Part shown: piece after piece, positions 1-64,000 of the stretch
How the letters are laid out: each line of letters opens with the position of its first letter
Position numbering within the stretch: position 1 is the first letter of the stretch
DNA from: Fibrobacterota bacterium
Lineage (GTDB): Bacteria > Fibrobacterota > Chitinivibrionia > Chitinivibrionales > FEN-1185
Length of the DNA: 64,000 nucleotides
Assembly: GCA_003165595.1 (NCBI GenBank)
Contig: PLWQ01000013.1
Location: 124,001 to 188,000 of the forward strand
Direction of reading: 5' to 3'
Program-made: the position numbers and the translations under genes
The notes under the pieces: generated by a model
Database searches by the model: none
Told to the model about the DNA's origin: nothing
The model's input: the letters and a program-made list of their open reading frames with translations, nothing else

Positions 1-1802
1 GTTTGGCCGTAGGAAATGCAATCGGCCCATTGGCGGGCGCGCAGTGCGGTCCAGCACATTCCCAGAAGCGCATCTTCGTAGTAATAGCTCATGTTCGAAA
101 CCGAGCGAAGCGCGGTAACCGCCTTGGACAAAGCAAGCTGTTCGTAGAACATATACCCGAGAAACACGTAGGATCTGTTGACGATCTCCCGCTGTTCGTT
201 CGTTGTCACCTTCGACTCGATGCAGTTGCCCAAGGCATTGAGAGCATCTTCCATGTTATAGGTGAGCACATAGGCAATGGCAAGAGAGTGCTGGGCAAAT
301 GGATATTCCGGATGGTTATCGGGAATAAGCAAGAACAGCTGGATGGCTTGCTGAAAATTCTTGTCTCTCATGTTCTGTTCGGCCATTAGATAGTAGGCAT
401 GAAACTTGAGCGAGTCGGGAACGCCGGGGGAGTTGAGGAGCTGAAACTGGCTTCCCACCACCGCCGCGTTCTCATCCCGATAGGCCAGTCGCATAAGCCC
501 GAGATCGGCATAGGGAACCACCGAGCTTTTGGGATAGTCTTTCTTCGTGTCCGAATAATTCTGCGCGGAAAGGTCTCTCATGTCAAGCTTTTCCAGGCAC
601 GCTCCCCGGTAGTATTGCACCCAGTCGTTCTTAAAGAACGAGGGAAACTGCACGAGGATCTGGCTAAAAAGGAAAAACGAGTCCCAGTATTTTGCCTCAA
701 AGTACAGTTTGCAGGCGCGGTTGTACAGTTCGTTGGGCGCCATGTCGAGCACACGCGCCATCTTCTTGGCGTACATTTCTTCCCGGTGGAGGCCCACATC
801 GCCGCGGAGATAGAACGAGTAGGTGGAAACGTCTCCCGTGTACGGCATGCCGATGTACTGGAACAGGAACTGCAGATCGCGTCCTTCGTTGAGGTGCGGC
901 ACATTTACGCCGGCGGAAAACCCGTAGTATTCGTTAGGCTGCCGGATATTTCCCATAAGGTAATAGATATCCAACATGCGCATGATCCAGCCGCCCACCC
1001 GGAAATTGTAATCGTACTCCAAAGTGGCTGTGCCGGTATCCGCGCTCAGGACCGTAACACGGTGAGCAAGGGCGCTGTAGACGTTCTTTACGCTTACGTC
1101 GATGCCCGCATCTATTTGCTTTTCGAGAAAATAGGCAAGCCACGTAAGCTTTACATTGCTTGTGTAGGTCGGCTCGCTCAGGGATGCTATCTTTAAATTG
1201 TCAAGAACAGGCTCTAGGATGTTCTGCAACGAAATGCCGATCACGTGGTCGCCAAAGACGGGGTCCCGCAGCAGCCGGTACGTGAGTCCGACATCGCCCG
1301 TCATATTGTAATACGGGGTTGTGTAGTTGGTACTCAGGGAAAAACCGAGATTTACCCCGATGCTTAGTCCGCCCCAAATGTTGTTTGCATAGGTGCCGAG
1401 CACGAGAAACTTCTCGTCGTACTGCAGATTGTGGATATTCGAGGTGTCCAAGGTGCCGTCGGCTGCATAATTTGTCGGCGCCACGCCGCCCGATCCCTGC
1501 GCACAGACCGTGATTCCCCACGATTCGTACAGCCCGACGGGAATGGTGACGCCCAGTTCGCCGAGCTGATATGCACCTTGCAACGGCAAGGCTCCGCAGG
1601 CCCGCAAATCTATGTAGTTGTCTTCGGTCAGCAAGGCCGGATTTGTAAGCGGCGAATATCGCGAGAACATGTCACGCCATCGCTGTGTTGTCAAATACTC
1701 GCCCGATAAGCCCTGCGCTAGAAGCGGATAGAGGCATCCGCACGCGATAATGGCAAGAACCGCGCAATGCACGTGTCTGGAGAATTTGTTTGTAATGTTC
1801 AT
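1..1802 (-). CDS. Outer-membrane barrel plus TPR-like protein (3' end beyond window)
   Basis: The frame is open for 600 codons from the ATG at 1802 to the left edge, so the C-terminus is missing. A signal peptide of about 29 residues (MNITNKFSRHVHCAVLAIIA...) is followed by a region rich in alternating aromatic/polar strands with an early 'SPLTNPALL' segment, like the NPA segment of PorV/PorQ-type barrels, to about residue 320. The remainder is helical with repeated Tyr/Ala/Leu spacing typical of TPR-like hairpins. An AAGGA lies about 8 nt before the ATG. I infer an envelope protein with a barrel-like front and a periplasmic repeat domain; no specific family is recognised. It is divergent from the TPR gene at 2394, and a dispersed repeat lies between them. 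Confidence 0.7.
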   Translation of the reverse strand, partial: MNITNKFSRHVHCAVLAIIACGCLYPLLAQGLSGEYLTTQRWRDMFSRYSPLTNPALLTEDNYIDLRACGALPLQGAYQLGELGVTIPVGLYESWGITVCAQGSGGVAPTNYAADGTLDTSNIHNLQYDEKFLVLGTYANNIWGGLSIGVNLGFSLSTNYTTPYYNMTGDVGLTYRLLRDPVFGDHVIGISLQNILEPVLDNLKIASLSEPTYTSNVKLTWLAYFLEKQIDAGIDVSVKNVYSALAHRVTVLSADTGTATLEYDYNFRVGGWIMRMLDIYYLMGNIRQPNEYYGFSAGVNVPHLNEGRDLQFLFQYIGMPYTGDVSTYSFYLRGDVGLHREEMYAKKMARVLDMAPNELYNRACKLYFEAKYWDSFFLFSQILVQFPSFFKNDWVQYYRGACLEKLDMRDLSAQNYSDTKKDYPKSSVVPYADLGLMRLAYRDENAAVVGSQFQLLNSPGVPDSLKFHAYYLMAEQNMRDKNFQQAIQLFLLIPDNHPEYPFAQHSLAIAYVLTYNMEDALNALGNCIESKVTTNEQREIVNRSYVFLGYMFYEQLALSKAVTALRSVSNMSYYYEDALLGMCWTALRARQWADCISYGQ

Positions 1803-2393
1803 GGGGAAGGTCCTTGGTTTCTAAGAGGTTTGGGGGGTTAAAGGATTATTCCCTTACTTTACCGGTTTAATGGACTGAGCACGCGGCCACCTTTTCTGGA
1901 AAGTGAAATTCTCTCACTTGTAGGATAATATAGTATTGTAACGGATCGAAATAAAACATAATTGGTTTCACGAGATTATTTTTTGTTGTGCGTGCGGGGC
2001 TCCGGGAAGCAGGGGTAATGTGCTTGCCCTGGGATTGAAGGACCCTGCAGTAAGCTGCGGAGAAAAGGCAAATGAGATAATATTAAACGCGAAGCGCTAG
2101 TACCGCACCTTAGGGAATGAAATGACAATCCTTCAATCCCTATGGAAAAAGAAATCGCTCGCTACCCCCGAAGCAAGCTTCGAGGGTAGCGCTCGCTGTG
2201 GGATTCACCTGCGCATCGGGAAACGGGAAGTCGCGCGATATTACTATTTTCGCAAAGTTATATATGATATTTTTAGTTGCATGTCGTATCGACTTTCCAT
2301 GTTCCAATTCGACGTTCCCGCGGGCGCATGCCTGGCCTGCAAGCAAAGTCGGAAATATGTCTGTGCCGCAGCCTTCCAACCGTCGGATCAACG
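1803..2393. other. Intergenic region with a nested-palindrome repeat, no clear gene
   Basis: This 591-base gap separates divergent genes. The only strong structure is the repeat element at 2031-2207, described separately. A small palindrome (AAGTGA...TCACTT, 1901-1919) lies about 100 bases upstream of the left gene. A short open frame over 2122-2397 crosses the repeat and is not credible as a gene. No convincing sigma70 promoter was found on either strand. Confidence 0.6.
2031..2207 (+). repeat. Dispersed nested-palindrome element, copy 1
   Basis: A 12-base perfect inverted repeat (GGGATTGAAGGA at 2031-2042, TCCTTCAATCCC at 2129-2140) encloses a smaller hairpin (2043-2060, CTGCAG/CTGCGG arms). 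It is followed by a 14-bp stem with one mismatch and a 2-nt loop at 2161-2190 (arms GCTACCCCCGAAGC / GCTTCGAGGGTAGC), ending near TGGGATTCA (2199-2207). The stretch 2131-2207 matches, base for base over most of its length, the minus strand of 26790-26705. The two loci are therefore copies of one element. Copy 1 carries extra sequence (about 2061-2128) inside the first stem. It resembles REP/MITE-type non-coding repeats; no transposase is present. Confidence 0.6.
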
Positions 2394-3407
2394 ATGAAGA
2401 AATGCCGGGTCGTTGCAGTGGCGGTGATACTGCTCAGCCTCTCGTCGTTCGGCCAGTCGCGCGACACCAGGTTGCTGCTGGATTCCGCGAAGATCTACTT
2501 GGTAAACCAATTGTACGCGCGTACCGATAATTCCCTTGAAAGAATTCTTCATGCCGACCCGGACAATGCAGAGGCGGCATATTTGCTCCTCGCTTCCGCG
2601 CAAACCAAGATCCTTGACTACGAATCCTACGAAATGGATGCCGACTACTTTGTGGAGAAGGCAAAGGCGACCCTCGACGTACTGAGCAAATCGTTGCCCG
2701 GGCGGCGCGGTCGGGATTCTCTGGCGTGCCTTTTTTACATCGGCAACATCGAAGGCGGCATCAGCATCATAGAGGCGAAGGTGGGGAACTGGCCCGCAGC
2801 TGTCAAGAGCGGGGCTTCATCGATCGGCGCATTCAAGCGAGTCATCAAGACGACCCCGGATTACTATCCGGCATATCTCGGACTGGGCATTTTCAATTAC
2901 TACATCAGTCAGAATCTCAAGTGGCTTCCATTTTTTGAGGACAAACGAGACGAGGGACTCGAACAGGTTCGGCTGTCCACCAAGGCCGAATTCCCTTATT
3001 CGTATGTTGCCAAAAACTCGTTGTGCTGGATTCTTCTCGAACGCAACGAATACCGCTCTGCGGATTCCATTGCCGGATCGGTGCTTGCCGAACTGCCCGC
3101 AAACACGATATTCATCAGGCTTAAGGCGCGAATTGCCCTCTTCCGGAAGGACCTGCCTTCGGCGGCGGCATGGGCAAGAAAGCTTGTTGCCATTTCGGAA
3201 AAACGCGTTCCCGCAAACTGGTCCGACCTGTTCTCCGGGTATCAGATACTCATCAGCACCAGCGATGAACTCGGCAGAAAGAACGAATGCCTCGCATTGT
3301 GCAGAAAAGCTCTCGCCAAGAACGTGCCGGAGCCGTACCTGCGAATTCCCTATGTCAAGAAACACCTCCGGTACATAGCCGACATCCAGCGGAAGTACGC
3401 GAATTGA
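2394..3407 (+). CDS. Secreted TPR-like protein
   Basis: Encodes 337 residues from the ATG at 2394. The frame opens further upstream, but only this start gives a clean signal peptide (MKKCRVVAVAVILLSLSSFG). The mature part is helical with TPR-like spacing, for example 'HADPDNAEAAYLLLASAQTK' and 'TPDYYPAYLGLGIFNYYIS', and later helices with Leu/Ala periodicity. It probably acts in the periplasm as a protein-interaction scaffold. The gene runs in the same direction as the Wzi-like barrel 80 bases downstream, so the two may be cotranscribed. The Shine-Dalgarno is weak. No enzyme motif is visible and the exact role is unknown. Confidence 0.75.
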   Translation: MKKCRVVAVAVILLSLSSFGQSRDTRLLLDSAKIYLVNQLYARTDNSLERILHADPDNAEAAYLLLASAQTKILDYESYEMDADYFVEKAKATLDVLSKSLPGRRGRDSLACLFYIGNIEGGISIIEAKVGNWPAAVKSGASSIGAFKRVIKTTPDYYPAYLGLGIFNYYISQNLKWLPFFEDKRDEGLEQVRLSTKAEFPYSYVAKNSLCWILLERNEYRSADSIAGSVLAELPANTIFIRLKARIALFRKDLPSAAAWARKLVAISEKRVPANWSDLFSGYQILISTSDELGRKNECLALCRKALAKNVPEPYLRIPYVKKHLRYIADIQRKYAN

Positions 3408-3490
3408 CTGCGCCGCTTGACGCTGTCTGCTGGGGGCCACGCATGCGATTCCCGTATCGATCCGGCGGTTCTTTGGTGTATTTTTTACCT

Positions 3491-5119
3491 ATGAACGCCC
3501 ATCGGCTCGTTAGTACCGCCTGCGTAATCGTCGTGTGCGCACTGCCCCTTAGGGCGGCGTTTTGCCCCGCGGTGGAGATCGATCCCGAGACCGACAACCT
3601 CATGTATCGCATAGCAACCAGGTACAATGTGCGGTTGCCCGCGTCCTTTTTCTGCCAGCCCATGACCACCTGCGACGTGCTTGCATTTCTCGACAAGGCC
3701 GATTCGCTTGCGGCGGCGGGCCGGCTTGCGCCCGCCGAGGCATTCGATGTCGTAGCCCTTAGAAATCACATCTCGGCCCAGAGCGGCCTGCTCAAGTGGA
3801 AGTCACACACCGCAGACGCGCATGTCAACGTTCACGCCGACCTGACGGACACCAACAGTCTTTCGTCGGGCTCAAGGAATGCCGGATACGTTCGCGGGGC
3901 CGCTGGCGCAACCCTCAATGCAAACCTGAACCAGTTGTCGTTTTACTCGGGGGTGCAAGTGTGGACCGACTACCGGTCCGACACCATGTATCACCAGAGC
4001 AGCTATCAGCCCTACGACGGCGTGCCCTACAACTTGTACGGCAGGGCCGATTCAAGCAGAGTCAGATCTTCGGACATGCTGCGGGGCGGCGTGGTGTATG
4101 TTGCTCCGCCATTTCGGATCGACGCGGGCATCGACCGAATAAAGCAGGGGCCCGTATTGGTGAGTCCGCTCACGTTTTCCGGGTATGCGCCGCCCGAGAC
4201 CTACGTGCGGGGCGAAATTTCGTTCGGGATCATGGACTACACTCAAACAGTGGGGCGCCTGGAGAGCGAAAACGACAAACCGAAATACTTTTACACGCAC
4301 AGAATCAACGTTCCGCTGCTCAAGAACCGTCTTGATCTCGGGCTCACCGAGGTTGTTATTAATGGAAGCACGACCAACCAGCAACCCGACACGTCGCCCG
4401 ATGCATTGCGAAAAGGGTACTACGAGGTCACGCGTGACTGGGAAATAGGCTACATGATTCCTTTTGTTCCTTATGTCTTTATGGAACACTATCTGGGAGA
4501 CAGGGACAACAAGGCGTTGTCCTTCGATTGCAACATTGCCTTTCCGGATAATTTCAGGTGGTATGGCGAGTTGTTTATCGACGACATGCTCAACCCTTGG
4601 TCGTTGTTCTTTTCAAACGACTGGGGAAACAAGTGGGCGCTTGACATCGGCGGTCAGTACTTTACAAACGTGCTGTCGCGCGACGTGACCGTCACTGCCG
4701 AATACTGCCGCGTCGAGCCGTGGGTATACACCCATTTTTACGGCGGCAGCCATCGTTACGACAACTTTAACGTGTGTCTCGGCGCGCCCCTTGGACCCAA
4801 CTCCGATCTTCTCTCGCTTTCCTGCGAAACCAGACTCACGCCGCGAAATACGGTGGGGCTGAGCTTGACACATGCGCGAACCAACCATGTGCAGCGCGGC
4901 GGGAACATCACGGACGTGTTTCAGGACCCGGGAACAGCACATCCGGATTCTCCGACAAGAGTTTTTCTCAACCCTGCCGATTCCGGGGAAGCAACGGTGA
5001 CCAGGGCGGGATTGTACTGGAAATTCGACCCGTTCGGGCTGTTTAGAGTCAACGTGAAATACGAGTACGACGCGTCCGGTATGTCAATAATTCAGGTATA
5101 CGGCGGGCTGTATTTCTAG
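3491..5119 (+). CDS. Wzi-like capsule assembly outer-membrane protein
   Basis: Encodes 542 residues from ATG 3491, beginning with a signal peptide (MNAHRLVSTACVIVVCALPL). An upstream in-frame ATG at 3443 has a better G-rich site and would add 16 residues. After an N-terminal helical part, the protein is a run of amphipathic strands ending in aromatic 'VYGGLYF', as expected for a beta-barrel. Segments such as 'GIDRIKQGPVLVSPLTFSGY', 'EHYLGDRDNKALSFD' and 'WYGELFIDDM' resemble the Wzi family, which anchors capsular polysaccharide at the cell surface. The large capsule locus in this window supports that reading. Other large barrels are possible. Confidence 0.6.
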   Translation: MNAHRLVSTACVIVVCALPLRAAFCPAVEIDPETDNLMYRIATRYNVRLPASFFCQPMTTCDVLAFLDKADSLAAAGRLAPAEAFDVVALRNHISAQSGLLKWKSHTADAHVNVHADLTDTNSLSSGSRNAGYVRGAAGATLNANLNQLSFYSGVQVWTDYRSDTMYHQSSYQPYDGVPYNLYGRADSSRVRSSDMLRGGVVYVAPPFRIDAGIDRIKQGPVLVSPLTFSGYAPPETYVRGEISFGIMDYTQTVGRLESENDKPKYFYTHRINVPLLKNRLDLGLTEVVINGSTTNQQPDTSPDALRKGYYEVTRDWEIGYMIPFVPYVFMEHYLGDRDNKALSFDCNIAFPDNFRWYGELFIDDMLNPWSLFFSNDWGNKWALDIGGQYFTNVLSRDVTVTAEYCRVEPWVYTHFYGGSHRYDNFNVCLGAPLGPNSDLLSLSCETRLTPRNTVGLSLTHARTNHVQRGGNITDVFQDPGTAHPDSPTRVFLNPADSGEATVTRAGLYWKFDPFGLFRVNVKYEYDASGMSIIQVYGGLYF

Positions 5120-5178
5120 ACGGCACCGGCCGCAAAAGCGGATTTCTTGGCGGGCTCAGTCCGACCCGCAGCCCGGTC

Positions 5179-5583
5179 TTACCTAAAGGCTGTCAGCTTA
5201 AGCGAATCAACGATTGCCTTGTTCCTTGGACTACCGGAGGCTTTCAGGACCCAGAGATACTCGGCATAGCCGCCGGTGAGGCCGACTCGGACGCAGATTC
5301 TGTCTTGCGCTTTGAGAAAGTGATCTTGGTATGCCATGCGCTTCGCGGCGTCGTTGACGGAAAAGGAATCCTTGTACAGGAGACTGAGCGAGTCGAGATA
5401 GGTATTGCACATGATCCATTTTTTCACCTGGTCTGCGGTCACCGCAGAGTCCGAGGGGGGAATGAAGTCGATTTTCCGGGAATCGGGCGCAGAGGGCTGC
5501 GCGTTCGCCGGTTCCCTTTTCTGACACGCGGACGTCAAGGCCAGGAGCATGCACAGCACTGAGATCAGACTCGCTTTTTTCAC
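5179..5583 (-). CDS. Small hypothetical lipoprotein
   Basis: 134 residues with a lipoprotein signal peptide (MKKASLISVLCMLLALTSAC) and predicted lipidation at Cys20. The mature part is charged and shows no known domain. The start is preceded by AGGAGACGTCCGTG, a good ribosome binding site. It converges with the Wzi-like gene on its left and diverges from rsmA on its right. A candidate promoter lies at 5621-5649. The function is unknown. Confidence 0.7.
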   Translation of the reverse strand: MKKASLISVLCMLLALTSACQKREPANAQPSAPDSRKIDFIPPSDSAVTADQVKKWIMCNTYLDSLSLLYKDSFSVNDAAKRMAYQDHFLKAQDRICVRVGLTGGYAEYLWVLKASGSPRNKAIVDSLKLTAFR

Positions 5584-5620
5584 GGACGTCTCCTTTTCTG
5601 AGAACGTGGAATGTATCTAA

Positions 5621-5649
5621 AAACTACGTTGTATGTCGGCGGTTGTCAA
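5621..5649 (-). promoter_or_regulatory. Candidate sigma70 promoter for the lipoprotein gene
   Basis: On the minus strand a perfect -35 TTGACA (5644-5649) is followed after 17 bases by TAGTTT (5621-5626), a weak -10. It lies about 40 bases upstream of the lipoprotein start. Pattern match only. Confidence 0.35.
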
Positions 5650-5653
5650 ATTG

Positions 5654-5677
5654 ACCGGCCGGGGGCCGGTGTTTGTT
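5654..5677 (+). terminator. GC-rich hairpin with short T-rich tail upstream of rsmA
   Basis: ACCGGCC (5654-5660), loop GGG and GGCCGGT (5664-5670) form a perfect 7-bp stem followed by GTTTGTT. The shape is terminator-like on the plus strand, but it precedes rsmA by only about 50 bases and no plus-strand gene ends just before it. It could instead be an attenuator or part of the rsmA leader. Confidence 0.35.
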
Positions 5678-5727
5678 CGCTTGCGACACCGTCCGGCGGC
5701 TCACCAAGGTGCCGGGGCTAGAACCTC

Positions 5728-6513
5728 ATGGGGCCCAAAAAACAGCTCGGACAACATTTCTTAATATCCGTAGTGCACGCACGGCGCATTGCCGGGAGCC
5801 TGCCTGCGGGCGCAAACGAGAATGTCCTGGAAATCGGGCCGGGAAACGGGGCTCTCACGGTGCACCTTGTCGAGCGGTTCGCGCACGTTCATTGCGTGGA
5901 AATCGACGACGATGTCGTGGCCGCCCTTACGGAGAAAATCGGCGCAGCGTCGTGGACGCTTCACCGGTGCGATGCGCTCACGTTCGATTTCGCCAAGGCG
6001 GGTTTCCCTCTCCATGTCGTTGGAAACCTGCCCTACAACATCGGTGCTCTTCTCATCAAGAAGACATTACTTTACGGTAACGGTATCCTCAGCTGCACCT
6101 TCATGGTTCAGCGGGAGGTTGCGCAGCGGATAGTTGCGGTTTCTCACACAAAGGAAAACGGGTTTCTGTCGGTCTTCTGCCAGTTCTTTGGCACGCCGCG
6201 AATCGTGCTTCGGGCGCCAGCCGGGGTTTTTTTCCCGAAGCCCAACGTCGAGTCGGCGGTGTTTCGGATCGAGATCGAACCCGACCTTGAGGCCAAGCTT
6301 CCTGTTTCGCAATGGAACGACTATTTTTCATTCGTGGACAAAGGCTTCAGGATGAGGCGGAAGATGCTCGCGAACGTACTCGGCCGTGAAGGGGGGCGGC
6401 AGCGATGGGTGGAACTCCTTCGCGGCATGGACATCGTTGACGGCGCACGCGCCGAAGATTTGTCCGCGGCCGAATGGCTCACGTTATACAAACTATCATG
6501 CGAAACACCCTGA
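5728..6513 (+). CDS. rsmA: 16S rRNA (adenine1518/1519-N6)-dimethyltransferase RsmA/KsgA
   Basis: 261 residues, the usual length for RsmA. Diagnostic motifs are KKQLGQHFL (residues 4-12), the SAM-binding LEIGPGNGALT (34-44), the catalytic NLPYN (100-104) and the late FFPKPNVESAV. The enzyme dimethylates two adjacent adenosines near the 3' end of 16S rRNA during small-subunit maturation in the cytoplasm. Its last 16 bases overlap the start of the downstream barrel gene, implying translational coupling, although the functions appear unrelated. Confidence 0.97.
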   Translation: MGPKKQLGQHFLISVVHARRIAGSLPAGANENVLEIGPGNGALTVHLVERFAHVHCVEIDDDVVAALTEKIGAASWTLHRCDALTFDFAKAGFPLHVVGNLPYNIGALLIKKTLLYGNGILSCTFMVQREVAQRIVAVSHTKENGFLSVFCQFFGTPRIVLRAPAGVFFPKPNVESAVFRIEIEPDLEAKLPVSQWNDYFSFVDKGFRMRRKMLANVLGREGGRQRWVELLRGMDIVDGARAEDLSAAEWLTLYKLSCETP

Positions 6514-8528
6514 AACCGGTAATTGTGTCGGTGTGCGCCATACTGGCCTGGCAGCCTGCTGCCGGCCAGGTCAACGCGTGGCCGCAATTTCTGACTGTTC
6601 CCGCGAAGCCCGCCGCAGCCGATTCCAACCGCACGGTGTATGGTTCGGACCAGAACCTGTACATTCACACCTTCAAGTCACGTGACTCGGTGAGCATAGA
6701 GAGCAATACCGCTTCGTACGGCGTCAATCAGAGCGTCGACTACGAACTCAAGAACGATTCATGGTTTGATACCAAGGACCAGTTTTACGATCTTTCGGGG
6801 AGTGTGGTTCGGAAGGAATTGCCGCTGGGACTTTCTGCCGGTCTGGAATGGACGCCGGTGCTTATCCTTAACAAACGCACATCGAGCCAGGGACTGCTTG
6901 GTTCTATTGAAGCCGGGCCCGTTGCGTCGGCGGCCCCGCTTGGCATACCGGTGGAGCTGCACGGCGGCGGCACGGCGCGCGGATGGAACGACAGTCTGGG
7001 GGCGGTGAGCGTCAATGACTACGGATTGCTGTCGCGCGACAAAGGGTTTTATGCTGGCGGCGATGTCGGATCGCTGGTGAAGCCGCTTCCCTTACTTCCG
7101 CTTATCGTGGATGTGCGCGGATACGGGCGATCCATGGAGACCTCCAAGCTCATTTCCGGGACCGCCTTCGCGCTGGTGTACGCGGGGCTCCCCTCGGGGG
7201 ACAGCTGTTTTGCAATGTACGCCGATTCATTGACAAATGGCAAAGATGCGTTTCTCGGGCAAGCGCAGGGCAAGCCCCATTTCATCGACGACCCGGAAAA
7301 AACCGAGCGCTCTTACCAGATAAGCGCGGGAATACGGGGCAGGCCGAGATTCTGGCTTGTGCCGGGTGCGGTGTATTCTTACAACGAACATTATCTGTCG
7401 TATCGCGACGTATGGGGCGACAAGAGAAATACCGACAATTCAATAAATTTTGTGCTCGGGACCGATTCGGTGTTTCCGGTTTCATATGCCGGCGGCATCA
7501 AAATAGACTGGGAAAGGGAAAATAAACACTCGCTCTCGGCCGAAGACCAGGGAAGCTCGGTCACACTTTCACCCGAATTGCAGTTGATGAACATCGAGGG
7601 CAAGCTTGCAAGCCTCGACGACTACCAGGCGTATCGCATTGAAATGATAAACACCGTGTCGAAGTACTTCCGCAACGGAATCGGAGCCGAATACACCTCT
7701 GATATTTCCCGCTATTCAAAGGATTATCCCGTATATTACGTTTCAAATGGTGACACGATCCGTCCCGACCCGCCGCAGGACAACGATCTTATCGTGAACA
7801 GACAGAAATTTACGCTGGTTCCGATTCCGTCCGCGTGGGGCAAGGCATCGTTGTTCGTGGAATATTCAAACAACTACAGGAATTATATCAAGAAAGAGAT
7901 GAGCGGGAACAACGAAATCGACCAGCTCTACCGCGTCGGTGGAAACGGCAATTTCATCATTGCACAACGGTGTACGGTGTCCGAAGCAATGAGCTCAGAC
8001 GTCAAGACAACAGACTACGTATTTCCCGAAACCAAGCGGGGGTCTCCGCCGCCGTATTCCCGGAAATGGAGTTCACTTTTGTTGCTCGATTGGGCCATAA
8101 CCCCCTGGCTCGGCCTCAAAACCGAGTGGAACGAGATCTATTGCGATTTTGGGACATGGAACGCGAGGGAGTACCTCGATACCACGACGCTCAAGTCCGC
8201 CGAGGCGGTGGCAAACTACCACGATTATTACGCAATCGTCGACAAGTCGTGGGAACACGAGATAAAGCTCACCCTGGCTGCCGTCCCGTTTCGCGATTGC
8301 CGGGTGACCGCGGGATGCTCATACCAGTACATTGACTCACGCCAATTCAATGTGGCAAGCGGATCGTACGATCCGATCTTCGGCGCCGCAGGCACCCGGG
8401 TGATGCCCTTTGCGTCACTCACGTACCAGCTCGGCGCTCAGGCCCAGTTTAATGCCTCATTTGCCAGAACGTTTGATATCCTTAACAAGTTCTGGGACAT
8501 TCACGTGTCTCTCACCGGGGTGTTCTAG
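6498..8528 (+). CDS. Large outer-membrane beta-barrel protein of unknown family
   Basis: 676 residues from ATG 6498, inside the 3' end of rsmA. An earlier in-frame ATG (6474) gives a worse signal peptide; the chosen start yields MRNTLKPVIVSVCAILAW followed by small residues. The mature protein is almost entirely alternating polar/aromatic strands with short turns and ends in 'WDIHVSLTGVF', a terminal aromatic typical of barrels inserted by the BAM machinery. It abuts two lipoprotein genes, so the trio may form an envelope complex. No characterised homologue is recognised. Confidence 0.7.
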   Translation: MRNTLKPVIVSVCAILAWQPAAGQVNAWPQFLTVPAKPAAADSNRTVYGSDQNLYIHTFKSRDSVSIESNTASYGVNQSVDYELKNDSWFDTKDQFYDLSGSVVRKELPLGLSAGLEWTPVLILNKRTSSQGLLGSIEAGPVASAAPLGIPVELHGGGTARGWNDSLGAVSVNDYGLLSRDKGFYAGGDVGSLVKPLPLLPLIVDVRGYGRSMETSKLISGTAFALVYAGLPSGDSCFAMYADSLTNGKDAFLGQAQGKPHFIDDPEKTERSYQISAGIRGRPRFWLVPGAVYSYNEHYLSYRDVWGDKRNTDNSINFVLGTDSVFPVSYAGGIKIDWERENKHSLSAEDQGSSVTLSPELQLMNIEGKLASLDDYQAYRIEMINTVSKYFRNGIGAEYTSDISRYSKDYPVYYVSNGDTIRPDPPQDNDLIVNRQKFTLVPIPSAWGKASLFVEYSNNYRNYIKKEMSGNNEIDQLYRVGGNGNFIIAQRCTVSEAMSSDVKTTDYVFPETKRGSPPPYSRKWSSLLLLDWAITPWLGLKTEWNEIYCDFGTWNAREYLDTTTLKSAEAVANYHDYYAIVDKSWEHEIKLTLAAVPFRDCRVTAGCSYQYIDSRQFNVASGSYDPIFGAAGTRVMPFASLTYQLGAQAQFNASFARTFDILNKFWDIHVSLTGVF

Positions 8529-8529
8529 A

Positions 8530-9054
8530 ATGCCGAAATGCATTTTCCTCCTGTCGGTTATGGTGGTCATGTCGGTGTCGTGCGGAGCCTTCGCCCCGCG
8601 GCCGACGGAATATCCCTCAAACACCGTCACCGTTGACCCTCTTAATTTCGCGTCGATCCTGTGGGGAACCGGTAAAGAGATCACCAAAGTGGATTACAAC
8701 GATATCTTCTTCGACTCGGCGAAATTCGTTGATATCAACGACAACTCCTACGAAAAGCAAATGCTCGTCGACCATCTCCAGGACGTCATCCGCAGGTTCG
8801 CAATAGATGAGGTTTCCTGGAGAACCGACTCCCTGACCGATTTCCCCATAGCGGACACATTTTTCGTTGACCGCACGTACCATGTTGTCGCCCGGGACAC
8901 ACTTATGATCCCGCCGAAGTCCTACCAATTCGACAACAGCGCCTCATTCAAGCTGATATTCAATGCAGATAAGAACACATGGAACATTTTCTATTTCAAA
9001 GACAAGTATCCCGGAAAGTCTATTTTTCACCCGTTATTTCAGCCGGACTATTGA
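8530..9054 (+). CDS. Hypothetical lipoprotein
   Basis: 174 residues starting at the ATG immediately after the barrel stop codon (8526-8528). The frame extends upstream, but this start gives a lipoprotein signal (MPKCIFLLSVMVVMSVSC, Cys18). The mature domain is a compact alpha/beta sequence with many Asp and aromatic residues and no motif I recognise. Tight spacing with the flanking barrel and the next lipoprotein indicates one operon. The product probably sits on the periplasmic face of an envelope membrane. Confidence 0.7.
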   Translation: MPKCIFLLSVMVVMSVSCGAFAPRPTEYPSNTVTVDPLNFASILWGTGKEITKVDYNDIFFDSAKFVDINDNSYEKQMLVDHLQDVIRRFAIDEVSWRTDSLTDFPIADTFFVDRTYHVVARDTLMIPPKSYQFDNSASFKLIFNADKNTWNIFYFKDKYPGKSIFHPLFQPDY

Positions 9055-9065
9055 CCGGGGGCTCA

Positions 9066-9731
9066 ATGACGGAAGCTGTGTGCAGGAGACCTCAGGCGCG
9101 ATTGCTTCTCGTGGCAATTGCGGCATGCCTGGCGGTGGGTGGATGTTTCGATCCGTTCTATCCGCCAACCGGTGAACCCCAGACCGTCGGCATTGCACGA
9201 AGTTCGCCTGCAGGCACGGTGCAGCAGTTGTTTGAATCCTACGAAACCCGCCAGATAAATCTCTTTATGGACTTGTTTTCACCGACAAAGGATTTCAGGT
9301 TCTACGTGTCGCCGAGTTTCCAGGCCGATTACGCCAAGGAGCGGGGGAATGCAAGCCTGGAGACGATCGATTCGATGTTTAGTTATGTGAGGGAGGTCAA
9401 GGGCATCTCGCAGATGTACTTCTGGACCTACGATGACGAGATCGAAATACACGACAACCTGTTTACGCAGGCGGTCGAAATAGGGTTCACCGTCGACCCG
9501 CAGACGATCGACACCAGCAGTATCCGCTACTTTCAAGCGACAGACGGCTCGCAGTATGCGGAGGTAATAGTACGGGGAGGCGAGCTGCAGATACGTGTGA
9601 GCACGGGCGACCTCACGGTAATCGATTATTATGTTGACATTGGTGAACAGGCCTTTTACCTCGAAAAGGATCCCCGGAACCCCGCCCTCTGGGTCATTGC
9701 GAAATGGTTCGATCTTGGGACCGCTCAATAG
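9066..9731 (+). CDS. Hypothetical lipoprotein
   Basis: 221 residues from ATG 9066. The frame is open upstream to 8979, overlapping the previous gene, but only the later start gives a lipobox (LAVGGC, Cys27). The mature part contains 'AGTVQQLFESYETRQINLFM' and later strand-rich segments, resembling SnoaL/NTF2-like folds only in outline. It starts 11 bases after the preceding lipoprotein and is last in the rsmA-barrel-lipoprotein run. The function is unknown. Confidence 0.7.
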   Translation: MTEAVCRRPQARLLLVAIAACLAVGGCFDPFYPPTGEPQTVGIARSSPAGTVQQLFESYETRQINLFMDLFSPTKDFRFYVSPSFQADYAKERGNASLETIDSMFSYVREVKGISQMYFWTYDDEIEIHDNLFTQAVEIGFTVDPQTIDTSSIRYFQATDGSQYAEVIVRGGELQIRVSTGDLTVIDYYVDIGEQAFYLEKDPRNPALWVIAKWFDLGTAQ

Positions 9732-9815
9732 CCGCGGTCATTTTGTGCTGCACGTATAAACGCGAGAGAGAAGCCTGCGGCGTTTTCTTGAAAAGAGACC
9801 CATGGCCGCGGTTCT

Positions 9816-11396
9816 TTACCTGTCGTCCGGACCGTCGCGGCCCTGCTTGAACTGGCCGAGGAATGAAATTGCCGCGCCCAGGACTTTTTTTGCTTTTCCG
9901 GGCGCAACCCTTTCCGCGCTTCTCAGCAGAACAAAGTCTTCCTTCTCGAAGGTTCCAAGCACCAGCGAGCACGTCAGATAGACCACCACGCCCGCAGCCA
10001 GCGACATCACAAATCCTGGAATTTCGTGGTTGTGAAGGATGATTATTTCCATTACCGTCCCCATAATGATGGTGGAGAAAAGGATCTTGAACAAGGACAG
10101 GAAGGGATACTCGATCTTCATCGTGCGGCATGTGTAAATAAGGCCGCCCACCGACGCGAATAACGTAGTGACCGAGTAGGCCACTGCGGCGCCGACCGCC
10201 CCGTGGGCTTTTATGAGGAGAAGGTCGAGCGCTATGTTGAGGCCTGCGAGCACCACGCCGTATTTGTAAATGAACGACTGTTTTTCGTACCCGTACAGGA
10301 TGGCCGAGGCCGGGTTCGACGTGCTGGTAAAGATGGATGAAAGGAAGATTATCTGCAGCACGCGTTGCGCTCCAATGAAATCGTGCCCGTACAAATAATG
10401 GATAATCTGGTAGGAGAGGATGAACCCCGCCGCGCCCATGGGAAAGGCCGCGAAGGCGAGATACCGCGTCGCCAGGAAGAACAGGCGTTTCATTTTGTGC
10501 CGGTCACCCGATCCGAAATATTGCGACATTGCGGGGAAAAGGATTCTCCAGAACATGAAGGGAAGAATCGACACCAGTTTCTGGGCGATGTTGTACCCAA
10601 GGTTGTAGAATCCGATTTGCTCCGAATGGCAGAGCCGTCCCAGGAAGAAATTCTCGCTCTTGTCCCACACGATTTTGTCGCACGCGAGGATGGCGATAAC
10701 GCTGGAATTGTACTTGAGTATCCGTTTCCTGATGTCAGGATCGAGCTTGCGGCGCAGGTTTCGAAAGGTGAGCACCCGTTCCTTGATGAGCACGACGGCG
10801 TAGAAAGCCACGTTGATAAAAGAGAATATCAACATCACCACGAGCAGCCCTACAATTCCTTGGCCTTTCCACAGGACAATCACTTTTGAAAAGAAGGAAA
10901 GGGGCGTAAGAATAAGGTTTGCATAAGTGAAGTATTCGAATTTCTGGAGACCGTCTATTGCCGACGAGAAAATTGCCGTGATCATGCCGGGCAGGATTCC
11001 AATGGAGGCGATAACAAAGAATATCGATTGCTTTGGCGTAAAGAAATAATGGGAAATCTGCGTGCTAAAGAAGAGCAGCAGTGCTGTTGTGACAAGGGAC
11101 AGCACGATTTCGATTTTGAGCACAAAGACGACAATCGGGGTCAGCGCATCGAGGTCGTCCCGGCCCTTGAACTCCGCTATGAATTTGGTAACCGCATGGG
11201 TGAGCCCCATGGCAATGAACCAGGTGCAACTGTCGGTGAGCCACAGCACAAGGTTGAAAATACCGTAGTTTGACGGACCGAGCTGCCGCGCAACCCACAC
11301 GGATATGATCCATGCGGTAACGAACATGAACCCGGTATTGAAGAGGACGAACACCGAGTTCCTGATGAGGCGGGCACCGTTCGGATTGCTATCCAT
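9816..11396 (-). CDS. Polysaccharide flippase (MOP/Wzx-like)
   Basis: 526 residues from ATG 11396, with the good ribosome binding site GGAGGGAATCCC just upstream. About 12-14 hydrophobic segments span the protein, beginning 'RNSVFVLFNTGFMFVTAWII', with the early 'QLGPSNYGIFNLVL' typical of Wzx/RfbX-family oligosaccharide flippases. It would move lipid-linked glycan units across the inner membrane. Its first 8 bases overlap the upstream GT4 gene, so it is the last gene of a three-gene operon with two glycosyltransferases. The C-terminal 40 residues are basic and cytoplasmic. A second flippase lies at 55623-57203. Confidence 0.88.
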   Translation of the reverse strand: MDSNPNGARLIRNSVFVLFNTGFMFVTAWIISVWVARQLGPSNYGIFNLVLWLTDSCTWFIAMGLTHAVTKFIAEFKGRDDLDALTPIVVFVLKIEIVLSLVTTALLLFFSTQISHYFFTPKQSIFFVIASIGILPGMITAIFSSAIDGLQKFEYFTYANLILTPLSFFSKVIVLWKGQGIVGLLVVMLIFSFINVAFYAVVLIKERVLTFRNLRRKLDPDIRKRILKYNSSVIAILACDKIVWDKSENFFLGRLCHSEQIGFYNLGYNIAQKLVSILPFMFWRILFPAMSQYFGSGDRHKMKRLFFLATRYLAFAAFPMGAAGFILSYQIIHYLYGHDFIGAQRVLQIIFLSSIFTSTSNPASAILYGYEKQSFIYKYGVVLAGLNIALDLLLIKAHGAVGAAVAYSVTTLFASVGGLIYTCRTMKIEYPFLSLFKILFSTIIMGTVMEIIILHNHEIPGFVMSLAAGVVVYLTCSLVLGTFEKEDFVLLRSAERVAPGKAKKVLGAAISFLGQFKQGRDGPDDR

Positions 11397-12606
11397 TGGG
11401 ATTCCCTCCAAGCAGATGCATGTAGCATGCCTCGATCTGCCGGGAAACAACAGGTGTGTCGCAATACCTGGTCACATATGCCCGGGCCGTACAACCTATT
11501 CTTCTGCGGATGTCTTCTTGTTTGTAGAGTCTGTAGAGCGCCTGCGTAAGGGCTTCGATATTTCCGGCGGGAAAAAGAACGCCATTCTCGCCGTCGCGAA
11601 TAATCTCCTCGAAACCTCCGCATCGTGAAGCAACGACCGCGCAGCCCGAGGCCATAGCCTCGAGGCATGAGTAGGAAAAATTTTCCCACAGAGAAGGAAG
11701 GATCGCCACCGACGAACGCCGCAGGAGGTCCTTAACGGAATCGTGATCCGTGCCGCGAATCCATTCAACCTTCCGGGAGATTTGCGATTTGCGCATGAGC
11801 CCATCGATGTAATCGCCGTACTCCCTGCCGTCTTCCCATGGCCCAAAGGGCCTTCCCACAATGCGCAACCGCGGCGGGTCGATCGATTTGCAGAGATTTG
11901 CGTACGCGGAAAGCAGAATGTGTACGCCTTTCCTGCGTTCCACACGACCAATGTATATCCACTCGTTTCCTACCGAGAGGGCGTACTCTGAAACCGGAAT
12001 GGGGTTCGGATACACCGCGATGTCGCTGATGCCCCATTGCTTCCTCACCAGAGAGGCGAGGGATAGTGTCGGCGAGGTGACCGCACGTGCAGCGCGGGCA
12101 GTGGCGCGTTCGGTGCAGGACATTAGCACCCCATCCAGAGGCCGCTGACGTATTGCGTCAAGCGCGGCGACCGTCTTCCACGGGGTATGCAGCCGAACCA
12201 CCGCCAGAGCCCTGGCATACTTGGCGACATAATATCCTTCCGCGCCGCATTCGGGAAATTCAATGATATCGAACCGTTCACCGACTTTATGCAAAGCCCT
12301 CAAGGTCGCATAAGCCTGCTTTGCCCATGCAAGGCGGATCAGCGTTTCGGGAAGAAGTGCACGGCACGCGCTTCGAACCGGATACCACAATCGGCCTTCC
12401 GGAAGCGGATATGTTCCGGCGCCTGCGCGATGAACGGTGACTGCACCGTCGACATACCTGCGCCCCTCGCCGGAATCCGATCGGCAAATGACGTGAACGT
12501 CGTGTCCGAGGCTTGCCATGCCGGCGGCGGCGTTGCGCGTATAGGTTCCAATGCCGCCGAACCCGGTTTCTGGCGGATACTCATTCGATATGTAAAGAAT
12601 TCGCAT
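11389..12606 (-). CDS. GT4-family glycosyltransferase
   Basis: 405 residues from ATG 12606, beginning 'MRILYISNEYPPETGFGGIG', the nucleotide-sugar transferase N-terminus with its GGIG loop. The C-terminal Rossmann half carries 'IYIGRVERRKGVHILL' and the EX7E-type 'PSLWENFSYSCLEAMASG' of GT-B fold family 4 enzymes. It probably transfers a hexose to a lipid-linked glycan on the cytoplasmic membrane. It overlaps the flippase start by 8 bases and is preceded by a second GT4 gene. Donor and acceptor cannot be told from sequence. Confidence 0.88.
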   Translation of the reverse strand: MRILYISNEYPPETGFGGIGTYTRNAAAGMASLGHDVHVICRSDSGEGRRYVDGAVTVHRAGAGTYPLPEGRLWYPVRSACRALLPETLIRLAWAKQAYATLRALHKVGERFDIIEFPECGAEGYYVAKYARALAVVRLHTPWKTVAALDAIRQRPLDGVLMSCTERATARAARAVTSPTLSLASLVRKQWGISDIAVYPNPIPVSEYALSVGNEWIYIGRVERRKGVHILLSAYANLCKSIDPPRLRIVGRPFGPWEDGREYGDYIDGLMRKSQISRKVEWIRGTDHDSVKDLLRRSSVAILPSLWENFSYSCLEAMASGCAVVASRCGGFEEIIRDGENGVLFPAGNIEALTQALYRLYKQEDIRRRIGCTARAYVTRYCDTPVVSRQIEACYMHLLGGNPNG

Positions 12607-12643
12607 ATGCAATAACGGGTAAACCGGCCCGATGGGGGCGCAG

Positions 12644-13873
12644 CTAATGACGCGAACGGGACAGGATTCCTTGCCGGAACGAATCGCCAACGGCCGCATA
12701 GAACTCCAAGGACTGATGCGCGATTCTTGCCGGAGAGTGCCGGTCGGAAACGTACGCGTAGGCTTTTTCCGCGCAGGCGGCGGCCCGCTGTGGCGCCGCA
12801 ACAACCGACTTGATACATTCCAGAAGGCTGTCTTGTTTATCAATGTCGAACAACAAACCTGATTCGTCGTGCCGGATCAGTTCGGTGATACCGCTGGTGC
12901 GGGCGGCGACCACGGGAAGGTGCGCGGCCATGGCTTCGAGCAGCGCGTAGGGTGCGTTCTCGAACAGAGACGGCATGAGGAAGATGTCGGAGCGTCGGTA
13001 CAGCACCGAAAGGTCTTGGTGTTTTGTGGGGCCAAGAAGCCAGGTCCTGTGGCGCTGGCTTTCGGAAAGTGAACGTTCAATGGCGCTGCGGTAGCTCCCC
13101 GCTTCTCCCATGTCCAGCTCGCCCGTGAACGTGATGTTGATGCGCGGGTCAAGCGACAGGATTCGCTGTGTATCGCGCAACAGGATTTCTCCTCCCTTTC
13201 TACGCTCAAGACGGCCCGAAAAAAGAATGTCGACGACATTCTTCTTTCCGTTTTCCCGGCGGATGGCGTCGAACGGCGTTGTGTCGACCGGATGCGCGAT
13301 GACCATGATCTTTTCTTCGTCGATGCCATAGTGGCGGGAGACTTCCTTCTTGAGAGCGATGCTGGGACTGCGGAAAGCCGTTGCACGGGCAAGCGCCTTG
13401 GCTTCAAGAGCGTACCATCGCCGCTTGCGGCCAGTAACCTTCTGCTGGTTGTACGAATCGATCAGATAGGTTGGCGTATGAAAGTGAATCACCACCGGGA
13501 AAGGCAAGGGTTGCGTGAATTCGGCCCCCAGCCCGTTATAGTCGGGAATTTCAACGCAGTCGACCGGCTCATCGGCATGCAGGCGCGCGACAAGGTTCCT
13601 TGCGGCGCAGGAATATCCCTGCTCCCAGGCGCAATCGTTCTTGAGAATGTTGTCCAGCCAGGGAAAGGGCCTGCGAGCGGGCTCGTGATCAATCGTGTGA
13701 AGGCGGACTCCCGCTTCTAGCAAATCGGGAACGGTCCCCGATTTCGCCACAACATGCACCGTGTTGCCCTGGCGCGCGAGGGCGTTGGCCATGGTGTATG
13801 TGTAGGTTGCGATACCACCGTGATCGTGCCCGGAACGCGAGGGGTACTCTGGATTGACAAAAACTATATTCAA
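12644..13873 (-). CDS. GT4-family glycosyltransferase, TTG start
   Basis: 409 residues. The start is TTG at 13873, supported by AAAGG six bases upstream and by the canonical N-terminus 'MNIVFVNPEYPSRSGHDHGG'. The C-terminal half has 'ILFSGRLERRKGGEIL' and 'PSLFENAPYALLEAMAAHLP', the GT4 donor-binding signature. It is first in the operon with the second GT4 and the flippase. A candidate promoter is at 13923-13952. It probably adds a sugar in assembly of the same repeat unit; specificity is unknown. Confidence 0.88.
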   Translation of the reverse strand: MNIVFVNPEYPSRSGHDHGGIATYTYTMANALARQGNTVHVVAKSGTVPDLLEAGVRLHTIDHEPARRPFPWLDNILKNDCAWEQGYSCAARNLVARLHADEPVDCVEIPDYNGLGAEFTQPLPFPVVIHFHTPTYLIDSYNQQKVTGRKRRWYALEAKALARATAFRSPSIALKKEVSRHYGIDEEKIMVIAHPVDTTPFDAIRRENGKKNVVDILFSGRLERRKGGEILLRDTQRILSLDPRINITFTGELDMGEAGSYRSAIERSLSESQRHRTWLLGPTKHQDLSVLYRRSDIFLMPSLFENAPYALLEAMAAHLPVVAARTSGITELIRHDESGLLFDIDKQDSLLECIKSVVAAPQRAAACAEKAYAYVSDRHSPARIAHQSLEFYAAVGDSFRQGILSRSRH

Positions 13874-13922
13874 CGAAAGCCTTTCGGCTGGGATCGTTTA
13901 TTAGGCGACAGGGTCGAATTTA

Positions 13923-13952
13923 AGTATACACCTCCAGAGCGGGGCTATTCAA
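13923..13952 (-). promoter_or_regulatory. Candidate sigma70 promoter for the GT4-GT4-flippase operon
   Basis: Minus strand TTGAAT (13947-13952), an 18-base spacer, then TATACT (13923-13928; one mismatch to TATAAT). It lies about 50 bases upstream of the TTG start at 13873. Pattern match only. Confidence 0.45.
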
Positions 13953-13985
13953 TTCAAAAGTGGTGTGCGCCCGGTGCGGTGCGCG

Positions 13986-15002
13986 TCAGGCGATGACGAT
14001 ATTCGTCTGGTAATTGCAGGATGGGCACGCTGCCGTGCCGGAGGCGGGGTTCTGGGTGATGTTCCTGTTGACGAAAATAGAGTATCCATCGCGCCGGATC
14101 AGGACGGTTCCGCACGATGGGCAACAGGTATCGTTTCCAACGTCCGAATCAACATTTCCCATGTATACAAAATCAAGCTTTTCCCGCGCAATCTCGTATG
14201 CGAGCAGCAGCGATTTGTGAGGTGTGGGAGGCGCTTGCATCCTGTACCGGGGAAAGTATCGCGAAAAATGCACGGGCGTGTCTTTTCCCAGGTTGGTCGC
14301 AACATACTCCACAAGCAGGCGTATGTCCCGTGCCGAATCATTCTTTCCCGGGATGAGGAGATTGGTTATTTCAAGGTGGCACTTCTTCTTTGCTGTTTCG
14401 CATGCCGCCAGAACCGGTGCCAGCCGGGCTTTGCATAGCGTCCGATAGAAAGCCGGATCCATCGATTTGATGTCGATGTTCATTGCGTCAACAAGCGTCA
14501 AAAGATCCGCCAGCGGCTTTGGCTCCATAAAGCCATTGGTGACCATGACATTTTTCAATCCGTGCTCCCGGACAATGGCGCCGACTTCCATAATGGTTTC
14601 AAACCATACAAAGGGCTCCGAGTAGGTATACGCCGCGCCGATGGTTCCGCTGTTTATAATGGCTTCGGCCAGGGCGGCGGCGGAGATTTCGCGTGTAGGC
14701 ACAACGGCCTGCGATATTTCGCTGTTCTGGCAGAACAGGCATTTCAACGTGCAGCCGTTGGGACCGGTCGAAAAGATGCGGGAGCCGGGAAAAAAGTGGT
14801 ACAACGGTTTCTTCTCTATCGGATCAATGGCGGTGGACACCGGCCGGCAATAGACGAGGGAACGGAGAATGCCGCCGATGTTTCGGCGCGCGAGGCAGAT
14901 TCCCGTCTTTCCATCTGTCAATAGACATCGGTGAGGGCACAGGTCGCAGCGAACCTTGGCGGTCCCGGGTGACACAATGGTAAAGTATGCGGCATCTTTC
15001 AT
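13986..15002 (-). CDS. AmmeMemoRadiSam-system radical SAM enzyme (AmrS/PflA-like)
   Basis: 338 residues from ATG 15002. It has an N-terminal Cys cluster (RCDLCPHRC, then GICLAR), the radical SAM CTLKCLFC motif (Cys84, 88, 91) and a C-terminal zinc ribbon with two CPSC pairs, the architecture of the PflA-like enzyme associated with AMMECR1 and Memo proteins. Radical SAM chemistry on an unknown substrate is expected. The usual AMMECR1 and Memo partners are not encoded next to it here. It is last in the leftward run with the Pro-rich membrane protein, nth and the MinD-like ATPase. Confidence 0.88.
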   Translation of the reverse strand: MKDAAYFTIVSPGTAKVRCDLCPHRCLLTDGKTGICLARRNIGGILRSLVYCRPVSTAIDPIEKKPLYHFFPGSRIFSTGPNGCTLKCLFCQNSEISQAVVPTREISAAALAEAIINSGTIGAAYTYSEPFVWFETIMEVGAIVREHGLKNVMVTNGFMEPKPLADLLTLVDAMNIDIKSMDPAFYRTLCKARLAPVLAACETAKKKCHLEITNLLIPGKNDSARDIRLLVEYVATNLGKDTPVHFSRYFPRYRMQAPPTPHKSLLLAYEIAREKLDFVYMGNVDSDVGNDTCCPSCGTVLIRRDGYSIFVNRNITQNPASGTAACPSCNYQTNIVIA

Positions 15003-15084
15003 GGACGGTCTCGGAAAAAAATGCCATGACGGCCGGGCGCGGTGCCGACGAATGCGCGTCTGCGCGGCGATCAAGAACGGCGCA

Positions 15085-15792
15085 CTATTCGGCCGGGGTC
15101 TCTTCGGTTTCCGTGGCCGGAGGAAGGCCTTTTGAAACCGGCTTCGCCTTTAACTTGTGTTTCTTTTCCGAAGCGGGCGCGGCTTGTTTCGCCTGCGTTT
15201 TCTCCTGCAGGGTCTTCATGTCGTCGACAAGCTTGTTTACCGTTTGTTCCATGGCGTTTACTTTAACGCTCGTGTTCTCCTGATTGGAAAGGATCTCCTG
15301 CATCTTGTTGTCGAGAGAGGGTGTTGACAAGCGAAAAATTAGGCCGGTGACAAAGGCCGTGGCTATCGACACGATAATAATAAGAATGAGCGTGGGAAAA
15401 GAGGGAAGTATGCGTACCGTGTGCCGGTGCACGGGGTGATCGTATTCCGTTTCCGCATCGAAGTCCGCGGAGGGAGTTATGTACTTTTCCGGTTCGGTTG
15501 CCGCGGGAGCCGGGGATTGCCTCTTTTGCGCAATCGGCGGGACGGCAGCGCGAGTCGAAACGTCGGGCGCCGGCGTCCGGGGTATAGCTTTGGGAAGGCT
15601 TGCGATGTCAAATTCTTCGGGCTCCGGGTCGGGCTGGCGCGTTTTCTCCGGTTTCGGTTGCGGCCTGCTTGGTGGCACGGTTTCTTTTTTGGAAACAGGC
15701 TGGGGCGGGGGAGTGTTCTTGACGAGCGATTCGAGGTCAATTTCATCGTCCGGGTCTGCGGCCGAGAATCCTTTGCTCGGGATATTTGCCAT
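15085..15792 (-). CDS. Pro-rich single-pass membrane protein with coiled coil
   Basis: 235 residues from ATG 15792, preceded by AGGAGGATGCA. Residues 1-130 are a Pro/Lys/Glu-rich, probably disordered cytoplasmic tail. One transmembrane helix (about 134-153, 'LILIIIVSIATAFVTGLIF') follows, then a coiled-coil-like stretch (160-200) and a Lys/Ala/Pro-rich end. No enzymatic domain is visible. It could be an envelope-spanning adaptor comparable in layout to TonB- or divisome-type linkers, but this is only architectural. It lies downstream of nth with a 119-base gap. Confidence 0.6.
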   Translation of the reverse strand: MANIPSKGFSAADPDDEIDLESLVKNTPPPQPVSKKETVPPSRPQPKPEKTRQPDPEPEEFDIASLPKAIPRTPAPDVSTRAAVPPIAQKRQSPAPAATEPEKYITPSADFDAETEYDHPVHRHTVRILPSFPTLILIIIVSIATAFVTGLIFRLSTPSLDNKMQEILSNQENTSVKVNAMEQTVNKLVDDMKTLQEKTQAKQAAPASEKKHKLKAKPVSKGLPPATETEETPAE

Positions 15793-15911
15793 TGCATCCT
15801 CCTCTGTTAGGAAATGTGCCGTCGAGGCCTGATTGTAACAGCGGGTGCCGTTATCTTGATCCAGTGGAACGCATAGCGGTCCCTCTCTATCAAAATAAAC
15901 AACCCGCGGTC

Positions 15912-16598
15912 CTATGAAAAGCATTTCGGAGTAAATTTGGTGCGAACAGCGATTCGGTTGCAGTGTTTGAGAATGGGGCACGTGTTGCAGTGCGGGTTTA
16001 TCGGCAGGCACTGATGCTGGCCGAAAGATACCAGGAATGAGTTGAACATGATCCAAAGTTCCCTGGGCAGAACCCCGCGGAGTTTCATCTCGGTCTCGAA
16101 GGGGCTTTTTGTGCGCAGGTATCCCAGCCGGTTGCAGATGCGGTGAACGTGAACGTCAACGCAGATGGCCGGTTTCCGAAATGCGACCGCAACCACCAGG
16201 TTGGCGGTCTTCCGGCCCACTCCGGGCAGATTGACAAGCTCTTCCACCGAATCCGGAATCCTGCCGTCGAACAGCCGCCGCATCTCGGCAGGGAGCAGTT
16301 TTAGATGTCGCGCCTTGGTTCTGTAGAATCCCACCGGGAATATCAGTCGTTCGAGTCGTGAGAGCGGGATGCGATCGAGGTCGCCAAGGTTTCGAATCAC
16401 GGCGAACAGCCGGCGGGACGCCTCGGTTGTGGTCTCGTCTTTTGTGCGAGCACTCAGGATCGTGGTGACCAGAACCTTGAAAGGATCTTTGGTTTGCATC
16501 TCGATGAGATCGACGACCGGAACGCGGTGTCTGGCGAATTCCTTGCCCAAGATGAAATACACCGCCCTTATGTCAACCTGCCTGATTTTATTTGACAT
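15912..16598 (-). CDS. nth: Endonuclease III (DNA glycosylase/AP lyase)
   Basis: 228 residues, normal for Nth. The helix-hairpin-helix LPGVGRKTA (124-132) carries the catalytic Lys130, VDVHVHR supplies the catalytic Asp148, and four cysteines in C-x6-C-x2-C-x5-C spacing (197, 204, 207, 213) bind the [4Fe-4S] cluster. It excises oxidised pyrimidines and cleaves abasic sites in base excision repair. It begins 16 bases after the MinD-like gene ends, so the two are probably cotranscribed. Confidence 0.96.
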   Translation of the reverse strand: MSNKIRQVDIRAVYFILGKEFARHRVPVVDLIEMQTKDPFKVLVTTILSARTKDETTTEASRRLFAVIRNLGDLDRIPLSRLERLIFPVGFYRTKARHLKLLPAEMRRLFDGRIPDSVEELVNLPGVGRKTANLVVAVAFRKPAICVDVHVHRICNRLGYLRTKSPFETEMKLRGVLPRELWIMFNSFLVSFGQHQCLPINPHCNTCPILKHCNRIAVRTKFTPKCFS

Positions 16599-16614
16599 GG
16601 TGCCGGAATGCGCG

Positions 16615-17550
16615 CTACTCGAGAGCTGCTTCGTGGAGGTTTTGCGATTCGATCTTCGAAACGATGGCCGACAGCCCGTTTGCGAAACCGCTGTCGGGAT
16701 ACTTTACGACGAATGGAACCCGGTTGATAACTGCATCGTCCATAGAGTGCTCGTAGGGAAGCGTACCCAGCACTTCCATGGTGAGGGCAAGATACCGCTT
16801 TATGATCCGCGCGAATTTCTCCCCAACCTGCTTCTGCTTGGGATCTTTTACCGAGTTGACGACAATAAACATTTTGCATGCGCCTTCGAGGAAAAGCTGA
16901 CGATAGGCGCCTATCTTCCCGGGCGCCTTTTCTTCCAGCTTTAGCAGAAGGTCGCTAAAGTGGAGGTTCTTTTCGGTGCTGCGCGGATCCACGGTGTTCT
17001 GGATAAAAGCGGTCATTTCCTTGTCGTGGTAGAACCTGCGGAGCAGTCCGCGCACAAGCAAGTTCTTTATAAAAGAGAATGCGTTTTCGAGCGATGTCGG
17101 AATCGGCTCCAGCAGGATAATGCCGATAGGCGCGAGCGAAAAGAAATCGGTTGCGCGCTGATGCGTGCCGGCGGCGATGTCGAAAATAATGGCGTCGGCT
17201 TTGAGCTTCTGGACCGCGCGAAACAGCCGCTGTCGTTCGCCGTAATTGGGAGAGGCGAGAGAAAGTACGTCGCTCGCGGAACTCAATAACCGTAGGTTGG
17301 GGTAGGGCGTTTCTACAAGCGCACCGGCGAGGTCGGATTGGCTGTTGCTGAGAAAATCGTTGAGAGTTTTCTCCGGATACCGGATGCCCAGAATCGTGTG
17401 AAGATTGGCAGCGCCTATGTCGGCGTCGATGACAACCACGTTCCTGCCGCGAGCAGCCATCGAAACGCCGAGGTTGGCGACAAAGGTGGTCTTCCCGATG
17501 CCGCCCTTGCCGCCACCCACCGCAACTACGATTTTATCGCCCCAGTACAT
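16615..17550 (-). CDS. MinD/ParA-family (FlhG-like) ATPase
   Basis: 311 residues. The deviant Walker A GGGKGGIGKTT (12-22) with its signature lysine, the 'VVIDADIGAANLH' switch segment and 'AIIFDIAAGTHQ' place it in the MinD/ParA superfamily, closest in feel to FlhG/MinD2 proteins of around 300 residues. Such ATPases position envelope or motility machinery or act in cell-cycle control. No partner that would name its cargo is adjacent; neighbours are a STAS-like protein upstream and nth downstream. AGGA lies 5 bases before the ATG. Confidence 0.85.
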   Translation of the reverse strand: MYWGDKIVVAVGGGKGGIGKTTFVANLGVSMAARGRNVVVIDADIGAANLHTILGIRYPEKTLNDFLSNSQSDLAGALVETPYPNLRLLSSASDVLSLASPNYGERQRLFRAVQKLKADAIIFDIAAGTHQRATDFFSLAPIGIILLEPIPTSLENAFSFIKNLLVRGLLRRFYHDKEMTAFIQNTVDPRSTEKNLHFSDLLLKLEEKAPGKIGAYRQLFLEGACKMFIVVNSVKDPKQKQVGEKFARIIKRYLALTMEVLGTLPYEHSMDDAVINRVPFVVKYPDSGFANGLSAIVSKIESQNLHEAALE

Positions 17551-17645
17551 GTAATTCCTATGAGTATGATCGCCTGTTCGTAATGAAGATTCCCGATTAG
17601 AGTATAGTCAACGATGTCACCGGCAAGAGCCCCGGTGAGCCGCGG

Positions 17646-18269
17646 CTAAAACAGCTCGTAGGTCAGATCCCAGCCGGCGTCTGAGCTTGGACATTCGGGA
17701 TTGGCGCATTTGGCCGCGATATCACCCTTGAGCCACATGCGTGCGATGTGACAGCCTGCACAGACGTATTCCCCCGAGAGCACAACCCGTGCGCCCACGT
17801 CCATACGTACCGCCTGCTTCGGCAAGGGTTCTTCCTCGCTCGAAACGGGCATCGCGAGTTGGTGCTGCGCCTTGGGCTCGGACGTTTGGGGCGCTGCTTC
17901 TATAGAGGTAAGCACCGGCGCCATGGCATTATCGGGAGGCATAGGAGCCACATCCGAGAGAATGGCCTCCAGTTCATTCGCGTCTGCAACATATTTGAGC
18001 CCCTGGTCCGGATGAGAGACTTCCAGACATTCGAGCTGGTTGACATTTCCCGGAACAATGTACAGATGTTTCTCAAGCTTGAGTAATCTTTCCTGCCAAG
18101 TCTCCAGCCATTCGAGCAGATCTACTCCGCACCCGAGTGAGGGATGCAGGTAGATGACGATAATGTCGAGAGGTTCGGAAAGCGCTTTGCGGAGCTTCTC
18201 TTCGAACGCCGTGAACTGCGGTTTGCTCTGGATTTCTTCGTCGGATACTTTTATTTGCTGGTGATTCAT
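17646..18269 (-). CDS. STAS-like domain fused to a C-terminal zinc ribbon
   Basis: 207 residues from ATG 18269. Residues about 33-105 ('LDIIVIYLHPSLGCGVDLLE' to 'VADANELEAIL') resemble an anti-sigma-factor-antagonist (STAS) fold, but the usual D-S-x-G phosphosite region reads HPSLGCG. A Pro/Ala-rich linker (106-150) leads to a zinc-ribbon-like end with Cys170, Cys173, Cys188 and Cys193. I infer a regulatory adaptor. The gene precedes the MinD-like ATPase by 95 bases. The STAS assignment is moderate; the paired cysteines are plain in the sequence. Confidence 0.55.
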   Translation of the reverse strand: MNHQQIKVSDEEIQSKPQFTAFEEKLRKALSEPLDIIVIYLHPSLGCGVDLLEWLETWQERLLKLEKHLYIVPGNVNQLECLEVSHPDQGLKYVADANELEAILSDVAPMPPDNAMAPVLTSIEAAPQTSEPKAQHQLAMPVSSEEEPLPKQAVRMDVGARVVLSGEYVCAGCHIARMWLKGDIAAKCANPECPSSDAGWDLTYELF

Positions 18270-18351
18270 TGCGATCCCGCCCGGTTCGCCCATGGTGCGG
18301 CTGCTCGCGAAAAACGCGGAACCATAAAATGCAGCCGGGTAATCAATCAAA

Positions 18352-18381
18352 ATAGTATTTGTATGTCCCGGAAAAATGCAA
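18352..18381 (-). promoter_or_regulatory. Weak candidate promoter for the STAS-like/MinD-like run
   Basis: Minus strand TTGCAT (18376-18381), 18-base spacer and TACTAT (18352-18357), about 85 bases upstream of the start at 18269. Both boxes have two mismatches. Confidence 0.25.
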
Positions 18382-18495
18382 AATGTGCCGGTATGCAAAC
18401 GTGGATAAAGCAAAAGTCAAAAGAGCTGATAATGCCGTTTCTTGCGCGAGGAGTGTTGTCGCTTGGCATCGGCGCCGCGTCCTTGGCCGCATCGC

Positions 18496-20211
18496 CTAAT
18501 GCAATACTGCCACTTTCAAAACTTTTGAATCGCGTGTTCCGTCCGAATATTTAACCTGTACCAAGGCAAAGTACACCCCGTTCGCCGCATGCGAAATATC
18601 CCAATCGTAGGTAAACGTTTCGCCCGTGGTCAACTGCTTTGAAAACCGCAGTACAGATTTTTCCGCCGAGCTGTATACCGTAAGGTCGATAACGCCGGCT
18701 CTTGAGGCCGACATTTGAATGTGCGAAACGCTGCCATGGGCCGGGTTGGGATAACAATAGGTTCTGGTTCTGAAATCACCGCTGGGCGCAGCAGCCGTCA
18801 GGTTGAATGCATAAACGAATCCGTTGACAGTTGCAAAATACAGTTTGTCATCCGTTATTGCCGGTGAGGCAACGATGTCGCCGGAAAGGGAATCCTGCCA
18901 TTGCACCGCGCCGCTGTCCGCGGACAACGCATATACTTTTCCTTCGCCCCAGCCGAAAAATACCGAGTTCCCGGCCACAACGGGCGAGGAACAGTAACCG
19001 ATTGGCAGGCAGTTCCGGAGTTCCGTGAATTTGCTTTTCCAGGCCGCCTTGCCGCTTGAACGGTCGAGCGCGTTCATGGAAAACCTGGGCAGGGGATAGC
19101 CCGGCTCTCTGTTGATAACATACACGTTGGCCGCATCCACGGCCACGGACGAAGTCTTGACGTCCAAACCGTCGGGCACAAAATCGGTCGGGCTGGTTGC
19201 CTGGCGCTTGCTCAACCCCCCGGCATAGAGAGCGGAAAGATGTTCAAGTACACTGACGTCAATGCCGTGGCTGCCGAGTTGGCGGATCATTTGAGTCCGG
19301 CGCTCCGGCGATGAATGCAGGAATCGTCTCACCAGCTTGGCATCCACAGCGTCCGCCGCCCTGCGTTTGGCCACAACATCCGCCTGGCTGCCCGCGCTCG
19401 CCCAGAGGGTACGGCCGCTGTTCAGATCAAGCGCATAAACATAGGGATCAAAGTCGCCGGGCGAGCAAAATACCGTTTGTCCCGCGATGGCAGGGCTTGA
19501 CAAGTACATATTTCCGTTTGTTTTTGCGTTCCATTTCAGACGGTATCCGTTGATGTCGAAACAGGAAATTCCGCCGTCGGTGGAGCCGACTACGACAAGC
19601 GATCCGCTGATTGCCGGAGAGGAGTAGGTGATCATGGGCAGGCTGATGAGCATCTCCGGCTGTGCAACTCCGTGCAGCGGCAGCGCCGATGTCCTGTAGA
19701 ATCCGAGGCCGCTCTGAGGCAGGCCGAGGCCGGAGACAATCAGGCCACTGTTCACAACTGCGCATGACGAAAGCTGGAACCCGGCGATAAACTGGGCGAG
19801 TTTGCGGCCGCCTGATGCGTCCAGCCCGTAGATGTAACCGTCGTCACTGCCGATGTAAATCGTATTGTTGCTGAAAAGCGGCGAGGATTCCACCTGGCCG
19901 CCCGTCTTGAATCGCCAGACAACCGCGCCCGTGTTTGCATTGAGCGCGTACACGTTGCTGTCACGGGCGCCTATAAACAGCAGGCTGTCGTGTACGGCCG
20001 GGGACGAATAAATCGGGCCGGGCAGCGCTGTTTGCCATAGCCATTTTGACGAAGGAGGGGCGACATTTGACCTTGTACAAAAACCGGTGCGCTGCATGTT
20101 CCCGCGGAAGGCCGGCCAATCCGATCCGGATGCGGCCGTCATGCCGCACGAGATTACTGTTATCGCGGCAACAATGGCTCGTTCTAAATCATATTTAATG
20201 CTGTTTGACAT
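18496..20211 (-). CDS. Secreted PQQ-like beta-propeller with C-terminal sorting-type domain
   Basis: 571 residues with a signal peptide-like N-terminus. Repeated blades such as 'VYALNANTGAVVWRFKTGG', 'IYGLDASGGRKL' and 'VYALSADSGAVQWQDSLSGD' are the Trp-docking repeats of PQQ-like (BamB-type) propellers. The last 85 residues start 'CYPNPAHGSVSHIQ' and end 'NGVYFALVQVKY...VLKVAVLH', the pattern of FlgD-Ig/type-A sorting domains used by type IX-like secretion. I infer a surface-exposed or secreted propeller. It starts 10 bases after the giant adhesin stop and is last in the operon headed by the PorV-like barrel. Confidence 0.8.
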   Translation of the reverse strand: MSNSIKYDLERAIVAAITVISCGMTAASGSDWPAFRGNMQRTGFCTRSNVAPPSSKWLWQTALPGPIYSSPAVHDSLLFIGARDSNVYALNANTGAVVWRFKTGGQVESSPLFSNNTIYIGSDDGYIYGLDASGGRKLAQFIAGFQLSSCAVVNSGLIVSGLGLPQSGLGFYRTSALPLHGVAQPEMLISLPMITYSSPAISGSLVVVGSTDGGISCFDINGYRLKWNAKTNGNMYLSSPAIAGQTVFCSPGDFDPYVYALDLNSGRTLWASAGSQADVVAKRRAADAVDAKLVRRFLHSSPERRTQMIRQLGSHGIDVSVLEHLSALYAGGLSKRQATSPTDFVPDGLDVKTSSVAVDAANVYVINREPGYPLPRFSMNALDRSSGKAAWKSKFTELRNCLPIGYCSSPVVAGNSVFFGWGEGKVYALSADSGAVQWQDSLSGDIVASPAITDDKLYFATVNGFVYAFNLTAAAPSGDFRTRTYCYPNPAHGSVSHIQMSASRAGVIDLTVYSSAEKSVLRFSKQLTTGETFTYDWDISHAANGVYFALVQVKYSDGTRDSKVLKVAVLH

Positions 20212-20221
20212 TGCAGTGCCT

Positions 20222-23200
20222 CTAGTTGCCTATTGGAAGCGCATCAAGGTTGCCGTTGGCCGTGCCAAAGATAACTTTCCAAGTAAATATGTCGACCCAT
20301 GGTGTGCATGCGGTACTGGATCCGGAGGTATGAACAGGCCAATTGGCGCTGAAAATAGCTCCGGTCCCGTCGTTTACGGCATAATAGTCACCCGCATTTG
20401 TGCTGAAGTACACCGGCCCGCTTCCATTGTTCATAGCCACGGGGCCGCCTGTGATCTTGTTCGGCGCCACGAATTCCCATCCGGGGGACGTTATTGCTCC
20501 GTTAACCACCTTGTCCATATACTTGCCGTTGGCCACCCAAGCGCCTGCCGCACCGTGGGACGAAAACAACGGGGCCGCCGCCACCGCATTCATGCCCCAG
20601 GTCCACTTGGTGGAACTCAGATTCGTTATGTCAACGGCAAACAATTTTCCATTGGAGCCGCTGTAGCCGGTTATATAGGCAATGTTGTCGTTGATTTCGA
20701 AAGGATAGTCAACCATGGGCGCGGATGCGCCTCCGGACCACAATGCAATGACGTTGCCGGTGGCAAGATCCCGCTTTTCGAGTTTGCCGTCATTGGTGAC
20801 GTCATAAATATTTGCGGAGAATACCGACAGGTCGGCACCCGGGCTTATGTTGGCTTGATCGCTCGCATCCCATATCTGGTGGCCGTCGGTGAGACTGTAC
20901 TCGGTGACGTGTCCGTTTGACGTCACGCAAATGGCGCTCTGGTCCGGCGTCACCATCGGATCACCCGCATTGGAGCCATTGAGAGTAATGGGGCTAAATG
21001 ACAATTGAGAACATTGCATGCCGTTATCCTGAAGTATCACGAGCTGGTTTCCCGTCGTTCCCGTGGTAAATGCGACATCGTAGGTGGCGGTCGATGAACT
21101 GTAGTAATACTCGGGTTGGCTTATGGTGCCGCTGCCCAGCCCGGGAAATCCCCACAAAACGGAACCGTCGCTGGAACTTCTGCAATAGAGTGAGTCCGGC
21201 GTCCCGGTTATTGCCAGATAGATGGTTCCGCCTTCGGTGGAAATTCCCGAAGAGATACTGCCCAGGCCGCCCTGGTGCCAGATTCTTGCGAACTGGGAAA
21301 AATCCCAGTTCGAGTTTCCTCCGTCATCCACACACCCGTACAAGGCCTTTCCACGCATGGACGCGCCGGCGGTGGAATTCGCAATGTCCGCATAGGATGC
21401 GAAGAGCGAATCTGTGGTCGTTATGGTCCATGCAGCCGCGTTCAGGTTGATTAGTGCGCCAGGAGATCCGGAGAACGTTGCCCTGCCTGCCACGGAAATG
21501 GCTTTCCCGCCCAAATTGAGGAACGTTGAAGGTGTGCCGCTTGCCGAAAGTACGTCGCCGGTGATTGTGAGGGGCGAGAAAGTGGAAAAGTCAAATTGCG
21601 ACATGGTAATGCACAGGCCGGCGCAGGAAAGCACTCCGCCGAGTGTCAGTTTGCCGCCTCCGGTGACATAAATCTTAGGGAGCGTGGCGCTGCTGAGCGG
21701 CGTGAGTGTCTGGCCGCCGGTGCTCAGGAAAGAAAGGCTGCCTCCGCTGCTTGAAACGGAGGCGCACGAGCTGAGCGAAACGTTGCCGGTTGTCACGCGG
21801 ACATTGCTGGATCCAAAATTCATCGAACCGCCCGAAGTTGCAATGGAAGGGAGGGTGCTGGTGAGGCCGCTGCCCCAGTTCCATGTGCCGCCGGTGAGTG
21901 AAAAAGAGGAAGTCACCGTGATGGGGAAGTTCGTAACCGTGATTGCATCGGCGCCGGATTTTGTCAGCGAGGGAACCGACATGCCGGAGTCCGGTATAAA
22001 CAAATAGGAACCCGCGTCAATGCCGCTGAAGATAACGGAGGCGCCGGTAGTGAGCAGGGAACCGCCCGTGGTGAAGTCGGCCCCTTGAGTTATGGTGAGA
22101 CTCTGGCTGTTGAAATTTAGGGTGCCCGTGTAGAGATTGGTCATGGTAAGCGCCTTGACCGTTGTTGGAGCCGACAGCTGGCAATTTCCAAGGCCGTTAT
22201 TGTCGAATGTCGCATTAGTCAACAACGTCGGCACCTGCTGCGTGTTCCAGCTTGCCGCCGTGCCCCAGGTGGAGGCGCCGGAGGAGACCCAATTTGCAAT
22301 GAAAGTCCAGTTGGTGTTGGCGCCCGTGCTGATCAAGTCCTGGCTTAATGTGGCGGTTCCCGCGCTCGACGAGGCATCGCAATAGGCGATGTGCGCATAG
22401 CTTGCGTTGCAGGCGCCGGTTACCTTCAAATACCAGCCGGAGGATGCGGCATCCATATCAAGATAAGCAGCGAACGATGTACCGTTGAGCGACGCGTCGC
22501 CGCCCACGGTAATGGTGCGTCCGCTGAGCGCGCCGGAAGCAAACGACCCCGTATTTCCGTTTGTAATTGTAAAGTCGTCGGTGGTCGTGAGGTCTTTTCC
22601 CCCAAGGTCAAAGCTGCAGCTTGTCGAACCGTTTTGTGTAAAAGTGTTTGCCGTCCATGCCGCCGTGGGGGTGACCGCCAGCTTGGCATTACCATCATGC
22701 TTGATATTAGGGAAGGTTTGGCTTGCTGGCGAGAACGTCTGGGTCGAGCTTCCGTTGAAGTCGAGCGAGTCACTCACATCGGAAGTGAGTGCAATATTCG
22801 AAAAATCGACAGTCGATCCGTTCGCCTTGAGAATGGTGGCGCTTCCAAGGTTGAGAGTGCTTGCGCCCGTGCCGGTGATACTAACTACCCGGTTGGTTGT
22901 CGCCGGAGTGGAAAGAACGACACTGCTGGCGGTCAAGGTCAGGTCGCCGCAATTGAGGCCGTTGGTGGACACGGAAAGCGGGTTGGTTGCCCCGGATGTC
23001 ACGGAAATAGCGGGCAGGGTCTGAGATGCAAGCGGCGGCGGAATAAGCACCTGGGCTGCAGAGCCTGCAAAAGAAAGTGTGCCGGTGCCGAGGGTTGTGG
23101 TTGCTGCGGCGCCCATGCCGAAATTTGCGGTTGTTCCGCCAACGGTGAGTACATTGGCGGTGGTGCCGAAACTGAAATTCTGGGCAAAAGTTGACAGAAA

Positions 23201-25630
23201 TGTCAGGTTCTTGATCGTGGTAGTCATGTCGAGCACACAGCCCCGAATAGCCGTGTTGTCGAACTGCGCATCCTCCGTTGAAGCCGGACTATGGCTAAGA
23301 CTCCAGTTGGTTCCCAGGGTCCACGAAGTGCTGTTTGTGCCGTGCCAGACATTTATTGTAGAAAATATCCAATCTGGCGGAGTCGCACCGTTTGTTCCAA
23401 GGTTGGTGGAAAGCACCGCGGTCCCGCTGGCTTTCCCGGTGTGCATGAATGAATGTCCGATATCGCAATTCAACGCATAGAGCGTGTAAGTTGTGGGGAC
23501 ATCGATGTACCAGTTTGAGGTTCCGTCAACGACAAGATGATTCAAGGTGCTTGTGCCATAGAAATTGGCGTTTCCCGCTGTTACCAGAATCGTTGTGCCG
23601 CCAAGACCGGTGAGGGTCGTTGCGGTGCCGTTGCTGACTGCAAAATTGCCGGACGCCATGGTCAGGTTCTTGCCATTGAAATCCAGGACGCTGGTTCCGG
23701 GACCGTTGTCGCCGGATTGCGTGAGACCCTTGCACGTGATTGCATTTTGAAACTGCAGCGTTCCTGCGCCCGTATGCACAATGGCGGGGAGCGTCATCGC
23801 GATCGTTGGCTGGGTAAGTTGCTGGATGCCGCTTGCGCCATAAAAGACAAACTGCGACGATGCCGTTGAAGTGATGAGTTTTATGGCAGAGAGGTTTGCA
23901 TTGCCTGGAAAGGAAAGAGAAGCCGTGGCATTCAAGACAAGGGACCCGTTGGTTACAGTGAGCGTGCCAAGTGCCGTGTCACTCTGCCCGGTTCCAATCG
24001 TTAATTTCCCGTTTGTCGCCATTGAGAAATTGTTGAACTTTAATCCGCTGTTGACGGTGTAGGTTCCGGCGCCGGTGATTGCGATGTTGTAAAGATCGGT
24101 GGAGGTGTTGGTGGTGATGGTGTTGGTCGTTGCTGTTCCGGCCAGGGTAAGCGTTCCGTTGTTATGGGTAAATGTTCCGGCGGTCTTCGCAAAATTCGCG
24201 GTGAGGAAAAAAGTGTTGCCGCTTCCCGGGGCGCTGAAGGCCGTGCCCGAAAGTGTCACCGCACCGGTCACGGCCACATTGCCGGTACTGGCGTTGATGG
24301 TGCCGCCTGCGGCAGTAAGGCCGGCGTTGCAGGTAAGGCTGTTGGAGCCGACATTGAGGGTGCCGGCGGTCATGGTAAATAGAGCCCCCGTTGTGGTACT
24401 GCCCGAAAGATTCCATGTTCCGCTCGAATTATTGAACTGCAGTTTGTAAAAGGAATTTCCGTTGGGAGTGATGGTGTACGGTCCGGAGCTGCCGTTGAAA
24501 ACAACCGTTCCTGTCCCGCATGTGAACGTGCCTCCGGTGTTGGACCAGTTGCCTCCTGCGTTTATAGTGCCGGTCGAGCTTTCCTTGAATGTGCCGCCCG
24601 ACAGACTGATGTCGCCGCCGACAGTCACGGCACCGGTGGAACTCACCGTAAATGTCCCGCCGGACACGCTCAAACCATTCGTGGTGGTTACGGTCCCGGT
24701 GGTGACGCTGAATGTCCCGGCGGCCATGCTCCAGCTGCCGGCAGTAAGACTGCCCGTGGTCATGGTGGCTGTTGCGGTTGTGGGCATGCTCCAGGCACCC
24801 GTGATTTTTGCTGTGCCGTTTGTGGAGGTGTAGGTGCCTGCATTGACCGTGAGGTTACCCCCGACAACGAAAAATCCGGTCCCGAGCCCGGTTGGCAGGG
24901 TGAGAGTGCCGCCGCGTTGCGCGTTGGGGGAGAGAATCACGTTTCCCGTGATTGTATCATGGCCTGCTGCTCCGCCCCCGGTGAATGTGCCACTGTCAAC
25001 TGTCAATGCTCCAGCCTTAAATGCAAGCGCATTTGCGGAATAGATAGGCGTTCTGGTGCCGGTTGTCCCGCTGACGGTGAGGCTGTTGCAGACGAGCTCG
25101 TTTGTAGATTGGGTTAGCGTGCGGTTGGACCCGGTGCTTCCGTCCTGCAGGATGATGTCCGGAAGTGTCAAGGCTCGCGCCGGTGGAACAAAATTCCGGT
25201 TGTTCGAAATGCTAATACTGATTTCTGAGGGGGACGAAACATTCTGAAATACGCCGGGAGAACCCAGATCGAATGTAATGTTTCCTGTAGGTGTATTGAG
25301 CGTCAGCGTTTTGCCGTTAAAATCAAAGTTACCTGTGTAGGTGTTGGATATTTGAATATTGGCAAACAAATAGCTTGCGTCAAGCTGCACCGAGTTCGAC
25401 GTGGCATTAAAAACCGCGATATCCGCGGCGGCCTTGCCTGGATACCCGGTATTCGGATTCCAGTTAGCCAGTGTACTCCATTTCGTGTTTGCCCCTGCTC
25501 CTGTCCAGGTATAGGTCGTGCAAAAAACAGTTGCATAAAGGAGCAGGATCATGCTACAGAGGTACGGTGCCGAGTCCTTGGCGCGGAGGGATTTCCTGCA
25601 CGATGATGTTTGTGCGATCGTAGCCTTCAT
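20222..25630 (-). CDS. Giant Gly/Thr/Ser-rich repeat adhesin with C-terminal beta-propeller
   Basis: 1802 residues from ATG 25630 (alternatives 25660 and 25552). After a signal region, three related modules begin near residues 40, 759 and 1111 with a W-x(n)-W-N pattern ('TWTGAGANTKWSTLANW', 'NVWHGTNSTSWTLGTNW', 'NWVSSGASTWGTAASW'). Each leads into long Thr/Gly/Ser/Asn-rich repeats (TGNVT, TVTGG, LTLNT) typical of beta-solenoid surface proteins. From about residue 1445 the style changes to a PQQ-like propeller ('LYCRSSSDGSVLWGF', 'DGHQIWDASDQ', 'KLFAVDITNLSSTKW'). No separate C-terminal sorting domain is obvious; the chain ends 'LDALPIGN'. It probably acts at the surface in attachment or substrate contact. 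It lies between the PorV-like gene and the second propeller. Confidence 0.75.
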   Translation of the reverse strand: MKATIAQTSSCRKSLRAKDSAPYLCSMILLLYATVFCTTYTWTGAGANTKWSTLANWNPNTGYPGKAAADIAVFNATSNSVQLDASYLFANIQISNTYTGNFDFNGKTLTLNTPTGNITFDLGSPGVFQNVSSPSEISISISNNRNFVPPARALTLPDIILQDGSTGSNRTLTQSTNELVCNSLTVSGTTGTRTPIYSANALAFKAGALTVDSGTFTGGGAAGHDTITGNVILSPNAQRGGTLTLPTGLGTGFFVVGGNLTVNAGTYTSTNGTAKITGAWSMPTTATATMTTGSLTAGSWSMAAGTFSVTTGTVTTTNGLSVSGGTFTVSSTGAVTVGGDISLSGGTFKESSTGTINAGGNWSNTGGTFTCGTGTVVFNGSSGPYTITPNGNSFYKLQFNNSSGTWNLSGSTTTGALFTMTAGTLNVGSNSLTCNAGLTAAGGTINASTGNVAVTGAVTLSGTAFSAPGSGNTFFLTANFAKTAGTFTHNNGTLTLAGTATTNTITTNTSTDLYNIAITGAGTYTVNSGLKFNNFSMATNGKLTIGTGQSDTALGTLTVTNGSLVLNATASLSFPGNANLSAIKLITSTASSQFVFYGASGIQQLTQPTIAMTLPAIVHTGAGTLQFQNAITCKGLTQSGDNGPGTSVLDFNGKNLTMASGNFAVSNGTATTLTGLGGTTILVTAGNANFYGTSTLNHLVVDGTSNWYIDVPTTYTLYALNCDIGHSFMHTGKASGTAVLSTNLGTNGATPPDWIFSTINVWHGTNSTSWTLGTNWSLSHSPASTEDAQFDNTAIRGCVLDMTTTIKNLTFLSTFAQNFSFGTTANVLTVGGTTANFGMGAAATTTLGTGTLSFAGSAAQVLIPPPLASQTLPAISVTSGATNPLSVSTNGLNCGDLTLTASSVVLSTPATTNRVVSITGTGASTLNLGSATILKANGSTVDFSNIALTSDVSDSLDFNGSSTQTFSPASQTFPNIKHDGNAKLAVTPTAAWTANTFTQNGSTSCSFDLGGKDLTTTDDFTITNGNTGSFASGALSGRTITVGGDASLNGTSFAAYLDMDAASSGWYLKVTGACNASYAHIAYCDASSSAGTATLSQDLISTGANTNWTFIANWVSSGASTWGTAASWNTQQVPTLLTNATFDNNGLGNCQLSAPTTVKALTMTNLYTGTLNFNSQSLTITQGADFTTGGSLLTTGASVIFSGIDAGSYLFIPDSGMSVPSLTKSGADAITVTNFPITVTSSFSLTGGTWNWGSGLTSTLPSIATSGGSMNFGSSNVRVTTGNVSLSSCASVSSSGGSLSFLSTGGQTLTPLSSATLPKIYVTGGGKLTLGGVLSCAGLCITMSQFDFSTFSPLTITGDVLSASGTPSTFLNLGGKAISVAGRATFSGSPGALINLNAAAWTITTTDSLFASYADIANSTAGASMRGKALYGCVDDGGNSNWDFSQFARIWHQGGLGSISSGISTEGGTIYLAITGTPDSLYCRSSSDGSVLWGFPGLGSGTISQPEYYYSSSTATYDVAFTTGTTGNQLVILQDNGMQCSQLSFSPITLNGSNAGDPMVTPDQSAICVTSNGHVTEYSLTDGHQIWDASDQANISPGADLSVFSANIYDVTNDGKLEKRDLATGNVIALWSGGASAPMVDYPFEINDNIAYITGYSGSNGKLFAVDITNLSSTKWTWGMNAVAAAPLFSSHGAAGAWVANGKYMDKVVNGAITSPGWEFVAPNKITGGPVAMNNGSGPVYFSTNAGDYYAVNDGTGAIFSANWPVHTSGSSTACTPWVDIFTWKVIFGTANGNLDALPIGN

Positions 25631-25685
25631 AATGGTTTCACCGTGCGCAGTACCCGGCATGGATTGAACCGTTGTCTTGTCGAGG

Positions 25686-26633
25686 CTAATTAAAAGGATT
25701 TCCTAGAAGAAAACTGATGGTGAACTTATGCGTAAGCCCAAGATCGGAATCAGGAATCCAGAGTCCATAGTCGAATCCGAAGAAGGAGTAATGCACGCCG
25801 ACACCAACACCATAATCCGGGTAACTCGAATGCATTGAGGCTGCATCGATGTCCAAGGACATTCCCCCTCGGACCGAAACGATATTGAACAACGTGTATT
25901 GCAGGCCCAGGGCCGCTTCTTCAGGCTGTTGCAGGGGCTTAAGCATGTCAAGTTCTGCACGCAACGAGTTCTTGAGAAATGAAGCCTCAATGCCGGCACG
26001 AAAGGTTGTGAGAACCGGGTCGCTGTGCCCGGTATTCCACCACAACGTGCCGCCGATGTTCTGGACACTCACGCCCACACACAGGAAATCCACGGGCTGC
26101 CAGGTTGCTCCCACGTCCGCGCCAAGACCGTTGGCATTCCCGTTGAGCATGCCTTCATTCAGATACCGCAGTGTTGCTCCCAGCGAAATGTGCCACAGGA
26201 GTCTGCCGGCAACGGAAACCGCCACAGCATTTTCGTTGTAGTTGAAAGTGCCGAGAGAGTCCCCGACATCGTTGGTTTGCGGAATGGCATTGACGCCTGC
26301 ATTGATAAACGAAAGCCCGACCACCAGGTAGCTTCCAACCGAGGCTGCGGCGTCAACCCCGATGTGTCTCCTGTCAAGCGTCATCAACGAGTATGTGCCA
26401 CTGAGGAAGTAGGAGCCTTCGGTAAGACCATCGTAAATCGCCGGATTGTACTCTGTACCAACCAGATTATCGCGCCATGCTGTTGCCGCCCCGCAGAGGC
26501 TTGCCGCCTGGGCGGTTACCGGCAGTTGTAGGTATGCGGCGCCTCCGGCTGCGTAGCCGACAGAGGCAAAATTTGAGGATTGTGCTGCGGCCTCAAAGAC
26601 CGTGAGCGCGAGGAGCACGGCGATTTTGTCCAT
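25686..26633 (-). CDS. PorV/PorQ-family outer-membrane beta-barrel protein
   Basis: 315 residues from ATG 26633. The mature N-terminus 'GYAAGGAAYLQLPVTAQAAS' with 'EYNPAIYDGL' and the later amphipathic strands match the PorV/PorQ family: a small-residue start, an NPA motif after the first strand, and a long FadL-like barrel ending 'KFTISFLLGNPFN'. In type IX secretion PorV helps deliver sorted proteins to the surface. The next two genes encode a giant repeat protein and a propeller with a sorting-type domain, which fits an export or anchoring partner. Its promoter candidate is 295 bases upstream. Confidence 0.75.
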   Translation of the reverse strand: MDKIAVLLALTVFEAAAQSSNFASVGYAAGGAAYLQLPVTAQAASLCGAATAWRDNLVGTEYNPAIYDGLTEGSYFLSGTYSLMTLDRRHIGVDAAASVGSYLVVGLSFINAGVNAIPQTNDVGDSLGTFNYNENAVAVSVAGRLLWHISLGATLRYLNEGMLNGNANGLGADVGATWQPVDFLCVGVSVQNIGGTLWWNTGHSDPVLTTFRAGIEASFLKNSLRAELDMLKPLQQPEEAALGLQYTLFNIVSVRGGMSLDIDAASMHSSYPDYGVGVGVHYSFFGFDYGLWIPDSDLGLTHKFTISFLLGNPFN

Positions 26634-26704
26634 ACCGGTTCCGTTAGCTTTCCAAATGGTAATGGTCTGCGCCGTTTGCCACAATTACTGATAAGGCGGC
26701 AGCC

Positions 26705-26822
26705 TGAATCCCAAAGTTTGCGCATTCCCTGAAGCTATTGCTTCGGGGTTAGCAAACGACTATAAACTTCTTCTTCCTTAGGGATGGAAGATACCCCGCA
26801 GCTTGCTGCGGGCGTCTTCCAT
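26705..26822 (-). repeat. Dispersed nested-palindrome element, copy 2
   Basis: Read on the minus strand, a hairpin at 26784-26822 has outer arms ATGGAAGA/TCTTCCAT and inner arms CCCGCAGC/GCTGCGGGG around an AA loop. It is followed by a second hairpin at 26716-26757 (outer GTTTGC/GCAAAC, inner CCCCGAAGC/GCTTCAGGG). From 26790 down to 26705 the sequence matches 2131-2207 of copy 1 apart from short indels. Unlike copy 1 it has no insertion between the arms of the first stem. It would be transcribed in the leader of the PorV-like operon. Confidence 0.6.
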
Positions 26823-26927
26823 GTCCGCGCAACCGCTGGACATCAACAACAGTGTAGCCTGCCGCCCCATTTACTTGCAAACGCAAAGGCTGATAACCCG
26901 CGGCGGGCAACAAACTGCATTTGTTTT

Positions 26928-26956
26928 ATTATACCAATTCTTTGGGGATTAATCAA
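26928..26956 (-). promoter_or_regulatory. Candidate sigma70 promoter for the PorV-adhesin-propeller operon
   Basis: Minus strand TTGATT (26951-26956), a 17-base spacer and a perfect TATAAT (26928-26933). The first downstream gene is the PorV-like barrel. Confidence 0.5.
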
Positions 26957-27020
26957 GCGGGATCATTTTGAAACAGTTTGGCTGCGATTTCGGCCCGAGT
27001 GGGAACGACAACGTGCAGCG

Positions 27021-27179
27021 CTACGAAACCGACGGCAGTCTCATGCAAGCCTGCTGGCGGTTGGGACCGGACCTGCACTTGCCGCATCCAAGAGCACGGC
27101 GCTCGAAGATCGGTTCCGATTCCACTGTAGGAGGCGAGTATTTCGGTTTGGATTTTTGTTTGGGATCTTCTTGTTTCAC
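27021..27179 (-). CDS. Small 52-residue protein, possible RiPP precursor (GTG start)
   Basis: The GTG at 27179 is preceded by AAAGGAG with a 7-base spacer and by a near-consensus promoter (27222-27250). Residues 1-30 are hydrophilic (MKQEDPKQKSKPKYSPPTVE, then SEPIFERRAL). Residues 31-52 are GCGKCRSGPNRQQACMRLPS plus VS, with Cys32, Cys35 and Cys45. A leader-like front ending in an 'ExIFExxAL' helix and a short Cys-containing tail is the layout of many peptides matured by radical SAM enzymes. A PqqD gene and a SPASM enzyme lie 1.7-3.2 kb upstream on the same strand. The precursor role is inference; a small zinc-binding protein is the alternative. That the gene is real is better supported than its function. 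Confidence 0.6.
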   Translation of the reverse strand: MKQEDPKQKSKPKYSPPTVESEPIFERRALGCGKCRSGPNRQQACMRLPSVS

Positions 27180-27221
27180 GGAGATACTCCTTTAGACGTG
27201 ATGCTTGGAATATACACAAAG

Positions 27222-27250
27222 ATTGTATCCGCCATCCAGCAAAAAGTCAA
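27222..27250 (-). promoter_or_regulatory. Strong candidate sigma70 promoter for the 52-residue gene
   Basis: Minus strand TTGACT (27245-27250), a 17-base spacer and TACAAT (27222-27227), each one base from consensus. The start codon is about 40 bases downstream, giving a short leader that contains the AAAGGAG site. This suggests the small gene is expressed independently of the HD-GYP-like gene upstream. Confidence 0.6.
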
Positions 27251-27395
27251 TAGAATTGCCTCGGACGCAGTGTTGACACGCTCCCACAAAGGTGGTTCCA
27301 GCGGAGCCCGTCCTTGCGAAGGCGGGGAGGGAGCGGGCAATCGTCACGCAATGACCGTATCCACGGGCGTGTGCGGCCCTGTAAGTTGTGCCGCA

Positions 27396-28745
27396 CTAAA
27401 ATCCGTCCATGATGTCGACATCCTTCAGATAATCGGATGCAAGCGCCTTTGCAATTTGAACGCTTGTGTTCCTTGCAAGGTCCATCTGGCAGATGCTGTT
27501 CCTTACCAAAGGCTTTTCCATTGTGTCGGTAAGCACGCTCACCAGAGGCTTCCCGAGCGAATTCTTGTTTGCGTGCACGACCTTGGCAATGCTGTGATCA
27601 CTCAATTGCACCAGGCTGCCGACCGGATACAGCGAAGCATACTCCAGAAAAGCCTTGACAAATTCACCGGGAATCATGCCGGTTTTTGACATCTTTATCA
27701 ACCGGATCACGCCTTCGTGAGGAATGTATGCCTGGCGATAGCTGCGTGGTGACGTAAGCGCTTCGTAAATGTCGGCGATCTGGACCATTTTTGCAAACCT
27801 GTGAATGAGAAGGCTGTTTCTTCTCTTCGGATATCCGGTGCTGTTTTCGCGCTCGTGAACCTGATAGGCGACGTAGGGGATGGTTTCCGGCAGACGTGAG
27901 ACTTTTTCGAGCAGATGCAGTCCGAGGATCGGGTGCTTCTGGACCTCGAACCATTCCTCGGTAGTCAACCGGCCCTGCTTGGTCCGGATCTGGGCCGGAA
28001 CAAGGAGCATGCCGATGTCGTGAAGCAGTGCGCCGATTCCAATTTCTGCTACCTGGTTCTCGTTGTAGCCCGACGACGCCGAAATGTTTATCGCAAGCAG
28101 GCAAACGTTGAACGAATGATGGTAGATATAGTCTTCGTTTGCGTGCTTAATGCCCGAAATATTAAGCAGAATATTCTTGTCGGTAATGAATATCTTTACG
28201 AAATTGTCGACGATCCTGCGGATCTCCTTCCCATCGGCACTGCCGCCAGTCGCAAGCATGTCGAGCGTATATTTTACCTCCTTGAGCGCTCCGCGATAGG
28301 CCTCTGCGATCCCCGTTTTGTACCTGTCGGTACGATCGGTCACCGACAGCTGCGTGGCCTTGTTCCGCAGGGCCGGGCCAACGGGCCTGTCGGCGGATGA
28401 GCCAAGTTGTTTGTCGAGCAGGTAGGCCTTTTCGCTCCGGTTGAGCTGTGCAAGCCCCTCCTTGCCCGGCTTTACCGCTCGCACGTCCTGTATTTTCTGG
28501 ACAACCTGATCGTCAATATCGACGTCGCCAAGCGCCTTGAACTCCCTGTTGAGAATGCTGTGAAGCTCCTCTTCTTCGGTGACAGGCTTGACAAAAAGTT
28601 CGAAAATGTTCCGTCGCCTGAACGTTTCGAGAAACGGGTCGGTTATGGCGACGCCCTTGGAAACGAGCAGTTCGCCCTTTTCCGAATAGTAGTCAGATTT
28701 CGCAACGGCCCCGGAACATAGTGAAGAAACCTGAATCGACTTCAT
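27396..28745 (-). CDS. HD-GYP-like domain protein with altered metal-site motif
   Basis: 449 residues from ATG 28745 (GGAGG ten bases upstream; a GTG at 28751 is possible). The N-terminal 170 residues are unassigned. The C-terminal half carries LLHDIGM (about residue 242), 'TTEEWFEVQKHPILGLHLLE' and 'RENSTGYP', then 'VQIADIYEALTSPRSYRQA', clearly the HD-GYP fold that hydrolyses cyclic di-GMP. However, HDxGK reads HDIGM and the usual HHE before GYP reads VHE, losing one conserved His. It may be a weak enzyme or a binding protein. It lies at the downstream end of the capsule run; a second such protein is at 41869-42897. Confidence 0.82.
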   Translation of the reverse strand: MKSIQVSSLCSGAVAKSDYYSEKGELLVSKGVAITDPFLETFRRRNIFELFVKPVTEEEELHSILNREFKALGDVDIDDQVVQKIQDVRAVKPGKEGLAQLNRSEKAYLLDKQLGSSADRPVGPALRNKATQLSVTDRTDRYKTGIAEAYRGALKEVKYTLDMLATGGSADGKEIRRIVDNFVKIFITDKNILLNISGIKHANEDYIYHHSFNVCLLAINISASSGYNENQVAEIGIGALLHDIGMLLVPAQIRTKQGRLTTEEWFEVQKHPILGLHLLEKVSRLPETIPYVAYQVHERENSTGYPKRRNSLLIHRFAKMVQIADIYEALTSPRSYRQAYIPHEGVIRLIKMSKTGMIPGEFVKAFLEYASLYPVGSLVQLSDHSIAKVVHANKNSLGKPLVSVLTDTMEKPLVRNSICQMDLARNTSVQIAKALASDYLKDVDIMDGF

Positions 28746-28822
28746 GCGCACGAAACCTCCAGGATTGAGCGCTTAATGGTTACGATGCAGCCTATAACCC
28801 CGCCGCAGAAAAGCACTCGGGA

Positions 28823-28927
28823 CTAGAAGGTAATAAAATTGTAATATTTTGGGAAGGCTAATTCAAGTCCTTCGAGATTCGGGAGCGAAATCCCCTTGCG
28901 CTCCTTTTTGACCCACTCGAGTCTCAT
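28823..28927 (-). CDS. Possible 34-residue peptide overlapping the SPASM gene stop
   Basis: An ATG at 28925-28927 overlaps the TGA of the radical SAM gene (ATGA, 4-base overlap) and opens 34 codons (MRLEWVKKERKGISLPNLEG, then an aromatic tail FPKYYNFITF) to a TAG at 28823. The overlap arrangement is typical of translationally coupled genes and the short charged front with hydrophobic tail is peptide-like. There is no independent ribosome binding site, no cysteine and no recognisable family, so chance is a real possibility. Confidence 0.3.
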   Translation of the reverse strand: MRLEWVKKERKGISLPNLEGLELAFPKYYNFITF

Positions 28928-29946
28928 GCAGGGGCGAACTCATCCGTGACCGCCGCGTGCAGGCAAAGACTGGGCGATTTTCCTCTCCATTTTCCGGACT
29001 CAAGCAAGGCGATCCCGTGGCATCTCGAACACGACCGACGAAATGAACAAACCCGGCATTCGTGAGAAAGCGATGTCTCCTGACGCCTGAATTTCTGTGC
29101 CGCCGGCGAATTCCAGACATCCTTGAATGAAGACGACGCGCAGTTGCCAAAGGGAATACGAAGCTGGGCGCAAGGGAAGACGGCCCCGTCCGGCGCAATT
29201 CCGGCGAGGCTTCTGCCAGCGTCACAATGAAGACGGGCGGTGGTGTCCCGTTCCGAGGAGCAGGAAAACGGCCTTGCTCTCATCTTTCGCAGGAACTCGC
29301 GGATTTTCCGTTGCGAGAGCGCGTAGGAGGAGACGCTGTCTGCCTGCGCGGGTACAACAAAGCTGTCGCATTCGAAAAGGGCTCCGGTGGATCGGGACAG
29401 TTTGTCAAGCAACGCAAATTCTCCAAAGTTTAGCGAAGAAACGGTGTGCTTGATTGCTGTCTTGACGCCGAGCGCCAGGCAGAAGTCCAGCGCCCTGCGC
29501 GCCTTTGCAAAGCTGCCCGGAACTCCGCTGAGAAGGTCATGAAGCGGGGCGGACGCGGCATGAAAACTGATCCCGATATCCATGATCCCGAGCGCCAGGA
29601 GACGTCTGGCGGCTCTCGCGTCAAGCAAACTGCCGTTGGTAATGACGCTCACGCCGAATTTCAGGCCGCGCGCATGTTCCACTATGCCGAAGAAATCCTT
29701 CTTGAGCAGCGGCTCACCGCCGGAAATGGTGAGATAGAGCGTTCCGGACTGCGCAAGTTGGGCAAGGATGCGCGACCACTGCCTCTGTGACAAGTCGTGC
29801 GAACGGGTAAATGATTTCTGGTAGCAATAGTAGCACCGGTGGTTGCAGCGATAGGTGAGTTCGATGAGTACGCCAAGCGGAATATTCTTCTGCGACGCCG
29901 TGCTGTTGATCCGCTGCGCAAGGGTGGCGGATGGCCGGGATTTCAT
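28924..29946 (-). CDS. Radical SAM/SPASM peptide-maturase-like protein
   Basis: 340 residues. The radical SAM motif is C34-NHR-C38-YY-C41, followed by the 'ISGGEPLL' loop. The C-terminal SPASM region has 'HCDAG', 'DGAVFPC', 'FGNC' and 'ECRVC...RSCSRC', enough cysteines for auxiliary iron-sulfur clusters. SPASM enzymes of this size modify ribosomal peptides or act as anaerobic sulfatase-type maturases. The upstream neighbour is a PqqD-like gene, the usual peptide-binding partner, in the same reading frame and separated by one stop codon and 40 open codons. The ATG at 29946 has AGAGG about 10 bases upstream. The substrate is unknown; candidates are the small genes at 27021 and 28823. Confidence 0.85.
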   Translation of the reverse strand: MKSRPSATLAQRINSTASQKNIPLGVLIELTYRCNHRCYYCYQKSFTRSHDLSQRQWSRILAQLAQSGTLYLTISGGEPLLKKDFFGIVEHARGLKFGVSVITNGSLLDARAARRLLALGIMDIGISFHAASAPLHDLLSGVPGSFAKARRALDFCLALGVKTAIKHTVSSLNFGEFALLDKLSRSTGALFECDSFVVPAQADSVSSYALSQRKIREFLRKMRARPFSCSSERDTTARLHCDAGRSLAGIAPDGAVFPCAQLRIPFGNCASSSFKDVWNSPAAQKFRRQETSLSHECRVCSFRRSCSRCHGIALLESGKWRGKSPSLCLHAAVTDEFAPA

Positions 29947-30066
29947 CTGACGGCCTGCCTCTTCAAGAAAAGTCGGTTGAGCGCACGGTTCTAATTTATC
30001 CGGTGCAATGAGGGCAAAGTAATTTTCATCAAAGACGTCCGGCCGAATTGCAAATGACGGAACGTG

Positions 30067-30357
30067 CTATGAGCAATGCCGCACGACGACGAGTTTTTTC
30101 TTCTCAAGCGTTTCGACGAAGTCGCAGACATCTGAGAGGTCCTTTCGCGAATCAAAACCCTCGAATGATTCTTGAAGTAACTCGCATATTTCTTTGATGG
30201 ACGGGCTCTTTTCAATGGTGCTCCAAATAAAAGTTCCCACGTCGTCGAGCTTGTGCAGCATGCTGTCTTTTGCCGTGATCACAAGCATCTGATCGTCAAA
30301 CATGCGTTGGGCAATGTGCTCGTTCTTGCTTACGCGATCATGAACGGACAATTCCAT
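30067..30357 (-). CDS. PqqD-family peptide-binding protein
   Basis: 96 residues, typical for stand-alone PqqD. The pattern 'RMFDDQMLVITAKDSMLHKL', 'DDVGTFIWSTIEKSPSIKEI' and 'DVCDFVETLEKKKLVVV' follows the PqqD fold: a hairpin, then the ln-x-x-g-x-x-iW helix, then a winged end. Such domains (RiPP recognition elements) hold the leader of a precursor peptide for a radical SAM enzyme. It lies 41 bases after the DegT gene and 120 bases before the SPASM gene, all on one strand, so a partnership with the latter is likely. Confidence 0.82.
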   Translation of the reverse strand: MELSVHDRVSKNEHIAQRMFDDQMLVITAKDSMLHKLDDVGTFIWSTIEKSPSIKEICELLQESFEGFDSRKDLSDVCDFVETLEKKKLVVVRHCS

Positions 30358-30397
30358 TCGAAAAAGTCTCCGGTTGGGTATTGCAGCGAACGTGCGC

Positions 30398-31462
30398 TCA
30401 GCGAGCGCCGATTGCCCGCAAGAATACCTGTTTCACCTGCGAGATCTCGTTTTGGGTAAGGTCAGGATATATTGGAAGAGAAATCGCTCGCTTGTAAATT
30501 TCGTCGGTGCCTGGGAACCCTGTCTTCTTGAGATAGTGATGCAATGGCCCGTAAATCGGCCTCCGGCATGACACGCCTGATTTTTCCGACTTTCGAAGGA
30601 TGCCGGAAATCGGTTGGTCAACAAGTGCCACGAACCGGTAGAACACGGATGAGGCGTGCGCTGTTGAATCCGGAAGCCGCACGCGTGGGGAAACGGGTTT
30701 CAATCCGTTAAGATATTCGCGGGCTACGGCCTTCCGGCGCCGGATGGCAGCGGGCAGTTTCTTGAGTTGCACGAGTGCAATGGCGGCGTGGACATCCGAA
30801 AGCTTGAAATTGAACGACGGAACATAGCGATCGCGGTTGTCGTATTCCCTCATGTCAGCTAGTTTTGCGGCGAGACGCGCGTCGGACGTTGCAGCCATGC
30901 CACCTTCGCCTGCGCATAGCAGCTTGGTTGCGTAGAACGAGAAAACCGAGATCGTAGTGAGACTGCCGATTTTTTCGCCGCCATTGGTCGTCCCAACGCA
31001 TTGAGCACAGTCTTCGATAACGGGGATGCCGGTCTCACGTTCGATTTCTTGCGCGGCCGCGGGCACCCCGAACAGGTGCGGCACGATGATTGCCTTCGTT
31101 GCACGACGCACGGCTTTTCGCGCACTGTGCGGATCCATGTTCCCTGTAGCCGGGTCTACGTCGGAAAGCACCGGATCGGCGCCTGCCAGTATCACTGCGT
31201 TGAGAAGCGCCGTACAAACGTACGAAGGAATCACCACGGAATTGCCCGGGCTCACTCCGAGCGCTTTGAGAGCGCAATAGAGCGCTGCTGTTCCCGACGA
31301 AACGCAAATCCCGAATTTGTGCCCGGCAACCGACGAAAGCTCGTGTTCAAGCATTTCGACGCACGGGCCTTGAGAAAGCTGCCGCGAGAGAATGACTTTT
31401 CCGCAAGCCGCTTTTTCTGCATTGCCTACAAACGGCCTGGAATGGGGGATGGACGTAATCAT
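30398..31462 (-). CDS. DegT/DnrJ/EryC1-family sugar aminotransferase
   Basis: 354 residues from ATG 31462, which overlaps the WbqC stop by 4 bases. It carries 'CVSSGTAALYCALKALGV', 'VIEDCAQCVGT' and the PLP-lysine segment 'SFYATKLLCAGEGGM', all hallmarks of the DegT family. These enzymes usually transaminate nucleotide-linked keto-sugars in glycan synthesis. The partner in this operon, WbqC-like, is often found with such enzymes in polysaccharide loci. Some DegT members act in antibiotic synthesis, so a role in the adjacent PqqD/radical SAM set is possible but less likely. Confidence 0.9.
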   Translation of the reverse strand: MITSIPHSRPFVGNAEKAACGKVILSRQLSQGPCVEMLEHELSSVAGHKFGICVSSGTAALYCALKALGVSPGNSVVIPSYVCTALLNAVILAGADPVLSDVDPATGNMDPHSARKAVRRATKAIIVPHLFGVPAAAQEIERETGIPVIEDCAQCVGTTNGGEKIGSLTTISVFSFYATKLLCAGEGGMAATSDARLAAKLADMREYDNRDRYVPSFNFKLSDVHAAIALVQLKKLPAAIRRRKAVAREYLNGLKPVSPRVRLPDSTAHASSVFYRFVALVDQPISGILRKSEKSGVSCRRPIYGPLHHYLKKTGFPGTDEIYKRAISLPIYPDLTQNEISQVKQVFLRAIGAR

Positions 31463-32154
31463 CGCCCCGTTCCCATCAGGATTGCCAGACTCTTGGGACC
31501 GCAGTTGAAAATCAAATCGATTGCCGACAGGTTGGGCACGAAATGTTCCGGGCCAAACGACCAATGCTGGGGATACACGGGACAGGTAAATTCCTGAAAT
31601 TCCACCGCAATGCCCGCCTTTTCAAAAAGAGAAATCTCCATGTAGTCTCGCCCGCCAGCGCCTGCAAGATAGGTGTCTGCCTTGAAGTGCCGGCAGATGT
31701 TGACCAGTCTCTCCGTTGATTCGCCCTTGAACCGGTAATCGGAAGAAATGAACGTTTCGGTTTGAATTCCCATTGCGCCGGCAAGGAGCCTTACCGAATC
31801 TATGTTTATCCTGTCTATTTTGCTTGCCGGCGCGCAGAAAAATTCTGCGAACAGGGGTATGTAGTCGTTGTAGAACGGAGTCTTTCCGTAGCTTGCGTCA
31901 AGAGAATGCAGGTGTTTCTTCTGCCAGTTCTGGGTAAAGTCAACCTGGACTTCATTGATCTTCTGGGGAAATTGGTAGGTTGTCGGCACGGTGAGCCATT
32001 GCCATGAGGTGGCGTTTCTGATCCGGTTGCGGTTCTGCCATTCATTCTTCTTGAATTGCACGTTGTTGAGAAGAACAAAGATGTCCGCGCTTGCCATCTT
32101 GTGAAAATATCCCAGCCATGGCATGTACTGCGGCTGGTGGATAGCGAGTCTCAT
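31459..32154 (-). CDS. WbqC-family protein
   Basis: 231 residues. The N-terminus 'MRLAIHQPQYMPWLGYFHKM' is the signature of WbqC-like proteins (HQP-x-Y-x-P-W-x-G), followed by 'NNVQFKKNEWQNRNRI' and 'YLAGAGGRDYM'. The biochemical role is not settled; family members lie in O-antigen and capsule loci next to DegT aminotransferases and are thought to modify amino-sugars. Start and stop overlap both neighbours by four bases (GT4 upstream, DegT downstream), indicating a tightly coupled operon. Confidence 0.9.
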   Translation of the reverse strand: MRLAIHQPQYMPWLGYFHKMASADIFVLLNNVQFKKNEWQNRNRIRNATSWQWLTVPTTYQFPQKINEVQVDFTQNWQKKHLHSLDASYGKTPFYNDYIPLFAEFFCAPASKIDRINIDSVRLLAGAMGIQTETFISSDYRFKGESTERLVNICRHFKADTYLAGAGGRDYMEISLFEKAGIAVEFQEFTCPVYPQHWSFGPEHFVPNLSAIDLIFNCGPKSLAILMGTGR

Positions 32155-33326
32155 GGCTGTTTTTCCTCCAGAACCCTGCGATAAACCTTGTCTATTTCGT
32201 CAACCATTACAGCGGCGCTGAACTTGGGGTTTACCCATGCTTTGCATGCTTCGGAAAGCGCCTTGCGATGGTCCCTTCGGCTGTACAGAAGTTCGATTTT
32301 TTCCGCGAGGCCGTCCGCATCGTCGGGGTCCACCAGATAACCGGTTCTTCCTTCGTCAATCACTTCCTCGACGCCGCCCACTCGGGTGCCTATCACGGGA
32401 ACGCCGGCTGCCTGCGCTTCCACAAAGGCTCTTCCCATGCCTTCATTCTTGGAGCACATGATAAATATATCAAATGCTCCGAGAAGGTCAGGTATATCGC
32501 TGCGCCATCCGGCAAAAACAAACCTGTCTCTCACGCCGGCCTCAGACGCGCGTGCAATGAGCGAGTCGCGGAGTTCTCCGTCGCCGACAAATACGTACCG
32601 GATGTTGCTGCAGGTGTTTTTGAGCCTGGCCGCAGCCGCTACAATGAGGGCATGATTCTTTACCGATACGAGTCTGGCAACGGTTCCAGCCACGAAGCAG
32701 GTTTTGCTCAGACCCAGACTTGCGCGCATTTCGAGCGGCGAGCGAGCCGGGTGCAAAAACGGGGCGAGTTCGATGCCGCTGTAAACGGGATAGAGTTTGC
32801 CTGGCGTGCCGATGTTCCTGAAAATGTAATCCTGTTTTTCGCGTTTTGTGAGTGTAATCTGCGCATCCGTGAACCTGCTCGCGAATCTTTCCAGATACAC
32901 AAAGAATCGAGTGAGCAAGCGGGAATAGTACCCGTAAAATATGTGCCCGTGAGGAGTATGGACGATGCAAGGAACCCGCGCCAGCCGCGCCGCTATCCTG
33001 CCCAGAATGCCGGCCTTTGAGGTGTGCGTGTGAACCAGGTTGTACTTTCCCTTCCTGATCCGACGGTAAATGAGCGCAAGCGCAACGCCGTCATTTATCA
33101 GGGACGGGCTGCGCACCAGTTGACGTATGCGGAAAATGGTCACGCCGGCCTCAATGGCCTTGGTTTCGTTTGCGCTGGGAGGATTATCGCTGTTGCCGCA
33201 GATGATATCGGTCTTGCAGCCTCTGGCCGCCATGCCGATTGCGGTAAGGAGCGTGTTTTCCGCTGATCCTCCGAGATCAAGGCGGGTGATAACATGAATG
33301 ATATGCAGGGAGCGAGGACTATGCAC
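32151..33326 (-). CDS. GT4-family glycosyltransferase, GTG start
   Basis: 391 residues from GTG 33326. This start lies within the last codons of the upstream GT9 gene and has AAGGA 8 bases before it; the protein then begins 'HSPRSLHIIHVITRLDLGGS', the usual GT4 N-terminus. The C-terminal donor site includes 'CSKNEGMGRAFVEAQAAGVP' and 'GGVEEVIDEGRTGYLV'. It probably elongates the lipid-linked repeat unit. It overlaps the GT9 gene by 8 bases and WbqC by 4. Confidence 0.88.
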   Translation of the reverse strand: MHSPRSLHIIHVITRLDLGGSAENTLLTAIGMAARGCKTDIICGNSDNPPSANETKAIEAGVTIFRIRQLVRSPSLINDGVALALIYRRIRKGKYNLVHTHTSKAGILGRIAARLARVPCIVHTPHGHIFYGYYSRLLTRFFVYLERFASRFTDAQITLTKREKQDYIFRNIGTPGKLYPVYSGIELAPFLHPARSPLEMRASLGLSKTCFVAGTVARLVSVKNHALIVAAAARLKNTCSNIRYVFVGDGELRDSLIARASEAGVRDRFVFAGWRSDIPDLLGAFDIFIMCSKNEGMGRAFVEAQAAGVPVIGTRVGGVEEVIDEGRTGYLVDPDDADGLAEKIELLYSRRDHRKALSEACKAWVNPKFSAAVMVDEIDKVYRRVLEEKQP

Positions 33327-34404
33327 GTCCGGTTTCCTTGAGAAGGCTGTCGATTTGCTCCAGAACGGATTCAACGGTAATATGTGTGAGACAGGCGAAC
33401 CGATCTCTGTTGTGACAGTTGAAAAAGCCGGACCGTTGCCGCGTCGCCGGGTAGCACGGACGACAAGGCACCGGATGAATGACGGAACGGCAGTGCATGC
33501 CGCTTGGGCCCGTTCGAATGTCGGACGTGGGGCCGAAAATCGCAACTGCCGGTATTCCGGCGGCCGCAGCCATGTGCAGAGGGCTTGAGTCGTTGGAAAG
33601 AAAGAGAATGCAGTGCTTCATGAGTTCGAAACTTTGCAGGATGGTGGTTGCGCCCATGCACGGGACCGCATCATTGCCGAGCGCGTCGCAGAACGCGGCT
33701 CCCAGTGCGCTTTCATCTTTTCCTCCAAAAACCAGGATTTTGACATCGTACAGCCGAACGATTCTTTTAGATACTTCAATAAATCGGTCGATGTTCCAGC
33801 GCTTGAACTGCATGTTCCCACCGGAGCCCGGGTGGATTCCGATGAATCGCTGTTCGGCGCGGCCATGCACGCCCGACAAAAACTTCAGTGCGAAATCCGC
33901 GTCCGTTTGCGTTGACCAAATAGTGCACGATGGGGCAACCATGGAGTTGCAACCCATGGCTTTGGCTATTTGAACGTTGCTTACAATCTCGTGTTGATGA
34001 AACCGGTACGGAATGCCGACATTGTACAGGACTCGTCCTGCTCCGAATTGTTCGCCGATCCTGCAACGGGCGCCGGCAAGCAGGGAAAAAAGCCCGGACT
34101 TGAGCGGATTCGTCCCGGTCGCAACGAATGCTATCTCCGGTTTTATGCGCCTCACCGTTTTGATAAATTTCAAGAGCGTCCGATCCGGCCGTTTCATTTC
34201 GTAAAGCAAGTTCAGCCGAGGATGATGTTTCACAATGTCGCCGGCTCCGCTCGCGGTGAGGAAGAACGACACCCGGGCATTTGGAAACGTCTCACAGAGC
34301 ATGGCGATTGCCGGAGTAAGAAAAATGAGATTTCCGATTCCGCCGAGAGAAATGAAAAGGATGTTCTTTACGGAGAGCGGTTCCATCGAAAAATCGGTTT
34401 TCAT
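33319..34404 (-). CDS. GT9 heptosyltransferase-family protein
   Basis: 361 residues from ATG 34404. 'ILFISLGGIGNLIFLTPAI' at the N-terminus and 'GIHPGSGG' plus 'SNDSSPLHMAAAAGIPAVAI' in the C-terminal half are the ADP-heptose:LPS heptosyltransferase (family 9) signatures. A Cys-containing tail (CRPCYPATRQRSGFFNC) resembles that of other GT9 proteins in glycan loci. It may add heptose or a related sugar. The downstream GT4 gene overlaps its stop. A second GT9 is at 47727-48842. Confidence 0.88.
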   Translation of the reverse strand: MKTDFSMEPLSVKNILFISLGGIGNLIFLTPAIAMLCETFPNARVSFFLTASGAGDIVKHHPRLNLLYEMKRPDRTLLKFIKTVRRIKPEIAFVATGTNPLKSGLFSLLAGARCRIGEQFGAGRVLYNVGIPYRFHQHEIVSNVQIAKAMGCNSMVAPSCTIWSTQTDADFALKFLSGVHGRAEQRFIGIHPGSGGNMQFKRWNIDRFIEVSKRIVRLYDVKILVFGGKDESALGAAFCDALGNDAVPCMGATTILQSFELMKHCILFLSNDSSPLHMAAAAGIPAVAIFGPTSDIRTGPSGMHCRSVIHPVPCRPCYPATRQRSGFFNCHNRDRFACLTHITVESVLEQIDSLLKETGRA

Positions 34405-34501
34405 TGAAATGCCTGCTGTATGAGCGCGCGCAGCATTACTATTTTGAAAGCTGTGATGGCACGGGCAAGGTGACAAAAGATTGCCGCAAAACAGAAGTCC
34501 C

Positions 34502-34816
34502 TTACATAAACTTGATGAATCTGTCTATATGCGCAAGCCGGAAAAGATCCCTCATGTCGGCCGTCGCATTGCTGATGTAGAGAAGGCCATTTGCCGACTG
34601 TATCTTTTTCAGAACCTTTACTATGCAGGCGATGCCCGGAGACGTCACGTAGGTCACCTTTGAGAAATCGAATGCAAGGCTGTTTTTGCCTTCCTCGATG
34701 ATCTGGGTCGCTATTAAATCGATTTGCGGATCGTTGAAGTCGAATGGCCCCGAAATTTCAATGGAGTCCAGATTCCCGACCATTCCTCTTGCTACCCGCT
34801 GCGAATTTATGAGCAT
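34502..34816 (-). CDS. STAS-domain anti-anti-sigma-like protein
   Basis: 104 residues, a single STAS domain: 'LDSIEISGPFDFNDPQIDLI', 'LAFDFSKVTYVTSPGIACIV', 'LKKIQSANGLLYISNATADM'. The phosphosite loop reads VTSPG where SpoIIAA-type proteins have D-S-S-G, leaving one serine available. Such proteins respond to serine kinases/phosphatases and regulate sigma factors or EPS enzymes. It sits inside the capsule operon between the polymerase/ligase and GT9 genes, so it may control polymer output. No cognate kinase is adjacent. Confidence 0.85.
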   Translation of the reverse strand: MLINSQRVARGMVGNLDSIEISGPFDFNDPQIDLIATQIIEEGKNSLAFDFSKVTYVTSPGIACIVKVLKKIQSANGLLYISNATADMRDLFRLAHIDRFIKFM

Positions 34817-34842
34817 ACCAAGGCTCCTTTTCTACGAGATTA

Positions 34843-36213
34843 TCAGGCCACCAGGGGTGACACACGGTTTCCCATTGCATCCGCAATTGCCAATTCGGAA
34901 TGCTTCATTGAGAGAAGAACGACTGTCAGGCCCGCCAGGCACCAGAATGGCTCGGATATTCTAACGATAATGAACGTGTTCGCGGTAAACGCGTGGGCAA
35001 TAAGTGCCCAGAATCCGGCATAATAGCCTACCACCATTCCCCTGAGCCGGGGAGAGATCTCCACGGTCATGGCGTGCCGGATCGAATTGTGAACGCTTGT
35101 GAGCAGCCACAAGAATGACGCAAGACCAAGTATGCCAAATTCCATGAGCACCCGGAAGAATTGTCCGTCAATAAAAAAGAAACCGGTCATGCCATACCCA
35201 AGAAACGGATGATTTATGAAAGTCCGCAGGACTTCTCGAGCCGCAAAAATTCGCGCCGACGTGGAGGTGTCAAGCCGGAACCCGAAGATCCGGATTTGTT
35301 CCATAGGGTTCCCGACTTGATGAAAGGTGAAATGAATTCTCTCATGAACAACGCTGGGCAGGAAAAGCGGAAGCGTGCAAAGCGCCATGATCAAAACGAA
35401 AACGAAGGTGTTTTTTCGCTTGGCGCAGAAAAAAAGCACAAAAGTCGAGACAATGCTCGCCACCCATCCGCTCCTCGAAATGGAAAACAGGAGCACCACA
35501 ACAATCATTGCAAGAAGTACGCCAAGAAGCGCTTTTTCGAGGCCGACCCTTGTGTTCAAAAGCACTCCTGCCGCAACCGAGCCCATAAGAACGAGGTAGC
35601 CGGACAGGGAATTTCGCTCGCCGGAAGCCTCAAAGGGGGGAGATACGCTGCCGCCGGATGCCACCATAAAAAGACCATAAAGACAAATTATTCCGCTCAC
35701 GATCAGAAGCATGGTGAGAAGGTTTTCCACTTCTTTTTGCGTTTGCACATAATTGATAACGACGTTGAAAAGGAAGAAGTACTCGACTATTTTGAGTGTG
35801 AAGAAGAATCCAGCAGCCGGATGCACGTTTCCCCGAAACACGCCTAACGTCGTTGACAGTATCGCAATACAAGTGTAAACGGCGATAGGACGGTTGAGCG
35901 GCGTTTTGAGCATGAATCCGATGTCTTTGAAAATGGCCATGCGCAGCAACCAGCCCAGCGTCATTGTAAACAGGAGAATGTCCTCAATCCGTGCGGTAAT
36001 CGCGCGCTTTACCGTAGCTCCCACAACGATTTCTGGCGACAAGAGCATGGAAAAGATGAGAAGAATGAGCGAGAGTTTGACGGAGAAGAAACAAACCAGA
36101 AAAATGAGGATCATGCCGGCAACAAGGAGAATGCTGTTCATTTCTCTTCCGACAATGAAGTAGGAGAGAAGAAATGTGCCCACGATGGCTATTGCAAGAT
36201 AAACATTTCGCAC
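34843..36213 (-). CDS. O-antigen ligase/polymerase-like membrane protein (Wzy/WaaL)
   Basis: 456 residues with about 11-12 hydrophobic segments. A large periplasmic loop ('RIHFTFHQVGNPMEQIRIFG' to 'REVLRTFINHPFLGYGMTG') precedes the last helices. 'HPFLGYG' in this loop is characteristic of the Wzy_C/O-antigen ligase family. It would polymerise or transfer undecaprenyl-linked repeat units on the outer face of the inner membrane. It is placed 24 bases after the Wzc-like gene in a wza-wzc-wzy order, which favours a polymerase role in a Wzy-dependent pathway. Confidence 0.85.
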   Translation of the reverse strand: MRNVYLAIAIVGTFLLSYFIVGREMNSILLVAGMILIFLVCFFSVKLSLILLIFSMLLSPEIVVGATVKRAITARIEDILLFTMTLGWLLRMAIFKDIGFMLKTPLNRPIAVYTCIAILSTTLGVFRGNVHPAAGFFFTLKIVEYFFLFNVVINYVQTQKEVENLLTMLLIVSGIICLYGLFMVASGGSVSPPFEASGERNSLSGYLVLMGSVAAGVLLNTRVGLEKALLGVLLAMIVVVLLFSISRSGWVASIVSTFVLFFCAKRKNTFVFVLIMALCTLPLFLPSVVHERIHFTFHQVGNPMEQIRIFGFRLDTSTSARIFAAREVLRTFINHPFLGYGMTGFFFIDGQFFRVLMEFGILGLASFLWLLTSVHNSIRHAMTVEISPRLRGMVVGYYAGFWALIAHAFTANTFIIVRISEPFWCLAGLTVVLLSMKHSELAIADAMGNRVSPLVA

Positions 36214-36237
36214 GTCAAACGTCCCTGTTATGGAATG

Positions 36238-38496
36238 CTATGCGCGTGTCCGGTTGGTAAACGACTTGAGAATGCGTTTCCCAAGGGGAAGCGGCTTGGC
36301 GACCTCTTTGGCATAACGGTAAATGTACGACGAATAGGATGCTCCCGTAATTTCCGGACGAATGTCGTTGAGGGCGATGCCGAGAATGTTCGCGTGCACG
36401 GTTTCCAGCCTCTCCTTGCCAAGACGCAGGGAATTGCGAGGGGTTCTTCCCACTTTGTACACCAGAATGACGCCGTCCACTTTCGTCGAAAGCACGATTG
36501 AATCTGCGACGGGAAGGACAGGCGGGCCGTCCACCAGAATTACGTCGAAATACTCCCTCATTTCACGAAGCATGGTGTCCATCTTGGGCGAAGAGAGCAA
36601 CTCAGTGGGGTTCGGGGGACGATGTCCATAGGGAATAAAGTTGAATTTGTCAAGGCCGGGCACACTGAGAATTTCGTCCATGCCGAAGCGGCCGAGTGCG
36701 AGATCGGTAACGGTCAGGATACATTCGCGCCACGATATTTTGCCGATAAGAATGTCTGCAACCCCGGGGTTATGGTCGACGCCGAAGCTTTTCATCAGCG
36801 ACGGCCTGCGCAGGTTGCATTCGAGGAGTAGGATGTTTTTCCCCTGTTGGGCGAAGGCAACGGCGAGGTTCGATATTGTCGTGCTTTTCCCTTCCTGCAT
36901 GGCAGCCGAGGTCACGAGTATGGTTTGCAAGGGTTTGTTAAACGAGAGATAGCCGATATTGGTCCTCAGAATCCTATATGCCTCCGCGGATGGATCCTTT
37001 GGATTGAAGTGGGTCACCAGGAAAGTCTTGAAATAGGGAGGAACCGTATCAGGGGCATTCTTCTTTGTCTTTTTTCTCTTCTGATCTTCGCCCCGGATGT
37101 GAGGAATTACCGCGAGTACCGCAATCTTGAGCGTACGCTCCACGTCTTCTATCGTGCCTATCGACGTATCGAACATTTCGCGGAGAACGGCGAAGATGAT
37201 TCCGAAGATGAGACCGAGAAGAACTCCTATAAAGAGAACGCGCGGCAGATCGGAATTGTTAGGACGGGCCGGCAGGGTAGCCATCGACATGATTGTAACC
37301 TCATCAACGACACCGGCCTCGGCAATCATGGATTCCTGAAGCTTTTTAGACAATTCGGTGTACAGCTCTTCCTTTACATGAAGGTTTCGCACAAGCCGGG
37401 CATAGCTCATTTGGTTCATGGGGACCTGCATGAGTTGCTTGTCGATTTGTCCCTTTTGACCCAGAACGTCCAGCCGCTTGACCTCGATATCGGAAAGTTT
37501 CTTCTTGTATTCATCGAGTATTTGCTTGGCTGATTCGTTTATCTTCTTCTCCATGTCGAGCACTGCCGGGTGGTCCTTTTTGTAATAGGCAAGCATGTCT
37601 TCGCGCTGCATCTGAAGCTGAATGAGCCTGGAATTGAGCGATCGAAGGCCCTGGTCATCGTCGGTAAATTCCGAAACCCAGCCAAGCTTGTTGATAAAAG
37701 AGAGCGAGTCAAGGTTCTTCTGGGTAGAGTCGCCTCCCATCGCAATGTCACGGGTTTTTCTGACAAGAGGCTGCTTGAGTTTTGCCTCCTGCAGTTTGAT
37801 TATTGCCACCGAGTTGTCGAGTGCCTGCAGCTTCTCTTCCACTTTTTGTTCATCAGTGATCACCTGGCTGGCATTGGCATCCACGGACGGAATTTTCTGC
37901 CGTTCCTCGAACACTTCGACATCGTGTTCCGCTTCCGCAAGTTCGCCTTTGCATATCTCGAGTTGCTGCTGAACAAAGTTCTTGGTCTTTGAAGCGTACA
38001 TTCTTTTTTGCATCAGTGAGGACTCTTTGTATGCAAAAGCGATGTTATTGGCGATATCGCGCGCGTCCTTTGCATCGAGAGAGGTAACGGAAATGCTTAT
38101 GACATTAGTACCGGACGCAGTAGATGTGGCGATTTTAGACCGCAGAGATTCCAGGAGCCGGAGCGTTCTGTCGTCCGAGGGAAGCGTGTCCTCCGGTGCG
38201 GACTCGGGAATTATCGTGAGGCGCTTCGCGGTTCGGAGCAGCACGGGGAAGCTGGTTACAACGCTGGCCTGAGTTTCGATGTTGTCCCAGGAATCGTACA
38301 TCATGTTTTCCATGCCGAGACCGATCGTTCCGTTTCTCTCGACCTTTACCGTGGACACGGCATTAAAGACCGGAACTTTCATTCTTCCGAACATGACGCT
38401 GAAGAATGCGCCGCAAAATACCGTGAGCAAAACGATTTTGTACCGTTTGCGGAATATTCGTTCGTAGTCGGATATCTGAAAGTCGTACTGGGGCAT
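36238..38496 (-). CDS. Wzc-like chain-length regulator and BY-kinase
   Basis: 752 residues: Wzz-type N-terminal domain with a helix near residues 22-40, a long periplasmic coiled coil (about 170-400), a second helix near 430-450 and a cytoplasmic kinase. The kinase has Walker A 'AAMQEGKSTT' (near 530), Walker B 'FDVILVDGPP' (near 650) and a C-terminal Tyr cluster 'YSSYIYRY' (near 725). Walker A' reads LLLECNLRRP, where BY-kinases normally have a D-x-D pair, so catalysis may be altered. It controls polymer length and export with Wza. Its start is 12 bases from the wza stop. Confidence 0.9.
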   Translation of the reverse strand: MPQYDFQISDYERIFRKRYKIVLLTVFCGAFFSVMFGRMKVPVFNAVSTVKVERNGTIGLGMENMMYDSWDNIETQASVVTSFPVLLRTAKRLTIIPESAPEDTLPSDDRTLRLLESLRSKIATSTASGTNVISISVTSLDAKDARDIANNIAFAYKESSLMQKRMYASKTKNFVQQQLEICKGELAEAEHDVEVFEERQKIPSVDANASQVITDEQKVEEKLQALDNSVAIIKLQEAKLKQPLVRKTRDIAMGGDSTQKNLDSLSFINKLGWVSEFTDDDQGLRSLNSRLIQLQMQREDMLAYYKKDHPAVLDMEKKINESAKQILDEYKKKLSDIEVKRLDVLGQKGQIDKQLMQVPMNQMSYARLVRNLHVKEELYTELSKKLQESMIAEAGVVDEVTIMSMATLPARPNNSDLPRVLFIGVLLGLIFGIIFAVLREMFDTSIGTIEDVERTLKIAVLAVIPHIRGEDQKRKKTKKNAPDTVPPYFKTFLVTHFNPKDPSAEAYRILRTNIGYLSFNKPLQTILVTSAAMQEGKSTTISNLAVAFAQQGKNILLLECNLRRPSLMKSFGVDHNPGVADILIGKISWRECILTVTDLALGRFGMDEILSVPGLDKFNFIPYGHRPPNPTELLSSPKMDTMLREMREYFDVILVDGPPVLPVADSIVLSTKVDGVILVYKVGRTPRNSLRLGKERLETVHANILGIALNDIRPEITGASYSSYIYRYAKEVAKPLPLGKRILKSFTNRTRA

Positions 38497-38508
38497 GAAC
38501 CGGCTCCG

Positions 38509-39285
38509 CTACGGGGTGAAAATCTTGACATAATAATACCATGGCAGCAATTGGGCTATCACGGTCATGACCTCGTTGAAGGTCGTGTAGATCCGTCTGG
38601 GCACAAAGATGATATCGTCATCCTGCAGGGCAATGTTCTTGTCGATACGTCCGCCGTCCAGAATCGCATACAAGTCGATGGAAATCATCGAAACGTTCTG
38701 TTCGTTGGCCCTGATAAGCTTGATGGATCGGCGGTATGCGCTAGACGCGCATCCGCCTGCGGCAGAAATTCCGTCGAGCAACCTGTCGCCATCCTTAATC
38801 AATACGCTTCCTGATTTGCCGACTTCTCCGAAAACATAGACTTTCGGCTCGAATGCTCTCTTTACAATAGTGACCTCACAGAATGGCGACACGACGTATT
38901 GGGACAGCTTGCTTTCAATCGTCTTTTCCGTCTGGGATACGGTGAGGCCGCCAACGAAGATTTCTTTGGCCGGGAGGATAAAGATGGAGCCGTCGTCGCC
39001 GATCCGCTTCATCTCGATGTGTTTTTCCTGGCTCACAGGGAGTTTGTCGTAGATTCCTATGGAGATCTCGTCGCCCGGATACAATATAGGGGCGCGCGCG
39101 CTGGCGCGCTTTGCGACTGCCTGAGCTTCCTGCGGGACGTACAACTTTACAAAATCACCCTTGGCAACGACTGTTTCCTTGTCGGTAGTCGCGGGATCGG
39201 GAACACGCTTTGCACAGGATGCGAGAGCAACACATAGAACGGCGCACGCAAGGGGCTTGCAAATCTTCCAGGGAAATCGATTCAT
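38509..39285 (-). CDS. Wza-like polysaccharide export lipoprotein
   Basis: 258 residues from ATG 39285, with a lipoprotein signal peptide (NRFPWKICKPLACAVLCVAL, then ASCAK). 'YPGDEISIGIYDKLPVSQE' opens the poly-export domain and 'KVYVFGEVGKSGSVLIKDGD' is the SLBB-type repeat. The C-terminus 'VIAQLLPWYYYVKIFTP' could be the amphipathic helix that forms the outer-membrane channel. It forms the export channel for the capsule with Wzc. It is the first gene after a consensus promoter at 39377-39405. Confidence 0.9.
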   Translation of the reverse strand: MNRFPWKICKPLACAVLCVALASCAKRVPDPATTDKETVVAKGDFVKLYVPQEAQAVAKRASARAPILYPGDEISIGIYDKLPVSQEKHIEMKRIGDDGSIFILPAKEIFVGGLTVSQTEKTIESKLSQYVVSPFCEVTIVKRAFEPKVYVFGEVGKSGSVLIKDGDRLLDGISAAGGCASSAYRRSIKLIRANEQNVSMISIDLYAILDGGRIDKNIALQDDDIIFVPRRIYTTFNEVMTVIAQLLPWYYYVKIFTP

Positions 39286-39376
39286 AGGCGTGCCCCGTTC
39301 ACATAGCTTTAGAGTACCCAAGTCTGCGGGATGGTATCCCGGTTCCCCGCGATTGGAGGCCGCAAAGTTCATACCA

Positions 39377-39405
39377 ATTATAGTATTAAGTCTCTATGGT
39401 GTCAA
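39377..39405 (-). promoter_or_regulatory. Consensus sigma70 promoter of the wza-wzc operon
   Basis: On the minus strand a perfect TTGACA (39400-39405), exactly 17 bases, then a perfect TATAAT (39377-39382). The predicted start of transcription is about 85 bases upstream of the Wza ATG (39285). With no mismatch in either box this is the best promoter in the window. It could drive the run down to the radical SAM gene. Confidence 0.75.
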
Positions 39406-39416
39406 CCTCAAATACT

Positions 39417-39473
39417 AGGTGCTGTCGTTTCAATTCGTTACGTTGATTTACCCGAATGAAACGGCTGACACCT
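39417..39473. repeat. Imperfect inverted repeat just upstream of the wza promoter
   Basis: AGGTGCTGTCGTTTCAATTC (39417-39436) pairs, with a few mismatches, with GAATGAAACGGCTGACACCT (39454-39473). GGTGTCA in the -35 box region (39398-39404) can also pair with the right arm TGACACC. It lies between the end of the S26 peptidase gene and the promoter, so it could end the upstream transcript or be an operator. There is no T-run. Confidence 0.45.
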
Positions 39474-39517
39474 ATTAACCGGCAAAATTTTCCGGATTGG
39501 GCATTTCTGCCCTATAT

Positions 39518-39952
39518 TCAGCGGGGCGTACGAAACTTTTTGATGGCTATCGCAGCGCGAAGGAGATTGCCCAAGGGGATTGCTAGAAGCGCAAATGGGT
39601 AGGTGAACCAGATTCGATGACTCCTATTGTGTCTATTGACGTGTGAAACAATACCGATGACGTCTGCAAGATTCACCGTTCCCAGAGACCCGGGAGAAGA
39701 ATCTCCGCATACCTTTATGTGCCATTGTCCGTTGGGCACTCTTTTACGCCCGACCACCCTGTGCAGAACTAACTGGTCACCGGCAAAGAAGGCCGCAACT
39801 TCTCCGTAGCGAACGGGCCGGTTGGCAACCACAACCGTTACTGTGTCGCCATCGGATATAAACGGCGACATGCTCCGGCCTCCGGCCGCGACATCGCATC
39901 GGCCGAAGCGCTGCAACGCTTCACAAAACAGATTCTTTGCCGCTGGATCCAT
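39518..39952 (-). CDS. S26-type signal peptidase-like protein
   Basis: 144 residues from ATG 39952, overlapping the HprK-like gene by 32 bases. 'GGRSMSPFISDGDTVTV' contains the nucleophile-type Ser27 and 'QLVLHRVVGRK' the His64 that replaces the usual bacterial lysine, as in the Ser-His ER/SipW-type peptidases. 'KVCGDSSPGS' matches the later conserved box. One hydrophobic segment is near the C-terminus. Small S24/S26 proteins of this kind occur with HprK-like kinases and nucleotidyltransferases in exopolysaccharide and peptide-modification loci. The substrate is unknown. Confidence 0.8.
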   Translation of the reverse strand: MDPAAKNLFCEALQRFGRCDVAAGGRSMSPFISDGDTVTVVVANRPVRYGEVAAFFAGDQLVLHRVVGRKRVPNGQWHIKVCGDSSPGSLGTVNLADVIGIVSHVNRHNRSHRIWFTYPFALLAIPLGNLLRAAIAIKKFRTPR

Positions 39953-40766
39953 GTGGAAGTGTCTCCTGCAATCTTGAAACAAGCGCCGGCCAGTCGAGAT
40001 TCTTCTTTTCGAAATGGAGTTCCGCTCCGCCGACCGCGGTGAGAACCCTGGCGCACAGGTCAAGCGCCTGTACGGTTTCGCGATCCGATGTGCCGAAAAG
40101 ACAGACGCTGCGAAGAAGTCTCGCCACGGCCGTGCTCGTGGGAACGGGAACGATTTTGGTTTCCAGTGCCTTGTTCAGGAAGAGAACGGAAAGGAGCCGG
40201 AAGGATTTGCCGTAATACGGCCCCGATCCCATCTCACCCCAGAAAGGCGTTCCGGCGACACGAGCGACCCCGTCGTTTGAAAGCGACAGCGAGATTATCT
40301 CGTCGTTAAGGACGCGGCATTGTGTGCAAAGCCTGGCAATGGTGGTCTTTCCTGCGCCGGAAGGGCCTGCAAAAAGCAGCGCGGCGTTGCGGTGAAAGAC
40401 GGCGCTCGCATGAAGGAGCATTGCATCGTGCGAAAGCATCGCAGTCGCAAAGATCACCCGGAGCATGGCATCGACGGAATACAGCGAAGGCCACAGACAG
40501 GCTTCTCCGGTACACTGATTCCATTGACAATCGAAATCGTACCGCAGTGCCCGCCATGCATTGGTATTGCCATTAAGCAAGCGTACCCGCTGGAGCGGCG
40601 ATTGGCTCTTGCGGGTGAGAACGCAGGAAATGGAAATGTTGTTTCTCCTGACTTTTCCAACGTATCCGGCATACCGGCGCGTCGTGAGTCTCGCGAGTCT
40701 CTTATTTGAAATCCCAAGGGTCACCGATGTGGATCCTATCCCGATGGATATTTCTTCGTAACTCAC
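39921..40766 (-). CDS. HprK-related serine kinase-like protein, GTG start
   Basis: 281 residues from GTG 40766, overlapping the upstream stop as GTGA. The C-terminal half has the P-loop 'LLFAGPSGAGKTT' (near 131-142) preceded by 'LLHASAVFHRNAAL', the arrangement of HprK/P-related kinases; 'LNDEIISLSLSND' supplies the acidic motif. No HPr protein or PTS gene is nearby, so it is not the classical catabolite kinase. In some lasso-peptide loci a related kinase phosphorylates the precursor; here its neighbours are a nucleotidyltransferase and an S26 peptidase. Confidence 0.82.
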   Translation of the reverse strand: MSYEEISIGIGSTSVTLGISNKRLARLTTRRYAGYVGKVRRNNISISCVLTRKSQSPLQRVRLLNGNTNAWRALRYDFDCQWNQCTGEACLWPSLYSVDAMLRVIFATAMLSHDAMLLHASAVFHRNAALLFAGPSGAGKTTIARLCTQCRVLNDEIISLSLSNDGVARVAGTPFWGEMGSGPYYGKSFRLLSVLFLNKALETKIVPVPTSTAVARLLRSVCLFGTSDRETVQALDLCARVLTAVGGAELHFEKKNLDWPALVSRLQETLPHGSSGKESVL

Positions 40767-41785
40767 GTCGATGCGCCCTTTCCACGGCCTGCGAGTTCGG
40801 CAAGCCTGCGCGCGAGGAGCCGCCAGTAGGAGTCGTTGCCGTACATTTCTTTCAGAATCTGTTTGCGCGGCACGAGGGATGTCTTCAAATAAGCAAACAT
40901 TTGAAGCGGCGACGGACACAACAGGGCAAGAGCCAATTCTCCAACAGGGTGGGTGGTGCCTCCGGCAAGTACCATTGAGATCAGCTGAAATCGCAGTTGT
41001 CTAGTTTTCGAACGCCGCGGGTCCGTTTCTCCGCCAAGGCCGAGCCGGTCGAGATAGTCCAGCACGCACGAAACAAACAGCGGCGCGTTGCCGCCGGCAT
41101 ACGTATCGAAGTATCCGGCCCGCCGCAGTCGGTATAGATCCATGAACCAGATTTTTCGAGACAACCCGTGCTTAAGGGAATGAAATGCTGCATGCGCGGC
41201 CAGAAGCTGCGGAGAGGGAATGAAGAAGCCCGGAACGAGCGTGCTCGGTACAAAGGATTCGGCTATTCCCGAGACAATGTGACGGCGAAGGGGGTTCCGC
41301 CTGATGCCCCACAGATCTTCATGAATATCCACGTGGAGCGATTCGAGAAAGAATTCGTTGGCGTAGGAGCCGTAGGGCGCGAAACCGTAGTGCATAAGGA
41401 TACTTCTCACGTCGGCGATTGAACCGTCCGGAAAGTACAAATCCACGTCGGCCATCGGCCGGACTTCCGGTTCCGCATAGATCTTTTCGCAAAGAGCCAG
41501 ACCTTTGATGACAACGACTCTTCCGCACGCCGCCAGAGCGGCGCTCATTTCCATGAGCTTGCACAGGCAAAGGTCCTTAAAGAGCAGTGCGTCCCGGTAC
41601 GCGTCCTGCGCCAATTTTGCAATGGGATCGGGGAGAATGCGTGAGCCGCGATTGAGAAGGTACAGCGCCGGGGCAAGGCCTTGGGCAAGAACCTCCGCGT
41701 AGAGCCGGTCGGGGTCGCGTGCGTCCAGAAGATACCGCGAAAGAGATTCGGAGCGAATGATTTGCTGTATGAAAGGATTGACCAT
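40763..41785 (-). CDS. Nucleotidyltransferase-like protein (NTP_transf_5 type)
   Basis: 340 residues from ATG 41785; a GTG at 41869 overlapping the upstream stop would add 28 residues, and neither has a clear ribosome binding site. The core 'VVVIKGLALCEKIYAEPEVR', then 'PMADVDLYF', is the KG...Y...R...D-x-D pattern of PF14907 nucleotidyltransferase-like proteins, with the two metal-binding Asp present. The C-terminal half is helical. These proteins are found with HprK-like kinases and PqqD in lasso-peptide and exopolysaccharide loci. The gene overlaps the kinase start by four bases. Confidence 0.8.
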   Translation of the reverse strand: MVNPFIQQIIRSESLSRYLLDARDPDRLYAEVLAQGLAPALYLLNRGSRILPDPIAKLAQDAYRDALLFKDLCLCKLMEMSAALAACGRVVVIKGLALCEKIYAEPEVRPMADVDLYFPDGSIADVRSILMHYGFAPYGSYANEFFLESLHVDIHEDLWGIRRNPLRRHIVSGIAESFVPSTLVPGFFIPSPQLLAAHAAFHSLKHGLSRKIWFMDLYRLRRAGYFDTYAGGNAPLFVSCVLDYLDRLGLGGETDPRRSKTRQLRFQLISMVLAGGTTHPVGELALALLCPSPLQMFAYLKTSLVPRKQILKEMYGNDSYWRLLARRLAELAGRGKGAST

Positions 41786-41868
41786 AAAGGGTGTACGCCA
41801 GCGCGCGGTGAAGCGGAGAGAATCCCCGGAGTCACGGACGTCGGCAGTGCGCGACTCCCCGGCGCACA

Positions 41869-42897
41869 CTAAGTAACGCGCAAGTCTTTAGGAATTTGGT
41901 AGTCGTCGTTGTAGATTATTCCTGTTATGTAAAGGTTGTTTTCCTTGGAAAGGTCTATGGTCTCTGCAGGTTCCGGGTGGTTCTCCCGGATAAGCCGAAC
42001 GATGGGGCGAAGCGGCGATCGCCACACCGCCTCAACCACCAGAGCCGCATTCTTGTTGTTAAGCTGCACTATGCTGCCCACCGGGAACATCCCCAAGGAC
42101 TCGATCATTCCCCTGAGAATATCGCGGGCGAAAACCGATTCCTTCGCCGCGACAATCGCCTTCATCGCGTCGGCGGGATGGAAAGCCTTTCTGTAAATTC
42201 GGTTGTGGGTGAGGGCCTCAAAAGAATCACACAGGCCAACCACCCTCGAATAGGGGTGAAGGTCGCCGTCTACGTTGGACGGATAGCCCTGGCCGTGTTC
42301 GCGTTTGTGCTCCTCGCAAATCACGCGCAAAAGCCATGGAAAATCGGACTTGAGCTTTTCGAAAAACTGCCATCCGAGAATCGGGTGCTTCTCCATTTCG
42401 TCACGCTGCGATTTTGAAAGGGCCTCCTTGCTTAAATAACAGTCGGAGTCGATCTTTGTCATTCCGATATCGTGAAGGAGCGCCGAAACTCCTATCTCGG
42501 TGAGCTCCCTGTACTGAAATTCCATTCCCATTCCCACGGCGCAACTGAGAAACGCTACGTTGAGGGAATGATATGCAAGGAAATCTCCCGCATACCGCGG
42601 GTTCATGACGGTGAGAAGAATTTCCTTCGACTTGGTAAGGGACAGAATAATCATTTCGGAAATGGAGAACAACGATGTGAGCGGAATGTCGCGGGCATTT
42701 TCGGCGGACTCACCCCTGAGCTTGTTATACAGCATGTCGGAAACGATTGCCGCAAGTTCGGTGTACTTTTGTTCGGACGTTTTGTTCGTGGCGACCGGAG
42801 ACGAGATGTTCTTGGTGTAAAGATACTCCAGCGTTACCATGAGCGGTGTGGACTCAATGGATTTCCGGAGGTCCGACAGATCTTTCATTTTCGCCAT
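41869..42897 (-). CDS. HD-GYP-like protein with degenerate signature
   Basis: 342 residues; AAAGG lies 8 bases before the ATG. The domain shows 'YHSLNVAFLSCAVGMG', LLHDIGM (near residue 140), 'QRDEMEKHPILGWQFFEKLK' and 'GLCDSFEALTHNRIYRKAF'. The HHE...DGxGYP motif reads EEHKREHGQGYP, so one of the paired His is a Glu, and HDxGK reads HDIGM, the same two changes in kind as in the protein at 27396-28745. It probably binds or weakly cleaves a cyclic dinucleotide. It lies between the WecA/TagO-like gene and the nucleotidyltransferase in a leftward operon. Confidence 0.82.
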   Translation of the reverse strand: MAKMKDLSDLRKSIESTPLMVTLEYLYTKNISSPVATNKTSEQKYTELAAIVSDMLYNKLRGESAENARDIPLTSLFSISEMIILSLTKSKEILLTVMNPRYAGDFLAYHSLNVAFLSCAVGMGMEFQYRELTEIGVSALLHDIGMTKIDSDCYLSKEALSKSQRDEMEKHPILGWQFFEKLKSDFPWLLRVICEEHKREHGQGYPSNVDGDLHPYSRVVGLCDSFEALTHNRIYRKAFHPADAMKAIVAAKESVFARDILRGMIESLGMFPVGSIVQLNNKNAALVVEAVWRSPLRPIVRLIRENHPEPAETIDLSKENNLYITGIIYNDDYQIPKDLRVT

Positions 42898-42922
42898 GTG
42901 ACTTACCTTTCCCAGTATGAAC

Positions 42923-44071
42923 CTAAAGAACGTCCGCAGGCTTCTTGTTCTTTTTCAAGACAAGAATTATTCCAATTATGGTGAACACGAGAATGGAGTG
43001 CAGAAGAATGAGCACGGAGACAAGCACCGAAGCGAATGAAATGCCCAGCGCTTCTATGCCGAATGCAATTGACACGCCAAAGAGCAGCAAGGTCGCCTGG
43101 TGATTGGTTATACCGAGATCGGCAAGTCGATGATGAAAATGATCCCTGCCGGTATAGTGCAGCCATTGCCCGAAGGTCTTAACTTCGCCGGTTAGAATCC
43201 GAACCACCGTCGTGAGCGTCATATCGAAGATGAGAACGCTCATAATGAGGACCGGGATGACGATGTCGATAATACTTTTGCCCCATTCTCCAAGAATTGC
43301 AAAACTGGCCAGAAGAAACCCGAGAAAGGTACTGCCGCTGTCCCCGAGAAAAACAAGGGCGGGTTTGCCTTTCCTGAAATTGTACGGAAGAAACCCGGCG
43401 CAGCTTCCCGTGATAGCAAGCGCAAGGAACATCAGATAATATTGCTTTGTTAGAATAGCAATGAGCGAGAAGAACAGGGTGTAGATGATGCTGCTGCCCG
43501 ACGCGAGCCCGTCCATGCCGTCGATGAAGTTCATGGAATTCGTTATGCCGATAATCCACACCATGGTGATAATGGTTTCCGTGATAATACCACCCAGGAA
43601 AGCGGGGACAAATGTCACATGAATCCCGTACACCACGAGTAGGAGCGCAGCGGCAACCTGAACGAGGAGTCGAAAGAAAGCGGAAATCCCCCAGATGTCG
43701 TCGGCCAGCCCCACAAGGAAAATTACGGTGCTTGCAACGAGAATAACCTTTACTTCCACCGAAAAATGAAAACTGAGCAGCATTATTGCAACAAACGCAA
43801 TGTAAATCCCGATTCCGCCGGTAAGCGGCGTCGCGCGTTCGTGCGTTTTACGCTTCTCATTTGGAGAGTCAACCAGGCCAATCCGGTGCCCCAGCGAAAT
43901 GAGCGCCGGCATGACCGCAGCAGCAATGAGAAAGCTTGATAACAGCAAGTAGATGCTGTAATAGCGCGCCCTGGCTTCGGCGGCATGATGCACGAAGGGC
44001 ACGAAAAGAATCGCGAGGCCGGCCAGCGACAGGATTGAATATAATGTCATTATGCGTACACCGCTGGCCAT
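42923..44071 (-). CDS. WecA/TagO-like polyprenyl-phosphate sugar-1-phosphate transferase
   Basis: 382 residues from ATG 44071 (GAGGGA upstream; the next ATG is 44050). Eleven or so membrane segments carry the PNPT-family motifs: 'HERATPLTGGIGIYIAF', 'GLADDIWG', 'NSMNFIDGMDGLASG', 'FLGDSGSTFLGFLLAS' and the C-terminal 'HYTGRDHFHHRLADLG'. It would start glycan assembly by moving a HexNAc-1-phosphate from its UDP-sugar to undecaprenyl phosphate. The start overlaps the PIG-L gene end by a few bases relative to longer frames, so the two are coupled. Confidence 0.92.
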   Translation of the reverse strand: MASGVRIMTLYSILSLAGLAILFVPFVHHAAEARARYYSIYLLLSSFLIAAAVMPALISLGHRIGLVDSPNEKRKTHERATPLTGGIGIYIAFVAIMLLSFHFSVEVKVILVASTVIFLVGLADDIWGISAFFRLLVQVAAALLLVVYGIHVTFVPAFLGGIITETIITMVWIIGITNSMNFIDGMDGLASGSSIIYTLFFSLIAILTKQYYLMFLALAITGSCAGFLPYNFRKGKPALVFLGDSGSTFLGFLLASFAILGEWGKSIIDIVIPVLIMSVLIFDMTLTTVVRILTGEVKTFGQWLHYTGRDHFHHRLADLGITNHQATLLLFGVSIAFGIEALGISFASVLVSVLILLHSILVFTIIGIILVLKKNKKPADVL

Positions 44072-44084
44072 GACCGGTTTTCCC

Positions 44085-44714
44085 TCAGGGGGCAATGAAC
44101 ATTCGCAGCGACACAAAGCCTTCGGCATCGCGAACCCGGCTCTGCGTGCCGCGGAATGTTGCAGTGGCTTTTGCTATCGCGAGAATCGACTGGTGCTTTA
44201 CGTTGGTCTTCATTATCTGGGATTTGTGGCACGAAAGCGTATGGAGCTTCTCCTTGATGTGGTCGCCGATGTCGACGTACACGTTGGGAGCAAAGTTGAT
44301 GGTGGTGGGGCCTTCGTAGAAAAGGACGTTGGGCACGTTACGAGTTGCAACGACCGTGCATTCGCTCACGTGACGGTGGTCTTGGTGGGTGTCTTTGCCG
44401 TGATGGACAAACACGAAAGTGGGGGACACTTTCACGACAATAGCCTCGATCTCCTGGATGACGTTCTCGTAGAATGGCAGTTTTGTGTCGGTAAAGTTTC
44501 CCCAGAAGACTTCCGCGGTTCGCATGGATTCGGCTGCGCGCAACTGTTCCTTTCTGCGGACTGCAAAGTCGCCTCCGGCGTTGCCGCTGGTCAATATCAG
44601 AAGATAGACCTTGTGCCCGCGGCTGGAAAGTTTGTGAAGCGTTCCGCCGCACCCGAATTCGATGTCGTCGGGATGAGATCCGATGGCAAGAACGTTCATT
44701 TTCGGCACAGGCAT
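44085..44714 (-). CDS. PIG-L/LmbE-family deacetylase
   Basis: 209 residues; AAGGA precedes the ATG by 7 bases. 'AIGSHPDDIEFGCGG' (from residue 11) holds the zinc ligands His14 and Asp17, and 'HHGKDTHQDHRHV' the third. The family removes N-acetyl groups from GlcNAc-containing lipids or small molecules. Directly upstream of the WecA/TagO-like transferase, it may deacetylate the first HexNAc of the lipid-linked glycan or its precursor. A promoter candidate at 44771-44800 suggests it heads this operon. Confidence 0.9.
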   Translation of the reverse strand: MPVPKMNVLAIGSHPDDIEFGCGGTLHKLSSRGHKVYLLILTSGNAGGDFAVRRKEQLRAAESMRTAEVFWGNFTDTKLPFYENVIQEIEAIVVKVSPTFVFVHHGKDTHQDHRHVSECTVVATRNVPNVLFYEGPTTINFAPNVYVDIGDHIKEKLHTLSCHKSQIMKTNVKHQSILAIAKATATFRGTQSRVRDAEGFVSLRMFIAP

Positions 44715-44770
44715 TGTCGTGTCCTTGGAAATGGATCAACGTAATTGGAGAGAAACCGGACCCTTTCATA

Positions 44771-44800
44771 ATTAAACCATGAGTGAAGAAAGTCTGTCAA
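44771..44800 (-). promoter_or_regulatory. Candidate sigma70 promoter for the PIG-L/WecA-like operon
   Basis: Minus strand perfect TTGACA (44795-44800), 18-base spacer, TTTAAT (44771-44776). The PIG-L start is 57 bases downstream of the -10 box. Confidence 0.5.
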
Positions 44801-44960
44801 GTGGAAAACTCACAAGCGGTTGATGGAAGTCGTTGCAAATCAATGAAAATGGGCTCCAAGGGTTATTGACGGGACCGATCTTAACAGGACAACTATTTAC
44901 CTCTGCGATTGATCAATGGTATGGGCTCCTGGGAAAAGGGGACGATGGCAGAAGTTTCTC

Positions 44961-46553
44961 CTAATAAAAGAATGGCTCTTCAACCGTAGAAACGGATGCC
45001 GGCAGCGCAAGATCCTCCGGATATATCCTTTTGGAGAAGGAATGGTAGACCATGAACGGCGGTAACGGATCTTTCCGGAACTTTACTCTTAATGCAGCCA
45101 TTTTTTCCGTAAAAATATCTGCACTGCGCGCATTGTCGTTTGTAACATAGAAGACATTGCTTTCCTTGTTTACGATATTCGTGTAGAAAGGATACACATC
45201 CTTTGATTTTGGATGCACCGAGGAGAGGTCAAGGGTCGGCGAAACAACGATTTTTTCTCCGGACAAGAATATAACCGGATAGGCCACCCAATATCCTGCA
45301 TATCCCCGGCGCAGGTTTTGGGAGAGTAAAAAGGCCGCAAGTCTCTCATAAGGGGGCGATTTGATCTCAGAGCATAACAGCACACCGGCAAGGTTTACGC
45401 TCAGAAGAAATGTCAGCATTGAAATCGCCAGCAATCGGTTCTTTTGCCCTACCCGTGCCAGGGAAGTGGCCAGAAGAATCGCTGCAGCGGGCCACAAAGG
45501 GACGAGATACCTGGGGCTGGCCATGAATCCGAACAAAGCGAATAAGATGCTGAATCCAGCCAGATAGACCGGGATTTCCATCCAGCCGTTTTTCCGTGTT
45601 CTTAGTGCATAAAACGCTAGAGGCGCCAGGTAAATGGCGCAAACACAGTATTTGAACAGCTTGATATTCTCCATCAATGGATTGGCTGCGCTGAAAATCG
45701 CAAGAACGCCGGATAGGACATACATCAAGGCGGATGGAATACTATGTATGTAGTTGACAAAATACCTCATAAGCATATTCAAGAATCCGGCGGATGCAAG
45801 GCCGGAATGAAAATCTGACCTGGTAGCTCCAAAAGGCCGGCTGCCAAGGCTCAAGAATGTGGCGAGGGGATGCTGAATATTGTACACCACGAGCGGAGCC
45901 GATCCGATCACGCAGAAAAATATCAGCCACAGAAATCTGTAAGGCAAGCATTTCGCTTTTCTCCGGAGAAGAACTGTCCAGGAGGTGAGAACATATGGTA
46001 TGATTAGGGGTGAGATCCAGAATGCAAAACCGGAAACAAGCCCCAAGATGGCGAACCGTGCTTTCCACCTGTTCTCGATTTCGTCCCGGGAAAGCACATC
46101 GGTCAAGTAAAGGACAAGGGCTCCAAAGGCCAAAGTCTCTGGATATGCGCCTCGGGTATCAATCGTGAACAACGTAACGAAGACCGGCGAAACGGCAAGA
46201 AGAACTCCCGTGAGGAGTCCCGCGGCCGCACCGTGCAACCTGACTGCAAGTTTACAGGTAAAGAACATGGTCATGAGCAGAAGGGGGAAAGTGGCAAGCT
46301 TAAAAGTGAGGGCCGAGATCCCGAACAACGCAAAATTTATAGCGGCCAGGTAGGAGATGAACGCACCGCAATACTGATATTCCCAAATGAAATTCGGAAA
46401 CGCGCCTTTTAGAATGTGTGTTGCCATCAGCCCGGGAACGGCCTGGTCCGCGTTCACGCCGTTCAGGCACGTAAGGAGCAGCCCCAGCCTGAACGCAAGC
46501 GCGGCCAGGATGATCGAGAGCCACGATAGTTCAAGCTTGGTTTTTTCTGTCAT
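44961..46553 (-). CDS. GT39/ArnT-like membrane glycosyltransferase
   Basis: 530 residues from ATG 46553. About ten transmembrane segments follow a short start; 'GVNADQAVPGLMATHIL' in the first periplasmic loop carries the acidic residue of GT-C enzymes, and 'DTRGAYPETLAFGAL' fits the family's second loop. A C-terminal soluble periplasmic domain (about 400-530) follows. Such enzymes take a polyprenyl-linked sugar and transfer it to a glycan, lipid A or protein in the periplasm. It is on its own between two gaps of more than 200 bases. Two TTGACA boxes at 46692-46697 and 46708-46713 (minus) lie upstream without a good -10. Confidence 0.8.
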   Translation of the reverse strand: MTEKTKLELSWLSIILAALAFRLGLLLTCLNGVNADQAVPGLMATHILKGAFPNFIWEYQYCGAFISYLAAINFALFGISALTFKLATFPLLLMTMFFTCKLAVRLHGAAAGLLTGVLLAVSPVFVTLFTIDTRGAYPETLAFGALVLYLTDVLSRDEIENRWKARFAILGLVSGFAFWISPLIIPYVLTSWTVLLRRKAKCLPYRFLWLIFFCVIGSAPLVVYNIQHPLATFLSLGSRPFGATRSDFHSGLASAGFLNMLMRYFVNYIHSIPSALMYVLSGVLAIFSAANPLMENIKLFKYCVCAIYLAPLAFYALRTRKNGWMEIPVYLAGFSILFALFGFMASPRYLVPLWPAAAILLATSLARVGQKNRLLAISMLTFLLSVNLAGVLLCSEIKSPPYERLAAFLLSQNLRRGYAGYWVAYPVIFLSGEKIVVSPTLDLSSVHPKSKDVYPFYTNIVNKESNVFYVTNDNARSADIFTEKMAALRVKFRKDPLPPFMVYHSFSKRIYPEDLALPASVSTVEEPFFY

Positions 46554-46793
46554 CCGGTTTCCGGATTCTAGCGGGATTGCTGGATTATGACAATGGGTTT
46601 GTTGAGCCTGGAAAATCGGATCCCGACGGGGACGACGCTGACACGCAAAGACAACCTTCAATCGGCAAGATACCACTAAAGATATTCATGCTGTCAAATT
46701 ATATTATTGTCAATGATTGCGTGAAAGGTAATTTCGCCTTGGCCTTTGGGTAGAAATGCGGCTTGCGGTGATTGTCTTTTGGGAGGCTCAACA

Positions 46794-46886
46794 ATGCGCC
46801 GATTGATGCTCGTGCCGCTGTTCGTTCCAATGCAAGGCGTTCCCGGTCTGACCCATAAATTTCGGGATAAAGCGGAGTTTAGATGA
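46794..46886 (+). CDS. Possible 30-residue leader peptide upstream of the FkbM gene
   Basis: ATG 46794 is preceded by GGGAGG with a 7-base spacer and opens 30 codons (MRRLMLVPLFVPMQGVPGLT, then HKFRDKAEFR), ending 31 bases before the FkbM-family start. The ribosome binding site is as good as any in the window. There is no family match and a chance frame cannot be excluded. Confidence 0.25.
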   Translation: MRRLMLVPLFVPMQGVPGLTHKFRDKAEFR

Positions 46887-46917
46887 CTCACAAGCATGCC
46901 GGAAGGCCGGAGACAGC

Positions 46918-47739
46918 ATGAGAAAGATCAATCGCTTACCGCTCTTCTTCAGATATTGCCATCCGCGGTACTATCCGAACGGGATTCTCATTTTGGCCGC
47001 CCTGGGCATCTACGAGATAGCAAGCAGAACGCGCTGGTGCAGACCCTTGGTTGTTGTGATGTCGAGGCAATCGATTGTCCTGCGCCTTGCGGGCCAGAGA
47101 TTTTCCATACCCTTCTTTCCAGGCGATGTCGGCGTGATCTTCGATTGCTTTATCGGAGAGATGTACGGGAATGATCCGCGGTTTGTTCCGGCGCAGGGAT
47201 TCACGTGCCTCGACATCGGAGCCAATATCGGCGCCGTGTCCGCACGCTGGCGGGCGACGAATTCCGAGGGAACCATCATTGCCGTTGAGCCCCATCCGCG
47301 CACCTTTGCGCGACTCGTTCGAAACAAGCGCCTTAACAATTGGGATAATGTCGAGTGCGTGAATGCGGCAATCAGCTTCTGCTCGGGGAAAGTTTCCATC
47401 GACTTGTCGCAGGCACTCACCATGGCGGTAGTCGGCGCGACTCCCGGGTTTTCCGAGGAAGTTACGTCGCTGACTCTTGACGATCTGGTGCAGAGCCGCG
47501 GAATTCACACGATACACCTGTGCAAGATCGACGTCGAAGGACACGAAGACGAGGTCCTGAGAGGGGCAGTCCGGTCGCTGCCCTGGATAGAGCGGTTGAT
47601 CCTGGAGTTTCATTCACGGGAATTGCGCAATGCGGTTGTCTCCCGGTTGGAGAATAATTTTGAAATTGTGAGGGAAACGCAAGGGAAAATAGGATTGATC
47701 TTCGCTGTGAACAAAGGGGCTGGGCTTCACCGAAGTTGA
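46918..47739 (+). CDS. FkbM-family methyltransferase
   Basis: 273 residues from ATG 46918 (GGAG 8 bases upstream). 'TCLDIGANIGAVSARW' is motif I of the SAM fold, 'IIAVEPHPRTFARLVRNKRL' motif II, and 'LCKIDVEGHEDEVLRGA' the diagnostic FkbM I-D-V-E-G-x-E segment. FkbM enzymes O-methylate sugars or polyketides; here a sugar hydroxyl in the surface glycan is likely. It is a single plus-strand gene among minus-strand genes and its last 13 bases overlap the convergent GT9 gene. Confidence 0.88.
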   Translation: MRKINRLPLFFRYCHPRYYPNGILILAALGIYEIASRTRWCRPLVVVMSRQSIVLRLAGQRFSIPFFPGDVGVIFDCFIGEMYGNDPRFVPAQGFTCLDIGANIGAVSARWRATNSEGTIIAVEPHPRTFARLVRNKRLNNWDNVECVNAAISFCSGKVSIDLSQALTMAVVGATPGFSEEVTSLTLDDLVQSRGIHTIHLCKIDVEGHEDEVLRGAVRSLPWIERLILEFHSRELRNAVVSRLENNFEIVRETQGKIGLIFAVNKGAGLHRS

Positions 47740-48842
47740 ACGGCTTTTCCTACAGCGCCCAGCATGTCGTCCACCGAAATCAGGTTCATGCAATCGTGGG
47801 TCTTTATCCTGCATATTCCGCTATTGCAAGGCATGCACGGCAGGTTCTTCCGAACGACTATGTTTCTGTCGCCCAGAGGCCACCACCGCTCCGGAATGGT
47901 CGGCCCCATGGTGGAGACGGTGGGTACGCCCAAGGCTGCGGCCAGGTGCAGCGTTCCGGAATTATTGCAGACGAAAACGGTGCATCGCTTCAGGAACGCC
48001 ATTAATGTACCGAGCGATTCCGAATGGTAAATACGCGGCTCGCTCCGCATGAGTTCTCCTATTTCGTGCGCCCTTTTTCCGTCTGCATCCGCTGCGAGGA
48101 GCACAACTTTGGCTTTCCTGGAAAGAAGATCGGCAAGCGCCGCAAAATTGCGGGCGGGCCATCGCTGCGTGGGGTAGTGGCCGCTTGGTTGAAGGGCGAT
48201 GACAACATCATTTCTGCCGATGTTTTCCTTCTGGAAAAAGGCTTCTACCTCCTTGCAGATTCTGTCAGAAGCTTTCAATGCGGGAACGGTTGACGGAATG
48301 GTTACTCCAAGCGATTCCACGATTCCCCACAGCTCTACCGCTTTGTGACCAATTCGTCCAACAGGCCGAACGAAGTTGTCGAACAAAACTCCTCTGCCCT
48401 GCGTGTCGAATCCTACCGTATGTTTGCTATTGGAAAAGAATGCAATCAGTGCCGGTCTCAAAGTAAAATCGGTAGTGAAATCGACAGTTAAATCGAAGCG
48501 CTCTTGCCTCAATCGACGGATTGTACCGAGAAAAGAGCGCAATCCTCTGCCGGGATCCAAAACGGCCCGGTCGACGACGCCGGTTTCCAACAGGAATTCC
48601 CGGACGTACTTGTTGCATAGCCCAACCAGTTCCGCTTTGTCGTACCATGACCTGAGCGCTCCAAGGGCCGGCTGGGATAGAACATTGTCTCCGAGCCGAG
48701 GTTGGCAGATGATGAGTATCTTGCCGACCTTGCCGTGGTCCAGCCGGAGACGGCGATTTCCCGCACGTACGAAGCGGAACGCGATCTTGAGAATCGGCCT
48801 GCGCACAACCAGATACACGGTTCTCAGATTTTCTCTGTTCAT
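47727..48842 (-). CDS. GT9 heptosyltransferase-family protein
   Basis: 371 residues. 'KILIICQPRLGDNVLSQPAL' with its R-x-G-D loop and the C-terminal 'CNNSGTLHLAAALGVPTVST' are family-9 signatures; 'ALQPSGHYPTQRW' is the phosphate-binding loop. A Cys-rich tail (CMPCNSGICRIKTHDC) parallels that of the GT9 at 33319-34404. It probably adds a heptose-type sugar to a lipid or glycan core. Its start overlaps the methyltransferase gene stop by 4 bases. Confidence 0.87.
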   Translation of the reverse strand: MNRENLRTVYLVVRRPILKIAFRFVRAGNRRLRLDHGKVGKILIICQPRLGDNVLSQPALGALRSWYDKAELVGLCNKYVREFLLETGVVDRAVLDPGRGLRSFLGTIRRLRQERFDLTVDFTTDFTLRPALIAFFSNSKHTVGFDTQGRGVLFDNFVRPVGRIGHKAVELWGIVESLGVTIPSTVPALKASDRICKEVEAFFQKENIGRNDVVIALQPSGHYPTQRWPARNFAALADLLSRKAKVVLLAADADGKRAHEIGELMRSEPRIYHSESLGTLMAFLKRCTVFVCNNSGTLHLAAALGVPTVSTMGPTIPERWWPLGDRNIVVRKNLPCMPCNSGICRIKTHDCMNLISVDDMLGAVGKAVQLR

Positions 48843-49657
48843 CGGGCTTTGCGCGCGTACACGCGTATTCCTTCCCCAACATTTTTGTTGAACAGCCGGT
48901 AGACAATAATTGTCGCACTATCAATGAGTTTTTTCCAAATTGAGATCTGGGCGATGTCCGGGCCAATGGACACGATTTCGAATCCCGATTTGTTAAGGAT
49001 GGCGGAAAGGGTTGACTGGGAGAAATGGGAGAGGTGCAATTCTTTGTGCGTGGGCGAAAACAAACGGTACGGCCTTCTGCGGACCAACGGATAGAGGATC
49101 CGCATGATGGTGTTGTTTACGTTTGGCACTCCAACCACAAGCAAACCGTCCGGCCGGAGCAATTGGCGCGCCTTTTCCAGACAAGCCAAGGGATTCGGCA
49201 TGTGCTCCAGCGTGTGCCACAGGGTGATAACGTCAAATGAATCCAACCCCGATGGAAAATCCTCAAGCGGTCCGTGAAAGATGTTGAGCGACAGCTTCTC
49301 CTTTGCAAAATGGCAGATATATTCGGAAACTTCGGTGCCGTGAACATCGAACCCTGCGCTGCGCGCGAGATCCAAAAACGTGCCGAGCCCGCATCCTACG
49401 TCGAGCAGCCGGCCTTGCTTCTTGTACCGCATCAGGTCTTTGAGTCGCTTTTTCCACATGGACAAACGAGGCCTCTCCTGCGTGTCGCGCCATTCCTTGT
49501 AGTAATCTTCGGCGTAATGGTCTTCGAGGGCTTGAGGTAACGGCGTCACATGAACAAAGCCGCATCGTGAACACCGCACAACCGTGTAGGGCGGCTCGCA
49601 TCGCTCCACGACCGTTGACTCGTCGGAACCACATATGATGCAGACAGGATTACTCAT
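48839..49657 (-). CDS. SAM-dependent methyltransferase with N-terminal zinc ribbon
   Basis: 272 residues. The front has paired cysteines ('CIICGS' and 'CSRCGF') forming a zinc ribbon, then the class I motif 'LLDVGCGLGTFLDLA' and 'DVITLWHTLEHMPNP'. The layout matches sugar C-methyltransferase-like and general type-12 methyltransferases found in capsule loci. The protein at 58313-59263 has the same architecture, so they are probably paralogues. It overlaps both neighbours by four bases, between GT4 and GT9 genes. Confidence 0.85.
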   Translation of the reverse strand: MSNPVCIICGSDESTVVERCEPPYTVVRCSRCGFVHVTPLPQALEDHYAEDYYKEWRDTQERPRLSMWKKRLKDLMRYKKQGRLLDVGCGLGTFLDLARSAGFDVHGTEVSEYICHFAKEKLSLNIFHGPLEDFPSGLDSFDVITLWHTLEHMPNPLACLEKARQLLRPDGLLVVGVPNVNNTIMRILYPLVRRRPYRLFSPTHKELHLSHFSQSTLSAILNKSGFEIVSIGPDIAQISIWKKLIDSATIIVYRLFNKNVGEGIRVYARKAR

Positions 49658-50751
49658 GGGAGCTCTTTGTAGAGGGCTTCAATTGAAGCCACATTGTCCT
49701 TGATGTCAAATTTCTCCTGCGCGAGTCTTCTGCCTTTGCTGCCCAATTGTTTTCTCAGAAGTTCATTTGATGCGAGCGTGCACATTGCATTGGAAAGGGA
49801 CGTAACGTCGCAAGGGGGAATCAGTTTCCCGTTCACACCATCGATCACCGCTTCCCGATTGCCGCCGATGTCCGTGGCTATCACCGGTTTGCCGGAAGCC
49901 ATCGCTTCGATGATAACTCGCGACAGCCCTTCGACGTATGAAGTGGCGAGCACGAAAACATCGAAGCTGGCCATAACGCGGGGAATGTCGCTGCGGAACC
50001 CGGTAAAGATAGTGCTCGCCTCCAGCCCGTGATCGGCGGCGAGCTTTTTCAAATACGACGCGTACTGGGACGTGCCGGTTCCGACAATCATGAAGATTAG
50101 TCTGTTTTTGAAACGTGCCGCGGTTTCGGCGGCCGCATGAATAAAGATATCCTGCCCCTTTCTCGGCAGCAATTGTCCCATTGTGCCAAAGATGATTTTG
50201 TCAGAGATATTGAATTCGTTTTTCACAGATTCGCCGGACACTTGCGGCGAAAATACGGTGATGTCCACGGCATTATGGATAATGCGAATCTTGGAATTTG
50301 ATAAGTACGATTTTCCAAAACGTGAGGCTGCCGAGTGTGAGACTGCAATAATTCTCGACGACAGCGCATACAGCAGTTCTTCATATAGTCGGTTGCCGCG
50401 GTCGCCAACGCGAATATGCCAGATGAGCGGGGTGCGGGTGATGCGCGCAGCGATGCCCAAATAGAAAACCTGGCGCGCGCTGTCCGCGTGGACAATGGAT
50501 ATGTGGTATCTTCGAATGATTGAAACGAGTTTCGCAATGGATGAAAAATTAGACGCGGCGAGTTTGGGCGTGGCGACCACTTCAGTTACTATTCCAAGGG
50601 ATTTTGCCGCGTCGGCAAAATCGCCCTTGTCCGGACATACAAGAACGGGATTGAACGTGGCACGGTCAATCTTTGTGAGCAATAACAGGAGACTTTGCTG
50701 GCCTCCTCCCACCGAACGGCCGGAAATTGAACTGTACAAAATGTTAATCAT
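49654..50751 (-). CDS. GT4-family glycosyltransferase
   Basis: 365 residues from ATG 50751 (a GTG five codons earlier is also possible). 'MINILYSSISGRSVGGGQQS' is the acceptor-side N-terminus; the donor side has 'FGTMGQLLPRKGQDIFIHAA' and 'ATSYVEGLSRVIIEAMASGK'. It probably extends a lipid-linked oligosaccharide. Start and stop are tightly packed with another GT4 upstream and the methyltransferase downstream. Confidence 0.88.
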   Translation of the reverse strand: MINILYSSISGRSVGGGQQSLLLLLTKIDRATFNPVLVCPDKGDFADAAKSLGIVTEVVATPKLAASNFSSIAKLVSIIRRYHISIVHADSARQVFYLGIAARITRTPLIWHIRVGDRGNRLYEELLYALSSRIIAVSHSAASRFGKSYLSNSKIRIIHNAVDITVFSPQVSGESVKNEFNISDKIIFGTMGQLLPRKGQDIFIHAAAETAARFKNRLIFMIVGTGTSQYASYLKKLAADHGLEASTIFTGFRSDIPRVMASFDVFVLATSYVEGLSRVIIEAMASGKPVIATDIGGNREAVIDGVNGKLIPPCDVTSLSNAMCTLASNELLRKQLGSKGRRLAQEKFDIKDNVASIEALYKELP

Positions 50752-50772
50752 TGGCTCTTGTGGCACCTCTAC

Positions 50773-51885
50773 TCAACAACGCAAAAAAGAATGATACAAT
50801 AATTCTATCTTTCGAAGCATTAATTTTTCTGTGAACTTTTCTTGATATCGTGTACGGCCATTTTCCCCCAGTTCTGCGCATTTCCGGCGATTTCCTAGAA
50901 GCGACAGTATCGCTCCCGCCAGTGCCTCGTGGTTTGCAGGCGGAACTAGAAGTCCAGTCACATTGTCCTCTATCACTTCCGGGATGCCGCCAAGGATTGT
51001 GCCGATCGCAGGTTTGCCCGCAGCCATGGCCTCAATAATTGAAATGCCGAGGCCTTCACGCCCGCTGGATGGAAGCACAAATATGTCCATTAAGTTCAAC
51101 ATGACGGGGATATCCTGTCTTCTGCCGGCAAAAATAATGGATGAGGAAATGCGCAGGTTACCAGCCATGGCTTGCAGGGCTGGACGCATGGGACCATCGC
51201 CGACCAATAAGAACTTTACGGAAGGATAATGGTCTAAGACAATGCGGGCGGCCTGTATCAGATAGGCATGCCCCTTGTGTTCGAATAGATTCGCCACACT
51301 GCCAACGACAGGTTCCTTGGTCAGAATATTGAATTGTTGTTTTAGAGTTTCAGCACCGGTCTCAACCGTCCTGATTTCTGGAATGCCGTTGTAAATCACT
51401 TCGCATTTCCACGCGGGAATCTTTTCGCGATCTTGCACGTGATCGGCTACAGCGCGAGAGCAACAAACAACCCGTTTTGTGTATGTTCCAAGCAATCGTT
51501 CGACAGCAAAATGTCTCTTGCGATACCCATAATAGGTGCTGTGGACATGGTGAATAATGACTTCTGTTTGCGCAAGCAGCCCGGCGATTCTGCCCACAAC
51601 GCCGGCAAAGTATCCGTGTGTATGGATGATGCCGACTTTTTCAATTCTCAGCCTGAGGATAAGCTTGAGAAGTCTGGATAAATCGAAATAGCTCGTGATG
51701 CCAAGAATTTCCACACGAACGCCCTGCCGGACGAGGTAGTCCGCGATGAGGCCTCCTCGCGATACGCAAAAAACAGAAACATCGAAGTGTGTTTTATCAA
51801 GGTGAAGAGCAAGAGACGCGATTACCTGTTCCATGCCTCCCAATTTCAGATCTTCGACAAGATGAAGAACCATTACTCTTGGCAT
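50773..51885 (-). CDS. GT4-family glycosyltransferase
   Basis: 370 residues from ATG 51885. 'MPRVMVLHLVEDLKLGGMEQ' and 'PSSGREGLGISIIEAMAAGK' are the GT4 N-terminal and EX7E-type segments; 'GSVANLFEHKGHAYLIQAAR' is the donor-binding turn. It is 21 bases from the downstream GT4. Sequence cannot give its sugar specificity. Confidence 0.88.
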   Translation of the reverse strand: MPRVMVLHLVEDLKLGGMEQVIASLALHLDKTHFDVSVFCVSRGGLIADYLVRQGVRVEILGITSYFDLSRLLKLILRLRIEKVGIIHTHGYFAGVVGRIAGLLAQTEVIIHHVHSTYYGYRKRHFAVERLLGTYTKRVVCCSRAVADHVQDREKIPAWKCEVIYNGIPEIRTVETGAETLKQQFNILTKEPVVGSVANLFEHKGHAYLIQAARIVLDHYPSVKFLLVGDGPMRPALQAMAGNLRISSSIIFAGRRQDIPVMLNLMDIFVLPSSGREGLGISIIEAMAAGKPAIGTILGGIPEVIEDNVTGLLVPPANHEALAGAILSLLGNRRKCAELGENGRTRYQEKFTEKLMLRKIELLYHSFLRC

Positions 51886-51982
51886 GTCGGAACCCCTGCT
51901 ATTTCCTATGGCCACGGTTCTTTACCCCTGCGAACATCGTGGCCAATGGCTCACAATGGAAAAACTTCCGCAGGCGTCGGCG

Positions 51983-52861
51983 TCAGTTGCCCAAATACCC
52001 CAAAAGAGTGATCCCGGAACTCAAGTAATCCTTGGGAGTCTTTACAATTGTTTTCCGATACGGTAGCGAAGCTTTCGCAAGAACGCCGGAGACAACGCTT
52101 TGTGTTGATGGAACAGTGATATCCTTTTCTTCTTTTTTGTGGACAATTGGCCGGTGCACCCTTTTTCTTATCGCGTTTTGGACCTTTGCAGGGAACACCG
52201 CAAGCATCGCAGAACAAAACCCTAATGCATAATCACCAAAGTCTTTCAAAAGCGGTTGATTGCCGAATATCTCGGAACGGGAAAAACCGGCTTGATACGC
52301 ACTTTCTCGCAGTTCCAGAAAGCTGTAGGGTATTTCAATTTCCATATCCCATGTGCCGGTTATTTCCCGAAATCCGGTCACTATCCGATAAAAAGGTCCG
52401 AGCGCGTTCGGAACGCTTATGAATGCCAACCCTGGAGACTTGAGCAACATTCGATGAAAAAGGATACATTTCTGGCGATCCTTTCCGGAAAAATGTTCGG
52501 CAAGTCCGCCGGAAACGACAATATCAAATTTCCCTGAAAGATCCTCCGGTACCGAAGACAAAACATCTGCCTTCAGAAATCGCGCACTTCGTCCGTAGAG
52601 CGAAAAGGCGGTTCTTGCGGCTTCCAAAGCGGCTTCGTCTGCATCGATTAGGGTGGTTTGAACACCAAGAAAATTGAACAGGAGAGAAAATGTACCTGTA
52701 CCGCAGCCTATCTCTGCAATGGAAAAGTCATCCATCGACTTGCCCAATTGTTGCATATAGCGAACCACCCGACTGAAACCGATAGAGTTGGCAGCGGAAA
52801 GTATCCGCGCATCCATCAATTTCCTATCGATGAGGGTTTCCTTAAAACCGAATTTTTGCAT
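51983..52861 (-). CDS. Class I SAM-dependent methyltransferase
   Basis: 292 residues. 'FSIAEIGCGTGTFSLLFNFL' is motif I and 'DIVVSGGLAEHFSGKD' the motif IV region; the C-terminal half is unlike common sugar methyltransferases. The gene is visibly AT-richer than the left half of the window. It lies in a leftward block of three methyltransferases and a CgeB-like transferase. It probably acts on a glycan or its precursor; the substrate is unknown. Confidence 0.8.
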   Translation of the reverse strand: MQKFGFKETLIDRKLMDARILSAANSIGFSRVVRYMQQLGKSMDDFSIAEIGCGTGTFSLLFNFLGVQTTLIDADEAALEAARTAFSLYGRSARFLKADVLSSVPEDLSGKFDIVVSGGLAEHFSGKDRQKCILFHRMLLKSPGLAFISVPNALGPFYRIVTGFREITGTWDMEIEIPYSFLELRESAYQAGFSRSEIFGNQPLLKDFGDYALGFCSAMLAVFPAKVQNAIRKRVHRPIVHKKEEKDITVPSTQSVVSGVLAKASLPYRKTIVKTPKDYLSSGITLLGYLGN

Positions 52862-52935
52862 TATTTAGGATTTCTGAAAGTTTCGTTGTGGATTGCCCCC
52901 GGTTTACTTCAAGAGGCAATCAGGCTCATGTCAAT

Positions 52936-53643
52936 TTACTTCTTGGCTATCCCAACAAGAAGAGGGCTTAGTATTTCCGGCGCATTGTATCCTTGCAATT
53001 GAAACAGTTTCTTCATAATAAAGGTTATGCTATGCACCAAAATTGATTCCGGGAAAGGCCGCTTGCCTGCAAGCCCCGTTACCTCTGCGGAAACAAAGCC
53101 TGAAATGCGCATGACCTGCCGAAAACTTATATCTGTAAAGCCGAATTCATGGGTAAAATCCCGATAGCGTGAATAAATGGAAAACGGATTCCCCATGTTT
53201 GGGGTCTTTGACAAGAAACAGCCTCCTGGTTTGAGGGCATCATAAATAAGTCTGAAAAGCCTCACTATGTGATCTTTTGAAATATGCTCGATCAAGTCGT
53301 TGGCAACAATGCAGTCAAAGCTGTTTTCCTTACCGGTAAGGTAATCAAAGGCGTCGGCCTTTTCGCATCGGGGTGAAACGTGCTTCCGACAGAAGTCTAT
53401 CTGCTGAGGCGAAAGATCGACGCCGAAAGAGTTAGTGAATCCTTTTTTTTTGGCATAATACAAGAAGTGACCACTGCCGCATCCGATATCCAATATCGCC
53501 GCATCCTTGTTATCCGGCATCATGCTGCCGTACAGGGAGTCGTATAATCGACAAATGTTCTCATAATCCGACATGGAAAATTTGCCGGAGGGATTGAAAA
53601 TGGAATTGCAATAGTCTGAATAGAAGTCTTGCTGCGATTTCAC
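52936..53643 (-). CDS. Class I SAM-dependent methyltransferase
   Basis: About 235 residues from GTG 53643, which follows the upstream stop (53654) and AAGGAG 13 bases before it; an ATG at 53673 overlapping the upstream gene is the alternative. Motif I is 'AAILDIGCGSGHFLYYAKKK', with 'DCIVANDLIEHISKDH' and 'KPGGCFLSKTPNMGNP' following. This resembles type-11/12 methyltransferases acting on sugars or lipids. It is one of three clustered methyltransferases. Confidence 0.8.
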   Translation of the reverse strand: MKSQQDFYSDYCNSIFNPSGKFSMSDYENICRLYDSLYGSMMPDNKDAAILDIGCGSGHFLYYAKKKGFTNSFGVDLSPQQIDFCRKHVSPRCEKADAFDYLTGKENSFDCIVANDLIEHISKDHIVRLFRLIYDALKPGGCFLSKTPNMGNPFSIYSRYRDFTHEFGFTDISFRQVMRISGFVSAEVTGLAGKRPFPESILVHSITFIMKKLFQLQGYNAPEILSPLLVGIAKK

Positions 53644-53653
53644 AGGGAGGTTT

Positions 53654-54355
53654 CTACTCCTTCTGCATGACATAATAAGGTGATAATTCCAGGAGACTAA
53701 CGAATGGTTCGGTTTGATATCTCCTGCCAACCGTTTTGAGCGGCATGAACCCTAAGGACTTCATCAACTTCTTCTCAAAATAGGGCATTCCATAGTAAGT
53801 AATGAGCTTACCCGTTATTGATTTTTCTTCGCGATAATGGCTAAAGAGTCGAAAGGAGAGAAGATTCCGAAGAAAGATACCGAACAATACCCTGGAAGTT
53901 GGAATACGTAATGCGTTATGCGACGAATATATCAAAACGCCGTCATTTTTCAATACTCGATGTATTTCCAAAAGACAATCGAGCCGTTTCCCTGAGGGTA
54001 CAATGTAATCGATACCATTAAAGGAAAAGAGAACATAATCGAAGTGTCCGTCCGGGAAATCAAGATTGCAGGCGTTCATGAGCCGAAAGTCAACGTCCGG
54101 GTATTTCGTCTTTGCCATTTCGATCATTTTTGGCGAAAGATCTATTCCGATGACCTGGTGGTTTTGGAAGAGTCTTGCGGTGGTTCGACCGGTACCGCAT
54201 CCGATGTCCAGAACGTATCCTCCGCTTTCATAATATTCATCAATCAACGTCTGCTCGATTGGTGTAAACCCCTCTTTGTTATAAAGAGACCTCACCGCAT
54301 AATCGTGAGAGAATGTTTCGAGATTTATTTGTTCCTGTTTGGTTAATGTTGACAT
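53654..54355 (-). CDS. Class I SAM-dependent methyltransferase
   Basis: 233 residues with motif I 'YVLDIGCGTGRTTARLFQNH', motif II 'VIGIDLSPKMIEMAK' and 'FDYVLFSFNGIDYIVPSG'. Its start overlaps the CgeB-like gene stop by 13 bases and its stop abuts the next methyltransferase, showing a coupled operon. Base composition is AT-rich. Small-molecule or glycan methylation is inferred. Confidence 0.83.
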   Translation of the reverse strand: MSTLTKQEQINLETFSHDYAVRSLYNKEGFTPIEQTLIDEYYESGGYVLDIGCGTGRTTARLFQNHQVIGIDLSPKMIEMAKTKYPDVDFRLMNACNLDFPDGHFDYVLFSFNGIDYIVPSGKRLDCLLEIHRVLKNDGVLIYSSHNALRIPTSRVLFGIFLRNLLSFRLFSHYREEKSITGKLITYYGMPYFEKKLMKSLGFMPLKTVGRRYQTEPFVSLLELSPYYVMQKE

Positions 54356-55392
54356 GCGGCAGCTTCGGGTGACAGGGTGAACATAATTTTCTCCACCCGG
54401 TGACGATAGGTGTGCTTTTGCAGAACCTCAGATCGGCCTGCGCTGGCAATTGAAGATCGTTCTTCCGGATGGGCAAGATAATGGGAAATCAAGTCGCGCA
54501 ATTCATGTATGTTTCGATAGTAGACAAGGTGTTTCTTATCTTCAAACAGCGCCAAAGCATCGGCCTTTGCATCGACCATTTGAAAGCCTCCGCAACCAAG
54601 GATTTCGAACACCTTGGTATTGGTCATGCGAAATTCATTTTCCTGGATATACGGTTCCATAACGTCGCAACGATGCCCGATGATGTTGAGCACGATTTTG
54701 GACGCGGCAAATATCCTTGTCCATACATCCGGAGTGACTGGGCCACCGCAAACCCGGCTGCGCAAGGGGGATTTTCCGGGAAGAGAATCCCATCCGGCAC
54801 CCCAGACACCCAGGTCAAAATCACAGAGTTGCTCCAGCAGTTCCACCCGTTCTGAAACGCGCGAACCAACATAGCAGATGTCGTGGCCATATTTTCTTTT
54901 GTCTTCTTCGGTCAATTGAACAGGCGCGTGCATTACGGGGTCGGCGGCAAATGGCAGCCAAGAACCATTATGCCCGCCGCAGGCTGCATATCGTTTCAGC
55001 GCGTCGGTGCCGCTGGCAAAAAAGTGATGATAGGCAGGCCCGGCCTTTTGGAATTCGGGAAATTTTGCTGGGAAATCCGCTATCCACAAGGCGGTCCGGG
55101 AATTTGAACAGCTGCGGATCGTTCGAATGGTGTCAGGAAGAACGGTCCATGCGCCGTTGGCGAGTATCACGTCGGGCATGGTTTTGTGGACGCGAGCAAT
55201 AAGGCGGTTGTTTATTCTGAGCGAGTCCAGTTTGTCTAGGAAAGGAAACCGTTGTCGGATTCTGCCAGGAATGAGCCATTTTCGGTAATCGAATACTTCT
55301 AGCTCATACCCGAGACTAGTGATGGCATTCTCTATATACTCGGGCAAACTGATGAAATGCGGATTGTGATATCCGAGAAACAGGAATTTCAT
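54343..55392 (-). CDS. CgeB-like glycosyltransferase
   Basis: 349 residues from ATG 55392. 'MKFLFLGYHNPHFISLPEYI' at the front, 'DICYVGSRVSERVELLEQL' in the middle, and 'ENEFRMTNTKVFEILGCGGF' with 'HTYRHRVEKIMFTL' near the end follow the CgeB/DUF3880-type GT-B proteins of spore-coat and glycan loci. It presumably transfers a sugar to a surface glycan or protein. It is divergent from the flippase gene at 55623 with a 230-base gap. Confidence 0.78.
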   Translation of the reverse strand: MKFLFLGYHNPHFISLPEYIENAITSLGYELEVFDYRKWLIPGRIRQRFPFLDKLDSLRINNRLIARVHKTMPDVILANGAWTVLPDTIRTIRSCSNSRTALWIADFPAKFPEFQKAGPAYHHFFASGTDALKRYAACGGHNGSWLPFAADPVMHAPVQLTEEDKRKYGHDICYVGSRVSERVELLEQLCDFDLGVWGAGWDSLPGKSPLRSRVCGGPVTPDVWTRIFAASKIVLNIIGHRCDVMEPYIQENEFRMTNTKVFEILGCGGFQMVDAKADALALFEDKKHLVYYRNIHELRDLISHYLAHPEERSSIASAGRSEVLQKHTYRHRVEKIMFTLSPEAAACQH

Positions 55393-55622
55393 GCAAACGC
55401 ACAATACGGGTTGATGTTCATTAACCTTTATTGGAAAATTATGCAAAGGCTTGAATATATCATAGAACTGTTTTCGGCTTAATTCAAGATAAAACTCCGG
55501 TGGGGAACAGCCGCTTCATTTCTTGACGTTTTGAAGCGCGCGGTGCGACTCCGGAAGCAATGACTGGCGTTGTCGTGGTCGTGGCGAAAGAGATTCGGAA
55601 AACAAAGCAAAAGTTGTTCTCT

Positions 55623-57203
55623 ATGGAAGAAACACGGCTCTCCCAAAAGATCATTCGAAATACCATATCAGGGCAATTTGCCTATGTCTGCAGTATGATT
55701 GTCGGCTTGGTGGTAACGCCCTATATCGTTCTTAAAATAGGGATTGAACAATATGGACTTTTTGTCCTTGTTGAAGTTGTGGTAAGTTTTCTGAGTTTGT
55801 TTGACATATCGGGAATTAATACGTCGTTTGTAAAGTATATCGCCGAATATAACGCAAAAAGGGACAGCAATCGTCTTAATCAGATCGTGAGCCTTGGTTT
55901 TGTCTATTACACGGTCTTCTGGTTGATAATCTGCATTTTGGCATATTGTCTGAAGGTGCCGATACTCTCATTCTTCAAAATTTCTCCAAACCTAATGCAT
56001 CAGGCATCGTTTGTCTTTGACGGTATGCTTATTATCGCTGTTTTGCAGGGCAGTCTTTCTATCTTCCGATCGATTTTAATCGGCTTGCAGAGAATGGATG
56101 TAACGAACGGAATTAGTGTAATAAGTTCCATTCTATACGGGCTTACAACATTTATTGTTCTTGCGCTGAATTACGGGTTGGTTGGAATTGTCATCAATTC
56201 CATAGTGCTGGCATTTTTGCGAATGGCCGCTCAGACCATTATTGCCTGCAAAACAACGGAGTGGTTGCGGTTCAAGGTGCGGAACCTTAATAGAGAAATG
56301 TTTATGATGACATTAGGGTATGGCGTACGCCTTCAAGTTGCGAATTTTGCCGAACTTGCCACCATGCAGGCAAGCAAGTTCATTCTTGGCCATTTTCTTT
56401 CACTAAAATTTGTTGGCTATTATGAGCTCGGCTCAAAAATCGCCAGTGTAGCAAGGTCCTTTGCCGTTCAATTGCTGCCGTCGCTGTTCCCGGCCGCATC
56501 GGAACTCGATGCATTGCATGACAAACAGGGAATCAGGATGCTCTATTATCGCGGAGGGAAATACATGGGGTTGGTCGCCTTTCCCGCTTTCCTGTTTGTG
56601 TTTTCACAAGCGTATACGATGATAAGTCTTTGGATGGGCAACAAGGGTTACGATTATTCGATACTTACGGTGCAGTTCCTTTGTGTTGGCTACCTTGCCA
56701 GTGTCATCACCGGTATTGCGTGTGGCATTGCCCGCGGAATGGGTAAGCCTGAACTCGAAATGCGCTCATCGCTCATCGTCGCGGCATTAACCGTGTCATT
56801 GAGCACCCTGCTGGTCATTAAAATAGGATTTCTGGGCGCGCTCATCGGGACTTCGGTTTCTATCATTTGCGGATCGATCTATCTGATTGTTGTTTTCCAT
56901 CGTTTGACAAAATTGCCGTTTTTCTGTTTTGACATAGTGAAAGCATACGGAATGCCGCTCCTGGCTTCGATTCTCGGAAGTGTAGCCTTGTTTCTTGTCG
57001 GTGATATGATGCCTGTGTCGCAAGGCAATTTGTCGCTCCGATATTGGGCATTCTTTTGTCTCGCCGTTCGGGGCGTGATCTTTCTGACTGTGTACGTGAG
57101 CACGCTGCTGGCATTGCGGTGCTTTGATCAGTACGATCGCACGTTTTTTGGACAAATAGGGCAAGTCTTTCTATCCATGACATTCAAAAGACCCCTAAAA
57201 TAG
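55623..57203 (+). CDS. Polysaccharide flippase (MOP/Wzx-like)
   Basis: 526 residues from ATG 55623 (the frame opens at 55560, but no upstream site is clearly better). About 12-14 transmembrane segments: 'NTISGQFAYVCSMIVGLVVT' opens the first, with 'KIGIEQYGLFVLVEVVVSFL' next, typical of MOP flippases. It would move lipid-linked repeat units across the inner membrane. It is AT-rich and unlike the flippase at 9816, so the two probably serve different glycans. A radical SAM fragment follows 12 bases later. Confidence 0.88.
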   Translation: MEETRLSQKIIRNTISGQFAYVCSMIVGLVVTPYIVLKIGIEQYGLFVLVEVVVSFLSLFDISGINTSFVKYIAEYNAKRDSNRLNQIVSLGFVYYTVFWLIICILAYCLKVPILSFFKISPNLMHQASFVFDGMLIIAVLQGSLSIFRSILIGLQRMDVTNGISVISSILYGLTTFIVLALNYGLVGIVINSIVLAFLRMAAQTIIACKTTEWLRFKVRNLNREMFMMTLGYGVRLQVANFAELATMQASKFILGHFLSLKFVGYYELGSKIASVARSFAVQLLPSLFPAASELDALHDKQGIRMLYYRGGKYMGLVAFPAFLFVFSQAYTMISLWMGNKGYDYSILTVQFLCVGYLASVITGIACGIARGMGKPELEMRSSLIVAALTVSLSTLLVIKIGFLGALIGTSVSIICGSIYLIVVFHRLTKLPFFCFDIVKAYGMPLLASILGSVALFLVGDMMPVSQGNLSLRYWAFFCLAVRGVIFLTVYVSTLLALRCFDQYDRTFFGQIGQVFLSMTFKRPLK

Positions 57204-57215
57204 GGTGTTAAGAAA

Positions 57216-57434
57216 ATGGCGGCAAAGATGACGTTGATATTCGGAATTGAATCGGGCGTTCAACGAGTGTTGGATCAGGCAATTCATAAGAAGCTTGCAT
57301 TGCCCGTGGTTGAATCGGCCCTGGCAAAATCGAGAAAAATAGGGGTTGACAGGCAAGATCAGTTTCGAAAAGATAAGAAAGATCTCAAAACCAACTGTCG
57401 CACAATTGGAGATGCGTGTTTTGTGAGTGGCTAG
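57216..57434 (+). pseudogene. Remnant of a B12-binding-type radical SAM gene
   Basis: The first 40 codons read 'MTLIFGIESGVQRVLDQAIH', then 'KKLALPVVESALAKSRKIGV'. This matches the FGIESG...RVL...K...A...ARKAG segment found in the middle of B12-binding-domain radical SAM proteins. After codon 44 the similarity stops; the expected F-I-x-G-x-P-G-E-T follow-up is absent and the frame ends at 57434. There is no N-terminal Cys motif. I read this as a truncated relic left by a deletion or rearrangement next to the flippase. Confidence 0.55.
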
Positions 57435-58285
57435 TCTGTTCCATGGTGCCCGTTTTTCCCCAGTTTTCCCCGCATGCCATCCCGAAGCCCCGCCAGTACC
57501 GCGTTGAGCTTTTCAAAACGATCCTTCTTCCCGAAGAATAGGAGATAAACAAACACTTTGAGAGAATAGGCCAGCAGCCTGCACAGTCGTGAATATGCGT
57601 GATACTCCAAATAGATGGAGATCTCGTTGCGGAAAGCATAATAGAAACGGAAAGCGGATTGATAAACGCCGACATTAACCCCGAGCAGGCTTCCTTTGGT
57701 TTTGCCTTGCCTCACTTCGATGCATTTGCTGGAAGGAATCCAATAGAACCGATAGCCATGCGACCGAAGCCGAAGCGAGTATTCGAGGTCCTCGCCGTAT
57801 AGGAAATAATCGGCCCGCGGCAATCCCACCTGTTTCATGACATCCGTTCTCCACAGGGTTCCCCGCCAGGGGGCGATTTCAAGTTCGGTGGGTTCGACAA
57901 ACGGATGCATTCTGCCCACACTCCGAACAGCGCCCACTTTCTCGGTACGCGCGAGCGTTTGCATGCCCTCAAGGAGCCGCTCAAGCGAATCCGGCGGCAT
58001 ACTCACATCGTCATCAAGCGTCCAGACAAAATCGTTTTCTTGTAAGGCAGCTTCGATTCCTGCCCGATATCCACCGGCGCTGCCGGAATTTTGTGGCATT
58101 CGAATCAGTTGCACAAGTGTAAATTCTGTTGAGACCATAGTGATGGTTGCCGTCGTTTCAGAATTGTCGACAACGATCATCTGGTTGAGCCTACAGGTTT
58201 GCCCTGCGCAGTCGGAAAGGAGGTTGCGCAGCATAGACGTGTTGTTGTAGGTGACGATTACTGCAGCAATTCTGTCGTTTGCCAT
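57431..58285 (-). CDS. GT2-family (rhamnosyltransferase-like) glycosyltransferase
   Basis: 284 residues from ATG 58285. 'IAAVIVTYNNTSMLRNLLSD', 'MIVVDNSE', 'SAGGYRAGIEAALQENDFVW' and 'TLDDDVSMPP' carry the GT-A nucleotide-binding DxD, and 'ADYFLYGEDLEYSLRLRSHG' is the E-D-x-E acceptor motif of rhamnosyltransferase-type GT2 proteins. It probably adds a deoxy-sugar to a growing repeat unit. The gene converges on the radical SAM remnant. Confidence 0.88.
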   Translation of the reverse strand: MANDRIAAVIVTYNNTSMLRNLLSDCAGQTCRLNQMIVVDNSETTATITMVSTEFTLVQLIRMPQNSGSAGGYRAGIEAALQENDFVWTLDDDVSMPPDSLERLLEGMQTLARTEKVGAVRSVGRMHPFVEPTELEIAPWRGTLWRTDVMKQVGLPRADYFLYGEDLEYSLRLRSHGYRFYWIPSSKCIEVRQGKTKGSLLGVNVGVYQSAFRFYYAFRNEISIYLEYHAYSRLCRLLAYSLKVFVYLLFFGKKDRFEKLNAVLAGLRDGMRGKLGKNGHHGTD

Positions 58286-58312
58286 TCTCAAACCGCACAT
58301 GGGTAATTCTCG

Positions 58313-59263
58313 CTATTTCCAAAGTTCCAATTCAATAAATTCGCCTTTCCCCCTCATAGCAAAATCAAGCATGCGCAGGAACGGAGCAACGGTTACCTGA
58401 AAAAAGAATGACCGTAGAAGCCTTGATCTTAAAATCATCTTCGAAACGGCGTCACCGCGCTTTCGTAGAAGAAGGTCGAGCGAGTACTTTACGCAAAACT
58501 CCGGAGTCACGGTTTCCAGTGCTTTGGGTTTGAATGAAGATCGTTCGGCAATCCTGCGCAGCGTACCGGGAGAAAAATGGTAGAAATGAAAAGGTATTTG
58601 CCAGGCAAACCAGTATCGGTCAAATAGTCGGGCCATGTAGCTGTCGACGTTTGGACAATACAGGAATAGGGTTCCACCAGGTTTCAAAACCCGCCGTATT
58701 TTTTCCAGCGCCCTTTGCGGTGACGGGAGATGCTCAATGACATGCCACAAAATAACGGTATCGAACATCTGGTCCGGGAAAGAAAGCGTATCAAAATTCT
58801 CGCATCGGACATCCAGCCCTCTTTTTTTGCAGATGTTAACCGATTCTGAATTCAGCTCCACCCCGTGAACATCGCAGCCTTTCTTCTTCAATTCTTCCAG
58901 AAGATCGCCGGTGCCGCAGCCGACATCAAGCACAACCCCTTTCGCTTTGTCCAGAACCTCTCCCAGATACTGTCCGCAATACCAGTGCCACAACCTTCGC
59001 AGCATCCGGTTCGCGCGCAATCCTTTTTGGAGGGAGCTTGTCTCCTTTGGAGTTGAGCCATAGTACTTCTCATACAGGGAAGTAATCGCATGCTGCGTAG
59101 GGCGAGGATTCAAATAAATCAAGCCGCACGAAGTGCATCGAACGGCCATAACTTCTTCAGCCTCCACTGGCAGGTCCCAAACCGGCTTCTGGTAGAATTC
59201 GGTGGTGCTACCGCCGCAACAGTCGCAGGTGACGAATTCCAATTCAATGGCATTAGTGTTCAT
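58313..59263 (-). CDS. SAM-dependent methyltransferase with N-terminal zinc ribbon
   Basis: 316 residues from ATG 59263; the frame extends upstream through repeat sequence, which is why the internal ATG was chosen. Front cysteines ('CDCCGGS', 'CTSCGLIYLNPRPTQ') form a ribbon, followed by 'VVLDVGCGTGDLLEELKKKG' and 'DTVILWHVIEHLPSPQRALE'. It is architecturally the same as the protein at 48839-49657. It probably methylates a sugar in the same glycan as the upstream GT2. Confidence 0.85.
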   Translation of the reverse strand: MNTNAIELEFVTCDCCGGSTTEFYQKPVWDLPVEAEEVMAVRCTSCGLIYLNPRPTQHAITSLYEKYYGSTPKETSSLQKGLRANRMLRRLWHWYCGQYLGEVLDKAKGVVLDVGCGTGDLLEELKKKGCDVHGVELNSESVNICKKRGLDVRCENFDTLSFPDQMFDTVILWHVIEHLPSPQRALEKIRRVLKPGGTLFLYCPNVDSYMARLFDRYWFAWQIPFHFYHFSPGTLRRIAERSSFKPKALETVTPEFCVKYSLDLLLRKRGDAVSKMILRSRLLRSFFFQVTVAPFLRMLDFAMRGKGEFIELELWK

Positions 59264-59612
59264 GGCAGAGAGCTTTCCGGTTTCAGGTGCACTACATATT
59301 ATCCATTTCTCAGGGATACATATCAATACATTTGAAGTGATTGCGGGAGCAGCCGCTTTGCGAATCTCCCGTAATTCTTTGCAAAAACGCGAGATTCGCT
59401 TTGCGGCTACTCCTGTAGCGCTGTGTGCTGTCCTAGTCGTGGTGCTTCGCTTTGGTCGCAATGACAAAACGCGTTCTTGAGTATTTAGAGGTCCCCTCAA
59501 GTACAAAAGTGTTAAAACGTGCGGTCCTCGCATTTTGATAAGGACTTGTTTCAATAGGAATTATATATTATTCATAAGGACAGGTTGACTGTCACCATAA
59601 TCGGAGTCATGC
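59264..59612. other. Intergenic gap with an inverted-repeat element
   Basis: 349 bases between divergent genes. The left part holds the inverted repeat at 59346-59413 and a following stretch (about 59437-59472) with 'GCTTCGCTTTGGTCGCAATG', a string type that recurs as dispersed repeats in many environmental genomes (from memory). The right part is AT-rich and probably contains the promoter of the epimerase gene, but no clean sigma70 match was found. Confidence 0.5.
59346..59413. repeat. Inverted repeat, 23-base arms
   Basis: The left arm (59346-59368, GGAGCAGCCGCTTTGCGAAT + CTC) pairs with the right arm (59391-59413) at 19 of 23 positions, the mismatches being one base and a TTT/AAA core. 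A 22-base loop separates them. It could be a dispersed repeat or a remnant of a miniature mobile element. No transposase or target duplication was seen. Confidence 0.55.
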
Positions 59613-60632
59613 ATGAACATTCTTGTTACCGGCGGCGCCGGTTTCATCGGCGCAAACTGCGCGAAGTCCTTTGCCGCCAAAGGGCATCGGGTCGTTGTTT
59701 TTGACGATCTCTCGCGCAAGGGGTCGGAAGAGAACATGAAATGGCTTTCGGAGACCCGTGCAATGGAATTCGTGAGGGGAGACGTGCGGCAGCAGACAGA
59801 TATCGCAAATGTCTTTCTTCAGAAAGGGCCGTTTGATCTTGTGCTCCATTTTGCCGCGCAGGTGGCGGTCACAACCTCTGTTATGAACCCCAGAGACGAT
59901 TTCGAGAGAAATGCCATGGGTGCATTCAACGTTCTTGAAGCCATCCGGCTTCTGAGTCCGGCCACCGCCATTATCTATTCGTCAACAAACAAGGTGTATG
60001 GCGGGATGGAAGATGTCAAGATAGTCGAACGAAACGGACGGTACGAATACGCCAACCTTCCTCGTGGAGTGGACGAGTCACGGAATCTCGACTTCCACTC
60101 CCCCTATGGCTGCTCAAAGGGCTCAGCCGATCAGTATTTCCGGGACTACGCCAGGATCTACGGGCTCAAGACGGTTGTTTTGCGGCAATCGTGCATTTAC
60201 GGGTACCGGCAGTTCGGCGTGGAAGATCAAGGGTGGATCGCCTGGTTCTGCATTGCCGTAGCTCAGGGAAGGCAAATCACAATCTACGGCGACGGCAAAC
60301 AGGTACGCGATGTGCTGTTTATCGACGACCTGATGCGGTTGTACGAAGCGGCGTTTGAAAATATCGACAAGGCGGCGGGCAGGGTGTTCAACGTGGGGGG
60401 CGGGCCGGACAACACGCTCTCGCTCCACGAACTGGTTGCCTTGCTTGAAAATATCTGCGGTAGGAAGATTCCGCATCGGTACGGTGACTGGCGACGCGGC
60501 GATCAGCGCGTGTTTGTCGCGGATATTTCCCTCGCAAAGCGCACCTTTGGCTGGAAACCCCTGGTGACGCCCCGAATCGGCGTGGAAAAACTGTTCGCTT
60601 GGGTAAACAGCAACCGGGAACTGTTTGATTGA
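59613..60632 (+). CDS. CDP-paratose 2-epimerase-like NAD-dependent sugar epimerase
   Basis: 339 residues; GGAG lies 6 bases before the ATG. The NAD-binding 'ILVTGGAGFIGANC' (3-16), 'YSSTNKVYGG' and the catalytic 'YGCSKGSADQYFRDYARIYG' mark an extended short-chain dehydrogenase. The last segment, with 'VLRQSCIYGYRQFGVEDQGW', closely resembles CDP-paratose 2-epimerase (tyvelose synthesis). The enzymes for making CDP-paratose are not in this window, so it may act on another CDP- or UDP-sugar, or they lie elsewhere. It is cytoplasmic and supplies a nucleotide sugar. Confidence 0.85.
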   Translation: MNILVTGGAGFIGANCAKSFAAKGHRVVVFDDLSRKGSEENMKWLSETRAMEFVRGDVRQQTDIANVFLQKGPFDLVLHFAAQVAVTTSVMNPRDDFERNAMGAFNVLEAIRLLSPATAIIYSSTNKVYGGMEDVKIVERNGRYEYANLPRGVDESRNLDFHSPYGCSKGSADQYFRDYARIYGLKTVVLRQSCIYGYRQFGVEDQGWIAWFCIAVAQGRQITIYGDGKQVRDVLFIDDLMRLYEAAFENIDKAAGRVFNVGGGPDNTLSLHELVALLENICGRKIPHRYGDWRRGDQRVFVADISLAKRTFGWKPLVTPRIGVEKLFAWVNSNRELFD

Positions 60633-60728
60633 CGGCCGTTGAGTGATTAAGCCTGCTCGGTCTGCTATGGCCGATTATTTGACGCCGGGATCATGTTTGT
60701 TGCTTTCTGGCAAAGGAATAGCACGAGG

Positions 60729-61790
60729 ATGGCCTTCGCAGATAATCGGATAGAATTTGCCGACGTGCTCCGTGCCTTTGCAACCGCGGCTATCGTGTTT
60801 CTCCATGTTTCCTCTCCGATCGCGCAACAGCCCGGCATATATCCGCGATCGTGGTGGTGGGTTGCCAACGCCGTATACTCGCTGGCGCGCCCGAGCATCG
60901 TCCTGTTCGTGATGATAAGCGGATTTCTGCTTTTGTCACCGGCAAGGGACGAAAGCATGTCGCTCTTTTTTCGCAAGCGCTTTCTGCGGATCGCGGTCCC
61001 GTTTGCGGCCTGGGGAGCCATTTACTTCTTCTGGAAGACACACGGCGTGGTATCGGCGCAGGCGTTTGCACGGCTCGCGCGCGAATTTGCAGAGGGTCCG
61101 GTTTATTATCATCTTTGGTTTATTTACACCATCGTTGGAATCTATCTCGCAACTCCGGTGTTTCGCGTGTATGTAAAGCATGCCCCACGCTCAAACTACG
61201 CTTACCTTCTTGTACTCTGGTTTGCAGGCACCTGCATTTACCCGGTGATAAGCCATTTTTCGGGAATAGCGATCGGTATTCCCATCATGACGGCTGGCGG
61301 CTTCCTGGGCGCCTTTCTGCTGGGAAATTTCATGCGCGATAAGCGGGTAGGGAAACGTGGTGGTGTCTGGTTAACGCTCGGGGCCGGCGCGTGTCTGGCA
61401 ATAACGGCAGGGGCCGGCTCTGTGCTTTCGCCGGGATTGCAGGGAGGGTACGATAGCACGTTCCAGGATTTCCTGAGCCCAACGGTCGTGATTGCGGCTC
61501 TTTGCATTTTTCTTGTTTGCAAATCTTTGCCGTTCAGCGGATTCAGACGCAGGTTCCCTGCGGCATATGCAGTCGTAACGTCAATCAGCAGCGCAAGTTT
61601 CAGCGTTTACCTCATGCATATTCTTGTATTGGAGATTCTCAAAGGTCACCTTCCCGGCGTGGCAATCGACGCCACGCTTGTGAACCCTTTGGTTGGGATC
61701 CCCGTGACGGCGCTGGTGACGCTCCTGGTTTGCGTTTCGGCGACCCTGACGTTGCGGAAAATTCCATTTGCAAAGTTCGTGCTGCCGTAA
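60729..61790 (+). CDS. Membrane acyltransferase (OafA/YrhL family)
   Basis: 353 residues from ATG 60729, preceded by AAAGGA; an ATG at 60693 would add 12 residues. 'IEFADVLRAFATAAIVFLHV' is the R-x-x-A...H start of acyltransferase-3 proteins, 'YHLWFIYTIVGIYLATPVFR' the next hallmark and ten or so transmembrane segments follow. The family O-acetylates or succinylates surface polysaccharides at the inner membrane. It is 96 bases downstream of the epimerase and may be cotranscribed. Confidence 0.88.
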   Translation: MAFADNRIEFADVLRAFATAAIVFLHVSSPIAQQPGIYPRSWWWVANAVYSLARPSIVLFVMISGFLLLSPARDESMSLFFRKRFLRIAVPFAAWGAIYFFWKTHGVVSAQAFARLAREFAEGPVYYHLWFIYTIVGIYLATPVFRVYVKHAPRSNYAYLLVLWFAGTCIYPVISHFSGIAIGIPIMTAGGFLGAFLLGNFMRDKRVGKRGGVWLTLGAGACLAITAGAGSVLSPGLQGGYDSTFQDFLSPTVVIAALCIFLVCKSLPFSGFRRRFPAAYAVVTSISSASFSVYLMHILVLEILKGHLPGVAIDATLVNPLVGIPVTALVTLLVCVSATLTLRKIPFAKFVLP

Positions 61791-61808
61791 TGCACCAAAG
61801 AAGGCTGT

Positions 61809-62492
61809 TCACTGTTTCTGATAGCAGAGCGCAACTAATCCTTCATGAGAATACATTTCCAACATCACGCTCTTTATTCCGGCATACTTTTCAAGAAAAG
61901 CAGGCATATCTTGAAAAAAGTCGTGATGAAATCTTACATAGTCCCTCGGAAACTGATGATGGTGAAATGAGGGTGTGCACGTTAATAGATATATCTTTCC
62001 ATTCTGCGCGCAAATCGAGAATAAATTCATGAGTGCCATGGTTGGGGCTATAACATGCTCCAACATTGCATGGCAGATTATTGAGTCGAACCTGTCGTTG
62101 ATCAAACTATCCGGAGTCTTTGTACAAACGTCCCAGATGATGTCGACTTTCTTGTTTTGTCCTGATGCGTTCATCAATTCAGGGAAATAATCGCATGTGA
62201 CGAAGTCAATATTTGGGTAATATTTCTGGAGCTCTACTTTTACGGAGTTGGATTCCGAGACCAGGAGGCACTTGAAGCCCAGCCCATGGCAATCCATAAA
62301 TTGGCGAAGTACATTATGTAAATACCCGGATAAATTCGGCAAGGGAATAGCAAGAGCCGGCTCGTTCCTAAAAACATGGCCGGCGCTTGAGTAAAAATAT
62401 TCTCCGAAAGGCTGCAATCCTCCTCTTGACATAACAGTATTTCTTACGGATGAATAGAGATCTTTTAATATCGGAATCTTTCTTAAATTCAC
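61809..62492 (-). CDS. Methyltransferase-like protein (GTG start)
   Basis: 227 residues from GTG 62492 with GAGGGG upstream. The class I fold is recognisable from 'KCLLVSESNSVKVELQKYYP' (motif II-like), 'FDSIICHAMLEHVIAPTMAL' and 'NGKIYLLTCTPSFHHHQFPR'; the usual glycine-rich loop is degenerate. It is AT-rich relative to its neighbours. It converges on the acyltransferase gene with 18 bases between. The substrate is unknown; a glycan is likely given the setting. Confidence 0.65.
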   Translation of the reverse strand: MNLRKIPILKDLYSSVRNTVMSRGGLQPFGEYFYSSAGHVFRNEPALAIPLPNLSGYLHNVLRQFMDCHGLGFKCLLVSESNSVKVELQKYYPNIDFVTCDYFPELMNASGQNKKVDIIWDVCTKTPDSLINDRFDSIICHAMLEHVIAPTMALMNLFSICAQNGKIYLLTCTPSFHHHQFPRDYVRFHHDFFQDMPAFLEKYAGIKSVMLEMYSHEGLVALCYQKQ

Positions 62493-62581
62493 GAATTTCC
62501 CCTCATGATTAATTTGCAGAACATGTCAACTAATCAATGGCAAATATAGATCATGTGAAAAAAAGGTTTCCGATTGCATTC

Positions 62582-63121
62582 CTACGACTCCATCCGAAAT
62601 CCCCAGATCACACCCTCGTTGAGCAAGTCGTCGGTCTTTCGCAGGCGGCGGCACAGGATTCCAACAACGTTCTTTATGATGATGTTGGAAAGCGCCACGT
62701 TTTCCGAAAGCAGGGCAAGGAAGCTCGCGTTGGGAATAACCATGACTTCCGAATCTTCCATCGCTTCGGCTTCGGCGCTGCGTGGCTCCTCATCGAAGAG
62801 CGAGATTTCGCCGAATACCTCGCCGCTGCGCAGATTGTCCAGGTTCCGTTTCCTTCCGCCCGCAACGTTTTTGTTGATCGCCACGCACCCGCTTACGACG
62901 ACAAACACCTCGGAACCTTTTGTGTTCTGGGAAAACAGGACATCGCCCTTTGCGCACTTCTTGAGAGTTGACATTGTTGATATTCTCTTCAAGTCGTCGC
63001 CGCTAACGCCCTTGAACAGCCCGGCGTTGCGAATGACAGATGACAATTCCAAGATGTTCCTCCTCTGCCCAAGAAAGGTTGCCAGTTCGAGATCGAGATC
63101 GTGAATGGATGCCTGGGTCAT
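62582..63121 (-). CDS. Cyclic nucleotide-binding domain protein without DNA-binding domain
   Basis: 179 residues from ATG 63121 (AGGTG 7 bases upstream; a GTG at 63130 is also possible). Residues about 35-160 form a cNMP-binding domain: 'LFKGVSGDDLKRISTM', 'KKCAKGDVLFSQNTKGSEVF', 'LRSGEVFGEISLFDEEPRSA'. The G-E-x-S and R-S-A elements of the phosphate-binding cassette are present, so ligand binding is plausible. There is no CRP-type helix-turn-helix, so it is not a standard transcription factor. It lies 72 bases from the TPR gene upstream. Confidence 0.85.
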   Translation of the reverse strand: MTQASIHDLDLELATFLGQRRNILELSSVIRNAGLFKGVSGDDLKRISTMSTLKKCAKGDVLFSQNTKGSEVFVVVSGCVAINKNVAGGRKRNLDNLRSGEVFGEISLFDEEPRSAEAEAMEDSEVMVIPNASFLALLSENVALSNIIIKNVVGILCRRLRKTDDLLNEGVIWGFRMES

Positions 63122-63193
63122 GCGCGACACCTGACGAGTTCAGGCCCTCAATGCGCTTTTGCGTTTTGCGAATTCCTCAAAGCACCCGTAGGG

Positions 63194-64000
63194 TCATTGC
63201 ACCGGCGATGCACCGGATGCTGTTGTCTCGATGAGCCCGGAGCCCAGCGACGGCTCGAGTTCCACGGCCCTGTCGATATAGTTCCTTGCAAGGATCTTCT
63301 GTCCCAGTCCTTCGTAGCACAGGGCCAGGTTGTAATACGAAAGGCCGTTTCGGCCGTGCAGAAAGAGCGAATCCTGAAAGGCCGATACTGCCGCAGCAAA
63401 CCGGCCGGTCTGCAGGTACAGGCATCCAAGCCAGAAGTGGACAACCCAATCTCCCTTGAAAAGCTCCTTGGAACGGACAAAAGCCCGAATTGCCTCGTCG
63501 CGCCTGCCCATCGCCCCCAGCACATTGCCCAGGTTGTTGTATGCCATTGGGGACTTGGGGTTCATTTCGGCGTATTTTTCCGCGTTGCGTACTGCATCGA
63601 GCACCTTGCCCTGATAGATGCACGCCACGGAGAGGTTGCAGTATGCGATGTCGTACGCTGGATTGATTTCGATTGCCCGCGAGAACTTGCCCATTGCATC
63701 CAGCCAATTTTCGTTTTCTATGTCGATAAGCGCAAGTGTGTTATGCGCTTCGACCAGGCGCGGGTTGATTTCCAATGCACTGCGGAGAAGGGTCCGGGCA
63801 TCCTCGGGCCGCGATTCGCAATGGTACAGCAGGTGGCCCAGAGAATACAGTGCCGCCGCCATCAAAGGGTCGCAGGCGATGGCCTTTTCAAATTCGACCT
63901 TCGCAACCTCGGGCAGGTTCTTTCCGAAATAGAGAACAAACCCGAGATTGTAATGGGAGAGGGCATTTTTCGGATCGCGGCTCAGCGCTTCCGCAAAACA
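63194..64000 (-). CDS. Tetratricopeptide repeat protein (5' end beyond window)
   Basis: The frame is open from 63194 to the right edge, so the N-terminus is missing. At least seven TPR units are visible, for example 'KNALSHYNLGFVLYFGKN', 'PRLVEAHNTLALIDIENENW', 'PAYDIAYCNLSVACIYQGKV' and 'PMAYNNLGNVLGAMGRRDEA', each with the W/L-G-Y-A-F pattern at 34-residue spacing. It would serve as a protein-binding scaffold. It is followed by the cNMP-binding protein; the two may form a regulatory pair. Confidence 0.9.
   Translation of the reverse strand, partial: CFAEALSRDPKNALSHYNLGFVLYFGKNLPEVAKVEFEKAIACDPLMAAALYSLGHLLYHCESRPEDARTLLRSALEINPRLVEAHNTLALIDIENENWLDAMGKFSRAIEINPAYDIAYCNLSVACIYQGKVLDAVRNAEKYAEMNPKSPMAYNNLGNVLGAMGRRDEAIRAFVRSKELFKGDWVVHFWLGCLYLQTGRFAAAVSAFQDSLFLHGRNGLSYYNLALCYEGLGQKILARNYIDRAVELEPSLGSGLIETTASGASPVQ

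Follow-up and report, generated by a model that had tools for sequence, protein, structure and literature searches.

Genes and Signals at the Locus

The window, i.e., the whole stretch of 64,000 nucleotides that was analyzed, contains a small peptide gene, a radical SAM/SPASM gene, and a PqqD-like gene, together with further genes and signals that are listed here with the basis of each assignment in brackets:

18496..20211, minus strand: PQQ-like (BamB-like) beta-propeller protein, 571 aa, conserved neighbor (PF13360, 124 bits)
20222..25660, minus strand: repetitive secreted protein, 1812 aa, conserved neighbor (blast to giant proteins)
25686..26684, minus strand: PorV/PorQ-family outer membrane protein, conserved neighbor (NF033709, 90.9 bits, cut-off 90)
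27021..27179, minus strand: predicted precursor peptide gene, 52 aa (homologues and conserved columns)
27187..27193, minus strand: ribosome binding site AAAGGAG, 7 nt 5' of the GTG (sequence)
27222..27250, minus strand: promoter-like TTGACT-17-TACAAT of the peptide gene (motif search; similar sites 5' of homologues)
27396..28751, minus strand: HD-domain (HD-GYP-like) gene between the SPASM and peptide genes (Pfam HD_5, 76.9 bits)
28924..29946, minus strand: radical SAM/SPASM enzyme, 340 aa (Pfam, conserved columns, PDB relatives SkfB and PqqE)
30067..30357, minus strand: PqqD-like stand-alone RiPP recognition element (RRE), 96 aa (Pfam, structure model, Foldseek, residues)
30398..39372, minus strand: polysaccharide genes DegT, WbqC, GT4, GT9, STAS, Wzy_C, Wzc-like kinase, and Poly_export (Pfam)
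39518..39952, minus strand: S24/S26 archaeal-type signal-peptidase-like protease, 144 aa (blast, TIGR02228, Pfam S24)
39921..40766, minus strand: HprK-like kinase, 281 aa, with the P-loop GPSGAGKTT (profile and blast)
40763..41869, minus strand: NTP_transf_5 nucleotidyltransferase, 368 aa (Pfam PF14907, 76.9 bits, cut-off 31.2)

The peptide, SPASM, and PqqD genes had been reported in the initial annotation, as had a strong ribosome binding site and a near-consensus promoter in front of the 52-codon reading frame, and all of these were confirmed, whereby the start codon of the frame is GTG. Its description of a three-gene system proved too narrow, as the set extends to the kinase, peptidase, and nucleotidyltransferase genes at 39.5–41.9 kb. 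These lie ~9–11 kb away inside a polysaccharide operon, whose genes at 30398..39372 join both halves of the gene set.

A Conserved 52-Residue Peptide With Predicted Leader and Core

Homologues of the peptide are present in five other Fibrobacterota genomes with 63–86% identity and in a sixth one with 58% (for Fibrobacterota homologues with 63–82% identity, the E-values are 1e-19 to 1e-21), and distant homologues were found in Terriglobales (Acidobacteriota). Because of the homologues in other Fibrobacterota, a chance reading frame can be ruled out, and the 52-aa frame is, judging from sequence comparison, a real gene. Promoter-like sites of the type found here occur seven times in the region compared to 2.1 ± 1.4 times in shuffles, and the homologues in genomes G002 and G007 are preceded by TTGACA/TATAAT and TTGACT/TACAAT, respectively, both with a 17-nt spacer. 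Pfam and NCBIfam searches assigned the peptide to no family at E < 1.

The predicted leader comprises approximately residues 1–27, with YSPP at positions 14–17 and IFER at 24–27, and the predicted core approximately R28–S52 (ALGCGKC...C-x6-S), whereby the border was placed by analogy to the linear polyphosphorylated peptides (LPP) described from Bacillota in 2026 (PMC13381572). A YxxP motif is present in every copy from both phyla, and further conserved columns are E..FE and AL-CGK. Two core cysteines, C32 and C45, are invariant. Ser is the C-terminal residue in 51 of 53 distinct peptides, and the last Cys precedes it by seven residues in 49 of these 51. Within Fibrobacterota, the Cys-containing core is better conserved than its enzymes, with 76–90% identity to the window peptide in five relatives compared to 41–51% for SPASM and 34–44% for PqqD; in the Acidobacterial peptides the middle of the core is variable. 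With its small conserved gene, YxxP leader, and C-terminal core, the peptide has the makeup of a ribosomal RiPP precursor.

Putative Recognition and Modification Proteins

The PqqD-like protein (Pfam PF05402, 39.7 bits, cut-off 23.4) was modeled with a pLDDT of 93, and the best Foldseek match of the model is the TbiB1–leader complex (lasso B1-like). Residues D76 and D38 correspond to D70 and N33 of LppB, and an Asp at the D70 site is conserved in 17 of 21 PqqD proteins. The modeled fold and the predicted leader-binding residues are those of a leader-binding RRE. The SPASM enzyme scores above both Pfam cut-offs (radical SAM 79.6 bits, SPASM 53.0 bits); its CX3CX2C motif is formed by C34/C38/C41 and its SPASM cysteines are C241, C259, C297, C300, C306, C309, and C328. 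These cysteines are invariant in the relatives, which places the enzyme in the radical SAM/SPASM class, and its nearest solved structure by sequence is SkfB.

An earlier assumption that the kinase and peptidase are missing from this genome was dropped, since a profile search located both in the window. The kinase was matched by the Acidobacterial cassette kinase profile with an E-value of 1.1e-48 and by blast to the G165 cassette kinase with 1e-50, and it stays under the cut-off of the NCBIfam model HprK_rel_A (3.8e-5). The protease carries the motifs SMSPFI and LHRVV and matches the G165 cassette peptidase (blast, 9e-15), with scores under the curated cut-offs (TIGR02228 7.1e-5; Pfam S24 20.8 bits vs. 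23.3); it is a candidate leader peptidase. Since both genes are located ~9–10 kb from the PqqD gene in the window, we infer their role in its pathway from the relatives.

Linkage of Peptide and SPASM Genes in Two Phyla

Of 298 Terriglobales genomes, 53 carry the peptide, 57 the cognate SPASM gene, and 52 both (Fisher p 4e-51; neither this value nor the counts take kinship into account, and the search profiles were built partly from genomes counted). The peptide lies within ≤2 kb of 50 of the 61 SPASM genes, in 48 of these 50 cases upstream and on the same strand. The Acidobacterial cassette peptide–peptidase–kinase–PqqD–SPASM is present in 26–27 of the 27 loci examined, and an ABC protein is found near 14 of the 27. 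Among 168 Fibrobacterota genomes, the window-type SPASM gene is restricted to peptide-bearing genomes, namely five of seven. The proposal that the small gene encodes the substrate of PqqD and SPASM gains support from this pattern, and a substrate–enzyme relation is thereby supported at the level of comparative genomics.

Peptide homologues without the partner genes had been named in the initial annotation as an argument against such a relation. In Terriglobales nearly every peptide-bearing genome also carries SPASM, whereas no orthologue of the window SPASM was detected in the peptide-bearing genomes G007 (93% complete) and G165 (79%). The same annotation had concluded from the intervening HD gene that there is no link by operon; the HD gene was found at this position, but G041 and G003 have the peptide gene immediately next to SPASM or separated from it by 184 bp, so that the HD gene is to be seen as a local oddity of this genome. 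A stretch with 69% identity to it occurs at G000:C23. Its participation in the pathway is unsupported, as the relatives have no HD gene between SPASM and peptide, and it probably stands outside. The gene order GT4–WbqC–DegT–PqqD–SPASM recurs in G002.

Neighboring Secreted Proteins

The 571-aa propeller protein ends in a T9SS-type C-terminal sorting domain (TIGR04183, 26.5 bits, cut-off 23), and the Fibrobacterota genomes with such a BamB/PQQ-like protein are precisely the seven that carry the peptide. Three propeller paralogues in the genome of the window have no adjoining peptide. The 1812-aa protein has no Pfam match, and its blast matches are giant proteins adjoining the peptide in G003, G041, and G009. 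The propeller family adjoining the peptide in Acidobacteria is unrelated in sequence to the Fibrobacterota propeller, and a single two-phylum family of giant proteins is not supported by sequence (short profile match of the Acidobacterial proteins to the Fibrobacterota propeller, probability 38%). At the level of fold, a model of moderate confidence (pLDDT 66) of the Acidobacterial secreted protein matches BamB-like and other propellers. The same system, which carries no name so far, is also present in Acidobacteria from soil, where it frequently adjoins secreted propeller proteins, and the presence of such neighbors in both phyla gives a hint at function.

Proposed Pathway and Alternative Explanations

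In our reading, to which we assign a probability of roughly 0.85, the peptide would be the precursor of a radical-SAM-modified RiPP that is produced with the help of PqqD, SPASM, kinase, and protease. PqqD, as a discrete RRE, would bind the YxxP leader via D76 and deliver the core to SPASM. This enzyme would modify it by radical chemistry, the most likely outcome being a cross-link in which one of the invariant cysteines (C32 or C45) takes part. The HprK-like kinase would then phosphorylate a hydroxyl group, most likely that of the C-terminal Ser, as in paeninodin, where phosphorylation of the C-terminal Ser has been described (PMC8498205), and the NTP_transf_5 protein may decorate the phosphate. 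The signal-peptidase-like protease would cleave after FE[T/R], whereby a core of ~25 aa would be released. YxxP binding, cleavage at FET, and phosphorylation by HprK have precedents in LPP (PMC13381572); in the window peptide, Arg and not Thr precedes the presumed cut site. A polysaccharide operon houses the genes, and their neighbors include secreted beta-propeller and type IX secretion proteins, for which reason the product probably works at the cell surface. A more speculative and rather doubtful extension is that the phosphorylated, cross-linked C-x6-Ser peptide is a ligand, cofactor, or surface tag of the secreted beta-propellers in both phyla, with a structural or cofactor role and not that of a weapon.

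Several other explanations have to be considered. PqqD together with SPASM makes up the toolkit of PQQ and mycofactocin, and a redox cofactor precursor, comparable to PqqA for PQQ, with the PQQ-like propellers as the enzymes using it, would fit the highly conserved core and the strict coincidence of propeller and peptide in Fibrobacterota as well as the adjoining propellers in Acidobacteria. However, the conserved core is long and has no conserved Tyr or Glu, its middle part varies in Acidobacteria, BamB-like propellers are usually without a bound cofactor, and the propeller paralogues stand without a peptide, so that we regard this explanation as unlikely. We would also call it unlikely that the peptide is a bacteriocin-like weapon of the sactipeptide or ranthipeptide kind: such a product would agree with SkfB as the best solved relative and with the Cys core, but the core is nearly constant across Fibrobacterota families, in contrast to most weapons, and neither an immunity gene nor a dedicated ABC exporter was recognized in the window.

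It could also be that the peptide belongs to the LPP family and that SPASM serves another process, e.g., the sugar chemistry of the polysaccharide operon. The RRE, kinase, protease, NTP_transf_5 protein, and YxxP...FET leader all correspond to the LPP set, and polysaccharide loci are also where LPP clusters are found; yet no partner is linked to the peptide as tightly as SPASM, which is its direct neighbor in G041 and G003, Leu occupies the position of the phosphorylated core Ser3 in all 18 aligned peptides, and LPP chemistry gives the invariant cysteines no role, which makes this explanation quite improbable. That the peptide has nothing to do with PqqD and SPASM, being a conserved small protein kept nearby through operon structure alone, would account for the HD gene and separate promoter intervening in the window and for the peptide contigs of G002, G007, and G165, which carry no SPASM gene, but we consider it very improbable given that the genes co-occur in two phyla despite differing gene orders and that no copy lacks the YxxP motif.

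Thus, the small conserved gene very probably encodes a precursor peptide that is modified by the recognition protein and the radical enzyme, and the kinase and protease probably act on it as well. An orphan SPASM/PqqD pair thereby gains a named candidate substrate in two phyla with few described RiPPs, and a version of the recently found LPP gene set appears to exist that uses radical SAM chemistry. Direct predictions for in vitro or E. coli work follow from the invariant cysteines, the C-terminal Ser, and YxxP. The function of polysaccharide-linked RiPPs is unknown according to the LPP authors (PMC13381572), and the two-phylum link to secreted propellers offers a route into it.

Comparison With Known Systems

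PqqD-like, SPASM, and HprK-like (ScmC) proteins also occur together in the SynChlorMet cassette (NCBIfam TIGR04248–TIGR04250). The window and Acidobacterial proteins stay far under the cut-offs for ScmC, ScmD, and ScmE (19.2 of 100 for PqqD, 91.8 of 400 for SPASM, and 16.1 of 125 for the kinase) and do not belong to it. Paeninodin-type phosphorylated lasso peptides share the stand-alone PqqD-like B1 protein, the HprK-like kinase, the NTP transferase, and the C-terminal Ser. Here, SPASM takes the place of the macrolactam cyclase and B2 peptidase, and the leader contains YxxP instead of WxxP. Neither an Asn-synthetase-like macrolactam cyclase nor a B2 leader peptidase is among the genes identified at 18–44 kb of the window or at 7.7–16 kb of L045, and PqqD reaches 33.1 of 80 bits with the lasso model NF033536, below the cut-off although this is its best-matching NCBIfam model; the system is therefore not a member of the lasso family.

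The PQQ and mycofactocin pathways likewise combine a precursor peptide, a PqqD-like protein, and a SPASM enzyme, but their peptides are unrelated to the one described here, where a kinase and a peptidase are present in addition, and the SPASM enzyme is far under the respective cut-offs (PqqE 107 of 381, MftC 113 of 265). The GeoRSP family was ruled out on model cut-offs, too. With sactipeptides such as the sporulation killing factor (SkfB) the system would share a SPASM enzyme that acts on a Cys-containing peptide; in contrast to these, the RRE is a separate protein and the core is conserved between families.

In the literature, the LPP paper alone was found to bear on this cassette. Both systems have a discrete RRE whose Tyr-binding site carries an Asp, together with an HprK-like kinase, a protease resembling archaeal-type signal peptidases, and an NTP_transf_5-type protein. 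Their leaders contain YxxP and, toward the end, FE(T), and both systems are located in polysaccharide loci. All four LPP genes (RRE, kinase, protease, NTP transferase) are present in the one locus studied here, with kinase and peptidase under the cut-offs of named models; an MsbA-like exporter, which is an LPP feature, was not recognized among the window genes examined. LPP are from Bacillota, whereas the present system is from Fibrobacterota and Acidobacteriota. The system does not qualify as a member of the LPP family, as shown by the missing phosphorylated core Ser3, by the leader, which retains YxxP and FE of the motif YxxPxVLxHQxIxFETxxS but lacks VL, HQ, and the final xxS, and by the added SPASM enzyme, which, like the invariant cysteines and the C-terminal Ser, is found only here. 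Overall, the predicted gene set closely matches that of LPP, to which a radical SAM enzyme and a Cys-containing core are added.

Peptide Gene and Its Surroundings in the Window

The window (C6:124001-188000) belongs to a 5.39-Mb genome of 98% completeness and holds the following genes of the system and its surroundings:

27021-27179, minus: 52-codon peptide gene with GTG start, own near-consensus promoter and ribosome binding site
27396-28751, minus: HD-domain (HD-GYP-like) gene
28924-29946, minus: radical SAM/SPASM gene
30067-30357, minus: PqqD-like gene
39518-39952, minus: S24/S26 archaeal-type signal-peptidase-like gene, adjoining the HprK-like kinase gene
39921-40766, minus: HprK-like kinase gene (profile built from Acidobacterial and G165 kinases)
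40763-41869, minus: NTP_transf_5 gene, adjoining the HprK-like kinase gene

The PqqD, SPASM and 52-codon genes, the latter with its promoter and ribosome binding site, are present as the initial annotation described them, and so is the HD-domain gene separating SPASM from the peptide gene. Between the kinase/peptidase/NTP_transf_5 trio and PqqD lie the polysaccharide genes Poly_export, Wzc-like kinase, Wzy_C, GT9, GT4, WbqC and DegT. Two HD-GYP-like genes (27396-28751 and 41869-42897) are located within or beside this operon, which suggests c-di-GMP control. A long hairpin at 26784-26822 (ATGGAAGATACCCCGCAGCTTGCTGCGGGCGTCTTCCAT), with one copy in the window, separates the peptide gene from the PorV-family gene and may be a terminator-like or repetitive element.

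Conservation of the Peptide

Judged by its homologues, the small gene is real. Five other Fibrobacterota genomes carry homologues with 63-86% identity (63-82% in the search, 63-86% by local blast), and a sixth genome, G165, carries one with 58%. Named carriers are Chitinivibrionales bacteria, one Fibrobacterota bacterium and one Candidatus Raymondbacteria bacterium, which makes a Chitinivibrionales member of Fibrobacterota the most likely host of the window; genome G041 has a second, divergent copy. When 84,980 species were scanned with a DNA pattern, distant homologues turned up in Acidobacteriaceae and elsewhere in Terriglobales. Alignment of 18 sequences from both phyla showed Y14, P17, E22, F25, E26, A29, L30, C32, G33, K34, C45 and S52, the final residue of the window peptide, to be invariant (window numbering). 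The C-terminal Ser occurs in 51 of 53 distinct peptides, with the last Cys exactly seven residues before it in 49 of the 51; the two exceptions continue as long reading frames and seem to be frameshifted.

Co-occurrence With SPASM and Partner Genes

Given as raw counts, uncorrected for kinship and obtained with profiles built partly from the counted genomes, 298 Terriglobales genomes include 53 with the peptide, 57 with an orthologous SPASM gene and 52 with both, and 168 Fibrobacterota genomes include seven with the peptide and five with the window-type SPASM, all five among those seven. The presence of SPASM in 52 of the 53 peptide-bearing Terriglobales genomes supports the earlier proposal that the small gene encodes the substrate of the PqqD/SPASM pair. 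The initial annotation asked whether homologues always lie beside these genes. In Terriglobales, 61 complete or partial SPASM genes were counted, and 50 of them have the peptide within 2 kb (48 of the 50 with it upstream on the same strand). No orthologue of the window-type SPASM was detected in the peptide-bearing draft genomes G007 and G165, and many cassette-bearing Acidobacterial genomes have extra peptide copies without enzymes. Terriglobales genomes (L084-L089, L116-L135) often hold two to three precursor copies with differing core middles and a single enzyme set.

The Acidobacterial cassette runs from the peptide through an S24/S26-like peptidase, an HprK/ScmC-like kinase and PqqD to SPASM. 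All 27 loci read contain kinase, peptidase and PqqD, and 26 contain SPASM, the remaining locus lying at a contig end. Among Fibrobacterota, G002 repeats the window order GT4-WbqC-DegT-PqqD-SPASM, and the kinase-peptidase pair also lies within polysaccharide loci in G003, G009 and G007.

HprK-like, PqqD and SPASM genes, in most cases with an S24-like gene, also form a second cassette (G000:C23, L065 7350-12307; also L067, L069, L140), which is located directly 3' of a flagellin gene in the window's genome (G000), G003 and G007. Since a small ORF with MKKPYxKPxI leader and Cys-rich tail adjoins it in G003/G002 (L069 8299-8472, L140 137-439), this cassette may be a further, flagellin-linked RiPP system.

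Surface-Protein Neighbours and Possible Role

Neighbours of the window peptide gene encode a protein of the PorV/PorQ family, a giant protein of repetitive sequence, and a PQQ-like propeller protein that carries a type IX sorting domain. At E < 1e-100, a threshold favouring the loci from which the profile was built, the Fibrobacterota genomes with this propeller protein are precisely the seven that carry the peptide. G000 has 106 T9SS-type sorting domain matches and three propeller paralogues without adjacent peptide. Besides the pair in the window, G000 has three pairs of sorting-domain PQQ-like propeller and giant repetitive protein with no peptide beside them, at G000:C16:84494-93514 and G000:C10:41858-43531 (L063, L064). 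In Raymondbacteria (L038, G041:C55), a divergent peptide (YLKPAVESDLIYETQALGCAQC...) is accompanied by peptidase, SPASM, PqqD and kinase genes of its own and sits, together with them, directly before the gene for a >3300-aa secreted protein.

A family of secreted proteins is found next to the Acidobacterial peptide in 17/25 enzyme-less and 9/27 cassette loci. Its model (pLDDT 66) matches beta-propellers, e.g., BamB; sequence comparison gave no clear homology between the Fibrobacterota and Acidobacterial propeller families. The core is 76-90% identical to the window core in five Fibrobacterota relatives (57% in G165), whereas the enzymes share 34-51%, which points to a specific conserved role more readily than to a weapon.

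Proposed Recognition, Cleavage, and Modification

The predicted window PqqD structure, a high-confidence model (pLDDT 93), best matches lasso B1 proteins solved with leader peptides (TbiB1, 5v1v). In linear polyphosphorylated peptides (LPP) of Bacillota, D70 and N33 of the recognition element (RRE) hold Tyr and Pro of YxxP (PMC13381572). If chain 9x8z is LppB of that paper, as we infer from how the aligned residues are spaced, D70 and N33 correspond to D76 and D38 in the window PqqD, and the two positions are Asp in 17/21 and Asn in 18/21 family members, respectively. The YxxP motif, invariant in the peptide, agrees with this, and the PqqD protein would bind the leader via these residues, as in LPP.

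The LPP leader is cleaved after Phe-Glu-Thr by a signal-peptidase-like protease (PMC13381572). At the matching place Phe-Glu is kept, and the next residue is Thr in Acidobacterial peptides and Arg in most of those from Fibrobacterota; by analogy, the protease would cut after Phe-Glu-[Thr/Arg]. The LPP kinase targets core Ser3 (PMC13381572). Since the matching position is Leu here, a more likely target is the invariant Ser at the C-terminus, which the HprK-like kinase would phosphorylate as in paeninodin, the precedent for this modification (PMC8498205). The window SPASM enzyme has the full set of expected cysteines and SkfB and PqqE as closest solved relatives, so that it could plausibly form a cross-link at one of the invariant cysteines.

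Comparison With Known Systems

Protein types are shared with SynChlorMet, but none of the proteins reaches the NCBIfam model cut-offs, and membership was rejected. No description of this peptide family was found among the open-licence papers searched; one may exist elsewhere. The closest known system is LPP, which is alike in gene content and leader logic. However, the added SPASM enzyme, the cysteines, the C-terminal Ser and the absent Ser3 set the window system apart, and it is therefore not classed as an LPP member. From its sequences, it is predicted to work in the manner of an LPP or phosphorylated lasso pathway to which radical SAM chemistry has been added.
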